Source of the DNA: Halobacteriales archaeon QH_7_65_31
GTDB lineage: Archaea; Halobacteriota; Halobacteria; Halobacteriales; Haloarculaceae
Length of the DNA: 64,000 nucleotides
Direction: 5' to 3'
NCBI GenBank assembly: GCA_003021785.1
Contig: PXQU01000014.1
Coordinates: 62,001 to 126,000, forward strand
The notes beneath the pieces were generated by a model. That model did no database searches. It saw only the letters and a program-made list of their open reading frames with translations, and was not told where the DNA came from. Shown one piece after another: positions 1-64,000 of the stretch (the stretch's first letter is position 1; each line of letters opens with the position of its first letter). A program made the position numbers and the translations under genes.

Positions 1-201
1 GAAATAGAGCTGAAAGGCTCAGAACGCCATATTTTGAGCCAATAGTCAGTAAGAGAATCATGGTTCTGTCGGTTCGTGTTGGCGTTTGTCGTCGGATCCG
101 TACCTTGCCTCAATGACAAGTTGGCTTTTATCACCATGTGTCGCTGTCGAAGTGTCACCAAGTGTCGGCTACGTATATTCTACTACTGCCCTACGGCACG
201 A

Positions 202-209
202 TTTTATTC
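202..209 (+). promoter_or_regulatory. TATA-like box of the PLD-ATPase gene
   Basis: An A/T-rich box (ATTTTATT-like) lies about 25-30 nt before the ATG at 232. This is the spacing expected for a leaderless haloarchaeal transcript and supports the start at 232 over the longer upstream reading frame. The 1-200 stretch before it shows no convincing gene. Confidence 0.4.
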
Positions 210-231
210 GCTTCAGACTGTTGCCGTTTGT

Positions 232-2505
232 ATGGACGAACTGACAGCGAATATCTCGTTCGACCGATTCGCAGACATGCCGGAATTCTACGGCTCCGGT
301 GCTGCGGAATACCGTCTGGCGATGGTGAAAGAGCGTGCTGATTTTCTCGATCTGTTCGCAAGCGCTCGTCACGTGGACGCCGTGACGTACGCGGAAACGC
401 CCGATCTGATGGTGAAAATGCTAACCGAGTACGACATCGGATCTCTGGACGTACTCATCGGGAACGCCGAAGACTACGCGGACCAGGTGAACGAAGTCTC
501 GACAGCGAGGTCGCTCGTGCGACTGCGACAGGACGACCGACTCACGATTCGATTGAAGAACCGGAAGACCGTCCACTCGAAGATCTACCGGATCGTCATG
601 CCGGACGACACGGTGAAGCTCGTCCAAGGGTCGGCGAACCTCTCTCGGAACTCCTGGGAATACCACACGAACCAGATCTCCGTCATTACGACCGATGTCG
701 GGACCGAACTGGACGAGGAGTTCGAGCGGTTCATCGATGAGTACCGCGACGGGTACAGCGACCAGACACTCCTCGAAGGGCTCGTCGAAGCGCTGGAGGA
801 GGCGGATTCACCGGAGGAGCGAGAGAACCGTATCGAGTACTGGGTTGGTGCGGGTGACCTTGACGTGAGCGACACTGCTGCCCTGAATCAGGACGCTGTT
901 GAGGACCTGAAAGACGTCGCCGACCAAGTCACCGCCGTCGTTGACGACCCTGAGGAGGCCGACGAGACAGTCGCGTTTGTCGAAGACCCCGAGAACGCCG
1001 ACCGCAACGTCATCGAACCAGAGGACTCCTCGGACGAGGACGACTCACCCAATGCTCCGGACAAGGACGATTCTCCGGATGTCGGACTCGTTGAGTCAGA
1101 TCACGAGACGGGGTTGACGGATGGACTCGACCGACCGCGGGTTCGTGCGCCCGACGAGAAGATACGGATGGGAACCAGCAAGGTGGACAAAGACACTGCC
1201 GACGAGTTCGGGGCCGGGCTCCGCGACCGTGGCGCGACCGTTGAGGACCACAGCATCACCGCGCCGCTGAGCGCGTACAACAATCAGGTCAAGGAATCGA
1301 CGTCCATCCCGACGATGTCCGTCCTCCCAGAGGCAGAGCAAGTCGTGATTGGTGAGGACGACGAGATGATTCTCGTCGCTACCGACGAGCCGACCCCCGA
1401 AGTCCTGGATCATTGCCTCGAAACCATCGAAGACTACATCGAGACCGTCCAGAACCACGGTCACACGCAATCCGAGACTGCAGTGATGGCGCAGATGTAC
1501 GAGGCGTTCCTCTACGGGTTCTGGGCCCCGTTCGCCAACCAGTACGCCGAGGCACTGTCGTCACCGTCACGGACGCTGGACAACGTCTTGCAGCACCTCT
1601 ACATCGAAGGGAAGAGCGACGCGGGGAAGGACAAACTCACCGAGTACATCCTGCGACTCGTCTCCGACAACACGGTCATCTCTGGGGTAGACGCAGACGA
1701 CGTCGGCGTCAAGGAAGTCCGCGGCGTCCGCGAGTGGGACACGTGCTTCCCGTACGCCATCATCGACGCCGAAAAAGAGAAGATCCAGCGGTGGAGCCCG
1801 ATCCGAAACTACTGGGGCGACTGGACACCCACCAGCGTCGATCAGCCGTGCCTCATCTTCACCACCAACGACGCACTCCCAAAATCCGAGTTCCGGAACC
1901 GAATGAAAATCCTGAGCATGGACGTCTCTTTCCCTTCCAACCCGGAGGATCCAGGCTTCCGCGAAGCGCAAAAAGACCTCTCGGGCGTTCTGGAACGGCA
2001 AAACCCGATCTTCAGTTACGTGGCCCGCCGCATGCTCACCGAACAACCGTGGACCGACGGAAACGGCACGATCGAAGACGTCCGCCGTATTGTCCGTGAA
2101 TTCTACGACGAAGCCGGTCGAGAGCAACCCGAGTACTTCCCCGCTGACGAGCCAGCCGAGAAAACGTACGATACGGGACGGTTGAAGTGGCAGCGCGACA
2201 TTCAGGGCGGCCGTGTCACGTTCGAATCGGAGCCGAATGCCATCACAGCTGACTTCGACCGCGAAGAATACGAGGTGTACGACTACGAGAAACGTCTCCC
2301 CAAACGGTTCATGTCTGAGAAATCCTCCACGAGCGTCTACATCGGCGCACCGGAAAAATTCGCTGAGTGGATCGGATACTCCGTCAACGACCTGTTGAAC
2401 GGGGCAGCCGAAACCGGCATGGACACCGAGCAGTCAGCCACCACGGAAAACGCGTCGGATACGGACGACTCAGGTGGATTCCTATCCCGGTTGTTCGGAG
2501 ACTAG
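232..2505 (+). CDS. PLD-family nuclease fused to a P-loop ATPase-like domain
   Basis: About 757 residues from the ATG at 232. The frame stays open upstream to about 76, but that part is Cys/Arg-rich and unlike the acidic body. Residues about 30-200 hold a phospholipase-D-type phosphodiesterase motif: HSK at 115-117, then GSANLS at 133-138. Residues about 210-330 are an acidic, low-complexity linker. Around 457-467 is a P-loop-like segment (EGKSDAGKDK), and about 80 residues later IFTTND followed by RNRM, which resemble the sensor-1 and arginine-finger region of SF3/AAA+ helicases. The C-terminus ends in GGFLSRLFGD after an acidic tail. Inferred role: nucleic-acid cleavage gated by an ATPase. 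It faces a winged-helix gene and lies 2.9 kb upstream of the Mre11-Rad50-NurA-HerA operon. The PLD call is firm; the ATPase call is tentative because the P-loop is not canonical. Confidence 0.75.
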   Translation: MDELTANISFDRFADMPEFYGSGAAEYRLAMVKERADFLDLFASARHVDAVTYAETPDLMVKMLTEYDIGSLDVLIGNAEDYADQVNEVSTARSLVRLRQDDRLTIRLKNRKTVHSKIYRIVMPDDTVKLVQGSANLSRNSWEYHTNQISVITTDVGTELDEEFERFIDEYRDGYSDQTLLEGLVEALEEADSPEERENRIEYWVGAGDLDVSDTAALNQDAVEDLKDVADQVTAVVDDPEEADETVAFVEDPENADRNVIEPEDSSDEDDSPNAPDKDDSPDVGLVESDHETGLTDGLDRPRVRAPDEKIRMGTSKVDKDTADEFGAGLRDRGATVEDHSITAPLSAYNNQVKESTSIPTMSVLPEAEQVVIGEDDEMILVATDEPTPEVLDHCLETIEDYIETVQNHGHTQSETAVMAQMYEAFLYGFWAPFANQYAEALSSPSRTLDNVLQHLYIEGKSDAGKDKLTEYILRLVSDNTVISGVDADDVGVKEVRGVREWDTCFPYAIIDAEKEKIQRWSPIRNYWGDWTPTSVDQPCLIFTTNDALPKSEFRNRMKILSMDVSFPSNPEDPGFREAQKDLSGVLERQNPIFSYVARRMLTEQPWTDGNGTIEDVRRIVREFYDEAGREQPEYFPADEPAEKTYDTGRLKWQRDIQGGRVTFESEPNAITADFDREEYEVYDYEKRLPKRFMSEKSSTSVYIGAPEKFAEWIGYSVNDLLNGAAETGMDTEQSATTENASDTDDSGGFLSRLFGD

Positions 2506-2538
2506 CTCCCTCAATTATCTGCCCGCTTTCGTCGGGGA

Positions 2539-3654
2539 CTACACGAACTCTATCGCCTGCTCGGTCAAGCGATAGCGATACGCTGGGTTGACAAACACGA
2601 TCTGCCCGTAGTCTTCCGATTTCGTGACCTCTTCAGAGGACTCAATCGCTTTGACAGCCGTATTGAGTCGGTCCACTGGGTCACCGGATCGGAGAAAGTC
2701 GATGAGTTGCTCTGGCTCGATACCGAACTCCGCAGCCAAGATACTTCGAACTGTTCGCCCAGCACCGTCAGCGACGGCGACAGACGGTGCTGACACCCGA
2801 GCCTGCGGGCCGTCCCGCTCTGCAGCGTCTTCAGACAGCGCCGTAACCTGGAGTTCGTCGTCGATATGCGCGATCAGCGCGTCCAGGTTCACTTCCGCTT
2901 CCTCAGTCACCTGCCCATTCACGATATCGTCAAGCCGCTCGCTAATCGCAAAGACATCCGGTCCAGGAGGCACGGTCTGGTCAAGTACCCCAGCATCGAC
3001 AAGGTGATTCAACACTGTTCGCGGCTGGTACTCAATGTCGATATCAAGCGAGTCGAGCAATTCCGTTCGCTTGATCCCATCTTTTTCGAGACCGATCCCC
3101 GCGCTGTAGAACGCCTTTGCGACAGTTACCTGATCGGCGACGCTGTGCGTGTTCCCCTTTTGTTCCCGGATATACCTTTCCAAACGGTCGAAATCAGGAT
3201 CGTCATCCTCGTCAATCGTAAGTGCGTCTCTGACTGTGTCTGGAAGTTCTGGACGCGGCGCGTCACGGTGTCGTTGGGCTTTCTCCGACAAGCGCGTGTT
3301 CTCGTAGAGGGCACGCGCTACGGGGAGTCCACGGAGATAATTGTACTCGTAGAGAGTATCCACACCGTGTTCAGTCAGGCCGTAGAACTGACTGGGGAGA
3401 TCGCGCGCGTCCTCATTCGGCGGGTACCGGTAGCAGTCGATGATGTCGTTGTCACTGAGAACCTCCAGCTGATCCCGGATTGCGGCCTTGTTCTTCGGCA
3501 TCATATACGCCAACTCATCGAGTGAGGGGAGATGCTCTGGGTGGCCAAGGATGAACTGCAGAATCAAGTGCCGCGTCTCCTGGGATAGTAGGTCGTAGAT
3601 CTGCCGCTGTTCTTCGAACGGGCCGCCACTCTCCGCGGCAGGCGCATCACTCAT
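2539..3654 (-). CDS. Winged-helix DNA-binding protein (ArsR/MarR-like N-terminus)
   Basis: 371 residues. The N-terminal ~90 residues read as a winged helix: ETRHLILQFIL, then SLDELAYMM, then AIRDQLEVLSDNDII and a Y-x-LTEHG wing, as in haloarchaeal ArsR/MarR-like regulators. The remaining ~270 residues include at least one further helix-turn-helix-like stretch (ELLDSLDIDIEYQPRTVLNHLVDAGVL region), so it may bind DNA at two sites. It is convergent with the PLD-ATPase gene and divergent from the gene at 3776. Inferred role: regulator or DNA-binding subunit of the neighbouring nuclease cluster. No enzymatic motif is visible. Confidence 0.65.
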   Translation of the reverse strand: MSDAPAAESGGPFEEQRQIYDLLSQETRHLILQFILGHPEHLPSLDELAYMMPKNKAAIRDQLEVLSDNDIIDCYRYPPNEDARDLPSQFYGLTEHGVDTLYEYNYLRGLPVARALYENTRLSEKAQRHRDAPRPELPDTVRDALTIDEDDDPDFDRLERYIREQKGNTHSVADQVTVAKAFYSAGIGLEKDGIKRTELLDSLDIDIEYQPRTVLNHLVDAGVLDQTVPPGPDVFAISERLDDIVNGQVTEEAEVNLDALIAHIDDELQVTALSEDAAERDGPQARVSAPSVAVADGAGRTVRSILAAEFGIEPEQLIDFLRSGDPVDRLNTAVKAIESSEEVTKSEDYGQIVFVNPAYRYRLTEQAIEFV

Positions 3655-3745
3655 AATCTCACCTGAGAGTAGCCCGGCAATGCGGATAATACTTTGGGTT
3701 AACTGGTGTGGTCAATCGGCGCATTAGCCATACTAGTTAGCAACC

Positions 3746-3753
3746 TATTTATT
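3746..3753 (+). promoter_or_regulatory. TATA-like box for 3776
   Basis: TATTTATT lies about 25-30 nt before the ATG at 3776, consistent with a leaderless transcript. The 3655-3775 gap is divergent and must also carry the promoter of the winged-helix gene at 3654. Confidence 0.45.
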
Positions 3754-3775
3754 CACTCCTCAAGGAGCACACAGT

Positions 3776-4534
3776 ATGGCTGACCCCGGTCCACCTCCGA
3801 ATGCAGCGGAGATCATGGAGAGCGTGAACGACGCGCTCCAAGATCTCGAATTAGAACCTCACGAAACATCGGACATACTGGGGTTCGCCAACCGAGAACT
3901 TCCACACCTTCACACTCCCGAAGACTCGTATTTCATCCTCGGCAGCTACCGCGACCCATACCTTCGACGGCTCCGCATCGTCCAGAACGAACTGGACAAG
4001 CGACTCGGTACATACCCGTTCCTGATGGCCGATCTCTCAGAGTTAGATATCGACCGCCTCCCAGTCTTCCGCATCCGCTTCACCCTCCTCGCCACGCACG
4101 CCGACACCGTCGTTGCCGTGTATGAACAAGACGCCGGCGGTGAAGTCACCGAACTCGGCAAGATCAGCACGAGACCATACTTCGACAAATCGTACGTGCT
4201 ACCGCGGGACTACGCGTGGATGGCTGCACAGAACCTCAACACGGAAGCAAACGTCATCGCCGCTGCCGCGACTATCTACTTCAACGACGACCTCGACGAA
4301 GCGGCTACCGAAGAAGAGCTGGACTCGCTCGTTACAGCGGCGAATAAAAACGACATCGATCTTGCGACATCAGACATCATAGAGCGATTAGAGAATAGAG
4401 ACGACAGCGAAGAGGCACCCATCTCATACAGCTGGGTCCACCTCAACGAATTCCGGCTTTTCGAACTTCACGACCGATGCTTCGCTTGGTCCCGTCCAGA
4501 GGACTTGCGCGATATCGTAGATGAAGTTCCGTAA
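3776..4534 (+). CDS. Uncharacterised protein, possible nucleotide-processing Rossmann-like fold
   Basis: 252 residues; family not recognised with certainty. After about 45 residues comes YFILGSYRDPYLRRLRIVQ, then a strand-like FLMADLSELDI, a hydrophobic helix, VVAVYEQDAGGEVTELGKI and DKSYVLPRDY. The order strand-Gly, helix, DL, helix, hydrophobic strand with a later Glu in a G-E-x-x-E-L-G context resembles nucleoside deoxyribosyltransferase/TIR-like proteins. This is a pattern judgement, not a proven homology. The C-terminal 100 residues are acidic and unassigned. It lies between a winged-helix gene and a convergent HNH-like gene within the nuclease cluster. Confidence 0.55.
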   Translation: MADPGPPPNAAEIMESVNDALQDLELEPHETSDILGFANRELPHLHTPEDSYFILGSYRDPYLRRLRIVQNELDKRLGTYPFLMADLSELDIDRLPVFRIRFTLLATHADTVVAVYEQDAGGEVTELGKISTRPYFDKSYVLPRDYAWMAAQNLNTEANVIAAAATIYFNDDLDEAATEEELDSLVTAANKNDIDLATSDIIERLENRDDSEEAPISYSWVHLNEFRLFELHDRCFAWSRPEDLRDIVDEVP

Positions 4535-4541
4535 TATTGAG

Positions 4542-5228
4542 TCACTGCTGATCAAGATATAAGAACGGGTCGTCCCATTCTTGCTCTTGGTCTGTGGCGA
4601 GTAGTTGATTCAACGTTTCTACTATCCCGTCCACGCCCAATTCATCGAACTGATCTCTGAGTTCCGTGGCAAGCGGTCGCCACTCTGCACCGTGGATTTT
4701 GTTCCATTCCGGCGGGACGAGGATGTCAGCGAACATATGTCCGTAGTTCTCGTAGTGGTGGTCGCACAGCGGTGCGAGATTCTCCAGTTCTCTGGAACCC
4801 CCGTATCGAGGCGGAACCATTCGGACAACATACGACGCCTCCTCATCGCAGACCAAGCATTGACCGTCAGTCTTCTTCATCGCATCCTCCCGCTGTCTGG
4901 CCGTCACCTGCTTGATTTCATCCTTGGGTGTGGGACGATACCCACGCGCTCGAATATGTTGTTCCCGACCGATAGACGGGTACTCACCGCACTCTGGACA
5001 GCGCTTCTGTCCACCGTTGCGCCACGATTTACAGTTCGGCCACGAGGCTTTCCCCTCGTCACCGGCATCAAGCGCCTCTGGAGTCAATTCCGCGCCACAC
5101 TCGCACGTATACGGTTCAGGCTCAATACGTCTGATTCCATGCGATTCTGCATTTGCGAGCACGAATACCAGATGTGGTTTCCGATTGTGGTGGTGCTCTC
5201 CATCTTCAAAATACGCCGTGACATACAT
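4542..5228 (-). CDS. Cys-rich HNH-endonuclease-like protein
   Basis: 228 residues. The N-terminal half carries Cys pairs (YTCECGAEL, then CPECGEYP), probably a zinc ribbon. The C-terminal half has the HNH frame: CLVCDEEASYVV, RYGGSRELENLAPLCDHHYENYG. The zinc Cys pair and the N-x-LxPLCxxHH part are present. The usual first catalytic His before the PP-x-x-GG stretch reads Val-Val-Arg, so catalytic activity is uncertain. It ends 7 nt from the convergent gene at 3776 and is divergent from the mre11-like gene. It may be an inactive or divergent nuclease, or a DNA-binding subunit. Confidence 0.65.
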   Translation of the reverse strand: MYVTAYFEDGEHHHNRKPHLVFVLANAESHGIRRIEPEPYTCECGAELTPEALDAGDEGKASWPNCKSWRNGGQKRCPECGEYPSIGREQHIRARGYRPTPKDEIKQVTARQREDAMKKTDGQCLVCDEEASYVVRMVPPRYGGSRELENLAPLCDHHYENYGHMFADILVPPEWNKIHGAEWRPLATELRDQFDELGVDGIVETLNQLLATDQEQEWDDPFLYLDQQ

Positions 5229-5410
5229 GTTTGATTCTGTTTCAACCCCCGAACAAAGACGTACTGAAACAATTCTCGTCCCTCAGATCACAAAAAGAAG
5301 CGACACCGGTACCGTCAATTCTGTGTTAGACTCAGTAAATCTTTACTTTCACCTTGGTTGCCATACGTTATTGTGCCCCCCGCTGTCAAGTTACAGTAAT
5401 CCGGATACCA

Positions 5411-6595
5411 ATGACCAAGATCCTCCATCTAAGTGATACGCATCTCGGAAATCGACAATACGGAAGCGACACTCGCAGGGACGACTTCACACGCGCTTTC
5501 GAGGCCGCCATCGACCGAGCACTTGAAGAGAACGTCGATGCAGTCATTCATACAGGCGACCTGTTCCATCGCCGAACACCGTCACTCCCTATCGTCACAG
5601 ACTGTATCGAGATCCTCAGAGAACTCACTGATGAGGACATCCCGTTCTACGGGATCGTCGGGAACCATGACCGGAAAATGGATCAACAGTGGCTCGATCT
5701 CATCCGCGAGACAGGAACTGCACAGCGTCTTGACCGGACACCGACGATGGTGAACGATGACGTCGCCCTCTACGGGATCGACGCCGTCACCAAACCCGCC
5801 TGGCACGCAGCAGACTTCACACTCGAAGAGCCACCGAACTCTGACGCATTTCGACTGCTGGGCATGCACCAACTCTTCGAGCCACTTGTGCCCGAGTTCT
5901 ACGCAGACCACGACCTGATCGAGGTTCTTGAGCGAGTGGGTATCGACATTGACGCGCTTGCGCTCGGAGACTACCACGAGACTGAGAGCCGCATCGTCGA
6001 TGACGTTCCAGCGTGGTATGCCGGGTCAACCGAGCGCTGCGCGACAGACGAAATCGAACCCCGAACCGTCGGCCTCCTCGAAATTGAAGAAGGAAACCTC
6101 GAACGCCGGGAGATCGAACTCGACACCCGGGAGTTCGAGTCGATCCGTATCGAATTCGACGACGATGATAGTCACGGGTATGCCCGCGATGAACTTGACC
6201 GGCATCAGCTTGATGGCAAAGTCGCCATTGTGACGCTCACTGGAGAGCGGACGCCCGTCACATCAAGCGACGTGTACGACATAGCGATAGACAAGGATGC
6301 GGCGGTCTGCAAGGTGGATGACAGTCGCGGCCGCAGACAACTGGATTTGGATGGTGGGCCGCAAGGAGATATTCAGAGCGCGGATAAACTCATTGAAGAG
6401 AAGCTTGCTGATCAGAATTTGAGTGACGTCGCTACTGATATCGAAGCACGAGTTCGGACAGACGACGATCTCGCACAGACAGCTATCGACGACACCATGG
6501 AAGCGCTGATCAAGGAGGCCCAAGCAGACGCCTTCGACGAGCGTGACACTGACCCAGATTTCGAGGAGGCGGACGCGGAGGTGGGTGAAGAATGA
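5411..6595 (+). CDS. Mre11/SbcD-like DNA repair exonuclease
   Basis: 394 residues from the ATG at 5411; upstream in-frame codons to 5354 lack the family start. Calcineurin-type phosphoesterase motifs are clear: SDTHLG (D9, H11), GDLFHRR (D50, H53), GNHD (N85-D87), GMHQ near residue 159 and LGDYHE near 190. In Mre11 the last block is usually GHxH; here the first His reads Asp. The C-terminal ~120 residues form the acidic capping and Rad50-binding region. Known family role: Mn-dependent 3'-5' exonuclease and endonuclease that starts DNA-end processing with Rad50. Its stop overlaps the rad50-like ATG (ATGA at 6592-6595). Haloarchaea normally keep another mre11-rad50 elsewhere, so this is likely an accessory copy (inference). 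Confidence 0.88.
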   Translation: MTKILHLSDTHLGNRQYGSDTRRDDFTRAFEAAIDRALEENVDAVIHTGDLFHRRTPSLPIVTDCIEILRELTDEDIPFYGIVGNHDRKMDQQWLDLIRETGTAQRLDRTPTMVNDDVALYGIDAVTKPAWHAADFTLEEPPNSDAFRLLGMHQLFEPLVPEFYADHDLIEVLERVGIDIDALALGDYHETESRIVDDVPAWYAGSTERCATDEIEPRTVGLLEIEEGNLERREIELDTREFESIRIEFDDDDSHGYARDELDRHQLDGKVAIVTLTGERTPVTSSDVYDIAIDKDAAVCKVDDSRGRRQLDLDGGPQGDIQSADKLIEEKLADQNLSDVATDIEARVRTDDDLAQTAIDDTMEALIKEAQADAFDERDTDPDFEEADAEVGEE

Positions 6596-9500
6596 AAATC
6601 AAGGCGCTTACGCTGCAGAATATCCGGAGTTACGAGGATCAGACAGTCGAGTTCCCCGATGGAACTATTCTTATTCGAGGCGACAACGGTGCCGGGAAAA
6701 CCTCCCTGTTGATGGGAATCTTCGGGGGCTTGTTCCTCTCTAAGATTCGGAACGTCGGAACGAACGAGTTCAATCTCGATGATTTAGTCCGGCGCGGTGA
6801 AGACAAGGGCGTCGTAGAACTAGTATTCGAGATTGACGGGACAGAGTTCACTGTGACCTGGAAGTTGTACACGACGAATACCCAAAACAGTGCAACGCTG
6901 AACTCGGAGTCATTCCCGGACCCAGTAACCGGCATCGAAGACGTCCGGGAAGAGGTGATTGGGTTACTCGGGATGGACGAAGACGACTTCTCCAGTTCTG
7001 TCTACGTCAAGCAAGGCGAAATCGACCGTCTCATCGAAGCAGGCGACCGCACGGAGATGATTGACAGCCTCCTCGGGTTAGACGAACTTGACGAGCACAT
7101 CAACCGGATGAGGGCGGCACGCCGCGGTGCCGGTCGCGTCCAAGACCAGAACAAAACGAGTCGGGAGAACTACCAAGAAGACCTCGATAACATCGGGAAA
7201 GCGGAATCTGAGTACGAAGACGAGATACACTCGCTCACCGACGACATCGCCAACCTGGAAGCAGACATCGAGGAAATCGAGGAGTTCATTGACGAGCTGA
7301 AAAACCACCGAACCAGCATCAAGAGCGACATCGAGGACCACGAAGACCTGCAGGAACGCAAGGACGAGAAGCAAGAACAGATCGAGGAGACAAAATCGAA
7401 GCGGGCCGATCAACAGTCCAACATCGACAAGAGTGAGACCACCATCGAGGAGGCACAGGACGAGATCGGCACGCTCGAAAGTGATATCGAAGCCCTCGAT
7501 ACAGAGGTCGAGTACGACCTGAATTCTGAAGAGAGCGCAGCGGACGCGAACGAGGCCGTGCAGGAATCCTTCTTAGAGGCGACAACGGAACGCAACGATT
7601 GCGAGAACGACCTTCAGAACGCCCAAGAAGAACTGGACCGTCTCGAAGACGACCTCTCTGAGGCCAAGACCGAACGTGAGGATCTCATAGAGAAGCGTGA
7701 CGACCTGCAGTCTGATTTCGACGACGCTACTGACCGTCTCACCGATGCGGAAGCAGAACGAAAATCGCTCACGGCTGAGCGGAACGAGAGCGTGGCTGCG
7801 TTCCTCCCCGCGGTTGCTGATGGGGACGAGGTCACAGATGACCACGAAGAGGCGGTTGAGGCGCGGCTTGCAGAGCTCCGCGACGAGCGAGAAGACGTAA
7901 CCGCGACCAAGCGGGAAGTCACGACGAAACGCGACCGTGCCGAGGAGGACCTCGAAACAGCGCGTGCGGAACTGGAGACGGCAACTGATGACTTCGAGGA
8001 AGCAGAGTCCGACCTCGAAACGGTTCAGTCCGAACTGGCGACTGCTGAAGATGATCTTACGGCTGCCGAAGCGGAGTTCGAAGAACGTGTCGAGACGCTC
8101 GCGGACCAAGCCTCCGAGTTCGATGTGGAGGTCACAACTGAGAAGTTAGCCGACCTTCGTGACACAGTGCTTCCGGACCTCATCGAGGAAACCAACGCGG
8201 ACCTGAACGACATCGGGAACGCCATCACTGAACACCGGAACGACAAACAGCGCTACGAAGAGGAGCGCGCGGAAATCAAGGAACTCGGTGAGCAGGACAA
8301 GTGCCCGAAGTGCGGGAAGACTGTTGAGGACTCGCACATCGAGAGTGAGGTTGAGGAGCTGCAAGCCGCGATTGTCGCTGCACAAGAAGCAGTGGAAGAC
8401 GCTCAGGAGACTGAAGCGGATTTGCAGTCACGGAAAGACGAGTTGCAGGCGTTCCGTGAGGGCTTGCTGGACACGATCACTTACCGTGACGAGACGCTGG
8501 CAACGGTACGAGACGAGGTGGAATCGCTTCGTGACGAGGCGGACGAGCTGCAGTCCCATATTGAAGAGTTGGAGGACACTATTCAGGACCACGAATCCAC
8601 CATCGCAGAGTTAGAGGCAAACATCGATGACCTCGAAGAGCAGGAAGGAAGGCTCGATGCAGAACTTTCTGAGGTCAACGACGCCATCGAGACTGGGGAG
8701 GATGTCTTAGACGCGTTCGAGCAGGTGGCTGACCAGCAAGAAACGGTGGCCGATCTCGAAGACGAGATTAGCGATATCGAGAGAGACATCGAGGACATCA
8801 GCGACGATCTCGCGGACGTTAAAGAGGAAATCGAGGGACTGGAAGACGATATTGAACAACAGGAGACTGTCGTTGGCGACTGTGAGGCCGCGCTTAAAGC
8901 TGCCGAGGAGCGTGTCGAAGACATCGAAGCTGTTCAGGAAACCGTTGAAGACGCGGTTGGGAAGTACGATACGATCAGGGGGTTACGGACGACGATTGAG
9001 CAGGAACAGCAAGCCATCCAGCACGCTCGTGATCGGATTGACGACCTGAACGGTCAGATCGCTCGCCTCCAAGAGAAAAAGGAAGACATCGAGGAGCAAC
9101 TCGGCGACGAAGATGTCGAAGGCCTGCGTGAGGACATGGAGCGCGTCAACACTCGGATTGAGCAGCGCCAGGAGACGCGCGACGAGTACCAACAGGACCT
9201 ACAGGAGACACGTGACGAGCGCACACGGCTCGAAACGGAGCTTGAATCGTTGCGTGAGACGAAAGCGCAGATCGAACTGTATGAGGACAAAGAGAAGTGG
9301 GCAAAGGAGGTTTACGACGAGCTTGATGCGGTCATCTCGGTCTACGAAAGCACGAAATCCGATCTCCGCGAGCAGTACCTTGCTTACATCAACGAGTACA
9401 CGAACGACATCTTCAAACAGATCTACAAGAACAGCAGCTACCAGCAGGTCATCATCGAAGAGACGTACGACGACCGGCGAGACAGCTACGAGTACGACAT

Positions 9501-9861
9501 TCGGCTGCTCCGTGACGACGGGACAACCGAAGACCCGAGCAACGCGAGCGGCGGCGAGCGTGCTATCGTGAACCTCGCGCTGCGCGCCGGGATCTACAAA
9601 CTCATCGCCGAACTGCACGGCGGGAACCGCGGGCAACTCCCACCATTCATTCTTGACGAGCCGACGACGTTCCTAGACGAAGGGCACGTCGGACAGCTCG
9701 AACAGATGCTGACGACCATCAAGGAGTGGGATGTCCCGCAGATCATCGTTGTCTCCCATGATGAAGCCCTCATCCACGGGGCTGATCATGAATGCCACGT
9801 GACCATCGACGAGTCAGACAATACGAGTCAGATCACGATGCGCACCGCGGGGGCTGATTGA
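6592..9861 (+). CDS. Rad50/SbcC-like SMC ATPase with zinc hook
   Basis: 1089 residues. Walker A GDNGAGKTS is at about 30-38. A long heptad-rich coiled coil of Glu/Asp/Arg/Leu spans about 170-950 and is interrupted near residue 570 by the zinc hook CPKC. The C-terminal head holds the signature ASGGERA, Walker B FILDEPTTFLD and H-loop VVSHDEA. Family role: ATP-driven DNA-end tethering that controls Mre11 nuclease activity. The length somewhat exceeds typical archaeal Rad50 (about 880-900). It overlaps mre11-like by 4 nt and its stop shares one base with the nurA-like ATG, so the three genes are translationally coupled. Confidence 0.9.
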   Translation: MKIKALTLQNIRSYEDQTVEFPDGTILIRGDNGAGKTSLLMGIFGGLFLSKIRNVGTNEFNLDDLVRRGEDKGVVELVFEIDGTEFTVTWKLYTTNTQNSATLNSESFPDPVTGIEDVREEVIGLLGMDEDDFSSSVYVKQGEIDRLIEAGDRTEMIDSLLGLDELDEHINRMRAARRGAGRVQDQNKTSRENYQEDLDNIGKAESEYEDEIHSLTDDIANLEADIEEIEEFIDELKNHRTSIKSDIEDHEDLQERKDEKQEQIEETKSKRADQQSNIDKSETTIEEAQDEIGTLESDIEALDTEVEYDLNSEESAADANEAVQESFLEATTERNDCENDLQNAQEELDRLEDDLSEAKTEREDLIEKRDDLQSDFDDATDRLTDAEAERKSLTAERNESVAAFLPAVADGDEVTDDHEEAVEARLAELRDEREDVTATKREVTTKRDRAEEDLETARAELETATDDFEEAESDLETVQSELATAEDDLTAAEAEFEERVETLADQASEFDVEVTTEKLADLRDTVLPDLIEETNADLNDIGNAITEHRNDKQRYEEERAEIKELGEQDKCPKCGKTVEDSHIESEVEELQAAIVAAQEAVEDAQETEADLQSRKDELQAFREGLLDTITYRDETLATVRDEVESLRDEADELQSHIEELEDTIQDHESTIAELEANIDDLEEQEGRLDAELSEVNDAIETGEDVLDAFEQVADQQETVADLEDEISDIERDIEDISDDLADVKEEIEGLEDDIEQQETVVGDCEAALKAAEERVEDIEAVQETVEDAVGKYDTIRGLRTTIEQEQQAIQHARDRIDDLNGQIARLQEKKEDIEEQLGDEDVEGLREDMERVNTRIEQRQETRDEYQQDLQETRDERTRLETELESLRETKAQIELYEDKEKWAKEVYDELDAVISVYESTKSDLREQYLAYINEYTNDIFKQIYKNSSYQQVIIEETYDDRRDSYEYDIRLLRDDGTTEDPSNASGGERAIVNLALRAGIYKLIAELHGGNRGQLPPFILDEPTTFLDEGHVGQLEQMLTTIKEWDVPQIIVVSHDEALIHGADHECHVTIDESDNTSQITMRTAGAD

Positions 9862-11147
9862 TGGACACGAACGCACTCAGCATTGTCGAAGACATCTTCG
9901 ACCACATTGACACGAACATTCCGCGCGATGTCACCCCGCAAGCCAATTACGCCCGCCGGCTCTTCGAGCACCTCTCACGGGACGGTGGCCGCGTCACCAC
10001 ACTCGATGAGCCGACCTACCAGAAGACGCGGATCGACGAACTTGGCACGTGGACCGGCGATCCGTGGGGGACACCGACCTATGGGCTCGATGCCAGCACC
10101 ACTCGCCCGTTGGAGTTCAACAACGGACTCATCGTGGACACCGCGTACGCCAAGCTTGGCGTAGCCGGCGCTGACACCGACAAGCGAATCGAGGAAACCG
10201 GCACTGTAGAAACGGTCGTGTACCTCGCAGACAGCGAAAGCACGCTCCACGCCGAACAGTTCGAAGCTGACCGCGTTACCGGCGAAGTCGTGCAGTTCCC
10301 GCCAACCGACCGTTCCGCGACTCTCTCAAAGTCAGTTGCCAGCGCCGCGCAAGGCCTTGCGGAGAGTACTCACGCCGCGGCTCACGTTGACGATCTCGAT
10401 GGCTTACTGTTCATTGACGGCGCAGTCTACCCGCTTGGCATCCTCTACTGGGTGCTCCTTGACCAGGTCGGTCGCACTACGCCCGCCGGCGCATGGGACA
10501 AGCCCGACGAAATCATTCGGAACTACATCGACGTCATCGACACCCAGTACGAACACGGGTATCCAGTCATCGGCGTCGTGAAGACCTCTACCATCAGTCA
10601 ACTCCTCGATGCCCTAGACGCGAAACTCGCCGCGAATCACGTGACGAACGACCACGGCGGACAGCTCGATGTCCCATGGACACGCGATCATCAGTTCGTC
10701 GCCGAAGTGTTACGCGACGATAGTCTCGAACACCTCACGTACACGTCGTGGTTCGTCCACAAGCAAGCTCCTGTAGACGGGCAATCGTTCGAACTCCTCG
10801 AACCGTACAGCGACAGCCTATCACATGGAGGCCCCGATGACTACCGGCGAGCGTTCTTCTACGTCCGACTCCCGAAAACCGGCGACGTACTCCGCGTGGA
10901 AACACCGCGGCTCATGATCGACGACGAACAGACCCGCAATCAGATCCAGTACAAAGTCCTGAAGGAAATCGCGCAGACCCAGGACATCCCGCAGGCAGTC
11001 GGGCGCGCCGACCGGATCGCCCGGATCAGCCGTGACAACCGCGACACGATCCGAGACTTCCTCACTGCCGCCGACTACGCCCACGACTACAACTGGGACG
11101 GCCGCTGGAACGACATCGAACAAGCACCCGAAACCCAACTCCAATAA
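9861..11147 (+). CDS. NurA-domain 5'-3' nuclease
   Basis: 428 residues from the ATG at 9861 (TGATG overlap with the rad50-like stop); a TTG one codon upstream is also possible. NurA features are visible: a first acidic motif YGLDAST (D77), a second strand LLFIDGAVYPLG followed by a helix, GVVKTST, the HQF/VAEVL region, and the late FFYVRLPKTGDVLRVETPRLM strand. Family role: Mn-dependent nuclease that works in a toroidal complex with HerA to resect DNA ends after Mre11-Rad50. The next gene, HerA, starts on the last base of its stop codon. Co-occurrence with HerA, Mre11 and Rad50 in one operon makes the call strong. Confidence 0.85.
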   Translation: MDTNALSIVEDIFDHIDTNIPRDVTPQANYARRLFEHLSRDGGRVTTLDEPTYQKTRIDELGTWTGDPWGTPTYGLDASTTRPLEFNNGLIVDTAYAKLGVAGADTDKRIEETGTVETVVYLADSESTLHAEQFEADRVTGEVVQFPPTDRSATLSKSVASAAQGLAESTHAAAHVDDLDGLLFIDGAVYPLGILYWVLLDQVGRTTPAGAWDKPDEIIRNYIDVIDTQYEHGYPVIGVVKTSTISQLLDALDAKLAANHVTNDHGGQLDVPWTRDHQFVAEVLRDDSLEHLTYTSWFVHKQAPVDGQSFELLEPYSDSLSHGGPDDYRRAFFYVRLPKTGDVLRVETPRLMIDDEQTRNQIQYKVLKEIAQTQDIPQAVGRADRIARISRDNRDTIRDFLTAADYAHDYNWDGRWNDIEQAPETQLQ

Positions 11148-13021
11148 TGAGCGACAACACCGACGACATCCTCGACCGTGATCCAGTCAGTAACGACGAC
11201 TCAACGAGTACCGGCACCAACGAACCCACCGACAACGAGACCGACACTACAGGCATGGAGACGGAGGAACAGACCACTGTCCCAGAAACGACGGTTCCAA
11301 ACTCGCTTACTGACGCTGAGGAGGACGAACTCGGCCACGTCGTCGCCAGCGAAGAAATCCACGTCACGCGCAGCGACTACAAAGTCAACGCGTTCGTAAA
11401 AACCGACTGCCGAGATGACGTCCGCGTCGGCGACTACGTCCAAATCCCATACCCCGAGCCAGATCCAACCGAGCAAGTAGACGAACTCTTTGCCATCGTC
11501 GATGGGCTCCGATACGAACCCTACACCGAACTCGACGACAAATCAGACACACACAACCGGATCGCCTCAGTCCACGCCCTCGACGAGACAGAGTTCGTCC
11601 TCGTCGCTGAACTCGAACCCATCGCCATCATCTCCTCAACTGACGACGGACTCGAACGCAGCATCGTCAACAAAATCCCGAAACCCAATACGCCCGTCGC
11701 GCTCTCCCTTGATGAAGAGTATCTCCGCACCGGACTCAACATCCCACACGACGGTGTGTTCGCTGGCTACCTCTCCGTCGGCGGTGACCGCATGACCGTC
11801 GACGACGACCCACTCCCCTACTTCATCAACAACCCCGGCATTGATCCCGTGACCGAGGACGTTGAGTCCGGCGAACCCGCAATCTTCCGGCACACCCTCG
11901 TCGCCGGCTCCACCGGAAAAGGGAAAACGCACTTCACAAAAAACCTGCTCCGACAGTTCGCCACCGACAAGCGCTACCCGATAGAAAACCACCAGACCGG
12001 CGACACCGAACACAGCCGTCTCAACCTCGTCATCTTGGACCCAGAAAACGAGTACTCCGAAATGCGGAACGGCAACCCCGAACTTCGTAACGAGGACGAA
12101 CTCGTTCAGCGGCTTGAACGGCAAGGCATCGAGGTCGGCGGTATCGATAACTTCGAGACGTTCATCCCCGACATCGGGAACACGAACGCCCCGACCACGG
12201 GAGAAAGCCGGAATCTGACGATCCCCTTCTCCCTCGTTGAGCACCGCCCGCAGCTCCTCATGCCGTACACACCGACGGAAGTCACGCGTGGAGCCCTCGA
12301 AAACTGTATTGACGCGTACTTCAGCGATACTGATGCGCCGACCTACGACGGCTTCCTCCAGTACCTCCGCAGCAACGAGGACTCGGAGAGCCCGCTTCGC
12401 CAACGGTACAACATCGAAGACGGTACGTGGAGCGCTATCATGCGTCGCGTCACCGACGCCGCCTACCGCGACGTCTTCGACCACGGCACGAACCCCCTCC
12501 CAGACGTATCAAACGCCGTGTTCCGTGAAGGCCAGGTCACTGTCATCCCGACCAGTCACCTCCACGGCGCAAAAGAAGAACTGACCGTCCTCTCCATCCT
12601 CTCCTACATCATCGACAACAAAATCGACGACTACGATGTCGATCCCAACGTCAAGGATACCCCGATCCTCGTCGCCGTTGACGAAGCCCACAACTACGTT
12701 TCTGACCCCGACACTCTCCGGGAACAGTACATCGTCAACCGCGCCCGTGACGCCGTCAAACAAGGCCGCAAAGACAAACTCGGCCTCTTCATGATCACGC
12801 AAAACCCCGAAGACATCGACGGCGACATCCTCAAACAAACCAACACCAACATCTTTCTCGGCCTCCGCGAAGAAGTCATCACCAAAGTCCCCTCCATCCC
12901 CCGCGGCTACGAACAAGATCTCCAAAAATACGGCAAAGGCCAAGCCGTCATCAAAGCCCCCGACGTCGAAGCCGTCGAAGTCAAAGGACTCCCCTACTGC
13001 CTCACCCAACACAGCAACTGA
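11147..13021 (+). CDS. HerA-like hexameric DNA translocase ATPase
   Basis: 624 residues. An acidic, disordered N-terminus of about 60 residues precedes a HAS-barrel-like segment (GHVVASEEIHV...VGDYVQIPY). Walker A GSTGKGKTHF is near residue 256 and Walker B ILVAVDEAH near 507, followed by a HerA-type VNRARDAVKQGRKDKLGLFMITQNP segment. Family role: FtsK-HerA superfamily ATPase that pumps duplex DNA and activates NurA. Phage-defence systems also use HerA with various nucleases. It is the last gene of the four-gene coupled operon; the 62 nt after it carries a new promoter for the KTSC gene. Confidence 0.88.
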   Translation: MSDNTDDILDRDPVSNDDSTSTGTNEPTDNETDTTGMETEEQTTVPETTVPNSLTDAEEDELGHVVASEEIHVTRSDYKVNAFVKTDCRDDVRVGDYVQIPYPEPDPTEQVDELFAIVDGLRYEPYTELDDKSDTHNRIASVHALDETEFVLVAELEPIAIISSTDDGLERSIVNKIPKPNTPVALSLDEEYLRTGLNIPHDGVFAGYLSVGGDRMTVDDDPLPYFINNPGIDPVTEDVESGEPAIFRHTLVAGSTGKGKTHFTKNLLRQFATDKRYPIENHQTGDTEHSRLNLVILDPENEYSEMRNGNPELRNEDELVQRLERQGIEVGGIDNFETFIPDIGNTNAPTTGESRNLTIPFSLVEHRPQLLMPYTPTEVTRGALENCIDAYFSDTDAPTYDGFLQYLRSNEDSESPLRQRYNIEDGTWSAIMRRVTDAAYRDVFDHGTNPLPDVSNAVFREGQVTVIPTSHLHGAKEELTVLSILSYIIDNKIDDYDVDPNVKDTPILVAVDEAHNYVSDPDTLREQYIVNRARDAVKQGRKDKLGLFMITQNPEDIDGDILKQTNTNIFLGLREEVITKVPSIPRGYEQDLQKYGKGQAVIKAPDVEAVEVKGLPYCLTQHSN

Positions 13022-13082
13022 GGCTAGACAAACCGTCATTTAATGGATAGAATTAAATGTTTATCCTGCCGCATAACGCAGT

Positions 13083-13295
13083 ATGAAACGGGTCCCCGTC
13101 TCCTCAAGTAACCTCAGCGGTGTTGGATATGATGAGTCGAACCAAGTTCTGGAGATTGAGTTCCACGGTGGAAGAGTTTACCAGTATTTCGATGTCCCCA
13201 AACGGATTCATCAAGAACTCATGAGCGCCAGTTCGCACGGGAAATACTTCCACCGGAATATCGAAGATAACTATCGGTACGATCAGGTCAAATAA
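13083..13295 (+). CDS. KTSC-domain small protein
   Basis: 70 residues that match the KTSC domain along the full length: VSSSNLSGVGYDE, LEIEFHGGRVYQYFDVP, and SHGKYFHRNIEDNY. KTSC proteins are often found beside nucleases or DNA/RNA metabolism genes; their biochemical role is not settled. Its stop overlaps the ATG of the OLD-family gene by one base (TAATG), so the two are coupled. An A/T-rich stretch (AATTAAATGTTTAT, 13051-13064) about 25 nt upstream is a likely promoter, separating this pair from the HerA operon. Confidence 0.8.
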   Translation: MKRVPVSSSNLSGVGYDESNQVLEIEFHGGRVYQYFDVPKRIHQELMSASSHGKYFHRNIEDNYRYDQVK

Positions 13296-15211
13296 TGCGC
13301 ATCAATTCAGTCCGCGTCCAAAATTTTCGAAGTCTTCGAGATGCACAGATCAATTTTAATGAGTTGACTGCCCTGATAGGATCAAACGGTGCTGGGAAAT
13401 CTTCATTCCTTAGATCATTAGATCTCTTTTATACAGCGAATGCATCATACTCCGAAGAAGACTTCTACGACCGAAACACCAGCGAAGAGATCAGCGTTCA
13501 GGTAGAATTTACGAATTTAGGTGAAGACGCTAAAGAGAAATTCAGCCCATATACCGGTGGTGAAACATTAACTGTGGAGAAAGTAATGGAATATCCGGAT
13601 AACCGCGGCAATCAAAGATATCACGGGAACCGCTTGTATAACCCTAATTTCGATGGGTTCCGTAATGCAAGTGGCCATGATCTCCGCCGAGAATATGTGT
13701 CACTATTTGATGAGGGCTACAGTGAATTACCGGAGTACCAAAATCGGGAGGAAGGGGAAACGGCGTTGCGAGAGTGGGAAGAGGAACATCCTGATCAGTG
13801 TGAGCGTAGACGAGATGACGGCCAATTCTTTGGATTTAACTCAGTTGGCCAAGCGGCTCTTGAGGAATATACACGATATATTTTGATTCCAGCCGTCCGC
13901 GATGCAAGTGAGGACGCCGATGATAAACGGGGCAGTCCCCTGACGGAATTGATGGACTTAGTCGTTCGTGCAGCACTCTCTGAACGGGATGAGCTAGAAG
14001 AATTTCAACAGGTAGCTCAACAGCGCTATGCACAGCTAATTCAGGATGCATCAGAAGCAGAACTCGGCCAGTTAGAATCTGACCTCTCCTCTACACTCGA
14101 AACGTTCGCCCCCGGCGTTGGTGTAGACCTTTCATGGGATACGGAGAATGTCATTGACATTCAGATGCCCCAGGCAGATATCAAACTGGAGGTAGACGAT
14201 TTTGTCTCGGAAGTGGAACACGCAGGCCACGGCTCCCAGCGTGCCTTCATTATCTCTCTTCTGCAAAACTTGGCAATCCATAGTGAGGACATGAACTCAA
14301 CCGGCGAGGATGAAAGCGACCACGATCCGAGTCTTATCCTGGGTATCGAAGAGCCTGAACTATACCAACACCCGAACCGCCAGCGACATCTCATGTCCAT
14401 TCTGTCTTCGTTCGACGATCAGGGAATAGCAGGCACAGCTAGTAGCGTTCAAGTCGTCTATTCTACTCATTCCCCTCTAATGGTGAGTATGAAACGATTT
14501 GACGATATACGCAGCTTATCCAAGATAGAAGCTAGTGATGATCGTCCCAAGCACACTCGGGTTAAACAGAGCTCATTAGAGACGGTTGCTCGGCAGATGG
14601 AGACTGTTTTTGACGCTGATAAAGGGACATTCTCCGGTGAGTCAACACGCGCTCGCTTAGAACCGGTAATGACTCCATGGGTCAATGAGGGGTTCTTTTC
14701 GGACGTTGTTGTATTAGTCGAAGGGCTGGAAGACAGGTCAGCTCTCCTGGGACGCGCAAGTGCTAGAGATATAGATCTTAGCTCTCAGGGTGTAGCAGTC
14801 CTCCCCTGCAATGGGAAAACTAAAATCGGCCGTCCAGCAATAATTTTCGAACAGCTAGGGAGATCTGTCTACGTAATGTTTGACTCAGACCACGATGATG
14901 AGTCAGAAGCCGTCATCAATAAACGATTACTCCGCCTTGTTGACGCTGAAGAAGAAAACTGGCCTTCCGGAGTCCATGACCGACACGCTTGTTTCCAAGA
15001 GAATCTAACAGAATGCATCCGAACCTCACTTGGGCCTGACTTCTACGATGACACACTACGGGACGCCTGCGACAAGTACGGATACCACAAGCAGTCGCGG
15101 GGAGCGAAGAACCCGACGGTTATGTCTAGTGTGTTCGAAACTGCAACGCAGGATGAGCGGTCTGTTTCAAAGATTGACAGCATCATTGACCAAGTCCTTG
15201 ACATGGCCTAA
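13295..15211 (+). CDS. OLD-family ATP-dependent nuclease (AAA + TOPRIM)
   Basis: 638 residues. The N-terminus has Walker A GSNGAGKSS at about 29-37 in an SMC/RecF-like FRSLRDAQINF context. Walker B ILGIEEPELYQHP is near residue 350 and YSTHSPLMVS about 40 residues later. The C-terminal TOPRIM domain shows VVVLVEGLEDRSAL (Glu near 477) and MFDSDHDDE (DxD near 530). OLD proteins are DNA nucleases in phage defence, for example P2 Old and Gabija GajA. No UvrD/GajB helicase is next door; the coupled partner is the KTSC protein. Codon use is clearly more A/T-rich than in the HerA operon, which suggests separate acquisition. Confidence 0.82.
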   Translation: MRINSVRVQNFRSLRDAQINFNELTALIGSNGAGKSSFLRSLDLFYTANASYSEEDFYDRNTSEEISVQVEFTNLGEDAKEKFSPYTGGETLTVEKVMEYPDNRGNQRYHGNRLYNPNFDGFRNASGHDLRREYVSLFDEGYSELPEYQNREEGETALREWEEEHPDQCERRRDDGQFFGFNSVGQAALEEYTRYILIPAVRDASEDADDKRGSPLTELMDLVVRAALSERDELEEFQQVAQQRYAQLIQDASEAELGQLESDLSSTLETFAPGVGVDLSWDTENVIDIQMPQADIKLEVDDFVSEVEHAGHGSQRAFIISLLQNLAIHSEDMNSTGEDESDHDPSLILGIEEPELYQHPNRQRHLMSILSSFDDQGIAGTASSVQVVYSTHSPLMVSMKRFDDIRSLSKIEASDDRPKHTRVKQSSLETVARQMETVFDADKGTFSGESTRARLEPVMTPWVNEGFFSDVVVLVEGLEDRSALLGRASARDIDLSSQGVAVLPCNGKTKIGRPAIIFEQLGRSVYVMFDSDHDDESEAVINKRLLRLVDAEEENWPSGVHDRHACFQENLTECIRTSLGPDFYDDTLRDACDKYGYHKQSRGAKNPTVMSSVFETATQDERSVSKIDSIIDQVLDMA

Positions 15212-15245
15212 TCTGCTACGGATGTCCAGTTCACCAATAAGAATT

Positions 15246-15788
15246 TCACGCGTACAAGAACGGTGTGACCGACCGCTTAGTCGTCTTCGACTGGCTCTCT
15301 TGGAGATCTGCGATGAGCTGGGCGGCTTTCGATGCGACATCGTCGTACCCGGCTTCGATAGCGAGTCCTGCTGTTTGTCCCATTGCCTTCTCCATATGCC
15401 CTCTGTAGGCCTGCCCGGAATCCACAGTGCCACCAGCACGGAACAACGCACCTCGCGGCCCGCCTAATTCCATTCCTTTCTGTTCTTCTAACTCTGCGAT
15501 GATTTCTTTTGCTTCATTGAGCTTCTGTACTCGTACGCTTGTGTTTGTCTGTTGTATTGGTTCGACCCGAACAGGTTGAGAATCTACCCACTTTTAAACA
15601 TCTGCCTCACAGCCGATCCAGATCTCAGATAGAACACAAACATCTGGATCCGACCAGTCCCAACGATGGAATAGACAACAAGAGGAATACCGAATACTCC
15701 CATTATAGCGCCTGATACAGAGAGATTCTTGAAGTAGTGCTACAGCATCCGTATTTGCGTGGGGAGCTCCCAAGAGCTGCGTGGCCAT
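15246..15788 (-). pseudogene. Frameshifted remnant of a small membrane protein gene
   Basis: Three minus-strand segments join into one plausible protein. MATQLLGAPHANTDAVALLQESL starts at 15788. After a frame change near 15722-15728 comes a hydrophobic stretch (SGAIMGVFGIPLVVYSIVG, then IQMFVFYLR). After a second change near 15594 comes VDSQPVRVEPIQQTNTSVRVQKLNEA and a tail with GGPRGALFRAGGTVDSG, ending at 15246. Each segment looks coding and none is whole, so I read a decayed gene with two frameshifts. Function unknown; the 75-residue tail could be mistaken for a separate gene. Confidence 0.45.
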
Positions 15789-15939
15789 CAATGGAAATTA
15801 CGGAATCGCTGTACTGACCGCACGTGAGGCTGTTGAGTTGCGAGTTTCTCTGCCTAAGGATGACGGCCGCGGGAAGACTCCCCTACCGCCACCGACGGTC
15901 CTCTGCAGAAGGATGGGGTGCCGACACTATACAGCGCAA

Positions 15940-16145
15940 TTACTCCTTAATCAGCGGGTCGATTGTCTGTTCGATGAGTGCGTCTGTTAATTCCTGGTCG
16001 TGCCGGATGCACACCAGATCGATATCATGCTCGTCGCACAGTTCCTTCTTTTCTGGTCACGCTCCTGCCGCTGTTTGAGGCCTTCCTCGCCACCCCAGTG
16101 ATCCACTGCCTCGTAGTGCTGAATTCCCTGGTCGTCGATTACTTG
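15940..16145 (-). pseudogene. C-terminal remnant of a Vsr/DUF559-like endonuclease
   Basis: On the minus strand VIDDQGIQHYEAVDHWGGEEGLKQRQERDQK runs into a frameshift near 16045-16049, beside a short T-rich run. The adjacent frame continues ELCDEHDIDLVCIRHDQE to the stop at 15940-15942. The D-x-Q-G-x-QH...GGEEG...R..RD..K...C.E..I.L..I pattern is characteristic of PD-(D/E)xK Vsr-like nucleases. The N-terminal part is missing at about 16145, where an unrelated plus-strand reading frame begins. Confidence 0.5.
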
Positions 16146-16149
16146 CTAC

Positions 16150-16565
16150 CCCGTGAAGGATTGACACCGGTGGACGACTATCCGCGGCCTACGGTTAAGC
16201 AAAAGATTCTGACCGAAGAGCCGCCGTGGCGCGATTCCAACCTACGCCCAGATATCTACGTCGAGCAAACGCAGGAGGCATTTGAAATTGAAACGCTATA
16301 TGGAACTGATCACAAGAAAATCAACCGGACAATCGACAAGTACGAAGGGTGGCCAGTCGAGCAAATCAACATAGTGCTCCCGAACCTCACCTGTCTGCGG
16401 AACTTAGAGGCCATACTCCGGAAGAGACAGGAAGAGCCCGGCGAGATGTTCAAGAACGATGTTAAATTCTGGACGCTGAACTTGGCCAAGCAGGAACTAC
16501 TCCCGGTTGACGAACTGAAACGGACACTCCATGACCTCTATGACCGAAGCGAGCATGTGATATAA
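16150..16565 (+). pseudogene. 5'-truncated remnant with PD-(D/E)xK-like motif
   Basis: The open frame from 15978 only becomes protein-like after about 16150. It then reads RPDIYVEQTQEAFEIETLYG, with a Pro-Asp and Glu-x-Glu spacing like PD-(D/E)xK nucleases, and ends in a helical tail with DELKRTLHDLYDRSE. No start codon lies in the conserved part, and the upstream portion overlaps the opposite-strand remnant. I read a gene end joined to foreign sequence at about 16145. The nuclease assignment is a motif-level guess. Confidence 0.4.
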
Positions 16566-16630
16566 ATTGAGAGATCAGAAAGAGGCAAACTTTAGAAAAC
16601 AGTCTTACCATCTCTATCCCACTTACCCTC

Positions 16631-17788
16631 ATGAGCGAGACAGTGCCGGACACTGCGTATATTAATCACGCTTGGTCAGACGCGGCTTGGAATCCAATCA
16701 TTACCGCTCTCTACCGGAATCAGATGGCAGCCATACACTTTGGAGAGTATCCGGTTAGCCTTGATTCAAACAAGTGGGATAAAGTCAAAGAAAAGAACAC
16801 TCCCAAGAACTCCATCAACCGCTTGTGTGAGTACAATCGTGAAGGCCGCATCATAGCAGCTTCATATACTGGGCACCCGGGCTTATCTGATGGACGATAC
16901 GTCGGTACAGTTGGCCCAGCAGGAACCGAAAACGAAGCACAAAACCATGGAATGTTGCTTATTGTCTGTCGGTTTGGAATCGACGTAGACCCAGATGACG
17001 CTATCGTTGATACACTTCCCCTTCCGATCGGTGCTACGTGGAGCCAAATCGAGACACGGCTAGACGAATTAACTGATGAAGCCTCGGATTATGTCCGATC
17101 TGTCGTGGAAAACGAGGGTGCTCTCGAAGAACAGTCTGACCAGTACCGAATTTTGAAAGGATTCCAACTGAACGAGTCGGACGTTAATTGGGTCTGGAAT
17201 CAGGACTTTCCCGGGCTCTGGGCAGCGAACAAGCGCGGGACGATCATGGGGTGGAACAAAGGAAATCAGCATCTCTATGCCGCATATTACAGCTCAGCGT
17301 CAGATGACAATATTGATCGAGTTGATGATGTGTATGATATTCTTGGAAAAGACAAATCAGGCGTCTGGGCTCTTTCCGAAGGACAACTTGAGGCACTCTG
17401 CGGTGAATACCTCCGGCGGAAGAACGACAATTATGTCGAGCTGATATCTGCTGGAGGTGCCTTATCTGACGCGGATATCTTTGGCGGGGTTGAGAACGCC
17501 TCCCGTGAGGTCCTCGCTCAAGTTACCTTTGAATCGGACGCCAACAAGATCGAAGAAAAATTACGACGCCTCCTCGCGTACGATTCTGATAGGTACTCGG
17601 CAGATTTCTGGTTCTTTGGACCGAAGTCTCAAGAACAACCGCTCCCGGAGGAAATCGAAGGGACTCCGGTAAGCGATGTGTATGTACCTATTGAGACGGT
17701 GTTTGAGGAATTTAAAACCGGGTTAGGCCCTGAGTTTGTAGATCTGCTGTTGGCCATTGATTTGACACCTGGCCGTCCGAGCATATGA
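16631..17788 (+). CDS. Uncharacterised protein
   Basis: 385 residues, not recognised. The N-terminal ~110 residues hold WNPIITALYRNQMAAIHFGEYP, then GRIIAASYTGHPG and DGRYVGTVGPAG. The I-A-A-S-Y...DG-x-Y-x-G-x-V arrangement recalls PUA/EVE-like base-reading barrels, but weakly. The C-terminal half includes GDN-like polar segments and ADFWFFGPKSQEQPLP. Codon use is A/T-rich, like the OLD gene upstream. It is preceded by gene remnants and convergent with the gene at 17911. Likely an accessory gene of the island. Confidence 0.6.
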   Translation: MSETVPDTAYINHAWSDAAWNPIITALYRNQMAAIHFGEYPVSLDSNKWDKVKEKNTPKNSINRLCEYNREGRIIAASYTGHPGLSDGRYVGTVGPAGTENEAQNHGMLLIVCRFGIDVDPDDAIVDTLPLPIGATWSQIETRLDELTDEASDYVRSVVENEGALEEQSDQYRILKGFQLNESDVNWVWNQDFPGLWAANKRGTIMGWNKGNQHLYAAYYSSASDDNIDRVDDVYDILGKDKSGVWALSEGQLEALCGEYLRRKNDNYVELISAGGALSDADIFGGVENASREVLAQVTFESDANKIEEKLRRLLAYDSDRYSADFWFFGPKSQEQPLPEEIEGTPVSDVYVPIETVFEEFKTGLGPEFVDLLLAIDLTPGRPSI

Positions 17789-17910
17789 CCCCGGACCAGA
17801 TTAAGAGATTATGTGTGCTTTGAGGAAGAGCAGAGAATCCAGATAACCGGCATACGCTATATCTACAGCAGACCAGTTTTGTCTGGTATTGAGGGTGTCA
17901 ACAGAGCCGT

Positions 17911-18921
17911 TCAGGCCGGTGTGTCTGCGCTGGGTTTCGCTGGAAACTCATCCAGTAATGCAACTGCGTGTGTTAATTCGTGTTTTGATTGGGGGTAGAT
18001 GGGTAACGGGGATTTTGTTTCTGGTGCGGCTGGGACTTGGACTTGTTCGCCGTGGTCGAAGATTCCGAATCCGAAGAGTCGGAGTTGCTCTGATTCATCT
18101 GGCTGGGTCTGGGGTTGGTGTTTATATGCGTTAGTATCTACATCACGATAGTGCGAATCTGGCAATTCTGTCTTCTGAAAGGTTATTTCGGCTGTCGGAC
18201 CTGGCGCATATACCTGCTTGAACAAGCAAGCAGGATGCGGAGCTTGGAATCTCACTTTGATCTGGTCCTCTGAGCTGTGGACCGACTCAACACTCCCTGG
18301 GTAGTCTGTAAACGCTTGGGCATAGACCGGTCCAAAGAGATGGTCTAAGATGTCCTCGACATCAGCTTCCCATCGGCGAATCGATTTCTGGACTAGGGCT
18401 GGTAAGTGTTGATCGGAAAGGAAGAGTCGCTTGTGTATTCCCTGAAACGGGGAAGGCAAATCAGCCGATGTTTCAGATTTGTGTTGCTGCTCCCTGAGCG
18501 ATTCAGGATCTGGGTAATCATCTTCTAACAGCGAAAGTACATTATCATTTAATTCACGCTCAAGCTCTTGGAGAGCTTCTCTTCGCCCGCCATCATAGCG
18601 TTCGCAGAATCCTATGAGACGCTGATACTGTTTCGTGGACAACCCTGTTCTGACAGCGTGTGTATCCAAAGTATCGAGTGAATATTCGTCCGCAGATTCT
18701 GGTGATTCTGAAGCAGTTCCAGTCCAGAGAAGATCGACATCGAGCATTGCTTGAACCAACACTTGTGGCAGACGATCCTCTGAGTTGAATTTGACCCAGT
18801 CGATAAGCCGTTCTGCAACCGCAGTCGTCTGCAAGGTTGTAAATCCCTTGTCGGGAACGTAATCTACGATATAGTACCCTGATTTTGAACTTGATTTCTC
18901 GTACGATTTCAGGGCATCCAT
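17911..18921 (-). CDS. Uncharacterised protein
   Basis: 336 residues, acidic, no known motif seen. The first half is helical (AVAERLIDWVKF, REALQELERELNDNVLSLL). The second half has a beta-rich stretch (QIKVRFQAPHPACLFKQVYAPGPTAEITF) and a Pro-rich tail. Codon use is A/T-rich. It lies downstream of, and in the same direction as, the HNH endonuclease at 19143-20186, with about 220 nt between them. A partner role to that nuclease is possible but unsupported by motifs. Confidence 0.55.
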   Translation of the reverse strand: MDALKSYEKSSSKSGYYIVDYVPDKGFTTLQTTAVAERLIDWVKFNSEDRLPQVLVQAMLDVDLLWTGTASESPESADEYSLDTLDTHAVRTGLSTKQYQRLIGFCERYDGGRREALQELERELNDNVLSLLEDDYPDPESLREQQHKSETSADLPSPFQGIHKRLFLSDQHLPALVQKSIRRWEADVEDILDHLFGPVYAQAFTDYPGSVESVHSSEDQIKVRFQAPHPACLFKQVYAPGPTAEITFQKTELPDSHYRDVDTNAYKHQPQTQPDESEQLRLFGFGIFDHGEQVQVPAAPETKSPLPIYPQSKHELTHAVALLDEFPAKPSADTPA

Positions 18922-18925
18922 ACTA

Positions 18926-19105
18926 TCAAGTCGAATGTGAGACCAGCTTATTGTGCTTTAGGTTGAGAAGGTACACGAATCCGGAGCCAGACAGTTGGTA
19001 TCCCGCTGGTTGATCCGACGCGAGAAGCGACAGGAACCAAGGACAGTATGTACCAACTTCGTCTAAACGTTGGCCCCGAATCGGTTCTCCCGGATAAGTT
19101 CTCAT
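18926..19105 (-). CDS. Short open frame between HNH and unknown gene
   Basis: A minus-strand frame (ATG at 19105, about 59 residues) reads MRTYPGEPIRGQRLDEVG, then WFLSLLASDQPAGYQ. It stays open further upstream into the HNH gene 3' end in another frame. It could be a small gene, or a remnant of an N-terminus lost from the gene at 17911. No family recognised; little support beyond the open frame and coding-like composition. Confidence 0.25.
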   Translation of the reverse strand: MRTYPGEPIRGQRLDEVGTYCPWFLSLLASDQPAGYQLSGSGFVYLLNLKHNKLVSHST

Positions 19106-19142
19106 GATTTCTGCGGTCGTTGCAGCATCGAGATGTGCGGCG

Positions 19143-20186
19143 CTATAGCCATGAGAGGCCAGTGTTGAGTTCCTCCAGAAAGGACGGTTGTACTTGCGCG
19201 CCAGGTGGAAATGCGAGTTGTTCACCGTCACGGTTGAGAATAGTTTCGCGGAGGAATGGATGGGCCGGATCGAATGAGGGGCTTGCTTGAATTTGATAGT
19301 TACTGTCGATGGTGAACAACGCGGCGTCGAACGCGCGGTGGTGCAGCGAGTTCAACACGAGGACGTTCTCCGGATGTTCAGCGAGTTCGGGGTGTTGACT
19401 CCGTGGGAGGATGTGCGCGAGATCCAGCAGTTCATCTTCCCGAATGCCGGTCAGGGTGCACGCGTGGTCGTAACGGTCGAGTGTGTCTGCACGGAAGGTA
19501 TCACTCACGGTGATTTCAGATGTTTCGTATCGCCGAATCCGGCCACTCGAATCGAGAGGTTCGCCTGTCGGCCACTGAGCAATCTCTCCGGTCTGGACCC
19601 AGTGCTGCCAGACGTCCGGTGCTGCGCGGTCGTCATTCTGCAGGGCACGCTCGTGCAGCCACGTGACGGGGATAGAGTTGGTGTTGAGGATCGAGAAGTG
19701 GAACTGGTAGTTCGGGACCTGCGTCCCGTCATCGGCCTGGTACGCGTGAACTTCGAAGTGGTCGGGAACGCAGAGCCCACAGAACTCGACAACGCCCGAT
19801 TCGGGTTTGCGGAAGACGAGGACTGGCGGGACGTCTTCACGCCGACTGGCCGCGGCGCTGTCGAAGGCAGCTTTGATCTTCTGGTTCTGCGCGGACTCGT
19901 CGTAGGGGTTCGAGGCCTTTGCATCGCCCCAGTAGCTGATGTAGCCGGCGTTGACGGCGAGCGTGTCTTCCCACGGGTCGTCGTGTTGGGAGATACCGCT
20001 GTCGTTCGAGACGAGTACGAGCGCTGCAGGCGTCTCAGACCGATCTGCACCGAGATCACGGATCCCACCTGTGTTTTTGATACCGCTGTCGAGTGGGCCG
20101 CGGATCCACCGCAGGAACTGGTCGTCCGAGTTGCGGTAACTCCCAGTGTCACGGTAGTGTTGCCCGACCCGAAACGCATGTTGCAT
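19143..20186 (-). CDS. HNH endonuclease, restriction-like
   Basis: 347 residues. The C-terminus holds a classic HNH core: DHACTLTGIREDELLDLAHILPRSQHPELAEHPENVLVLNSLHHRAFD, with D-x-AH-I-x-P, N-x-LxL and HHxxFD all present. The N-terminal ~220 residues (FRVGQHYRDTGSYRN, then a mixed alpha/beta region with WGDAKASNPYDESAQNQKI) look like a sequence-recognition module of restriction-type HNH proteins. It may cleave foreign or modified DNA; no methyltransferase lies next to it, so a type IV-like mode is possible. GC-rich, unlike the gene at 17911. Confidence 0.72.
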   Translation of the reverse strand: MQHAFRVGQHYRDTGSYRNSDDQFLRWIRGPLDSGIKNTGGIRDLGADRSETPAALVLVSNDSGISQHDDPWEDTLAVNAGYISYWGDAKASNPYDESAQNQKIKAAFDSAAASRREDVPPVLVFRKPESGVVEFCGLCVPDHFEVHAYQADDGTQVPNYQFHFSILNTNSIPVTWLHERALQNDDRAAPDVWQHWVQTGEIAQWPTGEPLDSSGRIRRYETSEITVSDTFRADTLDRYDHACTLTGIREDELLDLAHILPRSQHPELAEHPENVLVLNSLHHRAFDAALFTIDSNYQIQASPSFDPAHPFLRETILNRDGEQLAFPPGAQVQPSFLEELNTGLSWL

Positions 20187-20341
20187 GATACCGCAGCATT
20201 ACGTATATAAGTCGATAAATACCTGCGTGACGCTCGAAAGACAACTCAGGATGTGATTGTGGGACTTGCGATAATCGCGCTTGGCGTTGTCGGCCTCCCC
20301 GAGTTACTTTCCGTAGTCGGCTGGATGTGGACCAAGGTCCG

Positions 20342-20866
20342 TCAATCCAGAGAGTTGCAGACGCAGACCCCGCCTTCCCGGATCTGGTCGATGACGTACT
20401 CGTGGACGCTTCGAGCGAGTTGCTGCATCGTCGCTGCTTGGCGTTCTGTTGGACGCCGGCCGCCGTAGTAACTGTCTGTACGGTTGGTGTCGTACAACTG
20501 TCGAAGTTCACGTGTCGTTGTGTCGGAGAGGAGGCCGAGGGCGGTTGTGCGGTCGTAACAGGTGGTGTGGTCGTGAAAGTCTTCAAGGTCGTCGCCGCCT
20601 TCGGCTAAGGCGTAGGCTTCGACTGAGCGTTCGGTCGCACCGAAGCATAATTCGATTGTCGCGGTGTAGAAGCCTTGGTCGGAGAGTGTATCGACCGCCG
20701 CTAACAGTCGGCATGCTTTCGTCAGCTGGGTTTTCCAGTCGGCGTCGGAATTAATTGCGTCTTCGCGCGTCGGGACGCCGTATCCTTCTTCGTTGAATGC
20801 GTCGATGGCTGCCGAAAGCGCTTCGGTAATGGTTTGTGGGTCGGAGTCTCTACTCATCGAAATCAC
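20342..20866 (-). CDS. HEPN-type partner of nucleotidyltransferase (putative toxin)
   Basis: About 174 residues (ATG at 20866 or 20857). All-helical: ITEALSAAIDAFNEEGYG, then LTKACRLLAAVDTLSDQGFYTATIELCFGATERSVEAYAL, as in haloarchaeal HEPN-like proteins paired with MNT genes. A clear R-x4-6-H RNase motif is not evident; the nearest candidate is RSVHEY near the C-terminus, with a shorter spacing. It overlaps the upstream nucleotidyltransferase gene by 17 nt. Known principle: HEPN RNases are controlled by AMP-adding MNT antitoxins. The HEPN assignment rests mainly on context. Confidence 0.6.
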   Translation of the reverse strand: MISMSRDSDPQTITEALSAAIDAFNEEGYGVPTREDAINSDADWKTQLTKACRLLAAVDTLSDQGFYTATIELCFGATERSVEAYALAEGGDDLEDFHDHTTCYDRTTALGLLSDTTTRELRQLYDTNRTDSYYGGRRPTERQAATMQQLARSVHEYVIDQIREGGVCVCNSLD

Positions 20867-21542
20867 CGTGGAAAATCATCCCTCGAACGGTCTCGAATTT
20901 CCCCGAGTCGTAGACGACGAGACCATCGCCGAGTACGTCGCGGAGTTCGTCGGTATAGTTCGGGACTGCTGGCAGTGATTCGACGTCGATTTCGTATGCG
21001 TACCGGCCGGTGTCGAATTCTTGATCTTCCAAGTCTTGTCGAACGCGGTTCGCGGTTCGCTGATTCGCCATCCGGTCGTCTTCAACGAGGACCCACAGGT
21101 CGATGTCACTCCGGCGGTCAGCGTCGCCGCGCGCGACACTCCCGTACAGGATGATTCCGACTGTGTTCTCGAGTTGTTCGACTAGCTTATCGACAGCGGT
21201 ACGGACTGGCGTGTGGAATTCGGCCTGCGGGATGTGCAGAACTGGATCGTCTGGCCGGGAGAGCCGCCCAGAGTTGATTTGGACCAGCCGTGCGTTCCCG
21301 TCGCGCCGGTCGGTAACGAGGTCGTTGGCGACTAAGATATCGACGGTCTTTGTGATGGTTGGCTGGGAGTAATCTACTGCGTCAGTCAGTTCGGTGATGG
21401 AGAATTCGTCGGTATGATACCGGGTTAAAAAAGAGAGAATGTCGTAGACGGCCTGACTTTTGAAGATATTCGCGTCCTGTACGGGGATGTCAAGCGATAT
21501 CGTCACTCTGTTTCCCCTGTCAGTATTCGATCCGCTTTCCAT
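20850..21542 (-). CDS. Winged-helix plus minimal nucleotidyltransferase (MNT)
   Basis: 230 residues. Residues about 25-95 are a winged helix (IFKSQAVYDILSFL, SITELTDAVDYSQPTITKTVDILVAN). Residues about 130-160 hold the NTase motif GSVARGDADRRSDIDLWVLV, followed by a third acidic strand (YEIDVESL). This is the GSx10DxD-type MNT antitoxin or regulator found with HEPN partners. The winged helix suggests it also represses its own operon. A GTTTAAATAC-like box lies about 27 nt upstream at 21565-21573. Confidence 0.78.
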   Translation of the reverse strand: MESGSNTDRGNRVTISLDIPVQDANIFKSQAVYDILSFLTRYHTDEFSITELTDAVDYSQPTITKTVDILVANDLVTDRRDGNARLVQINSGRLSRPDDPVLHIPQAEFHTPVRTAVDKLVEQLENTVGIILYGSVARGDADRRSDIDLWVLVEDDRMANQRTANRVRQDLEDQEFDTGRYAYEIDVESLPAVPNYTDELRDVLGDGLVVYDSGKFETVRGMIFHGDFDE

Positions 21543-21564
21543 ACAAAACTGTTCCGGCGGCTAG

Positions 21565-21573
21565 GTATTTAAA
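21565..21573 (-). promoter_or_regulatory. TATA-like box of the MNT-HEPN operon
   Basis: TTTAAATAC (minus strand) is centred about 27 nt before the ATG at 21542, consistent with a leaderless transcript. Confidence 0.4.
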
Positions 21574-21599
21574 CTTCATATCAAATACTGCGTTCCACT

Positions 21600-22074
21600 T
21601 ATACCGATCAGCGGCGAGGCTAGGCAATCGTCTCCATGCCTACCGCGATGAATGTACCATCTTCACAGACGGTACATTGTTGATCAACGAGTTCACCGGT
21701 AGTCTTGGCCGCGTTCGATCGACACTGGGGGGCGCTTTCTCGTCAGCGACGACAGCGTTCGGCGCATACTCAGGGCGTGCTTGGACATCATCGAAGCAAG
21801 CGCTTCGGGAGAGGTGCAGGGCGATCCGGGCGAGAATTTCAGTATCGATGGGGCGGTACTTGGCGGATCGGCCGGGGTATCAGGCCTCGGCGATATGATC
21901 GTACTGTGAGTTGCTCCCGACTGCTCTCAATTGGCGTGTCTTTTCCGGTCCTCCCTGCGTTTCGGTTGGGATCGATGAGCGCTCCTCAGCTGCCAGCCCA
22001 TCCACGGCGTTGAACGCGTTGATAGTTGCTGCAAGTGCGCTCGTAGCGGCTTGTGAGCAGGTTGTGTTACCCAA
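21600..22074 (-). pseudogene. Degraded coding remnants
   Basis: No intact gene is seen between 21543 and 22539. On the minus strand 21880-22074 reads CSQAATSALAATINAFNAVDGLAAEERSS and ends at YDHIAEA. Just below it, in another frame, RSAKYRPIDTEILARIALHLSRSACFDDV continues to about 21650. Both look like pieces of former haloarchaeal proteins. The LAATINAFN stretch weakly recalls the LSAAIDAFN start of the HEPN-like protein at 20342, so a decayed second copy is conceivable. Confidence 0.3.
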
Positions 22075-22257
22075 CGAATGAGACCGTCTCTGGATTACGA
22101 AGAATTCGTTGCATGTTGCGGCGAAGTATTGGAAGTGTTACGTCGAATGGGTGAGTCGAAATCCAGCGGGAGATGGAGTGTGTGGACGACTTCTCGACTG
22201 TGTTGCTGAGAGCACGAGGGTTTATCAGTTGCGAAACAGGTGCTAAAATCCCGCCGT

Positions 22258-22510
22258 TTACCGCGGGGAGGATGTCACGCACCCGAGTTCTGAAGAGAAC
22301 TTCTGGAGGGCGTCCTTCTCCTCTGGTGCGAGATTCTCCGAATGCTTAATTCGTGTGTGGAGTGTTTCAATCGCAGGCGGCAACCTTGGCACACTCTGAG
22401 TTTGAACGGGCAAGAATTTGAAATCTTGGTATATATCCGGGAGGCGCCATAGCTTTTCATCACGGTTCGGGGTTGAGAGTCTCGACTGAAGATCGAGCCG
22501 TCTTCCTCCC
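22258..22510 (-). pseudogene. Gene-end remnant of unknown family
   Basis: A minus-strand frame without start codon reads LDLQSRLSTPNRDEKLWRLPDIY, then PPAIETLHTRIKHSENLAPEEKDALQKF, and stops at 22258-22260. Composition and flow look coding, so it is probably a 5'-truncated gene. The 22075-22257 stretch beside it shows no convincing gene. No transposase motif could be recognised. Confidence 0.3.
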
Positions 22511-22539
22511 CGCGAGCGAAGCGAACGGAGAAAACAGAG

Positions 22540-23028
22540 CTAACTGAATCCGACGGGCTGGTCGGCTTCCCACCCGACGGCGGTGACTGCACGTTGGATC
22601 GCTTCGAGTCGCCGTTCCACGACGTCCAGCGGATGTGCGTCGATGAACGCCGCTGGTTCGTGTGCAACGGGCGTCGCGCCGTGGTTGACTTGCAGGTGGA
22701 CCGAACCGAGATCATCGTGTGTGTCGTCCTGATGCCAGCCCACCAGTAGACGCCGCTCCGGCTCGATCCAGTTGATCCAGTAGTACTCGTACGGGTCGCC
22801 GGTCTGTAGTTGAAACCCGATTTCGACGCGCGCATCGGTCGCTGGATACTCGTCGTCACCGAAGAACTGCCGTGGATTCACGTCGCCGACGACACGATAC
22901 GGGCCGGGGTCGCGGGGTTCAGTGCGTCGCCGTCGGACATCGCTGAACTCACCGCCGAGCTGGTTCCGGATGCGACCGTGGAGCCGCTTGCTTTGCAGGT
23001 TCGTCCGGTTTGCGAGAAAGACGACCAT
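22540..23028 (-). CDS. Haloarchaeal hypothetical, partner of winged-helix regulator
   Basis: 162 residues. A basic N-terminus (RLHGRIRNQLGGEFSDVRRRR) is followed by beta-rich segments (ARVEIGFQLQ, YEYYWINWIEPERRLLVGWHQDD) and a helical end. Not assigned to a family. Its ATG overlaps the stop of the winged-helix gene (TGATG), a tight pairing seen in toxin-antitoxin-like haloarchaeal modules. A toxin role is inference from pairing only. Confidence 0.55.
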   Translation of the reverse strand: MVVFLANRTNLQSKRLHGRIRNQLGGEFSDVRRRRTEPRDPGPYRVVGDVNPRQFFGDDEYPATDARVEIGFQLQTGDPYEYYWINWIEPERRLLVGWHQDDTHDDLGSVHLQVNHGATPVAHEPAAFIDAHPLDVVERRLEAIQRAVTAVGWEADQPVGFS

Positions 23029-23567
23029 CAGGCGAGTGTCGACGGAGAGTCAGTCCGCGGTGACGAGAGCTCGATAACGTCGTCGTACAGCTGGAGAGCG
23101 TGCTTTACGAGCCCGAGCTCCGTGTTGATGGCCTCCCACGTGGCGATCACGTTGCGACGCTCACGAAGCTCCGCAGCCGAGAACTTTCCGTCAGCGAGTT
23201 GTTTCCGGAACTCGTCGAGCGAACCGGCGTCGTACTCCGTCGCCAGCGCTTCCTGCTCCTGTTTTAGTTCCGTGAGTTGGCCCTCCAGCTCGTCGCGCGA
23301 GTGAGCTTCGATCAGGCCCGTTACCTCGTCGAAGAGCATCCGCACGGGGTTCAGGTCGTAGGCTTTCGTCCCGTCGACGGTCGTCTCGGTGACCCAGTCG
23401 TCGCTCTGTAGCCGCTGGAGTTCGTCGTCGGCTGTCGTGCGCGAGACGTCTGCCCGGTTCGCGATCTCCTGTACCGGCGTCGGCTCGTCCAACAGCTCGA
23501 CGACGTGCCGGACGCGCTCACGCCCGCTCAGCTCCTCCGTCCACGATCCCGAATTCGAGTCGGCCAC
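23028..23567 (-). CDS. Winged-helix regulator (TrmB/DUF7342-like)
   Basis: 179 residues. The HTH spans about 15-70 (RERVRHVVELLDEPTPVQEIANRA, SRTTADDELQRLQSDDWV). A coiled, Glu-rich segment follows (DELEGQLTELKQEQEALATEY), then a helical domain ending ALQLYDDVIEL. The layout matches haloarchaeal TrmB-like HTH proteins of the DUF7342 type, which usually precede a small partner gene, as here. Probable autoregulator of the pair. It marks the right edge of the accessory island. Confidence 0.65.
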   Translation of the reverse strand: MADSNSGSWTEELSGRERVRHVVELLDEPTPVQEIANRADVSRTTADDELQRLQSDDWVTETTVDGTKAYDLNPVRMLFDEVTGLIEAHSRDELEGQLTELKQEQEALATEYDAGSLDEFRKQLADGKFSAAELRERRNVIATWEAINTELGLVKHALQLYDDVIELSSPRTDSPSTLA

Positions 23568-23711
23568 TGTCTCCGCTAATGCACCAGTAATAGTAAATAA
23601 TTCGCCTCTGCTCAGATATACGAACCGTAGTGACGGTCGGACGGAGCGCTCCCCGGCCGCCGCGAGCAGAGAACCAACACTCTTGTCGGATCGAACCGAT
23701 AGTACCCTCGG

Positions 23712-24122
23712 ATGAGCGACGACACGCGCCGCTGGCTGGCTCGCTACAAACAGCCGCTACGGAACGTGATGGGTGTGTTCTACGTGATCGCGGGCGTGAT
23801 GCATTTCGTCGTTCCGGAGACCTACGCGGGGGTGATTCCGCCGCAGTTCCCGCGTCCGCTCGCGCTCGCGTATCTCTCGGGCATAGCCGAGGTCGTACTC
23901 GGCGTCGGCGTGCTGTTCGAGCGGACGCGGCGGTACGCCGCCTGGGGGGTCATGGCGCTACTGATAGCGATCTTCCCGGCGAACGTCTACATGGCGACGG
24001 AGGGGATCGTGGTCGATGCCGCGCCGGCGTGGGCCACGGGTCTCGCCCGCATCGCGGGGTGGCTTCGGCTTCCGCTCCAAGGCGTGTTGATCGCGTGGGC
24101 GGGATGGTACACGCGGGCGTGA
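23712..24122 (+). CDS. DoxX-family membrane protein
   Basis: 136 residues with four hydrophobic helices: VMGVFYVIAGVMHFVVPE, ALAYLSGIAEVVLGVGVLF, WGVMALLIAIFPANVYM, LPLQGVLIAWAGWY. The GVxHFVxPxxY and SGxxEVxLGxG patterns are typical of DoxX-like proteins, which are associated with membrane redox or sulfur metabolism in some organisms; the exact role is unknown here. GC-rich, core-like gene. Confidence 0.75.
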   Translation: MSDDTRRWLARYKQPLRNVMGVFYVIAGVMHFVVPETYAGVIPPQFPRPLALAYLSGIAEVVLGVGVLFERTRRYAAWGVMALLIAIFPANVYMATEGIVVDAAPAWATGLARIAGWLRLPLQGVLIAWAGWYTRA

Positions 24123-24191
24123 GATCGGAGAGCGTCACGGGATGACAGACGGGGTTACCGTTATGTCGCTCGCTCAGTCAGATGGTCGCGG

Positions 24192-24860
24192 ATGTGGTTT
24201 ATCGATCAGTTCCGACGACGGACTGCGTGGACCGCACACGCGAACGCGCGTCGGTGGCACGCGCCCGCCGACCCGTGGTCGCTTCTCCACGTGCCGCCTG
24301 CGCGCGTGGAACGCTGGACGGTCGTTTCCCTCCTGTGGGGACTCGGCCGCGTACGGGGCGGCGACTGGGACCGCCCTCCCGAGACGACGCGACTCGACGA
24401 GACGCCGATGATCGTCGGGCTTCGCCAGCGTTTCGAGAAGGACCGTCCGTGGGTGGAGACGGAGTACTACGACCACGTGCGTGAGCGAATCGACGAGGAC
24501 GGGTCCTACAGAGGGTTCGACTCAATGGAAGCAGTATCATCGGAGCATCTGCCGGCGATCGACGCACTCTACGAATCGATACGGGACGACGGCTACCGCC
24601 CGAACCGTGGCACGGTGTACGACGAGCCGGTCGACGCGACTCGCATCCACGATCTCGAACCGATGGTGCTCATCGGGCGTAACGGCGAGATCATCTGGAC
24701 GGAGGGGTTCCACCGATACGCGCTCGCTGCTATCGCCGGCGTCGAGGCGATCCCGGTGTACGTACTACAGCGACACGCGGCGTGGCAGCGCGTGCGTGAA
24801 CGGATCGCCGCGGGCGAACAGACCGAGCACGACGGCCACCCCGATCTCCGAGAGCTATGA
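24192..24860 (+). CDS. Conserved hypothetical, ParB-like nuclease fold
   Basis: 222 residues. The C-terminal half (EPMVLIGRNGEIIWTEGFHRYALAAIAGVEAIPVYVLQRH) follows the ParB/sulfiredoxin layout: strand, GxI...EGxHR, helix, IPVYV strand. Similar proteins occur widely in haloarchaea and have no established role. Its last 6 nt overlap the convergent membrane gene. Confidence 0.55.
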   Translation: MWFIDQFRRRTAWTAHANARRWHAPADPWSLLHVPPARVERWTVVSLLWGLGRVRGGDWDRPPETTRLDETPMIVGLRQRFEKDRPWVETEYYDHVRERIDEDGSYRGFDSMEAVSSEHLPAIDALYESIRDDGYRPNRGTVYDEPVDATRIHDLEPMVLIGRNGEIIWTEGFHRYALAAIAGVEAIPVYVLQRHAAWQRVRERIAAGEQTEHDGHPDLREL

Positions 24861-25382
24861 CCCGTCGAGCGTCGCCGCGAGAATCCCGGCCGTCTGTCCG
24901 AGACCGACGAGGAGAATCCCGCCGGTCGTCACGCTCCGTCGCGTGAGATCGAGGAGAACAGCGAGATCGGTCGCCGCGAGAAAGCCGACCGTTCCGACGC
25001 CGGCGAGGAGTCCCCCGACGGTGTGAACGCTGGCGCGGGCCACGTCGAATCGGCCGGTGAAGACGAGTCCCATCGCGGGGAGGAGCATCCAGCCGGCGAC
25101 GGCGAGCCGGGCGATGGCTTCGTTGGTCGTCGCGACGGCGTAGAGACCGGCCGTCGACAGGAAGCCGCCACCGACGACGACCGCGAGCCACGCCCGGAGG
25201 ACGCGCGATCGGACCATCTCGCGGGCCGATAGCACGGCAAACGCGACGAGCAACGCCGTCATAATCCCGAGACCGATCCCGACAGTTCGCGTGGATATCC
25301 ATCCGCGGGCGGCCGCGAGCGTGAACAGCCACGCGAGCGGAACGAGACCGGCGGGCGCAGTGGCACGGAGGCGACGGAGCAT
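24855..25382 (-). CDS. Multi-pass membrane protein, hypothetical
   Basis: 175 residues from the ATG at 25382; an open frame continues upstream but is not membrane-like and runs into the cspA region. Five or six hydrophobic helices are visible (APAGLVPLAWLFTLAAA, VGIGLGIMTALLVAFAVL, WLAVVVGGGFLSTAGLYAV, VAGWMLLPAMGLVF, VGGLLAGVGTVGFLA, GGILLVGLGQTAGILA). No family recognised. Confidence 0.6.
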   Translation of the reverse strand: MLRRLRATAPAGLVPLAWLFTLAAARGWISTRTVGIGLGIMTALLVAFAVLSAREMVRSRVLRAWLAVVVGGGFLSTAGLYAVATTNEAIARLAVAGWMLLPAMGLVFTGRFDVARASVHTVGGLLAGVGTVGFLAATDLAVLLDLTRRSVTTGGILLVGLGQTAGILAATLDGS

Positions 25383-25445
25383 ACCACTGATCGAGGACGA
25401 GCCGCCAAGAGAGTGTCTCTCACGGTCTGGGCCGCGAATCCGCAG

Positions 25446-25454
25446 CCTTATGAG
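25446..25454 (+). promoter_or_regulatory. TATA-like box of cspA
   Basis: CCTTATGAG is centred about 26 nt upstream of the ATG at 25476, fitting a leaderless transcript. Confidence 0.3.
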
Positions 25455-25475
25455 TGGGTAGACAGAGTGTAGTGT

Positions 25476-25670
25476 ATGGCACAAGGTCAGGTTGACTTCT
25501 TCAACGACACCGGCGGCTACGGATTCATCGAGACTGACGAGGAGGACGAGGACGTGTTCTTCCACATGGAAGACGTCGGCGGCCCGGATCTCGAAGAGGG
25601 ACAGGAGGTCGAGTTCGACATCGAGCAGGCCGAGAAAGGCCCCCGCGCGACCAACGTCACTCGACTATAA
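25476..25670 (+). CDS. cspA: Cold-shock domain protein
   Basis: 64 residues. The RNA-binding motifs are intact: RNP1-like GGYGFIE and RNP2-like DVFFHMEDV, with the acidic substitutions usual for haloarchaeal Csp (DEEDED loop). Binds single-stranded nucleic acid as a chaperone. Monocistronic. Confidence 0.92.
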   Translation: MAQGQVDFFNDTGGYGFIETDEEDEDVFFHMEDVGGPDLEEGQEVEFDIEQAEKGPRATNVTRL

Positions 25671-25755
25671 CGGTACTCGACCGTACCGTCACCGCGACGG
25701 TACGTAATCGAACACAGACGACTTCTCCGTATTTTTCACACCGAGAAGCCGCCGC

Positions 25756-26484
25756 TCACGCCAACGGATCGGCGGCGCGGTAGTAGTGACACAGCTCCAG
25801 TCCCGTCGCGTCCGTTTCGGGCGTCGCCGGCAGCGTCCGGAGTTCGGTGCTCCCGGGACGGGCCGTGTAGCCGAGCGCGAGCGCGTCCAACACCGACTCG
25901 ATACGGACGGCGTGACCGGCGACGGCCTCTGCGGCCGCCTGCACCGTCGGCGGAGCGTCGGGATCGAACTCCGCGAGCGCGCGCATCCGCTCGGCGTAGC
26001 CGCCCGCACGCCGGCGGTCGTGAGCGAGCGGCGCGCCGGCGAACGCCCGAAAACAGAGCTCGGCGTGCGACTCACCGAAGACGGCCCGGGTCTCGGGGAT
26101 CTCCTGAAGGAGTTCGTCGACGGCGGCGATCGGCTCACTGGCGGTGAACGCCCGTTCCGAAAGCGACTGGCCGGTCTTGCGCTCCATCACCCGGGCCGCG
26201 GCGGGATAGCGTCGCTTGCGCGTCGCCTCCCTGACCGGCGGCGTCACCACCTCGTCGGCGCGATCCCCGACAACGCTCCGGGTCAGCTCGTCCGGCTCGC
26301 GCGTCGGCTTCCCTTCCTCCACGAGACCGACAGGCACGTCCACGAGGACTCGCGTCGCGTCGTCCGCCACGTCGCTCCACAGCCGCCCGATCTCCTCGTA
26401 CACCGTCGTGGACTCGTAGCCGTCGGCGAAGGCGGTCGCTACCCACTGTTCTCCCGTCCAGTGTGCCCCGACGAACAGCGCCAT
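25756..26484 (-). CDS. DUF429-family protein (predicted nuclease-like)
   Basis: 242 residues from the ATG at 26484. DUF429 pattern: MALFVGAHWTGEQW start (usually GVD, here GAH), VLVDVPVGL, CRxxD-like region replaced by EVVTPPVREATRKRRYP, then ERKTGQSLSERAF, HAELCFRAFAG and a C-terminal IESVLDALALGYTA. DUF429 has an RNase-H-like fold; the function is unknown. The first acidic position of the fold appears changed to Ala-His. Confidence 0.7.
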   Translation of the reverse strand: MALFVGAHWTGEQWVATAFADGYESTTVYEEIGRLWSDVADDATRVLVDVPVGLVEEGKPTREPDELTRSVVGDRADEVVTPPVREATRKRRYPAAARVMERKTGQSLSERAFTASEPIAAVDELLQEIPETRAVFGESHAELCFRAFAGAPLAHDRRRAGGYAERMRALAEFDPDAPPTVQAAAEAVAGHAVRIESVLDALALGYTARPGSTELRTLPATPETDATGLELCHYYRAADPLA

Positions 26485-26533
26485 GCGGCTACTCGCGGCC
26501 CGGAGAATAAAAGTCCGAGCCGCTCGCGTCCGG

Positions 26534-27367
26534 CTATCCGAGCCGGGCCATCTCCTCGGCCGAGAGCTCGATCTCACCGGCCGCGACGTTGGCTTCGAGG
26601 TGGTCGATGTCCGATGTCCCCGGAATCGGGAGCATCACGTCCGAGCGGTGGAGTGTCCACGCCAGTGCGATCTGGTAGCGGCTCGCGTCGTGGGCAGCGG
26701 CGATCTCGTCGATGCCCTCTACGTCGTCCAGCTCGCCGGCCGCGAGCGGATACCACGGCATGAAGCCGACGCCGTACTCCTCACAGGCGTCGAGGACGCG
26801 CTCGTCCTCGTCGGGCCGGTGTGCGACGTTGTACCGGTTCTGAACCGTCGCGATGTCGACGATCTCGCGGGCCGTTTCGAGCTGGTCGACCGTCACGTTC
26901 GAGAGCCCGACGTGGTTCACGAGACCGTCGTCTTTCAGCTCGGCGAACGTCTCCACCGATCTCTCGAAGTCGGTCTCGGGGTCGGGTCGGTGGAACTGAT
27001 ACAGGTCGATGGTATTGACGCCGAGCCGGTCGCGAGAGGCGAGTACCTGATTCCGGATGTAGTCGGGATCGCCGTGGGGGAGCCAGTCGCCGTCCGCCTC
27101 ACGAAGCAGGCCGGCTTTCGTCGCGACGACGGCGTCGTCTGGCGCGCCCGCTTCACCGAGGAGTCGCTCGCTCGTGCCCGGGCCGTACGAGTCCGCAGTG
27201 TCGATGAAATCCACACCGAGTTCGAGCGCGCGCTCGACGACCGCACGAGCGTTCTGTTCGTCCTCCGGCGCGCCGATGACTCCCGCACCGCAGAGTCGCA
27301 TCGCGCCGAAGCCGAGTCGGTTCACCGTCAGCTCACCGCCGATATCGAAGCTATCCACATCTGCCAC
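26534..27367 (-). CDS. Aldo/keto reductase
   Basis: 277 residues with a GTG start at 27367. The AKR TIM barrel is clear: FGAMRLCG, FIDTADSYG (catalytic Asp, Tyr), VVATKAG (Lys), DLYQFHRPDP (His), HVGLSNV, and the NADPH loop IPGTSDIDHLEAN. Reduces aldehydes or ketones with NADPH; substrate unknown. Monocistronic. Confidence 0.88.
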   Translation of the reverse strand: MADVDSFDIGGELTVNRLGFGAMRLCGAGVIGAPEDEQNARAVVERALELGVDFIDTADSYGPGTSERLLGEAGAPDDAVVATKAGLLREADGDWLPHGDPDYIRNQVLASRDRLGVNTIDLYQFHRPDPETDFERSVETFAELKDDGLVNHVGLSNVTVDQLETAREIVDIATVQNRYNVAHRPDEDERVLDACEEYGVGFMPWYPLAAGELDDVEGIDEIAAAHDASRYQIALAWTLHRSDVMLPIPGTSDIDHLEANVAAGEIELSAEEMARLG

Positions 27368-27406
27368 TCGCCCGCGTCCGGCAAAGGAGCGTCGCCCGAA
27401 CGTCGG

Positions 27407-28105
27407 CTAACAGACCAGCTGTGTCACGTAGATACGGCCGTCTGCCCGCACCAGCCCGATCCCCTGTCGGGTCGCGTTCTCGTCGAGGAGCGTCGCGCGA
27501 TGAGTCGGCGAGTCGAGCCACTCCCGGACGGTTCGCTCGGCGTACGTCCGTTCGGTGACGAGCAGCCCACCCTGTTCGGTGTAGTAGATGTTTTCGGCGG
27601 CGAAACAGTCCACGCCGAACCGCTCCAGTCGGTCGGCCGGCGTCGAGCCGTTCGGTGCGACGTGACCGACGTACCCCTGACGGGCCATGTCCCCGCTGTG
27701 TGCCCTCGTGACGACCGTGAGGGAATCGCTCTCCGTCAGCGGGGGAAGTCCGCGCTCGGCCCGCACCTCGTTCACCTCGGTGACGATGCGCGACTCGGCG
27801 CGCTCCTCGTCGAAGCCGACTGGACCGGTCGTGACAGCGAGTATCGCCGTGACCGCGAGCGCGACGGCGACGACGGCGATCAGTCCGACGGCGATGCGGC
27901 GAGGGTTCGACAGCGCCCGGCCATCAGCTGGAGCCGTCTGCCTGCGACCGGCGTCCGGGTTCGTGTACCACCGGCTGCTGTCGCTCTCGACACCGGGACA
28001 GTCGTGTTCCTCGGGCGAGCGATGCGTCTCACACACCGGCGTGCCACAGTGGACACAGGCGTCGCTGACGGCGACCGACTCGTCACAGACGACACAGCTA
28101 CTCAT
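27407..28105 (-). CDS. AN1-like zinc finger, TM and CAP/SCP domain protein
   Basis: 232 residues. The N-terminus has an AN1-type finger: CVVCDESVAVSDACVHCGTPVCETHRSPEEHDC. A membrane helix (VGLIAVVAVALAVTAILAV) lies near residues 70-90. The exported part is a CAP (SCP/PR1) domain: VNEVRAERGLPPL, HSGDMARQGYVGHV, AENIYY, WLDSPTHRATLLDENATRQGIG. The finger would be cytoplasmic and the CAP domain outside. Role unknown. Its ATG overlaps the DUF309 gene stop, so the two are coupled. Confidence 0.82.
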   Translation of the reverse strand: MSSCVVCDESVAVSDACVHCGTPVCETHRSPEEHDCPGVESDSSRWYTNPDAGRRQTAPADGRALSNPRRIAVGLIAVVAVALAVTAILAVTTGPVGFDEERAESRIVTEVNEVRAERGLPPLTESDSLTVVTRAHSGDMARQGYVGHVAPNGSTPADRLERFGVDCFAAENIYYTEQGGLLVTERTYAERTVREWLDSPTHRATLLDENATRQGIGLVRADGRIYVTQLVC

Positions 28106-28713
28106 GGGTCGAACAGCCCCGCGACGTCGTCCTCGCGGGCCTGTCTGCGGGTGACGTGCTGGTCGAGTCGCTGGCGTATGACGCCCCGTCGCTCCCCGTG
28201 GAGGAAGTCGAGGACGAGCGTGACGAACGGGCTGTTCGGCTCGTCTGGGAGGTCAGCGAGGGCGAACGCCGCGCCCGTCTCCAGCAGGTCGGCGTCGTAG
28301 CCGGTTGCGTCGGCGACGAGCGGGGCCGCCACTGCGACGGCGGGATACCGGAGATCCCGCACGTCGAGCTGTGACCCGTCGTACCGTAGCTTCGGGGGGC
28401 GTTCGTCGGCTACCTCGCCGTACTCGTCACGACAGGCGATGAGCCACCGTCGGACGGGTGCGAGATCGATCTCTCCCTCGTGTCCGTCGAGGTATCCGAG
28501 CGCGCTGTCGGCGAGCCCCTGCGCTCCCTCGCGGTTTCCGGTCGTGACGTGGTGGGCGGCGGCGGCGTACTGGATGAGTCCCTGCAGATAGTCGCGTCGC
28601 TCGCCGGCGGCGTCGAGATACGACGGCTCCCACGCGTCGTGGGCGGCGTGGTAGTGGCCGGCGTTGAAGACGGCGACGCCGGCTCGGAGCCGGTCGGCAG
28701 GCGAGACGTGCAC
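28102..28713 (-). CDS. DUF309 family protein
   Basis: 203 residues, GTG start at 28713. The DUF309 signature FNAGHYHAAHDAWEPSYL, then LQGLIQYAAAAHHVTTGNREGAQGLADSALGYL, is clear. DUF309 proteins are small helical, probably metal-binding proteins of unknown role. Followed with 4-nt overlap by the AN1/CAP gene. Confidence 0.8.
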   Translation of the reverse strand: MHVSPADRLRAGVAVFNAGHYHAAHDAWEPSYLDAAGERRDYLQGLIQYAAAAHHVTTGNREGAQGLADSALGYLDGHEGEIDLAPVRRWLIACRDEYGEVADERPPKLRYDGSQLDVRDLRYPAVAVAAPLVADATGYDADLLETGAAFALADLPDEPNSPFVTLVLDFLHGERRGVIRQRLDQHVTRRQAREDDVAGLFDP

Positions 28714-28776
28714 AGCGGCTGTTCGCGCCGGAGCCTGAAAACGGCAACAGTCGAGATCGGTCGCGTCGAGAAGAAC

Positions 28777-28848
28777 GTCCGGTCAGCGATTCGAACGCTG
28801 GTCCCTGGCTCCGCAAGCCAAGAGGATAGTCCACTACCCTAACCGGAC
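28777..28848 (-). tRNA. tRNA-Arg (GCG)
   Basis: Minus strand. The acceptor GTCCGGT pairs with ACCGGAC. D-arm is TAGGGTAGTGGACTA. The anticodon stem TTGGC/GCCAG closes the loop TTGCGGA with anticodon GCG. T-loop is GTTCGAATC. No intron and no encoded CCA. Confidence 0.93.
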
Positions 28849-28988
28849 TCACCTGTCCTTTCGCGGTTCCAGTGAAAGGGTTTGCGATTCAGCGAGCGAA
28901 CGTTGATAGGTGATTGGGGACACAGACCCGGCGTGACGACCAGCCAACGACAATGCTTAATCGCGACCCTCACATGAAATCCGTAACG

Positions 28989-30416
28989 ATGAGCGAGATC
29001 GAGGAGGTCTACGAGGATCTCGATACCGAGGAGGTCTCCTTCGAGGAGTTCGAGGAGGCGGTGGAGGCGAAGGTTGAGCAGATGGGCGGGCTCGCCGACG
29101 AGGAGACCGCCGCGATGTTACTCGCACACGAGCTCACCGAAGGGGAGGTCGAGGGGATCGCCGACATCGAACCGGGGATGGAGGAAGTGAAGTTCCTCGC
29201 CAAGGTGGTGTCGATCGACGAGATCCGCACGTTCGAGCGTGACGAGGGCGAGGACGGTCAGGTGTGTAACATCGAGGTCGCCGACGAGACGGGACAGGTC
29301 CGCGTCGCGCTCTGGGACGAGGACGCGACCGCCGCCGAAGAGCAGCTCGAAGCCGATCAGGTGCTGCGGGTGAGCGGCCGCCCGAAGGAGGGGTACAACG
29401 GTCTGGAGGTGAGCGCCAACCGCGTCGAGGGCGACGCCGAGGCGACCATCGACGTGGATATCGGTGACGACTCCAGTATCGACGCGCTCACGATCGGGCA
29501 GTCGGACGTGAACCTGCTCGGAACGGTCCTCTCGACGGACACCGTCCGGACCTTCGACCGCGACGACGGCAGCGAGGGGCGCGTGTCGAACCTCACGCTC
29601 GGTGACGAGAGCGGGCGCGTGCGCGTCACCCTCTGGGACGACCGGGCCGACCGCGCCGAGGAGCTGGACACCGGTGTCTCCGTCGAGATCATCGACGGCT
29701 ACGTGCGCGAGCGCGACGGCTCGCTCGAACTCCACGTCGGGGACCGAGGCGCGATCGAGGAGACCGACGAGGACGTGGAGTACGTCCCCGAGACGACGCC
29801 TATCGACGACGTAGAGCTAGAGGACACCGCCGATATCGCGGGTGTCGTCCGCTCTGCCGACCCGAAACGGACCTTCGATCGCGACGACGGCAGCGAAGGG
29901 CAGGTCCGCAATATCCGCGTGCAGGACGAGACGGGCGACATCCGCGTCGCGCTGTGGGGTGATAAGGCCGACCTCGATATCGCGCCCGGCGACGAGGTCT
30001 CCTGTACCGACGTGGAGATTCAGGACGGGTGGCAGGACGATCTGGAGGCCTCTGCCGGCTGGCAGTCGACCGTCTCCGTGCTCGAAGACGGGGCGACCGC
30101 CGCCGGCGCGGTCGAGACGGACACCGACGAGTCCGGGGAGGAGACGGGACTCGGTGCGTTCGCGGGCGATTCGACCGCCGAGACCGGATCGGACACCGAA
30201 TCGGCAGGTGAGACCACCGACACCGAGCGCGACGCCGACGCCGGCACGGCCGTCGAGTTCACCGGTACGGTCGTCCAGACGGGCGACCCGGTGATGTTGG
30301 ACAACGGCGAGGAGGCCCGGACGGTCGTGACGAACGAGGAGGTCCGGCTCGGTCAGGAGGTGACCGTCCGCGGGGCCGCCGAGGACGGGACCATCCACGC
30401 CGAGGAGCTGTTCTGA
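28989..30416 (+). CDS. RPA-like single-stranded DNA-binding protein (multiple OB folds)
   Basis: 475 residues from the ATG at 28989; ATGs at 28974 and 28953 are alternatives. Three tandem OB-fold repeats share a striking signature: IRTFERDEGEDGQVCNIEVAD, VRTFDRDDGSEGRVSNLTLGD and KRTFDRDDGSEGQVRNIRVQD, each followed by G-x-x/R-V-x-LWDD/GD. A short fourth OB-like segment (VEFTGTVVQTGDPVML) follows an acidic linker. Binds ssDNA in replication and repair. No zinc finger is seen, unlike some haloarchaeal Rpa proteins. Confidence 0.82.
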   Translation: MSEIEEVYEDLDTEEVSFEEFEEAVEAKVEQMGGLADEETAAMLLAHELTEGEVEGIADIEPGMEEVKFLAKVVSIDEIRTFERDEGEDGQVCNIEVADETGQVRVALWDEDATAAEEQLEADQVLRVSGRPKEGYNGLEVSANRVEGDAEATIDVDIGDDSSIDALTIGQSDVNLLGTVLSTDTVRTFDRDDGSEGRVSNLTLGDESGRVRVTLWDDRADRAEELDTGVSVEIIDGYVRERDGSLELHVGDRGAIEETDEDVEYVPETTPIDDVELEDTADIAGVVRSADPKRTFDRDDGSEGQVRNIRVQDETGDIRVALWGDKADLDIAPGDEVSCTDVEIQDGWQDDLEASAGWQSTVSVLEDGATAAGAVETDTDESGEETGLGAFAGDSTAETGSDTESAGETTDTERDADAGTAVEFTGTVVQTGDPVMLDNGEEARTVVTNEEVRLGQEVTVRGAAEDGTIHAEELF

Positions 30417-30462
30417 GTCGCGAACCACCGCTCCTTTGCTCACAGCGCGCGAGGAGCGGGGT

Positions 30463-31170
30463 ATGCAGCTGACAGAACAGACGTGGACCGACGCGCGCGA
30501 CAGCGACGCCGATATCGCGCTGTTACCGGTCGGCAGCACCGAACAGCACGGCCCGCACGCCCCACTCGGCGTCGATCACCTCTCGGCGGCCGCGATCGCC
30601 GAGGCAGGTGCAGACGCCTACGACGGTGCGGCGGTCGTCGGGCCGACGATTCCGATCGGCGTCGCCGAGGAACACCGCGCGTTCGACGGGACGATGTGGG
30701 TGCGCGAGGACAGCTTCCGCGCGTACGTCGGCGACAGCGTCCGGTCGCTCGCGGACAGCTTCGAGCGGGTCGTCGTCGTCAACGGCCACGGCGGCAACAC
30801 GGACGCGCTCAGAGAGCTCTGTGGCCGGGTCACCCGCGACACCGACGGCTACGTCGTCCCGTTCACGTGGTTCGACGTCGTCACGCCGGACGTGCCGCTC
30901 GGCCACGGCGGCGGCGTCGAGACCTCGCTCATGTTGCACCTGTATCCGGAGCTGGTGCGCGAGGAGCGGTTCGAGGCGGCGGCCGCGGGAATGGCCGAGC
31001 GGTTCGGCGTCTTCGTCGACGGGACGAACCTCGCGTACGACTTCGACGAGTTCACCGAGTCGGGGAACATCGGCGATCCGCACGACGCGAGCGCGGCGCT
31101 CGGCGAGGAGCTGCTGGCGGAGTCTGCGGCGGCGCTGGCGAACGTGATGGCCGCCGTCGTCGAGCGGTAA
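30463..31170 (+). CDS. Creatininase-family amidohydrolase, ArfB-like
   Basis: 235 residues from the ATG at 30463. Metal-site motifs of the family are present: LLPVGSTEQHGPHAPLGVD, IPIGVAEEHRAF, VVVNGHGGN, GHGGGVETSLML. In archaea this family includes ArfB, the formamide hydrolase of riboflavin and F420 synthesis. The pterin gene mptD lies two genes away, so a coenzyme role is plausible but not proven. Confidence 0.8.
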   Translation: MQLTEQTWTDARDSDADIALLPVGSTEQHGPHAPLGVDHLSAAAIAEAGADAYDGAAVVGPTIPIGVAEEHRAFDGTMWVREDSFRAYVGDSVRSLADSFERVVVVNGHGGNTDALRELCGRVTRDTDGYVVPFTWFDVVTPDVPLGHGGGVETSLMLHLYPELVREERFEAAAAGMAERFGVFVDGTNLAYDFDEFTESGNIGDPHDASAALGEELLAESAAALANVMAAVVER

Positions 31171-31590
31171 CTACTCGTCGTCGGCCTCGGCGCTCGCCTC
31201 GCCGTCGGCGTCTTGGAGTGCACCGCGAAGCCCCGGGAGCGTCGAGGCGAGGTCAGCGGCTTCCCCGTGGGCCGTCTCGATCTCACCGAGCAGGGACTCC
31301 AGCTCGTCGATCTCGGCTTCGAGATCGTCGCCGTCCTCGAAGGCGTCGGCGCGCTGGCCGATGACGAACTGCTTTTTCGCCTCGCGCAGGGAGTCGGCGG
31401 CGTCACCGGTGTCGAGTGCGCCCTTCAGCGCGTTCAACACGCCGAGCGTGTTGTCGGCGTCGACGGCCCAGACGGAATCGGCGTCGGGGAGCGCCGCGCG
31501 CGCCTCCGCCAGCGCGTCCTCTACCTCGGCGCGCATCTCCGTGGCCGCCTCACCGAACAGTTCGTCGTCGTCGAAGCTCGATTGGCTCAT
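31171..31590 (-). CDS. DUF5790-like haloarchaeal helical protein
   Basis: 139 residues from the ATG at 31590. Very acidic and helical: FDDDELFGEAATEMRAEVEDALAEARAAL, VWAVDADNTLGVLNALKGALD, EAEIDELESLLGEIETAHGEA. Matches a haloarchaea-specific family (I believe DUF5790). No function known. Tail-to-tail with the creatininase gene. Confidence 0.65.
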   Translation of the reverse strand: MSQSSFDDDELFGEAATEMRAEVEDALAEARAALPDADSVWAVDADNTLGVLNALKGALDTGDAADSLREAKKQFVIGQRADAFEDGDDLEAEIDELESLLGEIETAHGEAADLASTLPGLRGALQDADGEASAEADDE

Positions 31591-31729
31591 ACGCGTGATT
31601 CGGGGGCCGATAGTATATAAACGCGCCCGAACGTGAAAGTGAAACACGTCGTCGCGAGGGACACGATCGCGCCCGTCGCTCCGGTTAGGCGCGGACGATA
31701 ACGCGGTCCTGACCTCGGATCGTCGGCGC

Positions 31730-32080
31730 TCAGCCGGAGTCTGACACGTCCACGACACGCATTCGCGGATAGCCGTCCTCCATCTCCATCGCCGTCTCCA
31801 CGTCGATCCCCTCGTAGCTGATCTGCATCCGTACGTCCATCAGCGAGCCGGTGAGTTCGGTGTAGCTCTCGGCGTGGTCGATCGCCTCGCGGACGCGCGA
31901 CTCGTGGATAGCGACGGTGACGGACGCACAGAACGGCTGGTTCTCGATCGCGTCCTCCATCGCGCGCTCCAGCGAGTCGGTCGAGTCGGGGGCGACGGGC
32001 GTCCCCGCGAACTGGTGGTAGAGCGTCCCGAACTTGATGCCTGCTTCGAAGCAGGCGGTCTCGGCGTCGGTGGCGTCCAT
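31730..32080 (-). CDS. mptD: Archaeal dihydroneopterin aldolase MptD
   Basis: 116 residues from the ATG at 32080. The MptD pattern ETACFEAGIKFGTLYHQFAGTPV, then LERAMEDAIENQPFC, matches the archaeal-type dihydroneopterin aldolase of methanopterin/folate synthesis (formerly DUF381). Converts 7,8-dihydroneopterin to the 6-hydroxymethyl form. Divergent from the SDR gene at 32214. Confidence 0.8.
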   Translation of the reverse strand: MDATDAETACFEAGIKFGTLYHQFAGTPVAPDSTDSLERAMEDAIENQPFCASVTVAIHESRVREAIDHAESYTELTGSLMDVRMQISYEGIDVETAMEMEDGYPRMRVVDVSDSG

Positions 32081-32213
32081 ACGCACCACTGAGGTGCGGG
32101 GGATATGGGCGTCTCGGCTCGCGGCGGATCCGGCAGTCCGGCGAGCGACACGCCACCCGTCCGGGACCGGCGGAACCGGACGTTTCTTGTCTCGGTCACT
32201 CCTCGCCTCGGAC

Positions 32214-32984
32214 ATGAACGACCCCGTTCTGTTGACCGGCGCGGGCGGGCGTGTCGGCGGGGCCATCCTCGACGGACTGCGCGAGCGCTACGACTGGACG
32301 CTGCTGTTTCACAGCCAACCCGCCGAGGAGCCAGACACCGAGTATCTCGTCGGCGACGTGACTGACCCCGAGCTGATGGCCGAGGCGTGTGCCGGCGTCG
32401 ATGCCGTCGTCCATCTCGCGGGCGACCCCCGCAGAGACGCGCCGTGGGAGTCGGTGCTCGACAACAACATCCACGGGACGAAGGTGCTGTACGACGCGGC
32501 CGTCGACGCCGGTGTCGATCGGCTCGTCTACGCCTCCTCAAACCACGCCGTCGGCCACTTCGAGACCGATCGGAGCCCCGAGCTGTACCGCGTCGACGAC
32601 GCGTTCAGACTCGACGGGACGGAACGCCCTCGCCCGGGGAACTTCTACGGCGTCTCGAAGGTCGCCGGCGAGACGCTCGGTCGCTACTACCACGACGAAC
32701 ACGGCGTCTCCGTGTGTAACGTCCGCATCGGCAACCTGACCGAGGGCCATCCTCCCGTCGATTACGAGCGCGGGCAGGCGATGTGGCTCTCACACCGCGA
32801 CTGCGCCCATCTCCACGAGCGCGCACTGGAGGCGAGCTATGAGTACGAGGTCGTCTACGGCATCTCCGATAACGACCGGAAGTACTACTCGCTGGAGCGC
32901 GCGAAGGAGGCGCTGGGGTACGAGCCGCGGGACAACTCCGCGGAGTGGGACGGTACAGAGCGGATCGAAGGCGCAGATCGCTGA
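32214..32984 (+). CDS. Extended SDR, Azf-like NAD-dependent sugar-phosphate dehydrogenase
   Basis: 256 residues from the ATG at 32214. NAD site LLTGAGGRVGGAIL, the conserved VVHLAGDP, YASSNHAVGHF, and catalytic YGVSKVAGE. Closely resembles the haloarchaeal family of glucose-6-phosphate dehydrogenase Azf of the oxidative pentose phosphate pathway. Paralogues are frequent, so azf is not certain. Confidence 0.75.
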   Translation: MNDPVLLTGAGGRVGGAILDGLRERYDWTLLFHSQPAEEPDTEYLVGDVTDPELMAEACAGVDAVVHLAGDPRRDAPWESVLDNNIHGTKVLYDAAVDAGVDRLVYASSNHAVGHFETDRSPELYRVDDAFRLDGTERPRPGNFYGVSKVAGETLGRYYHDEHGVSVCNVRIGNLTEGHPPVDYERGQAMWLSHRDCAHLHERALEASYEYEVVYGISDNDRKYYSLERAKEALGYEPRDNSAEWDGTERIEGADR

Positions 32985-33240
32985 GGCCGTCTTCGGGGGC
33001 GTCGTTGTCTGCGATCAGTGAGGTGATCGTCCCTTGACCGTGACTGTCCCGCTCGACAACGAGGGTCGCACAGCAACACCACCACGAGCGACCCGAGCCG
33101 TCGTATCCTCGCGATCCGACCGCTACGGTCGCGACCACGGGGCGACTCCCGGTGTCGATCACTCGGCGCTGTCCCGAACGCATCGGGACCGGCGTCGAGC
33201 AAGCGATACCACTTTGCTCCCCACGGTCACAGTTCAACTC

Positions 33241-34104
33241 ATGAGCACTGACGACATCCGAATCGGGGCACACACCTCGATAGCGAAGAGCGCGGGACCG
33301 TACGACGGCCCGGCCAACGCCGTCCATCTCCAGCTCGATCACGGGGGAAACTGCGGGCAGATATTCTCTCACTCTCCACAGGTGTGGCAGTCGCCGGACC
33401 TCCCCGAGGAGGCGGTCGCGCAGTTTCGCGAGCTGGCCGAGGAGAACGACGTCGGCCCGTGGGTCATCCACACCTCGTATCTCGTCAACCTCTGTACGCC
33501 GAAAGACGACCTGCGCCGGAAATCACTGCAATCGATGCAGGAGGAGGTGGACGTGGCGAACCGAATGGGTGTCCCGTACGTGAACGTCCATCTCGGGGCA
33601 CACACCGGCGCGGGGGTCGAGGGCGGACTCCGAAACGCCGGCTCCGTGCTCGATGAACTTGACGTGCCAGACGACGTGACGGTGCTCGTCGAGTCGGATG
33701 CGGGATCGGGAACCAAGCTCGGCGGCCAGTTCGAACATCTCGCGACGGTCGCCGACGAGACGAGCGAGGAAATCGAGTTCTGTCTGGACACGGCCCACAC
33801 CTTCGCGGCCGGCTACGATCTCTCGACGGAGGCAGGCGTCGAGGCGACGTTCGACGAGTTCGACGACGTGGTCGGTCTCGACCGGCTCGCGTACGTCCAT
33901 CTCAACGACTCGAAACACGCCTGTGGCACACACAAGGACGAACACGCCCACATCGGCGAGGGCGAGATCGGCGTCGAGGGGATGCGAGCGTTCATCGACA
34001 CCGCCGCCGATCTCGGTGTTCCGATGGCGCTGGAGACCCCGACCGAGGACGGGCGGTCGTTCGCGTGGAACATCGAGCGCGTCCGCGAGCTGTATCGGGC
34101 CTGA
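33241..34104 (+). CDS. nfo: Endonuclease IV (AP endonuclease)
   Basis: 287 residues from the ATG at 33241. Zn-binding motifs of Nfo are intact: [51 protein letters not shown], and [25 protein letters not shown]. Cleaves DNA 5' to abasic sites in base excision repair. The 255 nt before it (32985-33240) contain no gene that I can support. Confidence 0.93.
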
Positions 34105-34107
34105 CGG

Positions 34108-34593
34108 TCACGCCGACTCAGCGACGCCGGTGTCGAGGAATCGGTTCAGCTGATCGAACTCTTCGGGCGAGAGAATTACCTCCGTCTCGAAGCCATCGAA
34201 CCGCTCGAAGTCGTCGTCGATGGTGACGACCGTGTCCACGCCCTCTGTGAGTGCGATCTCCGCGTAGTAGCCGTCCCAGCCACCGACGTTGGCGTCGCCG
34301 GCACGGCCCAAGCCGTCGCGGACGATCGATTCGGTCATCCCCTCGTACCAGTGGATGCGGCGTGCACCCAGAAGGTTCTGGAGTAGCCGCGACGCCTCCG
34401 CGTTCGTGTGTCCGAGATAGCTGCTGAGGACGTGATGTGCGCCGACGACCGCAGCACGAGGGACGATAGCGTCGATATCACCGACGACCGCGGCTCGAAC
34501 GTACTCCAGTGCGTTCTCCCGGATCGGTGTGTCGGCGTGTGCGAGCGCGACGACACCGACGTCGAACAGGTACGTGTCCGACGCGTCACTCAT
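34108..34593 (-). CDS. PIN-domain ribonuclease, VapC-like toxin
   Basis: 161 residues from the ATG at 34593. PIN layout: YLFDVGVVALAH (first Asp), a central helical part, WDGYYAEIALTEGVDTVVTIDDDFERFDG (conserved Asp pair of the active site). Usually the first motif is DTS/DAN; here DVG. Overlaps the AbrB antitoxin gene by 8 nt. Likely cleaves RNA unless bound by its antitoxin. Confidence 0.78.
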   Translation of the reverse strand: MSDASDTYLFDVGVVALAHADTPIRENALEYVRAAVVGDIDAIVPRAAVVGAHHVLSSYLGHTNAEASRLLQNLLGARRIHWYEGMTESIVRDGLGRAGDANVGGWDGYYAEIALTEGVDTVVTIDDDFERFDGFETEVILSPEEFDQLNRFLDTGVAESA

Positions 34594-34855
34594 CGTCTGA
34601 CTCTGCGCCCTCTCGAACTGTCTCGCGGAACGACCCTGCGACCGCGTCACCGGTCAGCGGCTTCGTCTCCCGATCCGACGCGTCCGGAACGAGCTGTTCC
34701 ATCCGCCACAGCAGCGCTTCGGGGTCGTCCTCCGGTTCGATAACCGCTTTTCCGTCCTCCTCGCGGACCTCTACGACCGTGCCGGGCGTGATATCAAGTC
34801 GTTCACGGACCTCCTGTGGTAGGACGATCCGACCCTTCGCGTCTACCTTTGCCAT
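34586..34855 (-). CDS. AbrB/SpoVT-type antitoxin
   Basis: 89 residues from the ATG at 34855. A swapped-hairpin AbrB fold is plain: AKVDAKGRIVLPQEVRERLDITPGTVVEVREEDGKAVIEPED. The C-terminal tail (LTGDAVAGSFRETVREGAESDDE) would bind the PIN toxin. Typical antitoxin-first order and overlap; autoregulation is expected from the fold. Confidence 0.85.
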   Translation of the reverse strand: MAKVDAKGRIVLPQEVRERLDITPGTVVEVREEDGKAVIEPEDDPEALLWRMEQLVPDASDRETKPLTGDAVAGSFRETVREGAESDDE

Positions 34856-34942
34856 ATTCCCACTACTTGTGGGAGTAACGTAACGGTGTCGGCCAGCCGA
34901 CCGTTCCCTCAACGCTGAATACGCTGGCCTCGAACACCACGT

Positions 34943-35395
34943 ATGGAGAAACTCTCCGTCGACGACGTAGAATCGGACGGCATGGGCGCGGCAGACCGAC
35001 GCGGGCTCTCGGAGCCGCTCAACACGAGCGATCTCGCGATCAACTACTATCACCTCCAGCCCGGCGAGGGGTTCTCCGGTGGGCTACACGCCCACATGGA
35101 TCAGGAGGAGCTGTTCTTCGTCATCGACGGCGAGGCGACGTTCGAACTGCCAGACGAGACCGTCACCGTCGGTGAGCGAGAGGCGATCCGATTCGCGCCG
35201 GGCGAGTTCCAGCGCGGCTCGAACGAGAGCGACAGCGACCTCACCGCGCTGGCGCTCGGCGCACCGCGCGACAGCGAGGACGTGCGCGTCCCGCAGCCGT
35301 GTCCCGAGGGCGACAGCGACGACATGCGGATCCGGTTCGGCGAGGGCGAGATGACGCTCGTCTGTCCGGAGTGCGGGACGGAGCTCGAAGGATAG
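34943..35395 (+). CDS. Cupin protein with C-terminal zinc-ribbon half
   Basis: 150 residues. Cupin motif 1 GLHAHMDQEELFFVIDGEATFEL and motif 2 VGEREAIRFAPGEFQRG are present, with metal-binding His pair and Glu. The C-terminus adds a CPECGTEL half-ribbon and an upstream single CPEG Cys. Function unknown, common in haloarchaea. Confidence 0.8.
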   Translation: MEKLSVDDVESDGMGAADRRGLSEPLNTSDLAINYYHLQPGEGFSGGLHAHMDQEELFFVIDGEATFELPDETVTVGEREAIRFAPGEFQRGSNESDSDLTALALGAPRDSEDVRVPQPCPEGDSDDMRIRFGEGEMTLVCPECGTELEG

Positions 35396-35433
35396 AGCCG
35401 ACGGCGTTTTCTACGACCGGGCGAACAGAACGT

Positions 35434-36216
35434 GTGCGCCGCTTCTCCGCCGAGTACCTCGACCGGACGCGCGAGGGGCTGTGGGCCGACAGGCGCGCGC
35501 TCGACCCGCTCCGGCTCGGCGACCGCGACTCCGTCCTCGACGTCGGCTGCGGAACGGGGGAGCTCGCGGCCGCGATCGACGAGGAGACCGACGCTCGGCT
35601 CGTCGGCTCCGACCGCGACACCGACCTGCTCGCACGGCTCCCTTCCGACGTGTCTGGAGTGCGTTCGGACGCCTACCGACTCCCGTTTCCCGACGACAGC
35701 GTCGATCTCGTCGTTTGTCAGGCGCTGTTGATCAACCTCCCCGATCCCGAGCGCGCGCTCCGCGAGTTCGGCCGCGTCGCGAGTGAGTCCGTCGCGGCCG
35801 TCGAACCCGACAACAGCGCCGTCACCGTCGAATCGACCGTCGCGAGCGAGCCGCGACTGGCCGACGAGGCCCGGACGCGCTACATCGACGGCGTCGAGAC
35901 GGACGTGACCCTCGGCAGCCGACTGACCGACCTGTTCGAGACGGTCGGCTTCACGGCGGTCCGGACAGCACGGCGCGACCAGACACAGACGATTGCGCCG
36001 CCGTACTCGGAGACCGATCTCGAAGCCGTCGGTCGGAAGGCACGCGGTGACGCGATCCGCTCTCAGCGAGACGCGTTCGCCGGTGACGCTGCCGCCGTGG
36101 ACCGACTGCGCGCGGCGTGGCGCGAGATGGGCCGGGAGGCGGTCGAACAGGCGCAGGCCGGTGCGTACGAGCGCACCGAGACGGTCCCGTTCCACGTCGC
36201 CGCCGGTAACGTATAA
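35434..36216 (+). CDS. Class I SAM-dependent methyltransferase
   Basis: About 260 residues with a GTG start chosen at 35434, just 38 nt after the cupin gene. The SAM motifs are VLDVGCGTGELA, LVGSDRD, and FPDDSVDLVVCQALLINLPDPERALREF. The C-terminal half is a substrate domain ending ERTETVPFHVAAGNV. Substrate unknown. Confidence 0.75.
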   Translation: MRRFSAEYLDRTREGLWADRRALDPLRLGDRDSVLDVGCGTGELAAAIDEETDARLVGSDRDTDLLARLPSDVSGVRSDAYRLPFPDDSVDLVVCQALLINLPDPERALREFGRVASESVAAVEPDNSAVTVESTVASEPRLADEARTRYIDGVETDVTLGSRLTDLFETVGFTAVRTARRDQTQTIAPPYSETDLEAVGRKARGDAIRSQRDAFAGDAAAVDRLRAAWREMGREAVEQAQAGAYERTETVPFHVAAGNV

Positions 36217-36276
36217 CCGACTGAACAGAAGCCGAGTTCTGCGTAACGCTAACTATCTGCCGCCGTGAGCGGTCGT

Positions 36277-37362
36277 ATGGATCCACGTGTCCGCGAGCAC
36301 GCCGAGGTGCTCGTCAACCACAGCACCGAGATCGAACAGGGCGATCACGTTCTCATCAGAGGACAGCCGGCCGCCGAGGACCTCATCGTCGCGGTAAACG
36401 AGCTGTGCGGTGAACGCGGTGCGATCACCTCTGTCTCGATGAGTTCCTCGCGTGCCGGACGGGCGTACATGCGCGCACTCGACGAGGAACACGTCGCGCT
36501 CAACGAGATGGCGCTGGCGGAGATCGAGGCGGCCGACGCGATGATCTCCGTTCGTGGCCAAGAGAACATGTCCGAGCAGAGCGACGTTCCCTCGGAGATT
36601 CGCCAACAGCAGTCCGCGGCGAACAAACCGATCCAGCAGGAGTATCTCGACAAGCGGTGGAACGGAACGCAGTTCCCGACGCCGTCGGGTGCACAGAAGG
36701 CCGAGATGTCCACGGAGGCCTACGAGGAGTTCGTCTGGAGCGCCGTCAACAAGGACTGGGACGCCGTCGAGGCGTATCAGTCACAGTTGGTCGACATTCT
36801 GGAGGACGCCGACGAGGTGCATATCAGATCCGGCGAGACGACGGACGTGCGAATGTCTATCGCCGGAAACATCGTGAAGAACGACTGCGGGAAACACAAT
36901 ATGCCGGGCGGTGAGGTGTTCACCGCGCCCGTGGCCGACAGCGTCGACGGCGAGGTGCTGTTCGACAAACCGGTGATGGTCCACGGTCGCGAGGTGCTCG
37001 GCGCGCGGCTCGTCTTCGAGGACGGCGAGGTCGTCGAACACGACGCCGAGAAGAACGCCGACGTGCTCACGTCGCTGTTAGAGACGGACGAGGGAGCGCG
37101 GTATCTCGGCGAGCTGGGGATCGGGATGAACCGCGATATCGACGAGTTCACGTACAACATGCTGTTCGACGAGAAGATGGGCGACACCGTCCACATGGCG
37201 ATCGGGATGGCCTACGAGGACACCGTCGGCGAGGAGAACGAGCGCAACGACTCCGCGGTTCACACCGATATGATCGTGGATATGAGCGAGGACTCCTTCA
37301 TCGAGGTGGACGGCGAGCGGATTCAGGAGGACGGGACCTTCGTGTTCGAAGACAGGGAGTAG
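36277..37362 (+). CDS. M29-family metallo-aminopeptidase
   Basis: 361 residues from the ATG at 36277. AmpS/AmpT-type layout: early EHAEVLVNHSTEIEQGDHVLI, the conserved HNMPGGEVFTAPVADSVDGEV with metal-binding Glu, LGELGIGMNRDIDEFT, and late HMAIGMAY, DSAVHTDMIVDM. Removes N-terminal amino acids using two metal ions. Monocistronic, followed by an inverted repeat. Confidence 0.87.
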   Translation: MDPRVREHAEVLVNHSTEIEQGDHVLIRGQPAAEDLIVAVNELCGERGAITSVSMSSSRAGRAYMRALDEEHVALNEMALAEIEAADAMISVRGQENMSEQSDVPSEIRQQQSAANKPIQQEYLDKRWNGTQFPTPSGAQKAEMSTEAYEEFVWSAVNKDWDAVEAYQSQLVDILEDADEVHIRSGETTDVRMSIAGNIVKNDCGKHNMPGGEVFTAPVADSVDGEVLFDKPVMVHGREVLGARLVFEDGEVVEHDAEKNADVLTSLLETDEGARYLGELGIGMNRDIDEFTYNMLFDEKMGDTVHMAIGMAYEDTVGEENERNDSAVHTDMIVDMSEDSFIEVDGERIQEDGTFVFEDRE

Positions 37363-37388
37363 TTCAGCCGAACGGAGTGAGGCTGAAC
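37362..37388 (+). terminator. Inverted repeat after the M29 gene
   Basis: GTTCAGCC at 37362-37369 pairs perfectly with GGCTGAAC at 37381-37388 across an 11-nt loop, right at the gene end. No long T-run follows, so a role as terminator is possible rather than shown. Confidence 0.3.
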
Positions 37389-37431
37389 AAGAACGACGCG
37401 GGAGGGAGGAACGACCGACACGCGGAGTAGT

Positions 37432-38544
37432 CTAGTCAAACGTAGCATCGAGGACTTTCGCTCGTATTCGTTCATCTGTGATGAGTTGATATACGAGAGG
37501 ATCGTGACTTTTGCGCGACGGGGAGCGACTAAACCGTCCTACCTCGTTGACTGCTGCCCGTATCCACGCCCGTTTGAAATCTGCGTCGGCCATCGGATAC
37601 TCACCAACTGCATATTCCAGTAAATATGGTGGAGCATTTTCACCATCAAACTGAACATCATGTCTCGATCTCTCTACGTACTCCTCGATTTTATTACTAT
37701 TTCCTGAAATTATAAACTCAGCCCCTCCCGACGGGTGTCGAAAAAGTGTGAGCACGTACCTGCTTCCAATTGTGAAGTGTATTCCTCCACCCGACTTTGG
37801 AACAGACGTAACGACCTGCTCATCCGACTCCGATAGCTCGGCAATCTCTATCAGTTCACGCATCAGGTCGAGATGCCGCTCAACCCATACTCTACTCGGC
37901 GCGCGCTGAATCCGGGCAAGTAGTCGATCGTATATCTCGTCATCTACTGGCTTTTCACTATCGTCGTCACTTGAGTGACGACCGCGGATTCGTGTCGCTC
38001 GGGGACGTGGCGTGTTCTCCACCGATGACGTGAACGATTGCGAGGATCGTCTTGTTTCACCAGACCATTCCATCGAATCCCGAACCATCTCCGGAGAAAT
38101 CGACGTGGAACGGGACCGGATACCGTCGAACCACGCGTGTAACTCGGCTACGTCGTCAGTGTCAGACAGCACGACAGACATCTCTTCGCGACGAGTAAGC
38201 CCTGTATCTGTAAGATTCGCCGATCCGAGAAGTGCTGTCTCCGATGTTAGCACGACTTTCGCGTGGAGTCCATCGAGGGTTCGGATGCAGTCCGGATCCG
38301 CTTCGAGCCAAGAGATCACCTGTTCCCACGTCTCGGTTTCGCGAGCCGACGCGAGCCACTCGTCTCCATCGGTAAGCAACTGCCACGATTCTGCGCGAGC
38401 GTCGATAGTCGCTAACACACCCGGAGAGACATACGGGCAGGCAATCCTCACAGATTGCCCCTCGCTTACCTTTTCAATCGCTTCGTCGAATGGAGAGCGC
38501 TCCCCGTCGTAACTCCCCTCGTGATGATACACCAGCTGGCTCAT
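37432..38544 (-). CDS. PLD-family phosphodiesterase domain protein
   Basis: 370 residues. The N-terminal ~150 residues contain a PLD nuclease half-site: LHAKVVLTSETALLGSANLTDTGLTRREEM (HxK and GSAN). A Ser/Arg-rich linker follows, then a C-terminal unknown domain (RLLARIQRAPSRVWVERHLDLM, GGGIHFTIGSRYVLTLF). Codon use is more A/T-rich than flanking genes, which suggests transfer. Same PLD subtype as the 232-2505 protein but without its ATPase part. Inserted between core genes. Confidence 0.75.
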   Translation of the reverse strand: MSQLVYHHEGSYDGERSPFDEAIEKVSEGQSVRIACPYVSPGVLATIDARAESWQLLTDGDEWLASARETETWEQVISWLEADPDCIRTLDGLHAKVVLTSETALLGSANLTDTGLTRREEMSVVLSDTDDVAELHAWFDGIRSRSTSISPEMVRDSMEWSGETRRSSQSFTSSVENTPRPRATRIRGRHSSDDDSEKPVDDEIYDRLLARIQRAPSRVWVERHLDLMRELIEIAELSESDEQVVTSVPKSGGGIHFTIGSRYVLTLFRHPSGGAEFIISGNSNKIEEYVERSRHDVQFDGENAPPYLLEYAVGEYPMADADFKRAWIRAAVNEVGRFSRSPSRKSHDPLVYQLITDERIRAKVLDATFD

Positions 38545-38592
38545 ACCACGATGTTGCTATCGTATCACAAAGAGCCATCGCGAAATCGCCTG

Positions 38593-39261
38593 TTACACCA
38601 CGTCGCTCTCGACGACGCGTTCCGACACGTCGAGCGCGCGAATCGCCTCGGCGGCCGCCTCCGCGTCGCTCTCCTCGTCGACCATCGCGAGCGCCCGCTC
38701 CAGCGTGGCGAAGACGAACTCGTTGTCGCGGAGCTTCTGACGTGCCGAATCGCTTACCGTCCCGCCGTCGCCTTCATCGGCCCACAGGAGGGCGGCGCGC
38801 GGGTCCAGCGGGCGCGTGTCCGCCCCGGCGTCGAACTTCGCGAGCCGCTCTGTCACCGCCCGCTCGAACCCGGTGTTAGAGACGGTCACGCGAAACGGCA
38901 ACTCCTCGCCGTTAGGCAGGAGATGAGCGACGAGACAGGCGGCAGGATCCACGTACCCGGAATCGTCGGCTCGAAGCAGCTCGGGGTTCGCTTCCGCCCA
39001 CGCCGCACGGACGCTCTTTCCGACGCCGGACACGTCGTATCGCTCCTCGAACTCGGCTTCGCGGTCGGGGCTGTCCTTGAACAGCAGGTCCTTGGTGAGG
39101 TAGAGATCGACGCGGGGGACGGGATCGAGTCCGACGGCGATATCGCCGGCGATCCAGATCTCGCGCAGCGGGACGGGGAGGGGGCCGTTCGCGCGATCGA
39201 GCAGCCGTTCGATGATCGCGACGGCGCGCTCGCGGTCGATCCCGGCGGTCACGTCTGTCAT
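38593..39261 (-). CDS. Conserved haloarchaeal hypothetical, nucleotidyltransferase-like start
   Basis: 222 residues from the ATG at 39261. Near the N-terminus REIWIAGDIAVGLDPVPRVDLYLTKDLLF resembles an NTase GD-x-x-x-G...D-L-Y-L arrangement. The rest is helical with an ARQKLRDNEFVFATLERALAM segment. Appears to be a haloarchaea-wide family (possibly DUF7095). Divergent from ncsA. Confidence 0.6.
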   Translation of the reverse strand: MTDVTAGIDRERAVAIIERLLDRANGPLPVPLREIWIAGDIAVGLDPVPRVDLYLTKDLLFKDSPDREAEFEERYDVSGVGKSVRAAWAEANPELLRADDSGYVDPAACLVAHLLPNGEELPFRVTVSNTGFERAVTERLAKFDAGADTRPLDPRAALLWADEGDGGTVSDSARQKLRDNEFVFATLERALAMVDEESDAEAAAEAIRALDVSERVVESDVV

Positions 39262-39351
39262 ACGAGCTGAACGGGGGTGTCGGACAAACCGCTTGCGTCC
39301 GCGCGCCGGGCGAGCGAAAGCCGTAATCTCCTCGACCCGAAATCGGGGGGC

Positions 39352-40326
39352 ATGGACTGTAGTAAGTGCGGGGCGGATGCGATTACCCATCTCGCCTACT
39401 CCGGGCTCCATCTCTGTGCGGGCTGTTTCACGCAGTCGGTCGAGAAGCGGGTCCGACAGCGCATCCGCGAGGATAGCGTCGTCCCCGACGACGCGACGCC
39501 CGAGGAGCCGGACACGTGGGTCATCGGGCTCTCCGGCGGGAAAGACAGCGTCGTCCTCACGAAGATCCTCCACGACACCTTCGAGCAGGACCCGCGCATC
39601 GAACTCGTCGGGCTGACGATCCACGAGGGTATCGAGGGGTATCGCGACGAGAGCGTCGACGCCTGTGTCGAACTCACTGACGAGCTTGGCGTCTCCCACG
39701 AACTCGTCACCTACGAGGAGGAGTTCGGCGTCCGGATGGACGACGTGGCTGACGCTGACCCCGAGGGGATGGCTCCCTGTGCCTACTGCGGCGTGTTCCG
39801 ACGGGACGTGCTCGAACGCTACGCCGACGAGCTCGGCGCGGATAAGCTGTTCACGGGTCACAATCTCGACGACGAGGCACAGACCGCGATGATGAACTTC
39901 TTAGAGGGAGACCCCCGACAGATCGCCAAACACTTCGACGCCTCGCTCGGTGGATTCGACGACCGCGAGACGCAGGAGACGTTCGTCCCCCGCGTGAAGC
40001 CGCTGCGTGACGTACCGGAAAAAGAGGTCGCGCTCTACGCCCACACCGAGAACCTCCCGGCCCACATCACGGAGTGTCCTCACTCAAGCGAGGCGTATCG
40101 CGGCGAGATTCAGGAGCTGCTCTTGGAGCTGGAATCGAACCACCCGGGAACGCGCCACTCGATCATGGCCGGCTACGAACAGCTCGCGGAGACGGCCGCC
40201 GGCTCCCTGCGCGACGGCGTCGATGGTCTCGGTGAGTGTAATCGCTGTGGTGCGCCGACCGACCGCGAGGTCTGCCGGAAATGCTACCTCGTCGAGGCAG
40301 TCGACGGGGAGGTCCCCGCCCAGTAA
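39352..40326 (+). CDS. ncsA: tRNA 2-thiolation protein NcsA (TtuA/CTU1 family)
   Basis: 324 residues from the ATG at 39352. The PP-loop motif IGLSGGKDS, N-terminal zinc pairs (CSKCGAD, CAGCF), catalytic/Fe-S Cys region CAYCGVFRR, GHNLDDEAQT and C-terminal zinc pairs (CNRCGAP, CRKCYL) are all present. Thiolates the wobble uridine of Lys/Glu/Gln tRNAs together with SAMP2-type ubiquitin-like sulfur carriers. Its position next to ftsZ2 matches haloarchaeal gene order. Confidence 0.92.
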   Translation: MDCSKCGADAITHLAYSGLHLCAGCFTQSVEKRVRQRIREDSVVPDDATPEEPDTWVIGLSGGKDSVVLTKILHDTFEQDPRIELVGLTIHEGIEGYRDESVDACVELTDELGVSHELVTYEEEFGVRMDDVADADPEGMAPCAYCGVFRRDVLERYADELGADKLFTGHNLDDEAQTAMMNFLEGDPRQIAKHFDASLGGFDDRETQETFVPRVKPLRDVPEKEVALYAHTENLPAHITECPHSSEAYRGEIQELLLELESNHPGTRHSIMAGYEQLAETAAGSLRDGVDGLGECNRCGAPTDREVCRKCYLVEAVDGEVPAQ

Positions 40327-40481
40327 CGTCAGCACTGGCTGCCGGGCGTCATACGCACGTCAGCCGTCTGTAATACGCCGTTCCCTGCTCCAAGCTTCCG
40401 ATACATGTCAGAATAGCTATTCGGACAGCTATCGGTAAAATCGCGGTACGCCGTCGCAAATAATCGAAAAAGAAAACTGAC

Positions 40482-41687
40482 CTATCGGATAACGTCCAGC
40501 CCGTTGTTCGTCTCGGTCGCCTTCTTCCCGCCGTCGGTGTGGCTGGTTCCGAACTCCGATCCCGACGAGCCGGTCGCCGTCGAGCCGCCGGAGCCGACCT
40601 CGTTGAGATCGTCGAACTCAGCGTCGAGCGCCTCGCGCGAGGCGTCGGCCTGTTTCTGGGTCGACGGGCCGAGGATCTGAGCCGATTGGACGCCCGTCAT
40701 GATGGCCATGACGCGGACCTTCCCCTTGTACTCGTCCTCGATTCGCGCGCCCCAGATGACGTTCGCGTTCGCTTCGAGCCGCTCCGTGATGTTCTGTGCG
40801 ACGCCCTCGGCCTCTTTGAGCGTGAGGTCCGGGCCGCCGGTGATGTGGACGAGTCCGCCCGTCGCGCCACGATAATCCACGTCGAGCAGCGGGTGGTTCA
40901 TCGCGTCCTTCACGACCTCCTCGGTCTTGTTCTTGTCCTGCGTCTCACCGACGAGCATCACAGCAACGCCGCCCTGTCCCATGATCGCGGTCATATCCGC
41001 GTAGTCGAGGTTGATGAGCGACGGCTGTGTGATAGTCTCCGAGATGCCCTTCACGGTCTCGGCGATGATCTGGTCCATCACGGAGAACGCCTTCCCGATC
41101 GGAAGGTTCGGGACGTAATCGAGCAGGCGGTTGTTGTCGAGGACGATGATCGAGTCGGCCTCACCGCGGAGCTTTTCGAGTCCCTCCTCGGCTTTGACCG
41201 TGCGAGCGCGCTCGACGTTGAACGGCGTCGAGACCATCCCGACGACGATAGCGCCCTGCTCTTTGGCGATCTTCGAGACGACCGGCGCTGCACCGGTCCC
41301 CGTGCCGCCACCCATCCCCGCGGTGACGAAGACGAGGTCTGCGTCCCCGAGGACCTCCTTGATCGTGCCCTGTGCCATCTCCGTGGCGCGAGCACCGACC
41401 GACGGCTCACCGCCGGCCCCGAGCCCCTCGGTGAGGGACTTTCCGACCAGAATCTTCGTGTCGGCCTCGACCATCTGTAGATGCTGCTTGTCGGTGTTGA
41501 TGGCGATGGTGTCAGCGCCGTCCACGCCGATGTTGTACAGGCGGTTGACGGTGTTGTTGCCCGCGCCACCGCAGCCGATGATGGCGATGCGCGGATCGCC
41601 GAATCCGTCGGCGTCGTCGCCCGCCTCCGAGAGGTCGCGGTTCTCCGCTTCTGCGTTCTCCAGCGCGGAGTTGACGAGGTCTTGCAT
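40482..41687 (-). CDS. ftsZ2: Cell division GTPase FtsZ2
   Basis: 401 residues from the ATG at 41687; a GTG 15 nt upstream is less likely. Tubulin/FtsZ motifs: [36 protein letters not shown] (GTP binding), [12 protein letters not shown], and the T7-loop [11 protein letters not shown]. The C-terminal tail is Ser/Gly-rich and ends NNGLDVIR. FtsZ2 controls constriction in haloarchaeal division. The ATG overlaps the stop of the small RHH gene upstream, so it is co-transcribed. Confidence 0.92.
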
Positions 41688-41857
41688 CAGACCTTCGCCC
41701 ACGGGCGCGTCTCGTCCTCGTGGCTCTCCTGTTCGTTCAGCATCTCACGGACGGCCGAGCGAATCGCTTCGCTGCGATTCGGGAACTCTCCCGTATCGAC
41801 CATCTGTTCGACGCCGGCGATCTGCTGTTCCGGAATTCGTAGTGTCACACGCTCCAT
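41687..41857 (-). CDS. Small ribbon-helix-helix (CopG-type) protein
   Basis: 56 residues from the ATG at 41857. [40 protein letters not shown] is a full RHH fold. Coupled by TGATG to ftsZ2. Likely a DNA-binding repressor of its own operon. The GTAAGAC sites upstream are candidates for its operator. Confidence 0.85.
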
Positions 41858-41960
41858 TGTTGTATTCCCTGAGTAAGACGGCGTGCGGTGCACACCCGCA
41901 ACACGTTTACAGCGTGGAACCGCCGTGCAGCGTCCGAGTGTGCACGGCTTTACTCCTGCT

Positions 41961-41978
41961 GTAAGACGACCGTCTTAC
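41961..41978. promoter_or_regulatory. Palindromic operator candidate (GTAAGACG arms)
   Basis: A perfect 8-bp inverted repeat, GTAAGACG-AC-CGTCTTAC. GTAAGACG copies also sit at 41873-41880 and 42025-42032, and GTAAGAC on either strand at 42079-42085 and 42302-42308. The palindrome lies about 25 nt downstream of a minus-strand TTATAA box (42003-42010), that is, near the expected transcription start of the RHH-ftsZ2 operon. Confidence 0.5.
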
Positions 41979-42002
41979 GCACCCGTATGCACAGACTGTG
42001 GG

Positions 42003-42010
42003 GTTATAAA
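42003..42010 (-). promoter_or_regulatory. TATA-like box of the RHH-ftsZ2 operon
   Basis: Minus-strand TTTATAAC, with the GTAAGACG copy at 42025-42032 just upstream and the palindrome at 41961-41978 just downstream. A start about 25 nt on would give a leader of roughly 120 nt before the ATG at 41857. Confidence 0.4.
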
Positions 42011-42081
42011 AGTTTGCACGGGGCGTAAGACGATTCGGTCAGACTGTCGTATACTCGTCTGAAAGCTTCGAATACGGTGTC

Positions 42082-42612
42082 TTACGAGTCGTTCAGCACG
42101 TCGGCAGCGGTGGTTCGACGGCCACAGGCGGGACAGAACGACCAGTCAGACCGGAGCTCGTCACCGCACTCACAGAAGACGCGTCCGGTCGCTTTCTCCC
42201 CGCAGTTCGCACAGTAAACGGCAGAGGGCGGAAGGTCGTCGCCGCACTGCTTACACGTCTCCGGCTCCGATCTGTCGGCGTTTGCGTCCGATGTCGCGTC
42301 TGTCTTACGCGTTTCACGCGTCGTCTCCTCGTCGGTCTCGACCGACGCAGCGGCTCCCTCAAGCGTGATACTGACGTTTACGTCCTGTGGAGACTGTCGG
42401 ACGCCGCCCAGACGCTCCTCGATGAGGCTGTCGACGCGGTCTGCAAGCATCGCATCGACCGTTCCCGACTCCGTCGCCGCTTCCGTCGCTGGCGTTCCGG
42501 CGTCGTCGAGATACTCGCGCAGCGCCTCGCGCATCACCTCGCTCTTCGAGGCGTCGAACGCGTCAAGCTGTCGGACGAGATCGTCGTCCGCCCGGAACGT
42601 GATCTTACTCAT
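42082..42612 (-). CDS. RHH regulator with C-terminal double zinc ribbon
   Basis: 176 residues. N-terminal RHH domain (KITFRADDDLVRQLDAFDASKSEVMREALREYL). A Thr/Glu-rich linker follows. The C-terminus has four or five Cys pairs: CKQCGDDL, CANCGEKA, CECGDEL, CPACGRR. Same neighbourhood is usual next to ftsZ2 in haloarchaea. Its stop region includes one of the GTAAGAC boxes. Likely a DNA-binding regulator, possibly of ftsZ2. Confidence 0.8.
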   Translation of the reverse strand: MSKITFRADDDLVRQLDAFDASKSEVMREALREYLDDAGTPATEAATESGTVDAMLADRVDSLIEERLGGVRQSPQDVNVSITLEGAAASVETDEETTRETRKTDATSDANADRSEPETCKQCGDDLPPSAVYCANCGEKATGRVFCECGDELRSDWSFCPACGRRTTAADVLNDS

Positions 42613-42748
42613 CAGTCGTCTCTGCTTGTGTGGCGTGGTATTTCAATCTTCCCGCGCGTCTGACAGCCGTCTCACCTCCGTCTGTCACCCGCCGTCCGAC
42701 GCCCGATGATAACCGTTAAGTCTGCCAGTCGACTGGTTTCGAGTGCGC

Positions 42749-42821
42749 CCGCCCTTAGCTCAGACTGGTAGAGCAGTCGACTGTAGATCGACTTGTCCCC
42801 CGTTCAAATCGGGGAGGGCGG
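42749..42821 (+). tRNA. tRNA-Tyr (GTA)
   Basis: The acceptor CCGCCCT pairs with AGGGCGG. D-arm is TAGCTCAGACTGGTAGAGC. The anticodon stem GTCGA/TCGAC closes the loop CTGTAGA (anticodon GTA). T-arm is CCCCCGTTCAAATCGGGG. No intron, CCA not encoded. Confidence 0.93.
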
Positions 42822-42825
42822 ACTC
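42802..42825 (+). repeat. Direct repeat, copy 1 (tRNA-Tyr 3' end)
   Basis: The 24 bp from the T-loop to just past the acceptor (starting GTTCAAATCGGGG) recur exactly at 42939-42962. tRNA 3' ends are classical attachment sites of archaeal integrases. Confidence 0.7.
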
Positions 42826-42938
42826 GTTTTGACGTCGCCTGCGAACGAAGTGAGCCAGCGGCGTCTATCGAGTTACCCACGACCCGATTCTGTGCAGACG
42901 AGTCGCAGCGCGACCGGAGGGAGCGACCGTCTCGGCGA

Positions 42939-42962
42939 GTTCAAATCGGGGAGGGCGGACTC
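42939..42962 (+). repeat. Direct repeat, copy 2 (att-like scar)
   Basis: Exact copy of 42802-42825, starting 137 bp after the first. No tRNA body precedes it. The segment between the copies has no gene. The wider 42826-43366 stretch (540 bp) also has no gene that I can support. Confidence 0.6.
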
Positions 42963-43335
42963 CTTCGCTCACCGTATCAGGGCGTTCGACAGCTCAAACG
43001 CAGTCTTGCGGGCTTGCCGGCGATTCGATCCTCGGAGAGTCAGATTCGAACGAGACACCTAACGGTCTCCTTCGCAGTCGGGCGGTCTCGGTAGTTGAGC
43101 CGTGTCCTGTACCGCCCTGCCCCGCGTGCGAGAGGGTCCCCGCTACACGGTACGATGGTTACAGCCGTCGATCTGCGACACGGAGACGGTCATCACCACG
43201 GGTATCAGAACTGCCGGTTACGATCCTCCTGCCGTCTGAAACTAAACGAACAAGAATCGAATGCCCGCAAACGTGAGAAATCCGAAGTCGATCGACAGCA
43301 TCTCCCGACGTGCACCGGGTGACCCGCGACACACT

Positions 43336-43345
43336 ACTTAAATAG
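43336..43345 (+). promoter_or_regulatory. TATA-like box of the histidine kinase gene
   Basis: ACTTAAATAG is centred about 27 nt before the GTG at 43367, fitting a leaderless transcript and supporting the GTG start. Confidence 0.45.
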
Positions 43346-43366
43346 GAACGGCTCGGACACTGTACT

Positions 43367-45517
43367 GTGTCACCTCGCGTAGTCTGTCTCGGTGAGACGC
43401 CCGACGAGGCAGTGGAAGACGCGTTATCGACTGCCGGCTACGCGGTCGAGACAGTTACGACGCCCGCCGACGCTCGCGAGCGACTGCCGGGGGCGGGCGC
43501 GCTCGTCGTCGATTCCTCGATTCCGCGCGAAGCAACCCTCTCGCTGTGTGAGCGAGACGTACCGGTCGTCGTCTACGCCGCGGCGGGCGACGCCTCGTTC
43601 GCGAGCGACCTGTTCGCGGCCGGGGCCGCCGACTACGTGCTCCGAGACGACTGTCCGCCCGCGGCGCTCCCCGACCGCTTGCGAGACTCGCTCGTGTCGG
43701 CCGCCGAGCCGCAGTATCAACAGCTGTTCGACGCGCTCGGTGATTTCGTCTACGTGACGGGCAGAGACGGACAGTTCCTCACCGTCAACGACGCCGCACT
43801 CGAAGTCTCCGGATACACGCCCGAGGAGCTGGTGGGCGAACACGTCTCCATCCTCATGGACGAGACGGATATCGCTCGCGGCTCGGAGAAGATCAAGGAG
43901 CTGCTCGGGGGCGCAGAGACCATCACCTACGAGATCTCCGTCCACACGAAGGACGGCGGAACGCGACACGTCGAGAACCACACGTCACTGCTCCCGGCCC
44001 CGGAAAACGAGTTCCGCGGGACGGTCGGTGTGTTACGCGACGTGACCGACCGTCACCGACGTGACCAGCAGCTCCACGGACTTCACGACACGACGAGACA
44101 GCTGTTCGCGGCCGACGATCAGGAGACGGTCGCCGAGCAGGTGGTCGAGGCCGCAGCCGATATCCTCGGCCACGAGATGAGCGTCGTCAGGCTCGTCGAA
44201 GGAGACGATCTCGTGCCATTGGTCATCTCGTCTGCGGCTCGTGAGGCGTTCGACGGTCGTTGGCCGGTCAGTGTGGACGCCGACAGGCCGATGGCACACA
44301 CGTTCCAGAGCGGCGAGCCGTCGTATCTCTCCCACGAGGGAGCCGACAACGACGTGCCGCTCGCGGGGAGCTACTACACGCCGCTCGGCTCGCACGGGAC
44401 GTTGAGTATCGGCATCACCGATCTCGAGGAGTTCAGCGACTCTGACCGGACGCTGGCGAACGTGCTCGCGACCAACGCGACGGCAGCATTCGACGGACTC
44501 GAACAGCGACAGGAGCTGGCGACCGAACGCGACCGGTTCGCCGCGCTGTTCGAGAACGTCCCCGATCCGGCCGCGTACGTCGAGTTCGACGAGGGCGAAC
44601 CCATCGCCAGAGACGTGAACTCGGCCTTCGAATCGGTGTTCGGCTACGACCGCGAGACCGTGCTCGATTCCTCGCTGGACGAGTATATCCTCCCCGAGTC
44701 GGAGCGGAGCGACGCCGCCCAGTACAACACAGAGATTCAGGCCGGCGAGAGCTTCCACGGTGAGGTGCGGCGACTCACGGATGATGGTCCTCGGGACTTC
44801 CTACTTCACGTCGCCCCGTACGAGATCGGAGCGACGTCGACTCGGGGATTCGCCGTCTACACCGATATCACCGACCAGAAACGCCGCGAGCGCGAGCTCG
44901 AACGGCAGAACGAACGGCTCGACGAGTTCGCCGCCGTCGTCAGCCACGATCTGCGGAATCCGCTCAACGTCGCACGCGGGCGGCTCCAGCTCGCGAGAGA
45001 GAGCGGTGATGACGAGCAGTTCGAGAAATCTCTCGACGCGCTCGACCGGATGGAGCGGCTCATCACCGGGCTGCTCTCGCTGGCGCGCCACGGCCAGAGC
45101 GTCGGCGAGCCGGAGACGGTCGAACTGCAGTCGGTCGCGCGTTCGGCGTGGGGAACCGTTCCCGGTGACGCCACGCTGGAGATGGACGCGACGCCGACGA
45201 TACGAGCAGACCCAGAGCGACTCTCACAGCTGTTCGAGAACCTCTTTCGAAACGCCATCGAACACGGTGAGGACTCGCCGACGGTCACTATCGACACACT
45301 GGACGACGGCTTCTACGTCGCGGACGACGGCCCCGGTGTGCCGGAAGACGCGCGCGAGCAGGTGTTCGAGTTCGGCCACTCCGGCGGCGACGGCACTGGC
45401 TTCGGACTCGCGATCGTCCGGTCGATCGCCGAGGCGCACGACTGGACGATCTCGGTGACGAACGGGGAGTCCGGCGGCGCGCGGTTCGAGGTCCGCGGCG
45501 TCGAGTTCATCGAGTGA
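43367..45517 (+). CDS. Hybrid-type sensor histidine kinase (receiver-like, PAS, GAF, PAS, HisKA)
   Basis: 716 residues, GTG start. The first ~110 residues resemble a receiver domain without a clear phospho-Asp. Next comes a PAS (QLFDALGDFVYVTGRDG, GYTPEELVGEHV), then a GAF-like domain, a second PAS (LFENVPDPAAYVEFDEG, YDRETVLDSSLDEY), the H-box FAAVVSHDLRNPLNVARGRL, and HATPase motifs LFENLFRNAIEHGED, VADDGPGVPED, GTGFGLAIVRSIAEAHDW. Soluble, with no membrane helices. Monocistronic; typical of haloarchaeal signalling. Confidence 0.9.
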   Translation: MSPRVVCLGETPDEAVEDALSTAGYAVETVTTPADARERLPGAGALVVDSSIPREATLSLCERDVPVVVYAAAGDASFASDLFAAGAADYVLRDDCPPAALPDRLRDSLVSAAEPQYQQLFDALGDFVYVTGRDGQFLTVNDAALEVSGYTPEELVGEHVSILMDETDIARGSEKIKELLGGAETITYEISVHTKDGGTRHVENHTSLLPAPENEFRGTVGVLRDVTDRHRRDQQLHGLHDTTRQLFAADDQETVAEQVVEAAADILGHEMSVVRLVEGDDLVPLVISSAAREAFDGRWPVSVDADRPMAHTFQSGEPSYLSHEGADNDVPLAGSYYTPLGSHGTLSIGITDLEEFSDSDRTLANVLATNATAAFDGLEQRQELATERDRFAALFENVPDPAAYVEFDEGEPIARDVNSAFESVFGYDRETVLDSSLDEYILPESERSDAAQYNTEIQAGESFHGEVRRLTDDGPRDFLLHVAPYEIGATSTRGFAVYTDITDQKRRERELERQNERLDEFAAVVSHDLRNPLNVARGRLQLARESGDDEQFEKSLDALDRMERLITGLLSLARHGQSVGEPETVELQSVARSAWGTVPGDATLEMDATPTIRADPERLSQLFENLFRNAIEHGEDSPTVTIDTLDDGFYVADDGPGVPEDAREQVFEFGHSGGDGTGFGLAIVRSIAEAHDWTISVTNGESGGARFEVRGVEFIE

Positions 45518-45553
45518 CGATACGGTTTTGAGACTCCTCTGCGAACGACGACC

Positions 45554-46216
45554 GTGCACAGTGAGACACCGGGCGGCGGCGAACGACCGACCGCCGAGCC
45601 GATCGAGCCAAGCGCGCCCGACGAGTTCGGCTGTACGCAGGCGTGGTGGGGCGACGGGAAAGGGAAGACGACCGCCGCCCTCGGCATGGGGATGCGCGCG
45701 GCCGGCCACGGCTACCGCGTCCACCTGATCCAGCTGATGAAAGGGGGCGCAGACAGCGTCGACGGAATCCGCGGCGAGTACAACGCCATCGCGGCGCTGC
45801 CGGGCTTCAGCTACGAGAATCTCGGCCACTACGGCTGGCACGCGCTCAACGACGGCAGCGACGACCGCGACCACGAGCAGGAGGCACGAGCCGGCTTCGA
45901 GCGCGCCCGCGAGGTGGCCGATGCGTGTCACGACGCCGACCTGACGACGCCGTTCGAGCCGGACGCCCCCGCCGACGAGGGGGTCCACATGCTCATCGTC
46001 GACGAGCTGCTCTACGCGGCCGATCGCGGGCTCGTCGCGCCGGAGGCGGTCGTCTCGTTCGTCGAGTCGAAGCCCACTGATCTCGAACTCGTACTGACCG
46101 GCTCACATGCCGAGCCGACGTATCTCGACGACGTAGCGGAGCTCGTCTCCAACGTCCGGAAGATCGCCCATCCCTTCGATGCCGGGATCCGAGCGCGGCA
46201 GGGGACCGAGTACTGA
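45554..46216 (+). CDS. cobA: Cob(I)yrinic acid a,c-diamide adenosyltransferase, CobA/BtuR type
   Basis: 220 residues, GTG start. P-loop WWGDGKGKTTAALGMGMRAAGHG, VHLIQLMKGG, VHMLIVDELLYAADRGLV, LVLTGSHAEP. Transfers the adenosyl group of ATP to the corrinoid cobalt. First of the corrinoid genes in the window; the minus-strand cob operon ends about 1.7 kb away. Confidence 0.88.
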   Translation: MHSETPGGGERPTAEPIEPSAPDEFGCTQAWWGDGKGKTTAALGMGMRAAGHGYRVHLIQLMKGGADSVDGIRGEYNAIAALPGFSYENLGHYGWHALNDGSDDRDHEQEARAGFERAREVADACHDADLTTPFEPDAPADEGVHMLIVDELLYAADRGLVAPEAVVSFVESKPTDLELVLTGSHAEPTYLDDVAELVSNVRKIAHPFDAGIRARQGTEY

Positions 46217-46298
46217 GAAGCGGCGAACTGTCGGGCGATTCTGCTCCGGTCGGCCTCTCTCCCCAAGCCGCTATACCGATCGAGCCGTAGCGACGGAC

Positions 46299-46706
46299 GT
46301 GAACGTTCTCGTGGCGGCGACGGCCGAAGCCGGACGCGACGCCCGAGAGCGGCTACGAGCCGCCGGCTTCACCGTCGAAACGGTCAAGACGACTGCGGCC
46401 GCACGGCTCCGCGCGGCGACCGTCGACGTGGTCGTCGCCGGGCCGCCCTCTGACGGGACGGAGACGGCGCTGATCGACACGCTCACCGACACCGATACCC
46501 CGGTCGTTCGACTCGACGCCGCCTCGGCGCTTCCGACCCTTGTCCGCGTCGCCGACTATCACCGCCGCTATCGCGCCGCGATGGACGAGTTCTACGAACA
46601 GTCGCGTTCGGGCGGTGACCCGGAACCGGCGGCCGCACGAGCGGACGCAGTACGGGCAGCCGCCCGCGAGCTCGCCGGCCCGGCCCCGTTCACGCGACTC
46701 CTGTGA
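46299..46706 (+). CDS. Receiver-like hypothetical protein
   Basis: About 135 residues with a GTG at 46299. VNVLVAATAEAGRDARERLRAAGFTVETVKTTAAA and VDVVVAGPPSDGTETALIDTL follow a receiver-domain course, but no phospho-Asp sits after the third strand. It resembles the N-terminus of the kinase at 43367. Role unknown. Confidence 0.55.
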   Translation: MNVLVAATAEAGRDARERLRAAGFTVETVKTTAAARLRAATVDVVVAGPPSDGTETALIDTLTDTDTPVVRLDAASALPTLVRVADYHRRYRAAMDEFYEQSRSGGDPEPAAARADAVRAAARELAGPAPFTRLL

Positions 46707-46745
46707 GGACCGTAGAGTTATGCCAGCGGCAACGCCACCACTGAT

Positions 46746-47939
46746 ATGGCAGACGACGGCACGCACGCCGAGCAGTTCGGCGTGAAACAGATTCGCGAGG
46801 TGTACCGACGCGGGATGTTCGACGGCGAGACGCCCGAGTTTCCGGTCTCGTTCGAGACGCTCCGCGAGGAGGCCAGCGAGCGGATGTCGTGGCAGGCGGA
46901 GGCGTATATCCACGGCGGCGCGGGCACGGAGGAGACGTTCGAGCGCAACAAGAAGTTCTCGCGCTGGCGGATCGTTCCCCGGATGTTACACGGTGTCGCC
47001 GACCGCGACCTCTCCGTCGATATCCTCGGCACGGAGCACGCGTATCCGCTGATGCTCACCCCGCTCGGCGTACAGGGATTAGTTCACGAGGAGGGCGAAC
47101 TCGCGACCGCGCGGGCGGCCGCGAAGCTCGACGTGCCGTTCGTCCTCTCGTCACTCTCCACGCGGTCGATGGAGGCGGTCGCCGAGTCGCTCGGTGACAC
47201 GCCGAAGTGGTTCCAGTACTACTGGTCCGCCGACCGCGACGTAGCGGCGTCGTTCCTCGACCGCGCCGAGGACGCCGGCTACGAGGCAATCGTGCTCACC
47301 GTGGACGCACCGACGCTCGGCTGGCGCGAACGGCTCCTCTCGAAGGGGTACTACCCGTTCCTCGACGGCGAGGGGATGGGGAACTACTTCTCTGACCCGG
47401 CGTTTCGCGAGTCGCTGGATCAGCCCCCAGAGGAGGATCCCGAGGCCGCCGTCGATCGGTTCCTCTCGGTCTTCGGTGACGCCTCGCTCACGTGGGACGA
47501 CCTGACGTTCGTCTTCGAGCGAACCGATCTCCCCGTGGTCATCAAAGGAATCCTCCACCCCGAAGACGCGCGAAAGGCCGTCGACGCCGGCGCGGCGGGC
47601 GTGCAGGTCTCCACCCACGGCGGTCGCCAGATCGACGGCTCGATCGCCGCTATCGAGGCGCTGCCGGAGATCGTCGACGAGGTAGGCGAGGAGACGACAG
47701 TGCTGTTCGATTCGGGGATTCGCCGGGGTGAACACGTGTTCAAGGCGCTCGCGCTCGGGGCCGACTCCGTGATGCTCGGCCGGCCGTTCGTCTATGGGCT
47801 TGCACACTCCGGTCAGGCGGGGGTCGAGCAGGTGCTCAGAAACACGCTCTCGCAGTTCGATCTCACGATGGGGTTAGCGGGTATCGACGCCGCCGCTGAC
47901 ATCGACCGCGAGGCCGTGCGCGACGAGCAGACGCTTTAG
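46746..47939 (+). CDS. FMN-dependent alpha-hydroxy-acid oxidase/dehydrogenase
   Basis: 397 residues. The family barrel is clear: MLTPLGVQGLVH, KWFQYYWSADR, VLTVDAPTLGWRERLL, LPVVIKGILHPEDARKAVDAGAAGVQVSTHGGRQIDG (active-site Lys and HGGR), VLFDSGIRRGEHVFKALALGADSVMLGRPF. Likely oxidises lactate or a related hydroxy acid. The stop overlaps the convergent cobS stop. Confidence 0.87.
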   Translation: MADDGTHAEQFGVKQIREVYRRGMFDGETPEFPVSFETLREEASERMSWQAEAYIHGGAGTEETFERNKKFSRWRIVPRMLHGVADRDLSVDILGTEHAYPLMLTPLGVQGLVHEEGELATARAAAKLDVPFVLSSLSTRSMEAVAESLGDTPKWFQYYWSADRDVAASFLDRAEDAGYEAIVLTVDAPTLGWRERLLSKGYYPFLDGEGMGNYFSDPAFRESLDQPPEEDPEAAVDRFLSVFGDASLTWDDLTFVFERTDLPVVIKGILHPEDARKAVDAGAAGVQVSTHGGRQIDGSIAAIEALPEIVDEVGEETTVLFDSGIRRGEHVFKALALGADSVMLGRPFVYGLAHSGQAGVEQVLRNTLSQFDLTMGLAGIDAAADIDREAVRDEQTL

Positions 47940-48673
47940 ACCAGAAGCAGGCCGACGTACAGCCCGGCCAGCCGCCCGAGTTCGTTGACGGCTCCGAACA
48001 CGTCACCGTTGACACCGCCGAGTCTCCGTCTCGCCCACCGTCGGAGCCACCACGCGACCGCGAGCGGCGCGCCCAACGCACCAACCACGACCGGAACGGT
48101 GACACCATCGACCACGCCGAGCGCCACCACCGGTAGCCCGGCGACGACTGCCCCGGGGAGCGTCTCCGGCGAGCACCGTTCGGTGAACGCGCTCGCGAAC
48201 CCCTCGTGGCTCGCCCGTCCCGTGCAGACGACTGTCGCCATCGCCAGCTTCGCCCCGACCTCGCTCGCGACGACGACCACCACGGCAGTTCCGAGCGAGA
48301 GCCGCGCGAGTCCGGCCCCGGCGACGCCGATGCCAACGAGCGCGACCCCGAGCGCGAGCACCGCACCGACACCCACCTCGCTGTCCTTCAGGACGGCGCG
48401 GCGTCGCTCGCGGTCGCCGTGGACGACCATCGCATCACCCAGATCGGCCAGCCCGTCGAAATGGTTCACCCCCGTCAGCAGGACGAGCGCGAGGAGATAC
48501 GCGAACGGGACGACCGCCGCCGGAAGCAGCAGCGCGAGCGCCGCCAGCCCGCCGACGAGCCAACCGACGAGAGAGAACGCCCACGGTGAGCCGGTGAACT
48601 CGCTCCAGTCGTCGCCGTCGCTCGCGATCGGAATCTGGGTGAGAAAGCCGACTGCCCCCCGGAGTGCACCCAT
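47936..48673 (-). CDS. cobS: Adenosylcobinamide-GDP ribazoletransferase
   Basis: 245 residues from the ATG at 48673. Multi-helix membrane protein with the CobS motif GVNHFDGLADLGDAMVVHG, and GWLVGGLAALALLLP upstream. Joins alpha-ribazole(-P) to AdoCbi-GDP to make cobalamin(-P). Last gene of the minus-strand operon; ATG overlaps the cbiB stop (TGATG). Confidence 0.9.
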   Translation of the reverse strand: MGALRGAVGFLTQIPIASDGDDWSEFTGSPWAFSLVGWLVGGLAALALLLPAAVVPFAYLLALVLLTGVNHFDGLADLGDAMVVHGDRERRRAVLKDSEVGVGAVLALGVALVGIGVAGAGLARLSLGTAVVVVVASEVGAKLAMATVVCTGRASHEGFASAFTERCSPETLPGAVVAGLPVVALGVVDGVTVPVVVGALGAPLAVAWWLRRWARRRLGGVNGDVFGAVNELGRLAGLYVGLLLV

Positions 48674-49587
48674 CAGCGCCACCCCGCGTACGCGAGCAGG
48701 ACGGCGGTGAGTCCCCACGCGAGCCAGCCGGCCCGCGAGACGAGACGGATCGCGCGCCCGATATCCCCCGACTGCGGTCGGCGCGCCACGTCGTTCAGGA
48801 CGTAGGTTCCGGGCTTTTCGAGCCGGACGGCGAGCGCGCTCGCGGCGGTCCCCATCGGCCACCCGCCGTTCGGCGACGGGACGCGGTCGACCCAGCCCCG
48901 CGCCCGCCACGGCGTCTCGGGATCGACGGCGGCGACGGCGAGCAGCAGCGCCGAGAGCCGCGACGGCAGCCACATCACGAGATCGTCGAGCCGCGCGCTC
49001 GCCGTCCCGTGTCGCTTACCGGGGTAGCCGAGCATCGAGTCCAGCGTGTTGACGGCCTTGACCCACGCGGCCGCCCCGACCGCGACGGGGAGCGAGACGA
49101 GCGCGCCCAGCCCGAAGGCGAGCAGCGGCGCGACGAGCCCGTCGGCGAGGTTCTCCGCGAGGCTCTCGATCGCGGCCGACCGGATCTCGCTCGCGTCGAG
49201 GTCGCCGCTGTCGCGGCCGGCCAGCGAGCGCAGTCGCGTGCGCGCCGCGTCGAGGTCCGAATTGAGCAGTCGCTCGACGGCGCGCGCCTCGTTGAGGAGC
49301 ATCCGGAGGCTCGTCGCGGAGAACAGGCCGAGTCCGGCGACGACGGTCGCGACCGGCCGTGACAGCGAGTCGAGGAGGGCAACGCCCGCCCCGACGCCCG
49401 CTCCGGCGAGCACCGGAAGCGTGACGGCGATCGTGATCCCCATCTCCAAGGGGCTGTTCCACGCCCGGTCGAGTGGGGCGACCGCCCGCCCGAACAGCGC
49501 GACAGGGTGGATCCGGCTCGGTGGCTCACCGACCAGTCGATCGAGGACCGCGGCGAGCACGACGGCGGCCGCGGCGGCGAGACTCAT
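48673..49587 (-). CDS. cbiB: Adenosylcobinamide-phosphate synthase CbiB/CobD
   Basis: 304 residues from the ATG at 49587. CbiB motifs: DRLVGEPPSRIHPVALFGRAVAPLDRAWN, ESLAENLADGLVAPLLAF, AAWVKAVNTLDSMLGY, FGDG-like PSPNGGWPMGTAASALAVRLEK. Integral membrane. Attaches aminopropanol phosphate to adenosylcobyric acid. Overlaps the HAD gene upstream by 4 nt and cobS by 1 nt. Confidence 0.9.
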   Translation of the reverse strand: MSLAAAAAVVLAAVLDRLVGEPPSRIHPVALFGRAVAPLDRAWNSPLEMGITIAVTLPVLAGAGVGAGVALLDSLSRPVATVVAGLGLFSATSLRMLLNEARAVERLLNSDLDAARTRLRSLAGRDSGDLDASEIRSAAIESLAENLADGLVAPLLAFGLGALVSLPVAVGAAAWVKAVNTLDSMLGYPGKRHGTASARLDDLVMWLPSRLSALLLAVAAVDPETPWRARGWVDRVPSPNGGWPMGTAASALAVRLEKPGTYVLNDVARRPQSGDIGRAIRLVSRAGWLAWGLTAVLLAYAGWR

Positions 49588-50204
49588 CTGCACAGCGCCG
49601 CGAGCGGGGTCTCGCGCACGTCGATGAACCGGCCATTGACCGCCTCGATACCGGCGTCGGCCGCACTGTCACCGATGTGCGTCAGGTCACTCGCGTCGCA
49701 GTCGAGCTGGCGCGCGACCGCCTCGAAGGCGCGAGGGTCCGGCTTGCGCCAGCCGCACGAGAGGCTCGTCACGACGGCGTCGAACAGCGGATCGCGGTCG
49801 TCGTTGCGCCACCGGAGATCGGCCGTGAGCAGACTCCGGCGGGCGAGTTCCGGGACCGAACAGTTCGAGAGCAGGGCGACGGGACCGCGATCGCGGGCGC
49901 GTTCGACGGCGGCGCGGCTCCCGTCTCTCGCGGCGACGGTCGGCTTGAAGGCGGCGGTGACGGCACGGCGTGCGGCGTTGTTCGGGACCGAGACGCCGCG
50001 TGAGTCGAGCGCGCGGGCGACGTGGGCGTGGAGCGGGACCTCGGCCCCGTCGGGCGCATCGACGTGCGGCTCGGCGTAGGCGTCGGCCCAGTCGTCGGGG
50101 GGATCGACGCCGCGCTCGCGGAGCTCACGCGCGATCGCGGTCGCCGGGTCGTCGGGGGGGTTGTGCTCGACGAGCGTGCCGAACAGGTCGAACGTAACGG
50201 GCAC
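49584..50204 (-). CDS. HAD-superfamily hydrolase in the cob operon
   Basis: 206 residues, GTG start at 50204. HAD motif I reads TFDLFGTLVE, so the second Asp of DxD is Phe, as in dehalogenase-like members. Motif II PVALLSNCSV, Lys region CGWRKPDPRAFE, and motif IV THIGDSAADAGIEA follow. It sits between cbiZ and cbiB with tight spacing. A role as the missing ribazole/cobalamin phosphatase is tempting, yet phosphatases of this fold normally keep the second Asp. Confidence 0.78.
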   Translation of the reverse strand: MPVTFDLFGTLVEHNPPDDPATAIARELRERGVDPPDDWADAYAEPHVDAPDGAEVPLHAHVARALDSRGVSVPNNAARRAVTAAFKPTVAARDGSRAAVERARDRGPVALLSNCSVPELARRSLLTADLRWRNDDRDPLFDAVVTSLSCGWRKPDPRAFEAVARQLDCDASDLTHIGDSAADAGIEAVNGRFIDVRETPLAALCR

Positions 50205-50224
50205 ACTCCGAGCAGGCGGCCCGG

Positions 50225-50941
50225 CTACTTCGGGATGTCGCTCGGCGCGAACAGATCCGCTCGGACGGTGGTCTCGACGCCGTACTCGGCGTCTGCGACC
50301 GACGTCGGCGGCGCGCGCTCGGCGTACCGAGCGTCGAGACTCGCGGTGACGGCCTCGCGGACGCAGGCGCGGGCGGCGCTCCCCACCTCGGTCGCGCTCC
50401 CGGCGAACTGCGCCGGCTCGCCGGCGCGCTCGCTCCCGACGATGACGGCATCGGAGGTCGTTCCCGAAAACCCGGTCTCGTGGAGGAGCACGGCGGCTTT
50501 CGTCTCGGCGACGAGCGCGAGCAGGCTCGCGAGCGCGCCGTCGGGAAGCCGCCGCTCCACGCCGAGCAGGACGTTCACGGTCCCCGGCGTCGGGGGGTCG
50601 TCCGTCGCCGTCTCCCGCTCGGCGGTGTCGTCCGGCCGCATCGGTAACGCGGCGGGGTTCGAGATCCCGGCCGTCGCGACGACCGTGACCGGACCGAGCC
50701 GCGCTCCCCGCGCGTGCCGCTGGTCCACCCCAGTCAGCAGTGTCGGACCGTCCCCGAACCCCGCCTCGTCGCGGCGTTCGCCGGCGTATCGCGCGAGATC
50801 GGTCCGGTCGAACCCCTTCGGAACCGTGACGTTGTAGACCGTCTCTCCGACCGCGTAGCCGCCGTCGAAGCCGGCAGACAGCCACCGCGTCTGCGGGCCG
50901 CGGAGCCGACACACCCCCTCGCGTCGCTCACTCCGGTACAT
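50225..50941 (-). CDS. cbiZ: Adenosylcobinamide amidohydrolase CbiZ
   Basis: 238 residues. CbiZ signature: RWLSAGFDGGYAVGETVYNVTVP, VVATAGISNPAAL, TVNVLLGVERRLPDGALASLLALVAETKAAVLLHETGFSGTTSDAVIVG. Hydrolyses the amide of salvaged adenosylcobinamide to adenosylcobyric acid, which CbiB then uses. Overlaps cobD by 14 nt. Confidence 0.88.
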   Translation of the reverse strand: MYRSERREGVCRLRGPQTRWLSAGFDGGYAVGETVYNVTVPKGFDRTDLARYAGERRDEAGFGDGPTLLTGVDQRHARGARLGPVTVVATAGISNPAALPMRPDDTAERETATDDPPTPGTVNVLLGVERRLPDGALASLLALVAETKAAVLLHETGFSGTTSDAVIVGSERAGEPAQFAGSATEVGSAARACVREAVTASLDARYAERAPPTSVADAEYGVETTVRADLFAPSDIPK

Positions 50942-51941
50942 CGATCCCCAGCGCGTCGAGCAGGCGTTCGTTCTCGGAGCGTTCGCGGACGGCGACCCGA
51001 ATGTGCGAGTCCAGCCCGCGGAAGGTGGTCGCGTCGCGAACGACGACGCCCGCCTCGCGTGCTCGCTCCGTCAGCCGCTCGTGGTCGGGAACCGTCACGA
51101 GCAGGAACGGGGCGTCGCTCGGCGCGACGGTGAACTCGGCGTCGAGCGTCTCGCGCAGGAACCGGCGTTCGCGAGCGATGCGGTCACGCGTCGCCTCGAT
51201 GAACGGCTCGTCGCGCATCGAGACGGTCCCGACGCGGGCGGCGGGCCAGCCGAGCGACCACGCGCGCCGGGCCGTCGCCAGCCGGTCGTGTGAACCGTCG
51301 TCAGCGACGGCAAAGCCCGCTCGCAGTCCGGGGAAGCCGAACAGCTTGGTGAGCGAGCGCGCGACCACGACGCCCGGCTCGCCCGCGAGCGACGGCTCCG
51401 AAGTGAAGCCGAGAAACGCCTCGTCGACGAGCAGCAGGGTGTCAGTCGCCCGACAGCGGGCGGCGAACGATCGGAGCCGGTCGGTGTCGTACCGCTCGCC
51501 GGTCGGGTTGTTCGGATTACAGACGACGGCGAGCGCGTGTGGCTCGGGGTCGGTATCGAGCACCGTATCGTGCGGGACGAACGTTGAGTCGCCGCCCTGT
51601 AGCTCGATCTCGCGGGCGTACTCTCCGAAGCTGGGATACGGGACAAGCGCGGAGTCGCCCGACTGTACCGTCGTGCCGATGGCGAGCCGGAGCGCGGCCA
51701 GCCCGCCGGCGGTCGGGATGATACGCTCGGGGGCACAGCCGACGTAGTCGGCAGCAGCAGCCCGGAACTCAGGGTAGTCGTCCGGCGGGTACGAGCGCGA
51801 CGGCTCGAACGCGTCGTCGTAGGCCTCGCGTGCGCCCTCCGGAGTCCGGGTGTTGCTGTTCGCCGAGAAGTCCAGCACGGAGCCGTCGTCGCTGGAGCCG
51901 TGGGGGACCCGGCTCGTTTCGGTGACGCTGTCGGGGTCCAT
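50928..51941 (-). CDS. cobD: PLP-dependent L-threonine-O-3-phosphate decarboxylase (CobD) or related aminotransferase
   Basis: 337 residues from the ATG at 51941. Class I/II aminotransferase fold: FSANSNTRTPEG, NPNNPTGERYD, LLLVDEAFLGF, PLP-Lys in ARSLTKLFGFPGLRAGFAV, and C-terminal RDATTFRGLDSHIRVAVR. In the cob operon next to cbiB it most likely makes aminopropanol phosphate. HisC-type activity is the alternative. Coupled to cobY by TGATG. Confidence 0.83.
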   Translation of the reverse strand: MDPDSVTETSRVPHGSSDDGSVLDFSANSNTRTPEGAREAYDDAFEPSRSYPPDDYPEFRAAAADYVGCAPERIIPTAGGLAALRLAIGTTVQSGDSALVPYPSFGEYAREIELQGGDSTFVPHDTVLDTDPEPHALAVVCNPNNPTGERYDTDRLRSFAARCRATDTLLLVDEAFLGFTSEPSLAGEPGVVVARSLTKLFGFPGLRAGFAVADDGSHDRLATARRAWSLGWPAARVGTVSMRDEPFIEATRDRIARERRFLRETLDAEFTVAPSDAPFLLVTVPDHERLTERAREAGVVVRDATTFRGLDSHIRVAVRERSENERLLDALGIDVPE

Positions 51942-52486
51942 CAGCAGAGCCGCTCCGCGACGGTCGCGTCGCTCGGATAGTTCACGTTCACGGCGAGGCG
52001 GGCGTCCCACCGGCGGTCGATCCTGTCCTCGCCGCTCCCGACGACGTTCACTCCCGTCGGCGACAGCTCCTCCCCGTCCACCTGTCGCGCACTGTCGGGG
52101 CGAATATCGAGCGCGCGCTGGAGTCGCGCCGGCACGCAGACGCTCGTCGAGCGCTCGCGGTCCAGCAGCCCGTCGACGTGCTCGGGCGCGAGCAGGGGGA
52201 GATCCGCGGCGACCGTCACGGCGGGTTCCCCCACCGTTTCGAGTGCGCGCGTCAGGTCCGCGACGTAGCCGTCGCCGGCGGTGTCGATAACGGTCGCGCG
52301 ATCCCCGACGTACGCGCGGGTCCCGGGCGTCTGTGGCGTGACGGCGGCGTAGACGGTCTCGACCCCCGACGCGTCGAGCGCGTCGAGCACGCGCCCGACC
52401 ATCGGCTCGCCGCCGATCTCGTACAGCGGCTTCTCGCCGGCATCGAGCCGCGTCCCCTCCCCGCCACACAGCACGAGTGCGTCCAT
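51941..52486 (-). CDS. cobY: GTP:adenosylcobinamide-phosphate guanylyltransferase CobY
   Basis: 181 residues. Nucleotidyltransferase start LVLCGGEGTRLDAGEKPLYEIGGEPMVGRVLDAL, then VTVAADLPLLAPEHVDGLL and SPTGVNVVG. CobY is the archaeal non-orthologous replacement of CobU. First gene of the minus-strand operon; 79 nt separate it from the divergent permease gene, so both promoters lie there. Confidence 0.88.
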   Translation of the reverse strand: MDALVLCGGEGTRLDAGEKPLYEIGGEPMVGRVLDALDASGVETVYAAVTPQTPGTRAYVGDRATVIDTAGDGYVADLTRALETVGEPAVTVAADLPLLAPEHVDGLLDRERSTSVCVPARLQRALDIRPDSARQVDGEELSPTGVNVVGSGEDRIDRRWDARLAVNVNYPSDATVAERLC

Positions 52487-52565
52487 ACCCGCGGTTCGGG
52501 GGGCCAGCTGTTCGGTGTTTCGCTCGGATGGACAGCGCTTTCCTCGACAGGCGAGTGGTCTGGGT

Positions 52566-53156
52566 ATGCTCGAAGTTCCCTTCCTCGTCGGCGGGCTGTT
52601 CGGCGTGCGTCACACGTTCGAGGCCGATCACGTCGCCGCCGTCGCCGCCCTCGTCGAGGACGGCAACCGCCCCGTGACCGCCGGGCTCGCGTGGGGTCTC
52701 GGCCACTGTCTCCCCGTCCTCGCGCTCGGTGGGCTGTTTCTCGCGCTCGGGGTCGAGCTTCCGCCCCTCGCGACCCGCGCCGTCGAGTTCGCCGTCGCCG
52801 TCCTGCTCGTCCTGCTCGGCGTGCGCGTCCTGTTCGACCGGCCGCCGATCGGCTCGCGGCTGTTCGACCGCGACCACACGGACGAGGCCTCCTTCCTCGT
52901 CGGTATCGTGCACGGCTTCGCCGGCAGCGGCGGTGTCGTCGTCGCCCTCACCGCCGCGGCCGGAAGCACCCTCGCGGGGGCCGGCTTCCTCGCCGGCTTC
53001 TCGGTCGCGACCGTCGTCGGGATGGGGCTCGCCTCGTGGGGTGTCGGTCGCGCAGTCGGGCGACTGCGACCGCTCCGGCTCGTCGCCGGTCTCGCCAGCG
53101 TCGCCGTCGGTCTCCTCCTCGGACTGGAGACGCTCGGTCTCGGGGTCGGGCTCTAA
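52566..53156 (+). CDS. NicO/HoxN-like nickel-cobalt permease
   Basis: 196 residues from the ATG at 52566; five or six membrane helices. The metal-permease signature RHTFEADHVAAVAALVEDG (HxxxxDH) is at the N-terminus, followed by GHCLPVLALGGLFLALGV and GIVHGFAGSGGVVVALTAAAGS. Divergent from cobY, so cobalt uptake for B12 is the natural reading. Shorter than HoxN (about 350), as in single-domain NicO relatives. Confidence 0.8.
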   Translation: MLEVPFLVGGLFGVRHTFEADHVAAVAALVEDGNRPVTAGLAWGLGHCLPVLALGGLFLALGVELPPLATRAVEFAVAVLLVLLGVRVLFDRPPIGSRLFDRDHTDEASFLVGIVHGFAGSGGVVVALTAAAGSTLAGAGFLAGFSVATVVGMGLASWGVGRAVGRLRPLRLVAGLASVAVGLLLGLETLGLGVGL

Positions 53157-53959
53157 CGGTTCGTCTCGAACCACTCGGTCGCGAACGCGAGCAGCGCTGG
53201 CTGATCGAACAGCGCGGCGTCGGCGTTCCCGACGGTCCCTGTCGCCGCGTCCTCGGGCCGCGTCTCGACGAACGCCTCCCCGCACGCAGCGAAATCCGAA
53301 TCGTCGTAGTCGGGTTCGGTGAAGGTGACCCACTCCCGTCGTCCGTCGACGAGGATCGGCGCGCCGGATTCAACGCGCCCAGCGTCGGTGTCGGCGAGGT
53401 GTTCCGCGAGATGGAGCGAGGTGTTTCGACCCCAGTCACAGCCGAGCATGAGCACCCGTCCACCGAGCTCGCGTACGGTCGCAAGAGGCGACGCCGGTCC
53501 CATCCCGTCGTCGAGCGGGTGGTCGGCGACGATCCGGTCGGCGTCCGGCCCGAGCGCGGCGACGGAGTAGAGCGGGTGATCGCTCCGAACCGCTGTGTCG
53601 TACGTGCGGAGACAGTCGGGAATCGCGCCCATCCCGCTCGTCGGCGTGGCGTCGGGGCGGTAGCCCGGACGCTTCGCGCGAATCGGGCCGTACCACGACT
53701 CCGGCACGGGCGGGTTCGAGAACTTCGCCGGGTCCATCAGCTGTGGCGAATGCGTCGGCACGACGAGCGTTCCGTCCGGGACTGCGGTCCGAAGCCCCTC
53801 GATCACCCCCTGTGCCCCGCCGGGGACCCATCCCAGCGACGAGAGCGACGAGTGGACGAACAGCGTGTCGTCGCGCTCGACCCCGAGCGCCGCGAGATCG
53901 TCGGCGATGCGGTCTGACGTGACGGGGGCGTCGACGCTCGCGACCAGCTCTTCGGACAT
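53153..53959 (-). CDS. AAC(3)-family N-acetyltransferase
   Basis: 268 residues from the ATG at 53959. Family motifs: FVHSSLSSLGWVPGGAQGVIEGL, GTLVVPTHSPQL, SGMGAIPDCLRT, SDHPLYSVAALGPDA, MLGCDWGRNTSLHLAEH. Acetyl-CoA-dependent antibiotic-type acetyltransferases; in archaea the natural substrate is unknown. Convergent with the permease gene, 4-nt overlap. Confidence 0.85.
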   Translation of the reverse strand: MSEELVASVDAPVTSDRIADDLAALGVERDDTLFVHSSLSSLGWVPGGAQGVIEGLRTAVPDGTLVVPTHSPQLMDPAKFSNPPVPESWYGPIRAKRPGYRPDATPTSGMGAIPDCLRTYDTAVRSDHPLYSVAALGPDADRIVADHPLDDGMGPASPLATVRELGGRVLMLGCDWGRNTSLHLAEHLADTDAGRVESGAPILVDGRREWVTFTEPDYDDSDFAACGEAFVETRPEDAATGTVGNADAALFDQPALLAFATEWFETNR

Positions 53960-54000
53960 ACCCGTTGCGAGTCGGGAGCCGGTGATAGGCCTTCCGCGTG

Positions 54001-55077
54001 TCAGAACATCGCACGCAGCTGCTCGCGAGAGAGGAGACTCGACGGCTCGTCCATGTGGACGCCGATCTCGCCGGAGAACGCGCGTAGGCCGAGCCGCTGG
54101 AGCGGCGCGGGCACGTCGTAGCCGGCCCGGATCGCGTGGCCGAGCCGGATCTCCCGCCGGAGGTCCTCGCGCCACGCCGACTCGTACGCGGACAGCGTCC
54201 CGGGATCGGTCGGATCGACGGTCCGAGCGGCGTGGTCGGCGCTGCGCATCCCGTAGAGGATTCCGCCGCCGGTGAACGGCTTGGTCTGTCCGGCCGCGTC
54301 ACCGACGAGCAGCGACCGTTCCCCGATGCTCCGCGATGCGGGACCGACGGGAATCAGTCCCGAACACCGGCGGTCGATGGTCGCGTCGTAGCCGGCGGTG
54401 AGCCGGTCGAACCGAGCGTTGAGCGCATCGCCCGGCGAGACGGCGAGTCCGTACTCGACGCCCGCATCGCCGCGCGGAATCCGCCACGCGAAGAAGCCGG
54501 GGACGGTCAGATGCACGTCGACGAACGCCTCGTCGTCCGGGTCGGCGTCGAAGCCGAGCACGCCGTGAAGGAACTCGTCCGGCTCGGGGATGTCACACTG
54601 CTCGCGGACGCGCGAGCGCGGCCCGTCTGCGCCGACGACCATCCTCGTCTCGTGGCTCTCGACGTCGTCGGGACCACGTACAGTTACCGTCACCGAGTCG
54701 CGCCCCTCCTCCACGGCGGTGACGGTGTGACCGTCACGCACGTCCGCGCCGGCGTCACTCGCCGCGCGTGCGAGCACGCGGTCGAGTTCGACCCGATCGA
54801 CGGCGTTCGAGATCGGCTCGTCGCGATAGAACGGGTACGACGGCGAGTCGGGACCGCCGAGATGGAAGCGCGCGCCCCGAATGGCGTTCTGGAACAGCTC
54901 GCTGCGATGCGTCTCGGGAACGTACTCCCACACGTCGAGGCTCACGTGCCCGGAGCAGGCGAGCGGCTCACCGATCGATCCCTGCTCGAAGACGAGCACG
55001 TCGTGGCCCCGCTCGCTCGCGGCACGGGCGAACCGGGACCCGGCGGGACCGGCTCCGACGACGACGAAATCGCGCAT
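54001..55077 (-). CDS. Geranylgeranyl-reductase-family flavoprotein
   Basis: 358 residues. FAD site FVVVGAGPAGSRFARAASERGHDVLVFEQ, CSGHVS (conserved Cys of the family), VGADGPRSRVRE, and LLVGDAAGQTKPFTGGGILYGMRSA. Such enzymes saturate isoprenoid chains of archaeal lipids or quinones. Substrate not determinable here. Confidence 0.87.
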   Translation of the reverse strand: MRDFVVVGAGPAGSRFARAASERGHDVLVFEQGSIGEPLACSGHVSLDVWEYVPETHRSELFQNAIRGARFHLGGPDSPSYPFYRDEPISNAVDRVELDRVLARAASDAGADVRDGHTVTAVEEGRDSVTVTVRGPDDVESHETRMVVGADGPRSRVREQCDIPEPDEFLHGVLGFDADPDDEAFVDVHLTVPGFFAWRIPRGDAGVEYGLAVSPGDALNARFDRLTAGYDATIDRRCSGLIPVGPASRSIGERSLLVGDAAGQTKPFTGGGILYGMRSADHAARTVDPTDPGTLSAYESAWREDLRREIRLGHAIRAGYDVPAPLQRLGLRAFSGEIGVHMDEPSSLLSREQLRAMF

Positions 55078-55130
55078 ACTCCTCCTTCACGAGGTCGAGT
55101 AAATGTCTTTCAGTCGAGTCGGCCCGCGGC

Positions 55131-55664
55131 TCACTCGCCGTCGCCCAACAGCCGACGCAGCAGAATCAGGGCGACCAGTCCGACGGCGATGCCCGCCAGC
55201 ACGCGTAGCCCCTCGTCGTCGTCCGACAGCGTCGCGGCCGGCTCTCGCTCCGCGGCGGTTCGGGTCTCGGTCTCCTCGTCGGGCGTCTCCACCGACGGCT
55301 CTGTCTCGACTGCTTCGACCTCAACCTCGGTCTCCCCCGCGCTCTCTTTCGCCTGCGCCGTCGCCGTTACTGCGATCTCCGTCTCGTCGCCGTCCGTCTC
55401 CGTTCCGTCGGCTTCTCGGCTCTCCTCGTCGCCGTCCGGCTCCCACGTCTCGCGCTCCGCCTCGCGTTCCGGGAGCCACCAGACGACGTCGTTCCCGTCG
55501 GTCTCGCGGTCAAGCAGCCCGTCGTCGGCGAGCCGCTGGAGCCGTGTTCGCGTGGTCCCCCGCGTCACCGGCAGGTGGCCGGCGACCTCGGTGGTCGTCA
55601 TCTGCGGCGCGCTGTTCGATCGTAACAGTTCGAGAATCGTCTCGTCGTCCACGGCCGTGCTCAT
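55131..55664 (-). CDS. Winged-helix protein with C-terminal membrane anchor
   Basis: 177 residues. MarR-like HTH at about 5-65 (ETILELLRSNSAPQMTTTEVAGHLPVTRGTTRTRLQRLADDGLLDRE). A long Glu/Thr-rich acidic linker. A C-terminal helix (VLAGIAVGLVALILLRRLL) would anchor it in the membrane. Membrane-tethered regulator, family common in haloarchaea. Confidence 0.75.
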   Translation of the reverse strand: MSTAVDDETILELLRSNSAPQMTTTEVAGHLPVTRGTTRTRLQRLADDGLLDRETDGNDVVWWLPEREAERETWEPDGDEESREADGTETDGDETEIAVTATAQAKESAGETEVEVEAVETEPSVETPDEETETRTAAEREPAATLSDDDEGLRVLAGIAVGLVALILLRRLLGDGE

Positions 55665-55694
55665 ACTCAGACGAAGGACGGCCGCTAACTTAAG

Positions 55695-56708
55695 CTACCG
55701 AGCCGATACTATCCGTCGAGGGAACGGCTCGTCAGCGTACTCCGCCCCGAAGAACGCGCCGACGGTCACCGTCCGGTCTGTCCCGAACCGGAGCGCGATC
55801 TCCGGCCGTGGCCAGTCGTACTCGGTCGAATCGAGTCGCTCACGGCTCACGTCGACCGTGTTGTTCCCCGGCGCGATATACATCGTCTCCTCGGGCGCGA
55901 GCGGCTCGTCGAGCCCCGCGTCCAGCCCCGCGAAGGTCGCGTTGAGGGCGCTGTCTCCGGTGTTCGTCACTTCGAGAATCCCCTCCTCGTTCACGACCGA
56001 GACGGACGGCGCGTCGTCGGTCCAGTCGGGCTCGGCCGCGGTCGCGGAGCCGACCTCGGTGAGTCTGGTCTCGATGCTCACCGACAGCTCCCGGCCCTGT
56101 GTCTGCTGTGTCAGGTCGATGTCGATGTGGCGAATACGACCCGCGGCGTCCACGAGCATCCGTCCGTCGACCGTTCCGTTCACGCGGGCGGTCCGGAACT
56201 CGGTCGCCTGATACTCGCGCACGGTGACGCCGTTCCACTCCGTCCCGCCGACCGCGTCGAAGGCGATCTGCGAGAGGATCGTGCCCGGGAACTGCTCGGC
56301 CGCACGGAGCGTGCTCCCCGTCTGTGAGTTTCCGATGGCGACAGAAAGATTGCCGGCGAGCGTTCCGTAGCTGGTCTGGTCGCCTCGCTGCGTCCGAACC
56401 GCGGCGGCGTCATCCTCACGCCACACTGCGCGGCTCGCATCGCCGTTCGTCTGGGTCGCTATCGTTCCCGACGCTCCGCTGTGTATCTCGAACGTGCCCG
56501 TCCCCTGTTCGCTCTCGACGGTCTGCTCGTAGCTGTAGCGACTCGACGCGACGGCCTCTTGATGGGTCTGGACCGCGACAGAGACGTTCGCGACGCCCGT
56601 CTCGTTGTACCCGTCCGCGATCGGCCCGGTCGTCGTGTCCCCCACCAGCCCGCCACAGCCGGCGAGCGCGACTGCCAGAAACACCGCCACGACGGCGTAT
56701 CGGTTCAT
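55695..56708 (-). CDS. Haloarchaeal lipoprotein (DUF7537-like)
   Basis: 337 residues from the ATG at 56708. Lipobox AVFLAVALAGCGG gives a lipid-anchored exported protein. The body has repeated beta segments (YSYEQTVESEQGTGTFEI, VREYQATEFRTARVNGTVDGRMLVD) like outer-surface LppX/LolA-like barrels. C-terminal Ig-like part. Function unknown. Confidence 0.75.
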   Translation of the reverse strand: MNRYAVVAVFLAVALAGCGGLVGDTTTGPIADGYNETGVANVSVAVQTHQEAVASSRYSYEQTVESEQGTGTFEIHSGASGTIATQTNGDASRAVWREDDAAAVRTQRGDQTSYGTLAGNLSVAIGNSQTGSTLRAAEQFPGTILSQIAFDAVGGTEWNGVTVREYQATEFRTARVNGTVDGRMLVDAAGRIRHIDIDLTQQTQGRELSVSIETRLTEVGSATAAEPDWTDDAPSVSVVNEEGILEVTNTGDSALNATFAGLDAGLDEPLAPEETMYIAPGNNTVDVSRERLDSTEYDWPRPEIALRFGTDRTVTVGAFFGAEYADEPFPRRIVSAR

Positions 56709-56780
56709 ATCTACCCATCCGCTGAGAGCCAATTAAGAACGTTGGTCGGCCCGCGCGTCGGGATCAGAGCGGTCGGAGGA

Positions 56781-56895
56781 CTAATCGTCCGCCGTCCCGT
56801 GCGTTCGCAGTCGGGACGACCACTTTGCCGTCCCGCACGTTCGTGTCCGGGCTGACTGACCATCTGCCGTCCCGTGCGTTCACAGTCGGGACGAC
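56781..56895. repeat. Tandem hairpin repeats behind uvrA
   Basis: Three imperfect units of about 36-40 bp (56781-56820, 56821-56856, 56857-56895). Each has GCCGTCCC(G/C)...CGTTC followed by a GTCCGGG- or GTCGGGAC-like arm. Units 1 and 3 form CGTCCCG/CGGGACG stem-loops. The uvrA 3' end itself (AATCGTCTGCCG...GCGTTCG) resembles one more unit. Could act as an RNA 3'-end structure. Confidence 0.55.
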
Positions 56896-59855
56896 TAATC
56901 GTCTGCCGCCGGCGCGTTCGCCTCCTTCAGCTCGTGTCTGCGACTGTCAGCACGCGGCCCGTCTAACTCGATGGCAGGGAGCAGATCGCGCAGATACCGC
57001 CCGGTGTGGGAGTCGTCAGTCCGCGCGACCGCCTCGGGCGTCCCCTCGGCGACCAGCGAGCCGCCGTGTTCACCGCCCTCCGGCCCCAGATCGACGATGT
57101 GGTCGGCGTTCTTCACGAGGTCCAGCTCGTGTTCCACGACGGCGACGGTGTTGCCGTCGTCGGTCAGCCGCTGAAGCACCTCGATGAGCTTGCGCTCGTC
57201 CGCCGAGTGGAGTCCCGTCGTCGGCTCGTCGAGCAGATACAGCGTCTCGCCTTTGTCCTGTTTCCCCAGCTCCTCGGCCAGCTTCACGCGCTGGGCTTCC
57301 CCCCCGGAGAGGGTCGTCGAGGGCTGGCCGAGTCGCATATATCCCAGTCCGACGTCCTTCAGCAGCTGGAGCCGACGGCGGAGCCCGCTGTGTGACTCGA
57401 AGAACTCGTACGCCTCGTCTACCTCCATCCCGAGCACGTCGGAGATGGTCTTCTCCTTGTAGCTCACGTCCAGCGTCTCGTCGTTGTAGCGGTCCCCGTC
57501 ACACTCCTCGCAGGGGACGTGCACGTCTGAGAGGAAGTTCATGTCAATCTTGACGGTCCCCTGCCCGCCACAGGCCTCACACCGGCCCCCCTTCACGTTG
57601 AACGAGAAGCGGCCCTTCTCGTAGCCGCGCTGTTTCGCCAGCTTCGTCTCGGCGAACAGCTCGCGGATGTGGTCGAAGACCCCCGTGTACGTCGCCGGGT
57701 TCGACCGCGGCGTTCGACCGATGGGCGACTGATCGATGAGCCGGACGCCGCGAATCTGGTCGATACCCTCGATGTCGTCGTGCTCGCCGGGGTTCACGTC
57801 GCTGTCGTTCATCCGCTTGCGAAGCCCCTTGTAGAGGATTTCGTGCAGCAACGTCGATTTGCCTGAGCCGGAGACCCCCGTGATAGCGGTGAAACAGCCC
57901 AGCGGGAGATCCACGTCGAGATCGTCGAGATTGTGCTGGCGCGCGCCCCGTATCGTCAGGTGGCCATCCGGCGCTCGTCGCTCGTCTGGGACGGGGATCG
58001 CCCGCTCGCCGGAGAGATACTCACCGGTGACCGACTCGTCTGCGTCCATAATCGCAGACACGTCGCCGTGAGCGACGATCTCACCGCCGCGCTTGCCCGG
58101 GCCAGGGCCCATGTCGATGACGTTGTCCGCACGCCACATCGTCTCCTCGTCGTGTTCGACCACGAGCAGGGTGTTGCCCAGATCGCGAAGCCCTTCGAGC
58201 GTGTCGAGCAGCTTGTCGTTGTCGCGCTGATGCAGGCCGATCGACGGCTCGTCGAGCACGTAGAGCACGCCGACGAGTCCGGAGCCGACCTGCGTCGCGA
58301 GCCGGATCCGCTGGCTCTCGCCCCCGGAGAGGGTGGCGGCCTCGCGGTCGAGCGTGAGATACTCCAAGCCGACCTCCTCCATGAAGCCGAGCCGCGCGCG
58401 AATCTCCTTGCAGATCTCCGCCGCGATGGTGCGCTCGCGGTCGGTCAGCTCGGCTTCGAACCCGTCGAAGTACGCCAGTGCGTCACCGATGGACAGCTCG
58501 TTGATCTCGGTGATGTCGGTCCCGTTGACGAGGACGGCCCGCGATTCGGGGCGGAGCCGCGTCCCCTCGCAGGCCGGGCAGGTCGTCGTCGCCATGTACT
58601 CCTCGATGTGGTCGCGCGCGCGGTCGGAGTCCGTCTCGACGTGTCGCCGCGAGAGGTTCCCCATCACGCCCTCGAACCGCTCGGACTTCTCGCGCACGCC
58701 GTTCTTCGTGCGCCACGAGAACTCCACGATCTCGTCGGTCCCGTAGAGGAACTGCTCGCGGATCTCCTCGTCCAGCTCCTCGAACGGCGTTTCGACGCTC
58801 ACGCCGAAATGCTCCGCGACGTTGTCGATCTGTCGCTGGTAGTACTTCCGGTCGTACGACCACGGCTCGAACACGCTCTTCAGCGGCTTCGAGGGGTCCT
58901 GTACGACGAGCCGCTCGTCCACGCTCTTGGACTCGCCGATCCCCTCGCACTCGGGACACGCGCCGTGGGGGCTGTTGAACGAGAACGAGCGCGTCTCCAG
59001 CTCCGGGAGATCGATCCCACAGCGGGTACAGGCCAGCTCCTCGGAGAAGGTGACGACGAGCCGGTCGTCGCCCTCGCCGGCGAGATCGCCGGTCGAACGC
59101 GTCTCACGACCCAGATCGGTCTCCTCGGGCGGGTCCGGAACGATGAGCTTCAACGCGCCGTCGGCCTCCACTAATGCGGTCTCGACGGAATCCGTGATCC
59201 GCGAGCGAGACTCAGCCGAGAGCTTCACGCGGTCGACCACGAGATCGACGGTGTGGTTGTAGTTCTCGTCCAGATCGGGGCGATCCGTCGTCAGGTCGTA
59301 CGCCTCACCGTCGACCTCGACGCGGGCGTACCCCTCGCTCACGAGGTCGTCGAACCGCTCCTCGAAGGCCCCCTTCTGATCGCGAACGACGGGTGCGGCG
59401 ATCTTCGCACGGGTCCCCTCCGGCAGTTCGAGCAGCCGGCTCACCATGTTCTGTGCCGACTGCTCGCCGACGGGACGGCCACACTCCGGACAGTGCGGAT
59501 TCCCGATGCGGGCGTACAGCAGTCGGAGGTAGTCGTGAAGCTCGGTGACGGTTCCGACCGTCGAACGGGGGTTGTTGGCGGCGTTCTTCTGATCGATCGA
59601 GATAGCGGGCGAGAGCCCCTCGACGTTCTCGACCTGCGGCTTGTCCATCTGCCCGAGGAAGTTCCGCGCGTACGCGGAGAGCGATTCGATGTAGCGGCGC
59701 TGACCCTCCGCGTAGACGGTCTCGAAGGCGAGCGAGGATTTCCCCGATCCCGACAGCCCCGTGACGACGGTGAACGAGTCGCGGGGAATCTCGGTATCGA
59801 TGTCCTTGAGGTTGTGTTCCTCTGCCCCACGGACCTCGATGTGCTCTTTACTCAT
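56895..59855 (-). CDS. uvrA: Excinuclease ABC subunit A
   Basis: 986 residues. Two ABC modules: Walker [41 protein letters not shown] near the N-terminus and [12 protein letters not shown] in the second half. Signatures [15 protein letters not shown] and [16 protein letters not shown]. Zinc modules [16 protein letters not shown] and CEACGGQG...CEECDG. Recognises bulky DNA lesions with UvrB. Typical length; monocistronic. Confidence 0.96.
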
Positions 59856-59948
59856 TACGTCGTGTGAGGGACGCGCGAACGGAAACCCTGTCGGTCGTTC
59901 GTCAGACAGTGGCGAGTGCTTATCAGTCCTCAGCGAGACGACGCGACC

Positions 59949-60521
59949 ATGGTCCCCGACGACATCAGCGGCATCGAACTGACGGACTCGCGATACACCG
60001 TCACGCAGAGTCTGATTCGGAACAAGTACAGAGCGACGGATTCAGCCGGCGACGTCGTCTTACGCGGCAAGCAGAAGCTGTTCAAGCTGAAAGAGGAGTT
60101 CCCGTTTATCGATAGCGACGGGACGGACGTGTTCACGGTCACGGCCGGCGGTATCCTCGACGTGGCGGGCGACTACATGCTCACCGACGCCCAGACCGGC
60201 GAGGATCTCGTCGTCCTCGACAACGACTACTCCCTGCTTCAGGACACGTGGACGGTGCGTGCTGCCGACGACGAGCGCGCGCTCGCGAAGATCGACTCTC
60301 GCGGCGCGTTGGTGACGCTCGCGCGCAACGGGCTCCCGTTCGGCTTCCTCATCCCGCACAAGTACGAGATCACCGACGCCGACGGTAACCACGTGGGCAG
60401 TATCAGCGGACAGTTCTCGCTCCGTGACACCTACGAGATCGAACTGGACGACACGAGCGACGTGCCGAAAGAGCCGGTCGTCGCGGCCGCGATGGTCATC
60501 GACGCGATCCAAGAGAACTGA
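59949..60521 (+). CDS. LURP-one-related (YxjI-like) protein
   Basis: 190 residues from the ATG at 59949. The tubby-like beta pattern is visible: [94 protein letters not shown]. Function unknown in archaea. Divergent from uvrA. Confidence 0.75.
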
Positions 60522-60559
60522 GCGGTACGCGAGGGCGACACGGCTCCGATGACGGGTCG

Positions 60560-60820
60560 TCACTCGGCGCCGACTTTCGTCGTCACGCGGAACCGATCCG
60601 GCGGATCGAGGATGCCGCCGACCGTACCGGTCGCGTGGATGACCGTGACGAGCGGGGAAAGCGGGAGCGCAAGCACCAGATAGCGGTGGCCCTTCCCGTA
60701 GTAGACGACCCCTCGGACGAACCAGAACGCCGTGAAGAGCGCCAGCCCCACCGACGCCGCGAGGAACGCGGCGCTGTGGCCGACGGAGGCCCCGAGCGCC
60801 GACAGCGGAATTACGACCAC
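60560..60820 (-). CDS. Small membrane protein, start uncertain
   Basis: 86 residues with a GTG at 60820. Two membrane helices (IPLSALGASVGHSAAFLAASVGLALFTAFWFV, YLVLALPLSPLVTVIHATG) and a VTTKVGAE end. The frame stays open back to the SDR stop at 60965 without an ATG, and the codons just before 60820 (LSPIVLV) belong to the helix, so a non-ATG start or a lost start is likely. Hypothetical. Confidence 0.5.
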   Translation of the reverse strand: MVVIPLSALGASVGHSAAFLAASVGLALFTAFWFVRGVVYYGKGHRYLVLALPLSPLVTVIHATGTVGGILDPPDRFRVTTKVGAE

Positions 60821-60964
60821 CAGTACGATCGGTGACAGGTCCCGAGTATCAGTGCGATGCGTTCCGTGTTCGTGACGACCGGCTTCGTCCTCGGGATGTA
60901 TGAATGGCCGCGCCGATTCGGCACGCTCGCCCGGTTCAGTGCCGTTCGCGCCCGTCCGCCCGTT

Positions 60965-61705
60965 TCAGACCGTCTCCGGGAGCCAGCCGCCGTCGACCTC
61001 GACGTTCTCGCCCGACAGATAGCCGGCGGCCTCAGAACAGAAGAACAGGGTCGGCGCGATCAGGTCGTCGTAGGTCGCCCAGCGACCGCGGGGGGCCTCC
61101 TCGGGGAACTCGTCGGAGCTTTCGATGACGTACGGCGAGACGGCGTTGACGGTGACGTTGTCGTCCTGCGTGTCGGCGGCGAGCATCCGGGTGAACATCA
61201 ACACGCCGGCCTTCGCGACGAAGTACGGGAAGTTCTCCGGCGAGACCAGCCCCTTGTCGGCGGAGGCGTAGCCGATGTTGACGATGCGGCCCCAGCCCTG
61301 CTCGCGCATCGGCCCGAGCGCGCGCCGCGAGCAGAGCACCGTCGCCTCGTAGTTGGTCGCCGTCACCTCTCGCCAGCGCGACCACTCGACGGTCTCCCAG
61401 TGGGCCGGCTCGAAGTCGCCGACGTTGTTGACGAGCAGGGTCACCGGTCCCAGCGCCGCCTCGATCGCAGCGAACAGATCGTCGACGAGATCGGGATCGG
61501 TCAGGTCGGCGGAGACCGCTTCCGACTGGACGCCCTTCTCGCGGATGTCGGCGGCCGTCTCGCGGGCCGCCTCGCCGCTCGTGTTGTAGTGGACGGCGAT
61601 GTCCGCGCCGCAGTCGGCCAGCGCGAGGGCGAACTCGCGGCCGAGACCGCGGGCAGCACCGGTGACGAGCGCGACTCGCCCGTCGAGGTCGGGAAGGAGT
61701 TCCAT
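60965..61705 (-). CDS. Short-chain dehydrogenase/reductase
   Basis: 246 residues. NAD(P) site VALVTGAARGLGREFAL, VNNVG, catalytic YFVAKAG, and C-terminal EVDGGWLPETV. The usual catalytic Ser region reads NIGYASADKG. FabG-like; substrate unknown. Confidence 0.88.
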   Translation of the reverse strand: MELLPDLDGRVALVTGAARGLGREFALALADCGADIAVHYNTSGEAARETAADIREKGVQSEAVSADLTDPDLVDDLFAAIEAALGPVTLLVNNVGDFEPAHWETVEWSRWREVTATNYEATVLCSRRALGPMREQGWGRIVNIGYASADKGLVSPENFPYFVAKAGVLMFTRMLAADTQDDNVTVNAVSPYVIESSDEFPEEAPRGRWATYDDLIAPTLFFCSEAAGYLSGENVEVDGGWLPETV

Positions 61706-61744
61706 ACCGCCCGGACGTGCGCCCGGAAGATATGTCTACGGGAC

Positions 61745-63115
61745 TCACCCCGACAGCGCCCGTTCGAGCTTCGACGCGACCGCACGCGCCTTCGTCGCCA
61801 GCGGCTCGGAGACGTGGCCAGAGGCGACCGACGCGTCGAGCTCGTCGTCGTCGACGCGCCGAACCGCGCCGTCCGGTCCCTTCACCACGTCGACGTGGAG
61901 ATCGACGTAGCGGGCTGCGTCGGGGAACAGCTCGACCGGCGTACAGACGTTGACGTACGTTCCCCGTCGACCGCCGTCCTCGCCCCGGTACACCGTCGGA
62001 TACCACCAGCGGCCCTCCTCGAACTTCGTGACGGCCACGTCACCGGCGCGTCGCTCCACGTCGAGCGCGTCGTAGGTCCCGCCGGGTGACATCTCCCGTT
62101 CGAGCGTGAGCGAGCCGTCGCTCTCGACCGCCGTTACCTCGCCCCGCCCGAGGGTGAGACACTGTCCGGCGGGTTTCCCGTGTTCGATGGCGAGCGTCTC
62201 CCCCGTCTGCGGCCCGAACTGACGCGTCACGGTCTCGAACGGAAACGTCGCGTCGGCGTCGAACGCCCCCAGCGCCTCGGCGAAATCGACAGCCGCACTC
62301 GCGCCCGATGCGCCCGCCTTCACGCGGTGGTGGCCGGGGATCGTCCGGGTCACGTCCCGGCGCAGCTCGTCGAGCTCGAACCGACCCTCGCGACCGAACC
62401 AGACATGACTCGTCGCCAGCGGCGTCGCGAGCACGGTCGGCGGGTCGGGCGCTCCGCGCTCCGGGAGTCCGTCGATCGTCTCGGCGCGGTCGGTCGCGTC
62501 GGCGAGAGCCGCGCCCAGCGCGTCCATCGAGGCGTCTTCCTCGTCGCGGCCCCACCGCGGTCTCCAGCCGTCGGGAATCTCAGGCGGAAGCAGGTCTTCG
62601 AGATTCGCCGCGCCCGTCGTCCGTGACTCACCGGGGACCAGTTGAACCAGCTCTCCCGACACCTCGATGCGCGTCGAGAGCCGTGTGCGGCGGTCGCTCC
62701 ATGGCGGCTTCGGTCGCCGCACCTGCACGCGAACGGTGTCGCCGGTGTCGACAGGATCGTCGGTCTCGCCGTCGGGGAGATACCCCTCTCTTCCGTCGCC
62801 CATTGCGACGACCGACCCGCCGCCGAGCGTCTCCGTCACCTCGCCGGCGAAGACGCCGTCCTCGGGGAGCGGGTCGCTCCACGCGAGGGTATCACGCGAC
62901 AAGTCGGTGAGTCGCTCGCGGGCGTCGGCTACTGCCGTCGGCTCACCAGAGAGCGTGACCCCCTGTCTGTCGTTCGTCGTCCGTATCGTGAGGTCGGCCG
63001 GGGCGACGGGAAACGATTCGTCGAACCGCTCGCGAATCGCCGGTGACGCCTGCACCACGTCGTCGAACAGCGCGGTCAGTGCGGTCGTGTAGATGCCGCG
63101 GATGCGGACCGTCAT
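61745..63115 (-). CDS. FAU-1-like RNA-binding/ribonuclease (RNase E/G-like, DUF402)
   Basis: 456 residues from the ATG at 63115. N-terminal RNase G-like region and S1-like barrel (GVFAGEVTETLGGGSVVAMGDGREGYLPDG...DTVRVQVRRP). Middle: GHHRVKAGA. C-terminal DUF402: YDALDVERRAGDVAVTKFEEGRWWYPTVYRGEDG, GTYVNVCTPVELFPDAARYVDLHVDVVKGPDG. FAU-1 binds AU-rich RNA and trims rRNA. Coupled by 4 nt to the gene upstream. Confidence 0.85.
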   Translation of the reverse strand: MTVRIRGIYTTALTALFDDVVQASPAIRERFDESFPVAPADLTIRTTNDRQGVTLSGEPTAVADARERLTDLSRDTLAWSDPLPEDGVFAGEVTETLGGGSVVAMGDGREGYLPDGETDDPVDTGDTVRVQVRRPKPPWSDRRTRLSTRIEVSGELVQLVPGESRTTGAANLEDLLPPEIPDGWRPRWGRDEEDASMDALGAALADATDRAETIDGLPERGAPDPPTVLATPLATSHVWFGREGRFELDELRRDVTRTIPGHHRVKAGASGASAAVDFAEALGAFDADATFPFETVTRQFGPQTGETLAIEHGKPAGQCLTLGRGEVTAVESDGSLTLEREMSPGGTYDALDVERRAGDVAVTKFEEGRWWYPTVYRGEDGGRRGTYVNVCTPVELFPDAARYVDLHVDVVKGPDGAVRRVDDDELDASVASGHVSEPLATKARAVASKLERALSG

Positions 63116-63483
63116 AACGCGGCGGACGTGGTCGCGAAGCGAGTGCGACCGTGGCGACCCTTCAGCGTGAGTTCCACCGTCTCGTCGCTGAGCACGCGCC
63201 CGTCGGTGACGGTCTCGCCCCACGTCTCGAACCGGAGCCAGCCGTGAAGCTCGCCGCCGTGAGTGTAGCAGTCGAGGTACTCGACGGCGTGTTCGGCCGG
63301 TCCGTCACCGGCGTGGGCGAGGTCCATGTCGGAGTAGAGCGTGTCGTGGCTCGCGACGAACGCTTCGAGGTCAGCGGCAGTCTCGGCGACCAGTTCGTTC
63401 ACGCGGTCGGAGACGGCCCGGAGATCGTCGGTGTCGAGCCCCGCCTCCCGGAGTGCGGTCTGTTCCCGCTGGTGGAAATGCAT
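63112..63483 (-). CDS. Haloarchaeal hypothetical upstream of FAU-1
   Basis: 123 residues. MHFHQREQTALREAGLDTDDL start, HDTLYSDMDLAHAGDGPAEHAVEYLDCYTHGGELHGWLRFETWG middle and a beta-rich end. Appears to be a haloarchaeal family (possibly DUF7532), partner of FAU-1 by a 4-nt overlap. Function unknown. Confidence 0.6.
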   Translation of the reverse strand: MHFHQREQTALREAGLDTDDLRAVSDRVNELVAETAADLEAFVASHDTLYSDMDLAHAGDGPAEHAVEYLDCYTHGGELHGWLRFETWGETVTDGRVLSDETVELTLKGRHGRTRFATTSAAL

Positions 63484-63582
63484 ACCTGCCCTCGGTTCGG
63501 GACCGGCAAAAACACCGTGTCACCGGCGGCGACGCTCGAATCAGGGAGGGGGATTTACGCCGACTCCCTCCGAACGTCGGGT

Positions 63583-64000
63583 ATGCCAGCCGACGAGGAT
63601 GTTCTCGAAGAGCGCGCCACGGGGACGCGTGATCTCTACGATATCGCGACGTGGGAGCCACGCACCGTCCTCGACCGACTCGCGGTCGGTCTCTACCGGC
63701 TCGGAACGCTCGTCTTTCGCGCACTGGTCGTCCTGCTCGGTCTCGCCATTATCGTCGTCCAGTTCGTCCTCGGGGGGATCGGAGCGACGTTCGCTGAGTC
63801 CCCGATCGCGATCGCGCTCGTCGCCTTCTCCGTGATTCCGGCGCTCGCGCTGGCAGCGTACATCTACACGTCGGACGTGACGACCGGTGAGCCGGCGGAG
63901 CTACTCGTCGGGACCTTCTCGCTCGGCGTCCTGCTGGCGGGATTTGCGGCCGTCGCCAACAGCACGCTCTCGGCGGTCGGCGCGATCCCGGCCGTCGGCG
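63583..64000 (+). CDS. Probable PrsW-family intramembrane protease, cut by window end
   Basis: The first 139 residues are in the window, from the ATG at 63583; the gene runs off the 3' end. A cytoplasmic RDLYDIATWEPRTVLDRLAVGLYRLG segment precedes helices LVFRALVVLLGLAIIVVQFVLG, IALVAFSVIPALALAAYIY and LLVGTFSLGVLLAGFAAVAN. The PALALAAYIYxxDVTTxEP pattern is typical of haloarchaeal PrsW. The catalytic EE motif lies beyond the edge. Confidence 0.65.
   Translation, partial: MPADEDVLEERATGTRDLYDIATWEPRTVLDRLAVGLYRLGTLVFRALVVLLGLAIIVVQFVLGGIGATFAESPIAIALVAFSVIPALALAAYIYTSDVTTGEPAELLVGTFSLGVLLAGFAAVANSTLSAVGAIPAVG

Follow-up and report, generated by a model that had tools for sequence, protein, structure and literature searches.

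A mobile Mre11-Rad50-NurA-HerA cassette linked to AgaP-like PLD proteins suggests a haloarchaeal DNA-end machine turned against foreign DNA

Halobacteriales archaeon QH_7_65_31 (GCA_003021785.1) carries a second, mobile copy of the archaeal DNA-end machine, and our analysis suggests that this copy has been recruited for attack on foreign DNA. The DNA studied, referred to here as the window, is a stretch of 64,000 nt (contig PXQU01000014.1, positions 62,001-126,000, forward strand). Our favoured interpretation, held with modest confidence, is that the window encodes an accessory, horizontally transferred system for foreign-DNA degradation, which combines a portable cassette engine with an AgaP-like PLD cutter. 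It is best read as an Argonaute-less relative of the Argonaute-PLD system, in which the PLD protein would break foreign DNA and the cassette would degrade the ends.

Organization of the locus and cassette proteins

The features of the window are:

232..2505, + strand: PLD nuclease with a P-loop (ATPase-like) C-terminal region, AgaP-like (motifs, modelled domain, H24 homology)
2539..3654, - strand: wHTH-like protein, oriented divergently to the 3776 gene (weak PADLOC matches)
3776..4534, + strand: 252-aa protein without assigned family, the 3776 gene (copies in other loci)
4542..5228, - strand: HNH-type protein with Cys pairs (phrog_7785)
5411..6595, + strand: Mre11, accessory type 1 (Metallophos, Mre11_Halo)
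6592..9861, + strand: Rad50, accessory type 1, CxxC hook (PRK02224)
9861..11147 (alternative start TTG 9858), + strand: NurA, accessory type 1 (PF09376)
11147..13021, + strand: HerA, accessory type 1 (DUF87 and HerA_C)
13295..15211, + strand: OLD-family AAA-TOPRIM protein (AAA_15, OLD-like_TOPRIM)
22481..22498, unstranded: exact 18-nt copy of the tRNA-Phe anticodon arm, candidate island end (near a GC boundary)

The open reading frames lie where the original prediction placed them, and mre11, rad50, nurA and herA form one run (5411-13021) with overlaps of 4 nt between mre11 and rad50 (6592-6595), 1 or 4 nt between rad50 and nurA (ATG 9861 or TTG 9858 start) and 1 nt between nurA and herA (11147). 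The complete archaeal end-processing set that had been claimed is present in a single overlapping run with its catalytic motifs intact.

Mre11 shows Metallophos and Mre11_Halo domains (290.8 bits, below the Mre11_Halo cut-off of 550), and its motifs DxH, GDLF, GNH and GDxH are kept at ≥95% in an alignment of 44 copies. Rad50, whose motifs were judged by eye only, matches PRK02224 with 442.7 bits, below the cut-off of 1087, and has a CPKC hook. NurA matches PF09376 (38.3 bits, above the Pfam cut-off) and its Asp motifs are conserved across 45 aligned copies; HerA contains DUF87 and HerA_C domains, and its Walker A GKT and DEAH are conserved across 49 aligned copies, a set that contains fragments and duplicates. 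The four genes are co-inherited, since their pairwise distances correlate (Spearman 0.88-0.93) over 41 loci, with L064 and L086 left out and no locus above L143.

The PLD protein

The gene at 232 had been described as a PLD nuclease fused to a P-loop protein. Its motifs agree, as HxK(x)15GSxN and the P-loop GxxxxGK are both intact, and so does the modelled domain, although the PLDc_2 score (24.8) falls below the Pfam cut-off of 27; that description is corrected here in that the protein is a relative of AgaP from the published Argonaute-PLD system. It shows 31% identity over 71%, in two pieces, with H24, a PLD-like frame on the N. pellirubrum plasmid pNATPE02 that adjoins a Piwi gene. H24 is presumably the agaP of the published system, pNATPE02 being a plasmid of the strain used there (PMC11442185).

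The full-length model has a pLDDT of 39 and is usable at residues ~31-200 only. Fold matches of the modelled PLD domain include SauUSI, NgoAVII R, Nuc and NucT, and also TrmBL2, Zucchini and Tdp1, with query-normalised TM-scores that are all low, and a sequence search against solved structures returned two chance-level rows only. The HxK-GSxN spacing, 15 in the window protein, is 44-49 only in L038, L119, L122 and L123. Apparent stops in the PLD matches probably lie in the leader, because the query started 52 codons before ATG 232.

Linkage of the cassette with PLD and Argonaute genes

Among the matches listed, 28 of 93 PLD loci have a Mre11-Rad50-NurA-HerA cassette within 15 kb, while PglZ, used as a defence-gene control, does so in 1 of 91; Argonaute lies within 15 kb of a cassette in at least 8 of 48 listed loci. 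The 28 PLD linkages are not 28 independent events, because many PLD copies are 80-97% identical, and the Argonaute counts are lower bounds, because the Piwi search missed the Argonaute of G242 (L077). The same search gave no match in the window genome (~91% complete). The genes also form one-direction runs in several combinations: Mre11-Rad50-NurA-HerA-PLD-Ago in L077, Ago-PLD-Mre11-Rad50-NurA-f14-HerA in L120, and Mre11-Rad50-NurA-f14-HerA-PLD in L167 and likewise in L166, where Mre11 is in two frames.

These counts rest on a PLD list in which split matches were merged and short or pseudogene pieces dropped, on type-1 HerA rows of ≥379 bits plus one partial row of 350 bits (51% identical), fragments included, on type-2 HerA rows of ≥500 bits, a cut that removed, for example, four rows with 36-39% identity and 260-288 bits, and on PglZ rows of ≥31 bits. 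The random expectation for linkage assumed genomes of 3.6 Mb and ignored contig ends. The gene caller, a plain composition rule, overlooked some genes, such as the Argonaute of L128, recovered later. Some loci are duplicates (L064 = L036; L169 and L104 = L037; L086 ~ L085; several of L145-L176 repeat other loci).

A somewhat unlikely alternative is that the four-gene cassette alone is a complete defence system, and that PLD, Argonaute, OLD and HNH genes belong to separate systems which share its islands. Among the matches listed, a PLD gene is missing from the 15-kb surroundings of 38 of 47 type-1 HerA loci, and an Argonaute from those of 41 of 47 (truly 40, counting the missed Argonaute of G242); the cassette can therefore stand alone, as most fetched loci lack both genes, and its neighbours vary. 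Conversely, no listed cassette lies within 15 kb of 65 of the 93 listed PLD loci, and by the criterion used one is lacking at 20 of the 32 named PLD loci. The excess of PLD linkage over the PglZ control, and the position of the PLD gene at the opening or close of same-strand runs in several combinations, argue against this alternative.

Two cassette types at one locus

Two deeply diverged cassette types (1 and 2) both pair with PLD genes, sometimes together with Argonaute in one-direction runs, and in Halovenus salina and Halosimplex salinum a type-2 cassette lies at the homologous locus, between remnants of the window-type one. Tentatively, the haloarchaeal DNA-end machine may be a plug-in effector, in which Argonaute and/or an AgaP-like PLD protein would choose the target and make the first cut, and the engines would be exchangeable at one locus. 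The engines might then be, equally tentatively, the two Mre11-Rad50-NurA-HerA types, AddAB-like pairs, a UvrD/PD-(D/E)XK set, or a Dna2-like helicase with Mre11-Rad50 ("AddAB-like" and "Dna2-like" being labels coined in this analysis).

Other neighbours of the cassette

The four genes upstream of mre11 had been predicted to co-occur with the cassette. This held for PLD and to a lesser extent for the wHTH and 3776 genes; it failed for HNH, which rarely adjoins the cassette, and was limited even for PLD by the type-1 loci counted above. Four constant upstream partners were consequently rejected, as the cassette genes usually travel without the upstream genes.

The wHTH family recurs with PLD in the window, L041, L087/L147, L089, L092, L107/L164, L152, L167 and L175; the gene is where it was predicted, and its winged-helix identity rests on weak PADLOC matches. 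Copies of the 3776 protein are 88-89% identical in L147, L152, L167 and L175. By eye, it may resemble a Rossmann-like nucleotide-binding protein; its open reading frame was as predicted, whereas the proposed nucleotide processing stays putative, with no significant match in Pfam, PADLOC, NCBIfam or PHROGs, a best weak Pfam match to R2K_3 (E 0.17), and an AlphaFold2 model from five 88-89% identical sequences with a pLDDT of 41 and no usable fold. Next to type-1 cassettes the intact wHTH/3776 pair was seen twice (window, L041), and next to type-2 cassettes five times (L087 = L147, L089, L152, L167, L175); L092 has the pair without a cassette.

The HNH identity of the gene at 4542-5228 was supported by phrog_7785 (HNH, E 1.2e-4). 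Its adjacency to the cassette was seen in just three loci, namely the window, L040 (= L146) and L041, while a 45% relative lies ~6 kb from the cassette in L043; the HNH gene is probably an incidental neighbour. An OLD gene, 91-92% identical to that of the window, adjoins the cassette in L042, L044 and L046, being a frequent but not constant neighbour.

Accessory and mobile nature of the cassette

The window cassette is accessory, patchy and horizontally moved, as had been proposed. A canonical mre11 was found elsewhere in the genome, as well as a second NurA, and the window set is diverged from the core copies. In six genomes, accessory Mre11 proteins are 79-95% identical to that of the window, where core Mre11 identity is 58-65%. 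Type-1 HerA is patchy, with 47 loci among the matches listed in 391 genomes of the class, and none of three congeners has HerA at window-type scores among those matches. The cassette lies in low-GC DNA associated with tRNA-Phe, and is absent from that site in two of the three congeners; the site spans ~34 kb here vs 2.2 and 2.6 kb in those two. The window copy is thus not a sole mre11 at a syntenic core position.

Cassettes are also carried by Haloferax, Natrinema and Halocatena plasmids. One alternative is a mobile repair or recombination kit, in which a second end-processing set would aid plasmid or island integration, recombination or damage survival, with no defence role, and PLD and Argonaute genes would have been collected by the islands. 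The plasmid copies fit this, as do the four enzyme families, which are those of the thermophile repair operon, and the majority of listed cassettes that lack PLD or Argonaute. However, the one integrase profile used (one family) matched, apart from the window, in just 4 of 44 type-1 loci (L055, L068, L070, L071); searches of IMG/VR contigs with one protein as query, a method limited to close relatives, gave no HerA or PLD relatives, and a phage collection gave no HerA or NurA relatives. The one-direction PLD/Argonaute runs and the PglZ control do not fit simple crowding. We consider such a kit unlikely, although a backup function in repair or in plasmid recombination could produce a comparable pattern. 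An ordinary housekeeping end-resection operon, whose classic gene content the window equals, is very improbable and was rejected in view of the canonical mre11 elsewhere, the three congeners without window-type HerA among the matches listed, and the tRNA-Phe island.

Proposed mechanism and significance

For the favoured foreign-DNA-degradation system, we infer the biochemical steps, the target choice and the defence role as follows. In Argonaute-bearing versions, a guide-loaded Argonaute would license the PLD protein; in the window version the candidate licensing partners are the 3776 protein, the wHTH protein and the ATPase part of the PLD protein itself. The licensed PLD protein would break invading DNA, Mre11-Rad50 would open and tidy the ends, blocked or hairpin ends included, and the HerA ring would feed duplex into NurA, which would degrade both strands, so that a break may end in elimination of the plasmid or viral genome.

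Descriptions of HerA-NurA usually present it as repair machinery. For T. kodakarensis, a direct part of HerA-NurA in end resection has been argued to be unlikely and an antiviral one possible, and core mre11-rad50 deletion strains exist in haloarchaea (PMC12977600, 2026). Linkage of the mobile cassette to a PLD nuclease family, one member of which belongs to a plasmid-restricting system, makes the question of HerA-NurA in defence directly testable in haloarchaea. If our reading is true, it would reveal a route by which Argonaute-PLD systems could gain a DNA-degrading engine of their own, and would show these engines to be exchanged as modules.

Comparison with known systems

The original prediction knew of no described system with this exact set, and nothing among the matches listed from the literature searched contradicts it. 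The HerA-SIR2 and HerA-DUF4297 anti-phage systems share a HerA ring with a nuclease; this identity was rejected, as no SIR2 or DUF4297 was among the matches listed for ten window proteins (Pfam, PADLOC, NCBIfam), and the window HerA scores 33.7 bits against NCBIfam HerA_antiphage (cut-off 800). The window Rad50 resembles LmuB of Lamassu as an SMC/Rad50-like ATPase (154.6 bits to the PADLOC model); Lamassu was also rejected, since the protein scores far better as a haloarchaeal Rad50 and no LmuA or LmuC model was among the matches listed for the ten proteins (best 25 families for two of them). The thermophile mre11-rad50-herA-nurA repair operon likewise encodes these four enzyme families in a single operon whose genes overlap, whereas the window set is accessory and mobile, beside diverged core copies.

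The closest comparison is APAP, the haloarchaeal system of a long-A pAgo and AgaP. In the paper describing it, AgaP alone is toxic, restriction of plasmid DNA by AgaP with Argonaute depends on the PLD centre, and the main text mentions a helicase gene near some operons but not HerA, Mre11 or NurA (PMC11442185). The window PLD protein is an AgaP homologue with the PLD catalytic residues HxK and GSxN, and cassettes of this kind accompany Argonaute-linked PLD relatives (L077, L120). Unlike in APAP, no long-A pAgo was found adjoining the PLD gene, the Piwi search giving no match in the window genome, the catalytic spacing differs from the split HxK(x)~49GSxN, and a whole Mre11-Rad50-NurA-HerA set is added. 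In bacteria, Argonaute cooperates with RecBCD; exchangeable plug-in engines, if confirmed, would be the operon-encoded counterpart of that cooperation.

Gene content of the cassette

The original prediction of four overlapping end-resection genes at 5411-13021 was confirmed: mre11, rad50, nurA and herA are genuine open reading frames with mutual overlaps of 1-4 nt, and their family assignments agree with it.

mre11: 5411-6595; Metallophos/Mre11_Halo, 290.8 bits (Pfam, NCBIfam)
rad50: 6592-9861; Rad50 model, 442.7 bits
nurA: 9861-11147, alternative start TTG at 9858; NurA, 38.3 bits
herA: 11147-13021; DUF87 and HerA_C
PLD-ATPase gene: 232-2505, upstream of the cassette
wHTH-like gene, 252-aa gene without family (3776-4534, the 3776 gene) and HNH gene: upstream of mre11, with the PLD-ATPase gene

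In the Pfam/NCBIfam search, the window Mre11 and Rad50 miss the cut-offs set for the haloarchaeal equivalog models, which is what diverged copies should show. Catalytic motifs are retained in Mre11 (44 aligned copies), NurA (45) and HerA (49). The pairwise distances of the four genes correlate (Spearman 0.88-0.93) across the 41 loci which show one match >400 bits for each of them, and the four-gene cassette is a unit.

The same island also contains a candidate modification-dependent restriction enzyme (19143-20186; AspBHI_N and HNH_2, 129.4 and 43.7 bits) and a HEPN-MNT toxin-antitoxin-like pair (20342-21542; HEPN-like, E 0.028, and nucleotidyltransferase), relatives of which adjoin the PLD gene on a Halobaculum litoreum plasmid (L037).

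An accessory copy in tRNA-Phe-associated DNA

When the window genome was checked for a second mre11-rad50, a different contig proved to encode a canonical haloarchaeal Mre11, which exceeds the cut-off at 611.6 bits where the window Mre11 reaches 290.9; distant Rad50 matches adjoin its gene. A further NurA gene lies at C3:81406-82326, apart from mre11-rad50. HerA relatives are present in 388 of the 391 sampled genomes of class Halobacteria, contrary to the accessible text of PMC12977600 (2026), where HerA and NurA are said not to be apparent in halophiles. The available part of the review PMC7776575 describes both as absent from H. volcanii; contrary to these two sources, NurA scored above cut-off in our Haloferax volcanii control genome, where its gene likewise lies away from mre11-rad50.

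Among the matches listed, the common HerA form is 35-39% identical to the window HerA, eight genomes from three families (f1, f2, f4), one of them the window genome, carry window-type HerA at ≥90%, and further loci show 51-66, 42-48 and 39% identity (the last in genomes G003 and G065). The homology search of the 391 genomes gave no HerA match in the congener G131 and one match, at core-level scores, in each of the congeners G229 and G315. In the seven other genomes with ≥90% HerA, core Mre11 is only 58-65% identical to that of the window genome, whereas accessory Mre11 is 79-95% identical to the window copy (six genomes with Mre11 inside the fetched stretch), a contrast which shows horizontal transfer of the cassette.

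From the tRNA-Phe gene (contig C14:52651-52724) to a point near C14:85000, GC content is down from about 0.68 to 0.46-0.60. In L039, just upstream of the window, an integrase gene adjoins copies of the tRNA-Phe 3' end (13478-13509, 32-nt alignment, 94%; 13629-13650, 22/22), and an exact 18-nt copy of the anticodon arm lies at window 22481-22498. By compared positions, the tRNA is separated from sequence matching window 24860 onwards by 2.2 kb in G229, 2.6 kb in G315 and about 34 kb in the window genome; in G131, matches to the flank start with pieces about 4 kb (157 bp long) and about 14 kb from the tRNA. Therefore, the cassette is within tRNA-Phe-associated inserted DNA. The region L039:4651-13650, directly upstream of the window, starts with tRNA-Phe and ends with the tRNA 3'-end copies; the roughly 9 kb after the tRNA contain an integrase gene and one for a D5-like helicase, identified by eye.

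The canonical mre11, the patchy window-type HerA, the contrast in Mre11 identities and the tRNA-Phe insertion bear out the predicted accessory, mobile copy, and the window cassette is a real mobile, accessory, end-processing one.

Linkage of cassettes with the PLD nuclease

Haloferax alexandrinus, Natrinema sp. SYSU A 869 (herA split over two frames) and Halocatena salina have the window-type (type-1) cassette on plasmids; in other genomes it lies on long contigs, and its neighbours differ between loci. The window OLD gene adjoins it again in three loci (L042, L044 and L046). Fetching PLD and Argonaute loci revealed a second type, Mre11-Rad50-NurA-f14-HerA. Pfam recognises NurA of this type (100.5 bits), and its HerA shares 21-26% identity with the window HerA in partial alignments.

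PLD family matches were found in 97 of the 391 genomes. Among the matches listed, and by coordinates, PLD lies ≤15 kb from type-1 HerA at 9 of 93 loci and from type-2 HerA at 19 (28/93 against a random expectation of 0.43 in all). As defence-island control we picked the BREX gene PglZ, which lies ≤15 kb from a cassette at 1 of 91 listed loci. The difference from PLD (Fisher p ~1e-8) ignores relatedness, and many PLD copies are 80-97% identical; for Argonaute (8/48) against PglZ, p was 9e-4, also ignoring relatedness. Tabulation of cassette neighbours across haloarchaea thus gave statistical support to the linkage of the cassette to an AgaP-like PLD nuclease. Of the four upstream genes suggested to accompany the cassette, PLD is linked to cassettes by these counts; in the first set of type-1 loci retrieved, L041 alone repeats the wHTH/3776 pair, and an HNH gene adjoins the cassette only in L040 and L041.

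The combinations are several. PLD-A accompanies type 1 in the window, L040 and L041, and in L085/L086, where Argonaute is present too; its pairing with type 2 is a distinct combination. PLD of the 42-45% group lies on the opposite strand to type 1 in L050. PLD of the ~30% group forms a same-strand run with type 1 in L074, L076 and L077, and is found with type 2 in L120 and, by coordinates, in genomes G135, G223 and G334.

A scan of named haloarchaea, a set partly overlapping the class sample, gave 32 PLD-A loci. HerA with Rad50 or NurA is present at at least 12 of them, since a contig end cuts the flank in 11: Halovenus salina, Halovenus rubra, Haloarchaeobius, Natronomonas, Salinadaptatus, Natrinema hispanicum, Halopiger, two Halorubrum, Halobellus, Salinibaculum and Halosimplex. 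It was not found in the fetched stretches, some cut by contig ends, of the other 20, which include L168 with HerA alone and L155, where Mre11 and Rad50 are paired but very distantly related, at 41 and 65 bits. The wHTH/3776 pair is intact in four named-sample loci (L147, L152, L167 and L175).

Probable cassette exchange and Argonaute loci

In L145 (Halovenus salina) and L173 (Halosimplex salinum), the DNA matches window 141 to 2594 and then skips to 4179-4534, the end of the 3776 gene; a type-2 cassette follows in the opposite direction, and the match returns at window 12731-13324, the HerA end and beyond. L041, where the genes are arranged as in the window, matches these flanks too. The 3776-gene and HerA remnants on both sides indicate that type 2 replaced type 1 at the homologous locus, a substitution which argues that both types perform the same job.

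Piwi matches were found in 47 of the 391 genomes, and the same search gave none in the window genome. Among the matches listed, PLD lies ≤15 kb away at 26 of 48 Argonaute loci, which is consistent with 28 of 63 species in the accessible text of PMC11442185. Frames follow the order Mre11, Rad50, NurA, HerA, PLD, Ago in L077, in one direction, and Ago, PLD, Mre11, Rad50, NurA, f14, HerA in L120 (start codons not fixed in either). Three PIWI-domain acids fitting the catalytic DED are invariant in 33/33 aligned copies >700 bits, duplicates included. Other Argonaute loci show AddAB-like genes (L037, L125, L126, L129 and L137), a PD-(D/E)XK and UvrD-like set (L114-L116, L121 and L144) or Mre11 together with a Dna2-like helicase (L127 and L128).

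An AAA_14-DUF4143 ATPase (PDC-S01-like) recurs, often divergent, beside Ago or cassette runs (L038, L072-L077 and L114-L123). L119, L122 and L123 show two small genes and a ThiF/Prok-JAB protein (tested in L119) beside PLD or Ago-PLD, and RNaseH-like and DEAD/MZB helicase genes near them.

Proposed role and comparison with known systems

According to the available text of PMC11442185, AgaP alone is toxic, its toxicity is suppressed by Argonaute, and APAP, the haloarchaeal pAgo and AgaP system, restricts plasmid DNA via the PLD centre. Matches of the modelled PLD domain include SauUSI, NgoAVII R, Nuc and NucT. For T. kodakarensis HerA-NurA, the accessible part of PMC12977600 argues that direct end resection is unlikely and antiviral defence possible. 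Together, APAP restriction, PLD homology and fold matches and the HerA-NurA argument suggest that PLD would make a DNA break and the cassette would then consume the DNA. A defence role is likely for the cassette with PLD as a candidate system; the original interpretation as a whole is partly supported, holding for the accessory, mobile cassette and the PLD link, with defence likely only.

The exact gene set was predicted to be undescribed, and the titles and abstract openings of the literature matches listed (mainly open-access, no preprints) contain no description of it. The available portions of PMC2743648, PMC6299218 and PMC4158269 name no link of Mre11-Rad50-NurA-HerA to Argonaute. Compared with APAP, the window PLD is 31% identical over 71%, in two pieces, to a PLD-like frame beside a Piwi gene on plasmid pNATPE02, where annotation is fragmented; this frame, from the same strain as in PMC11442185, is presumably that agaP.
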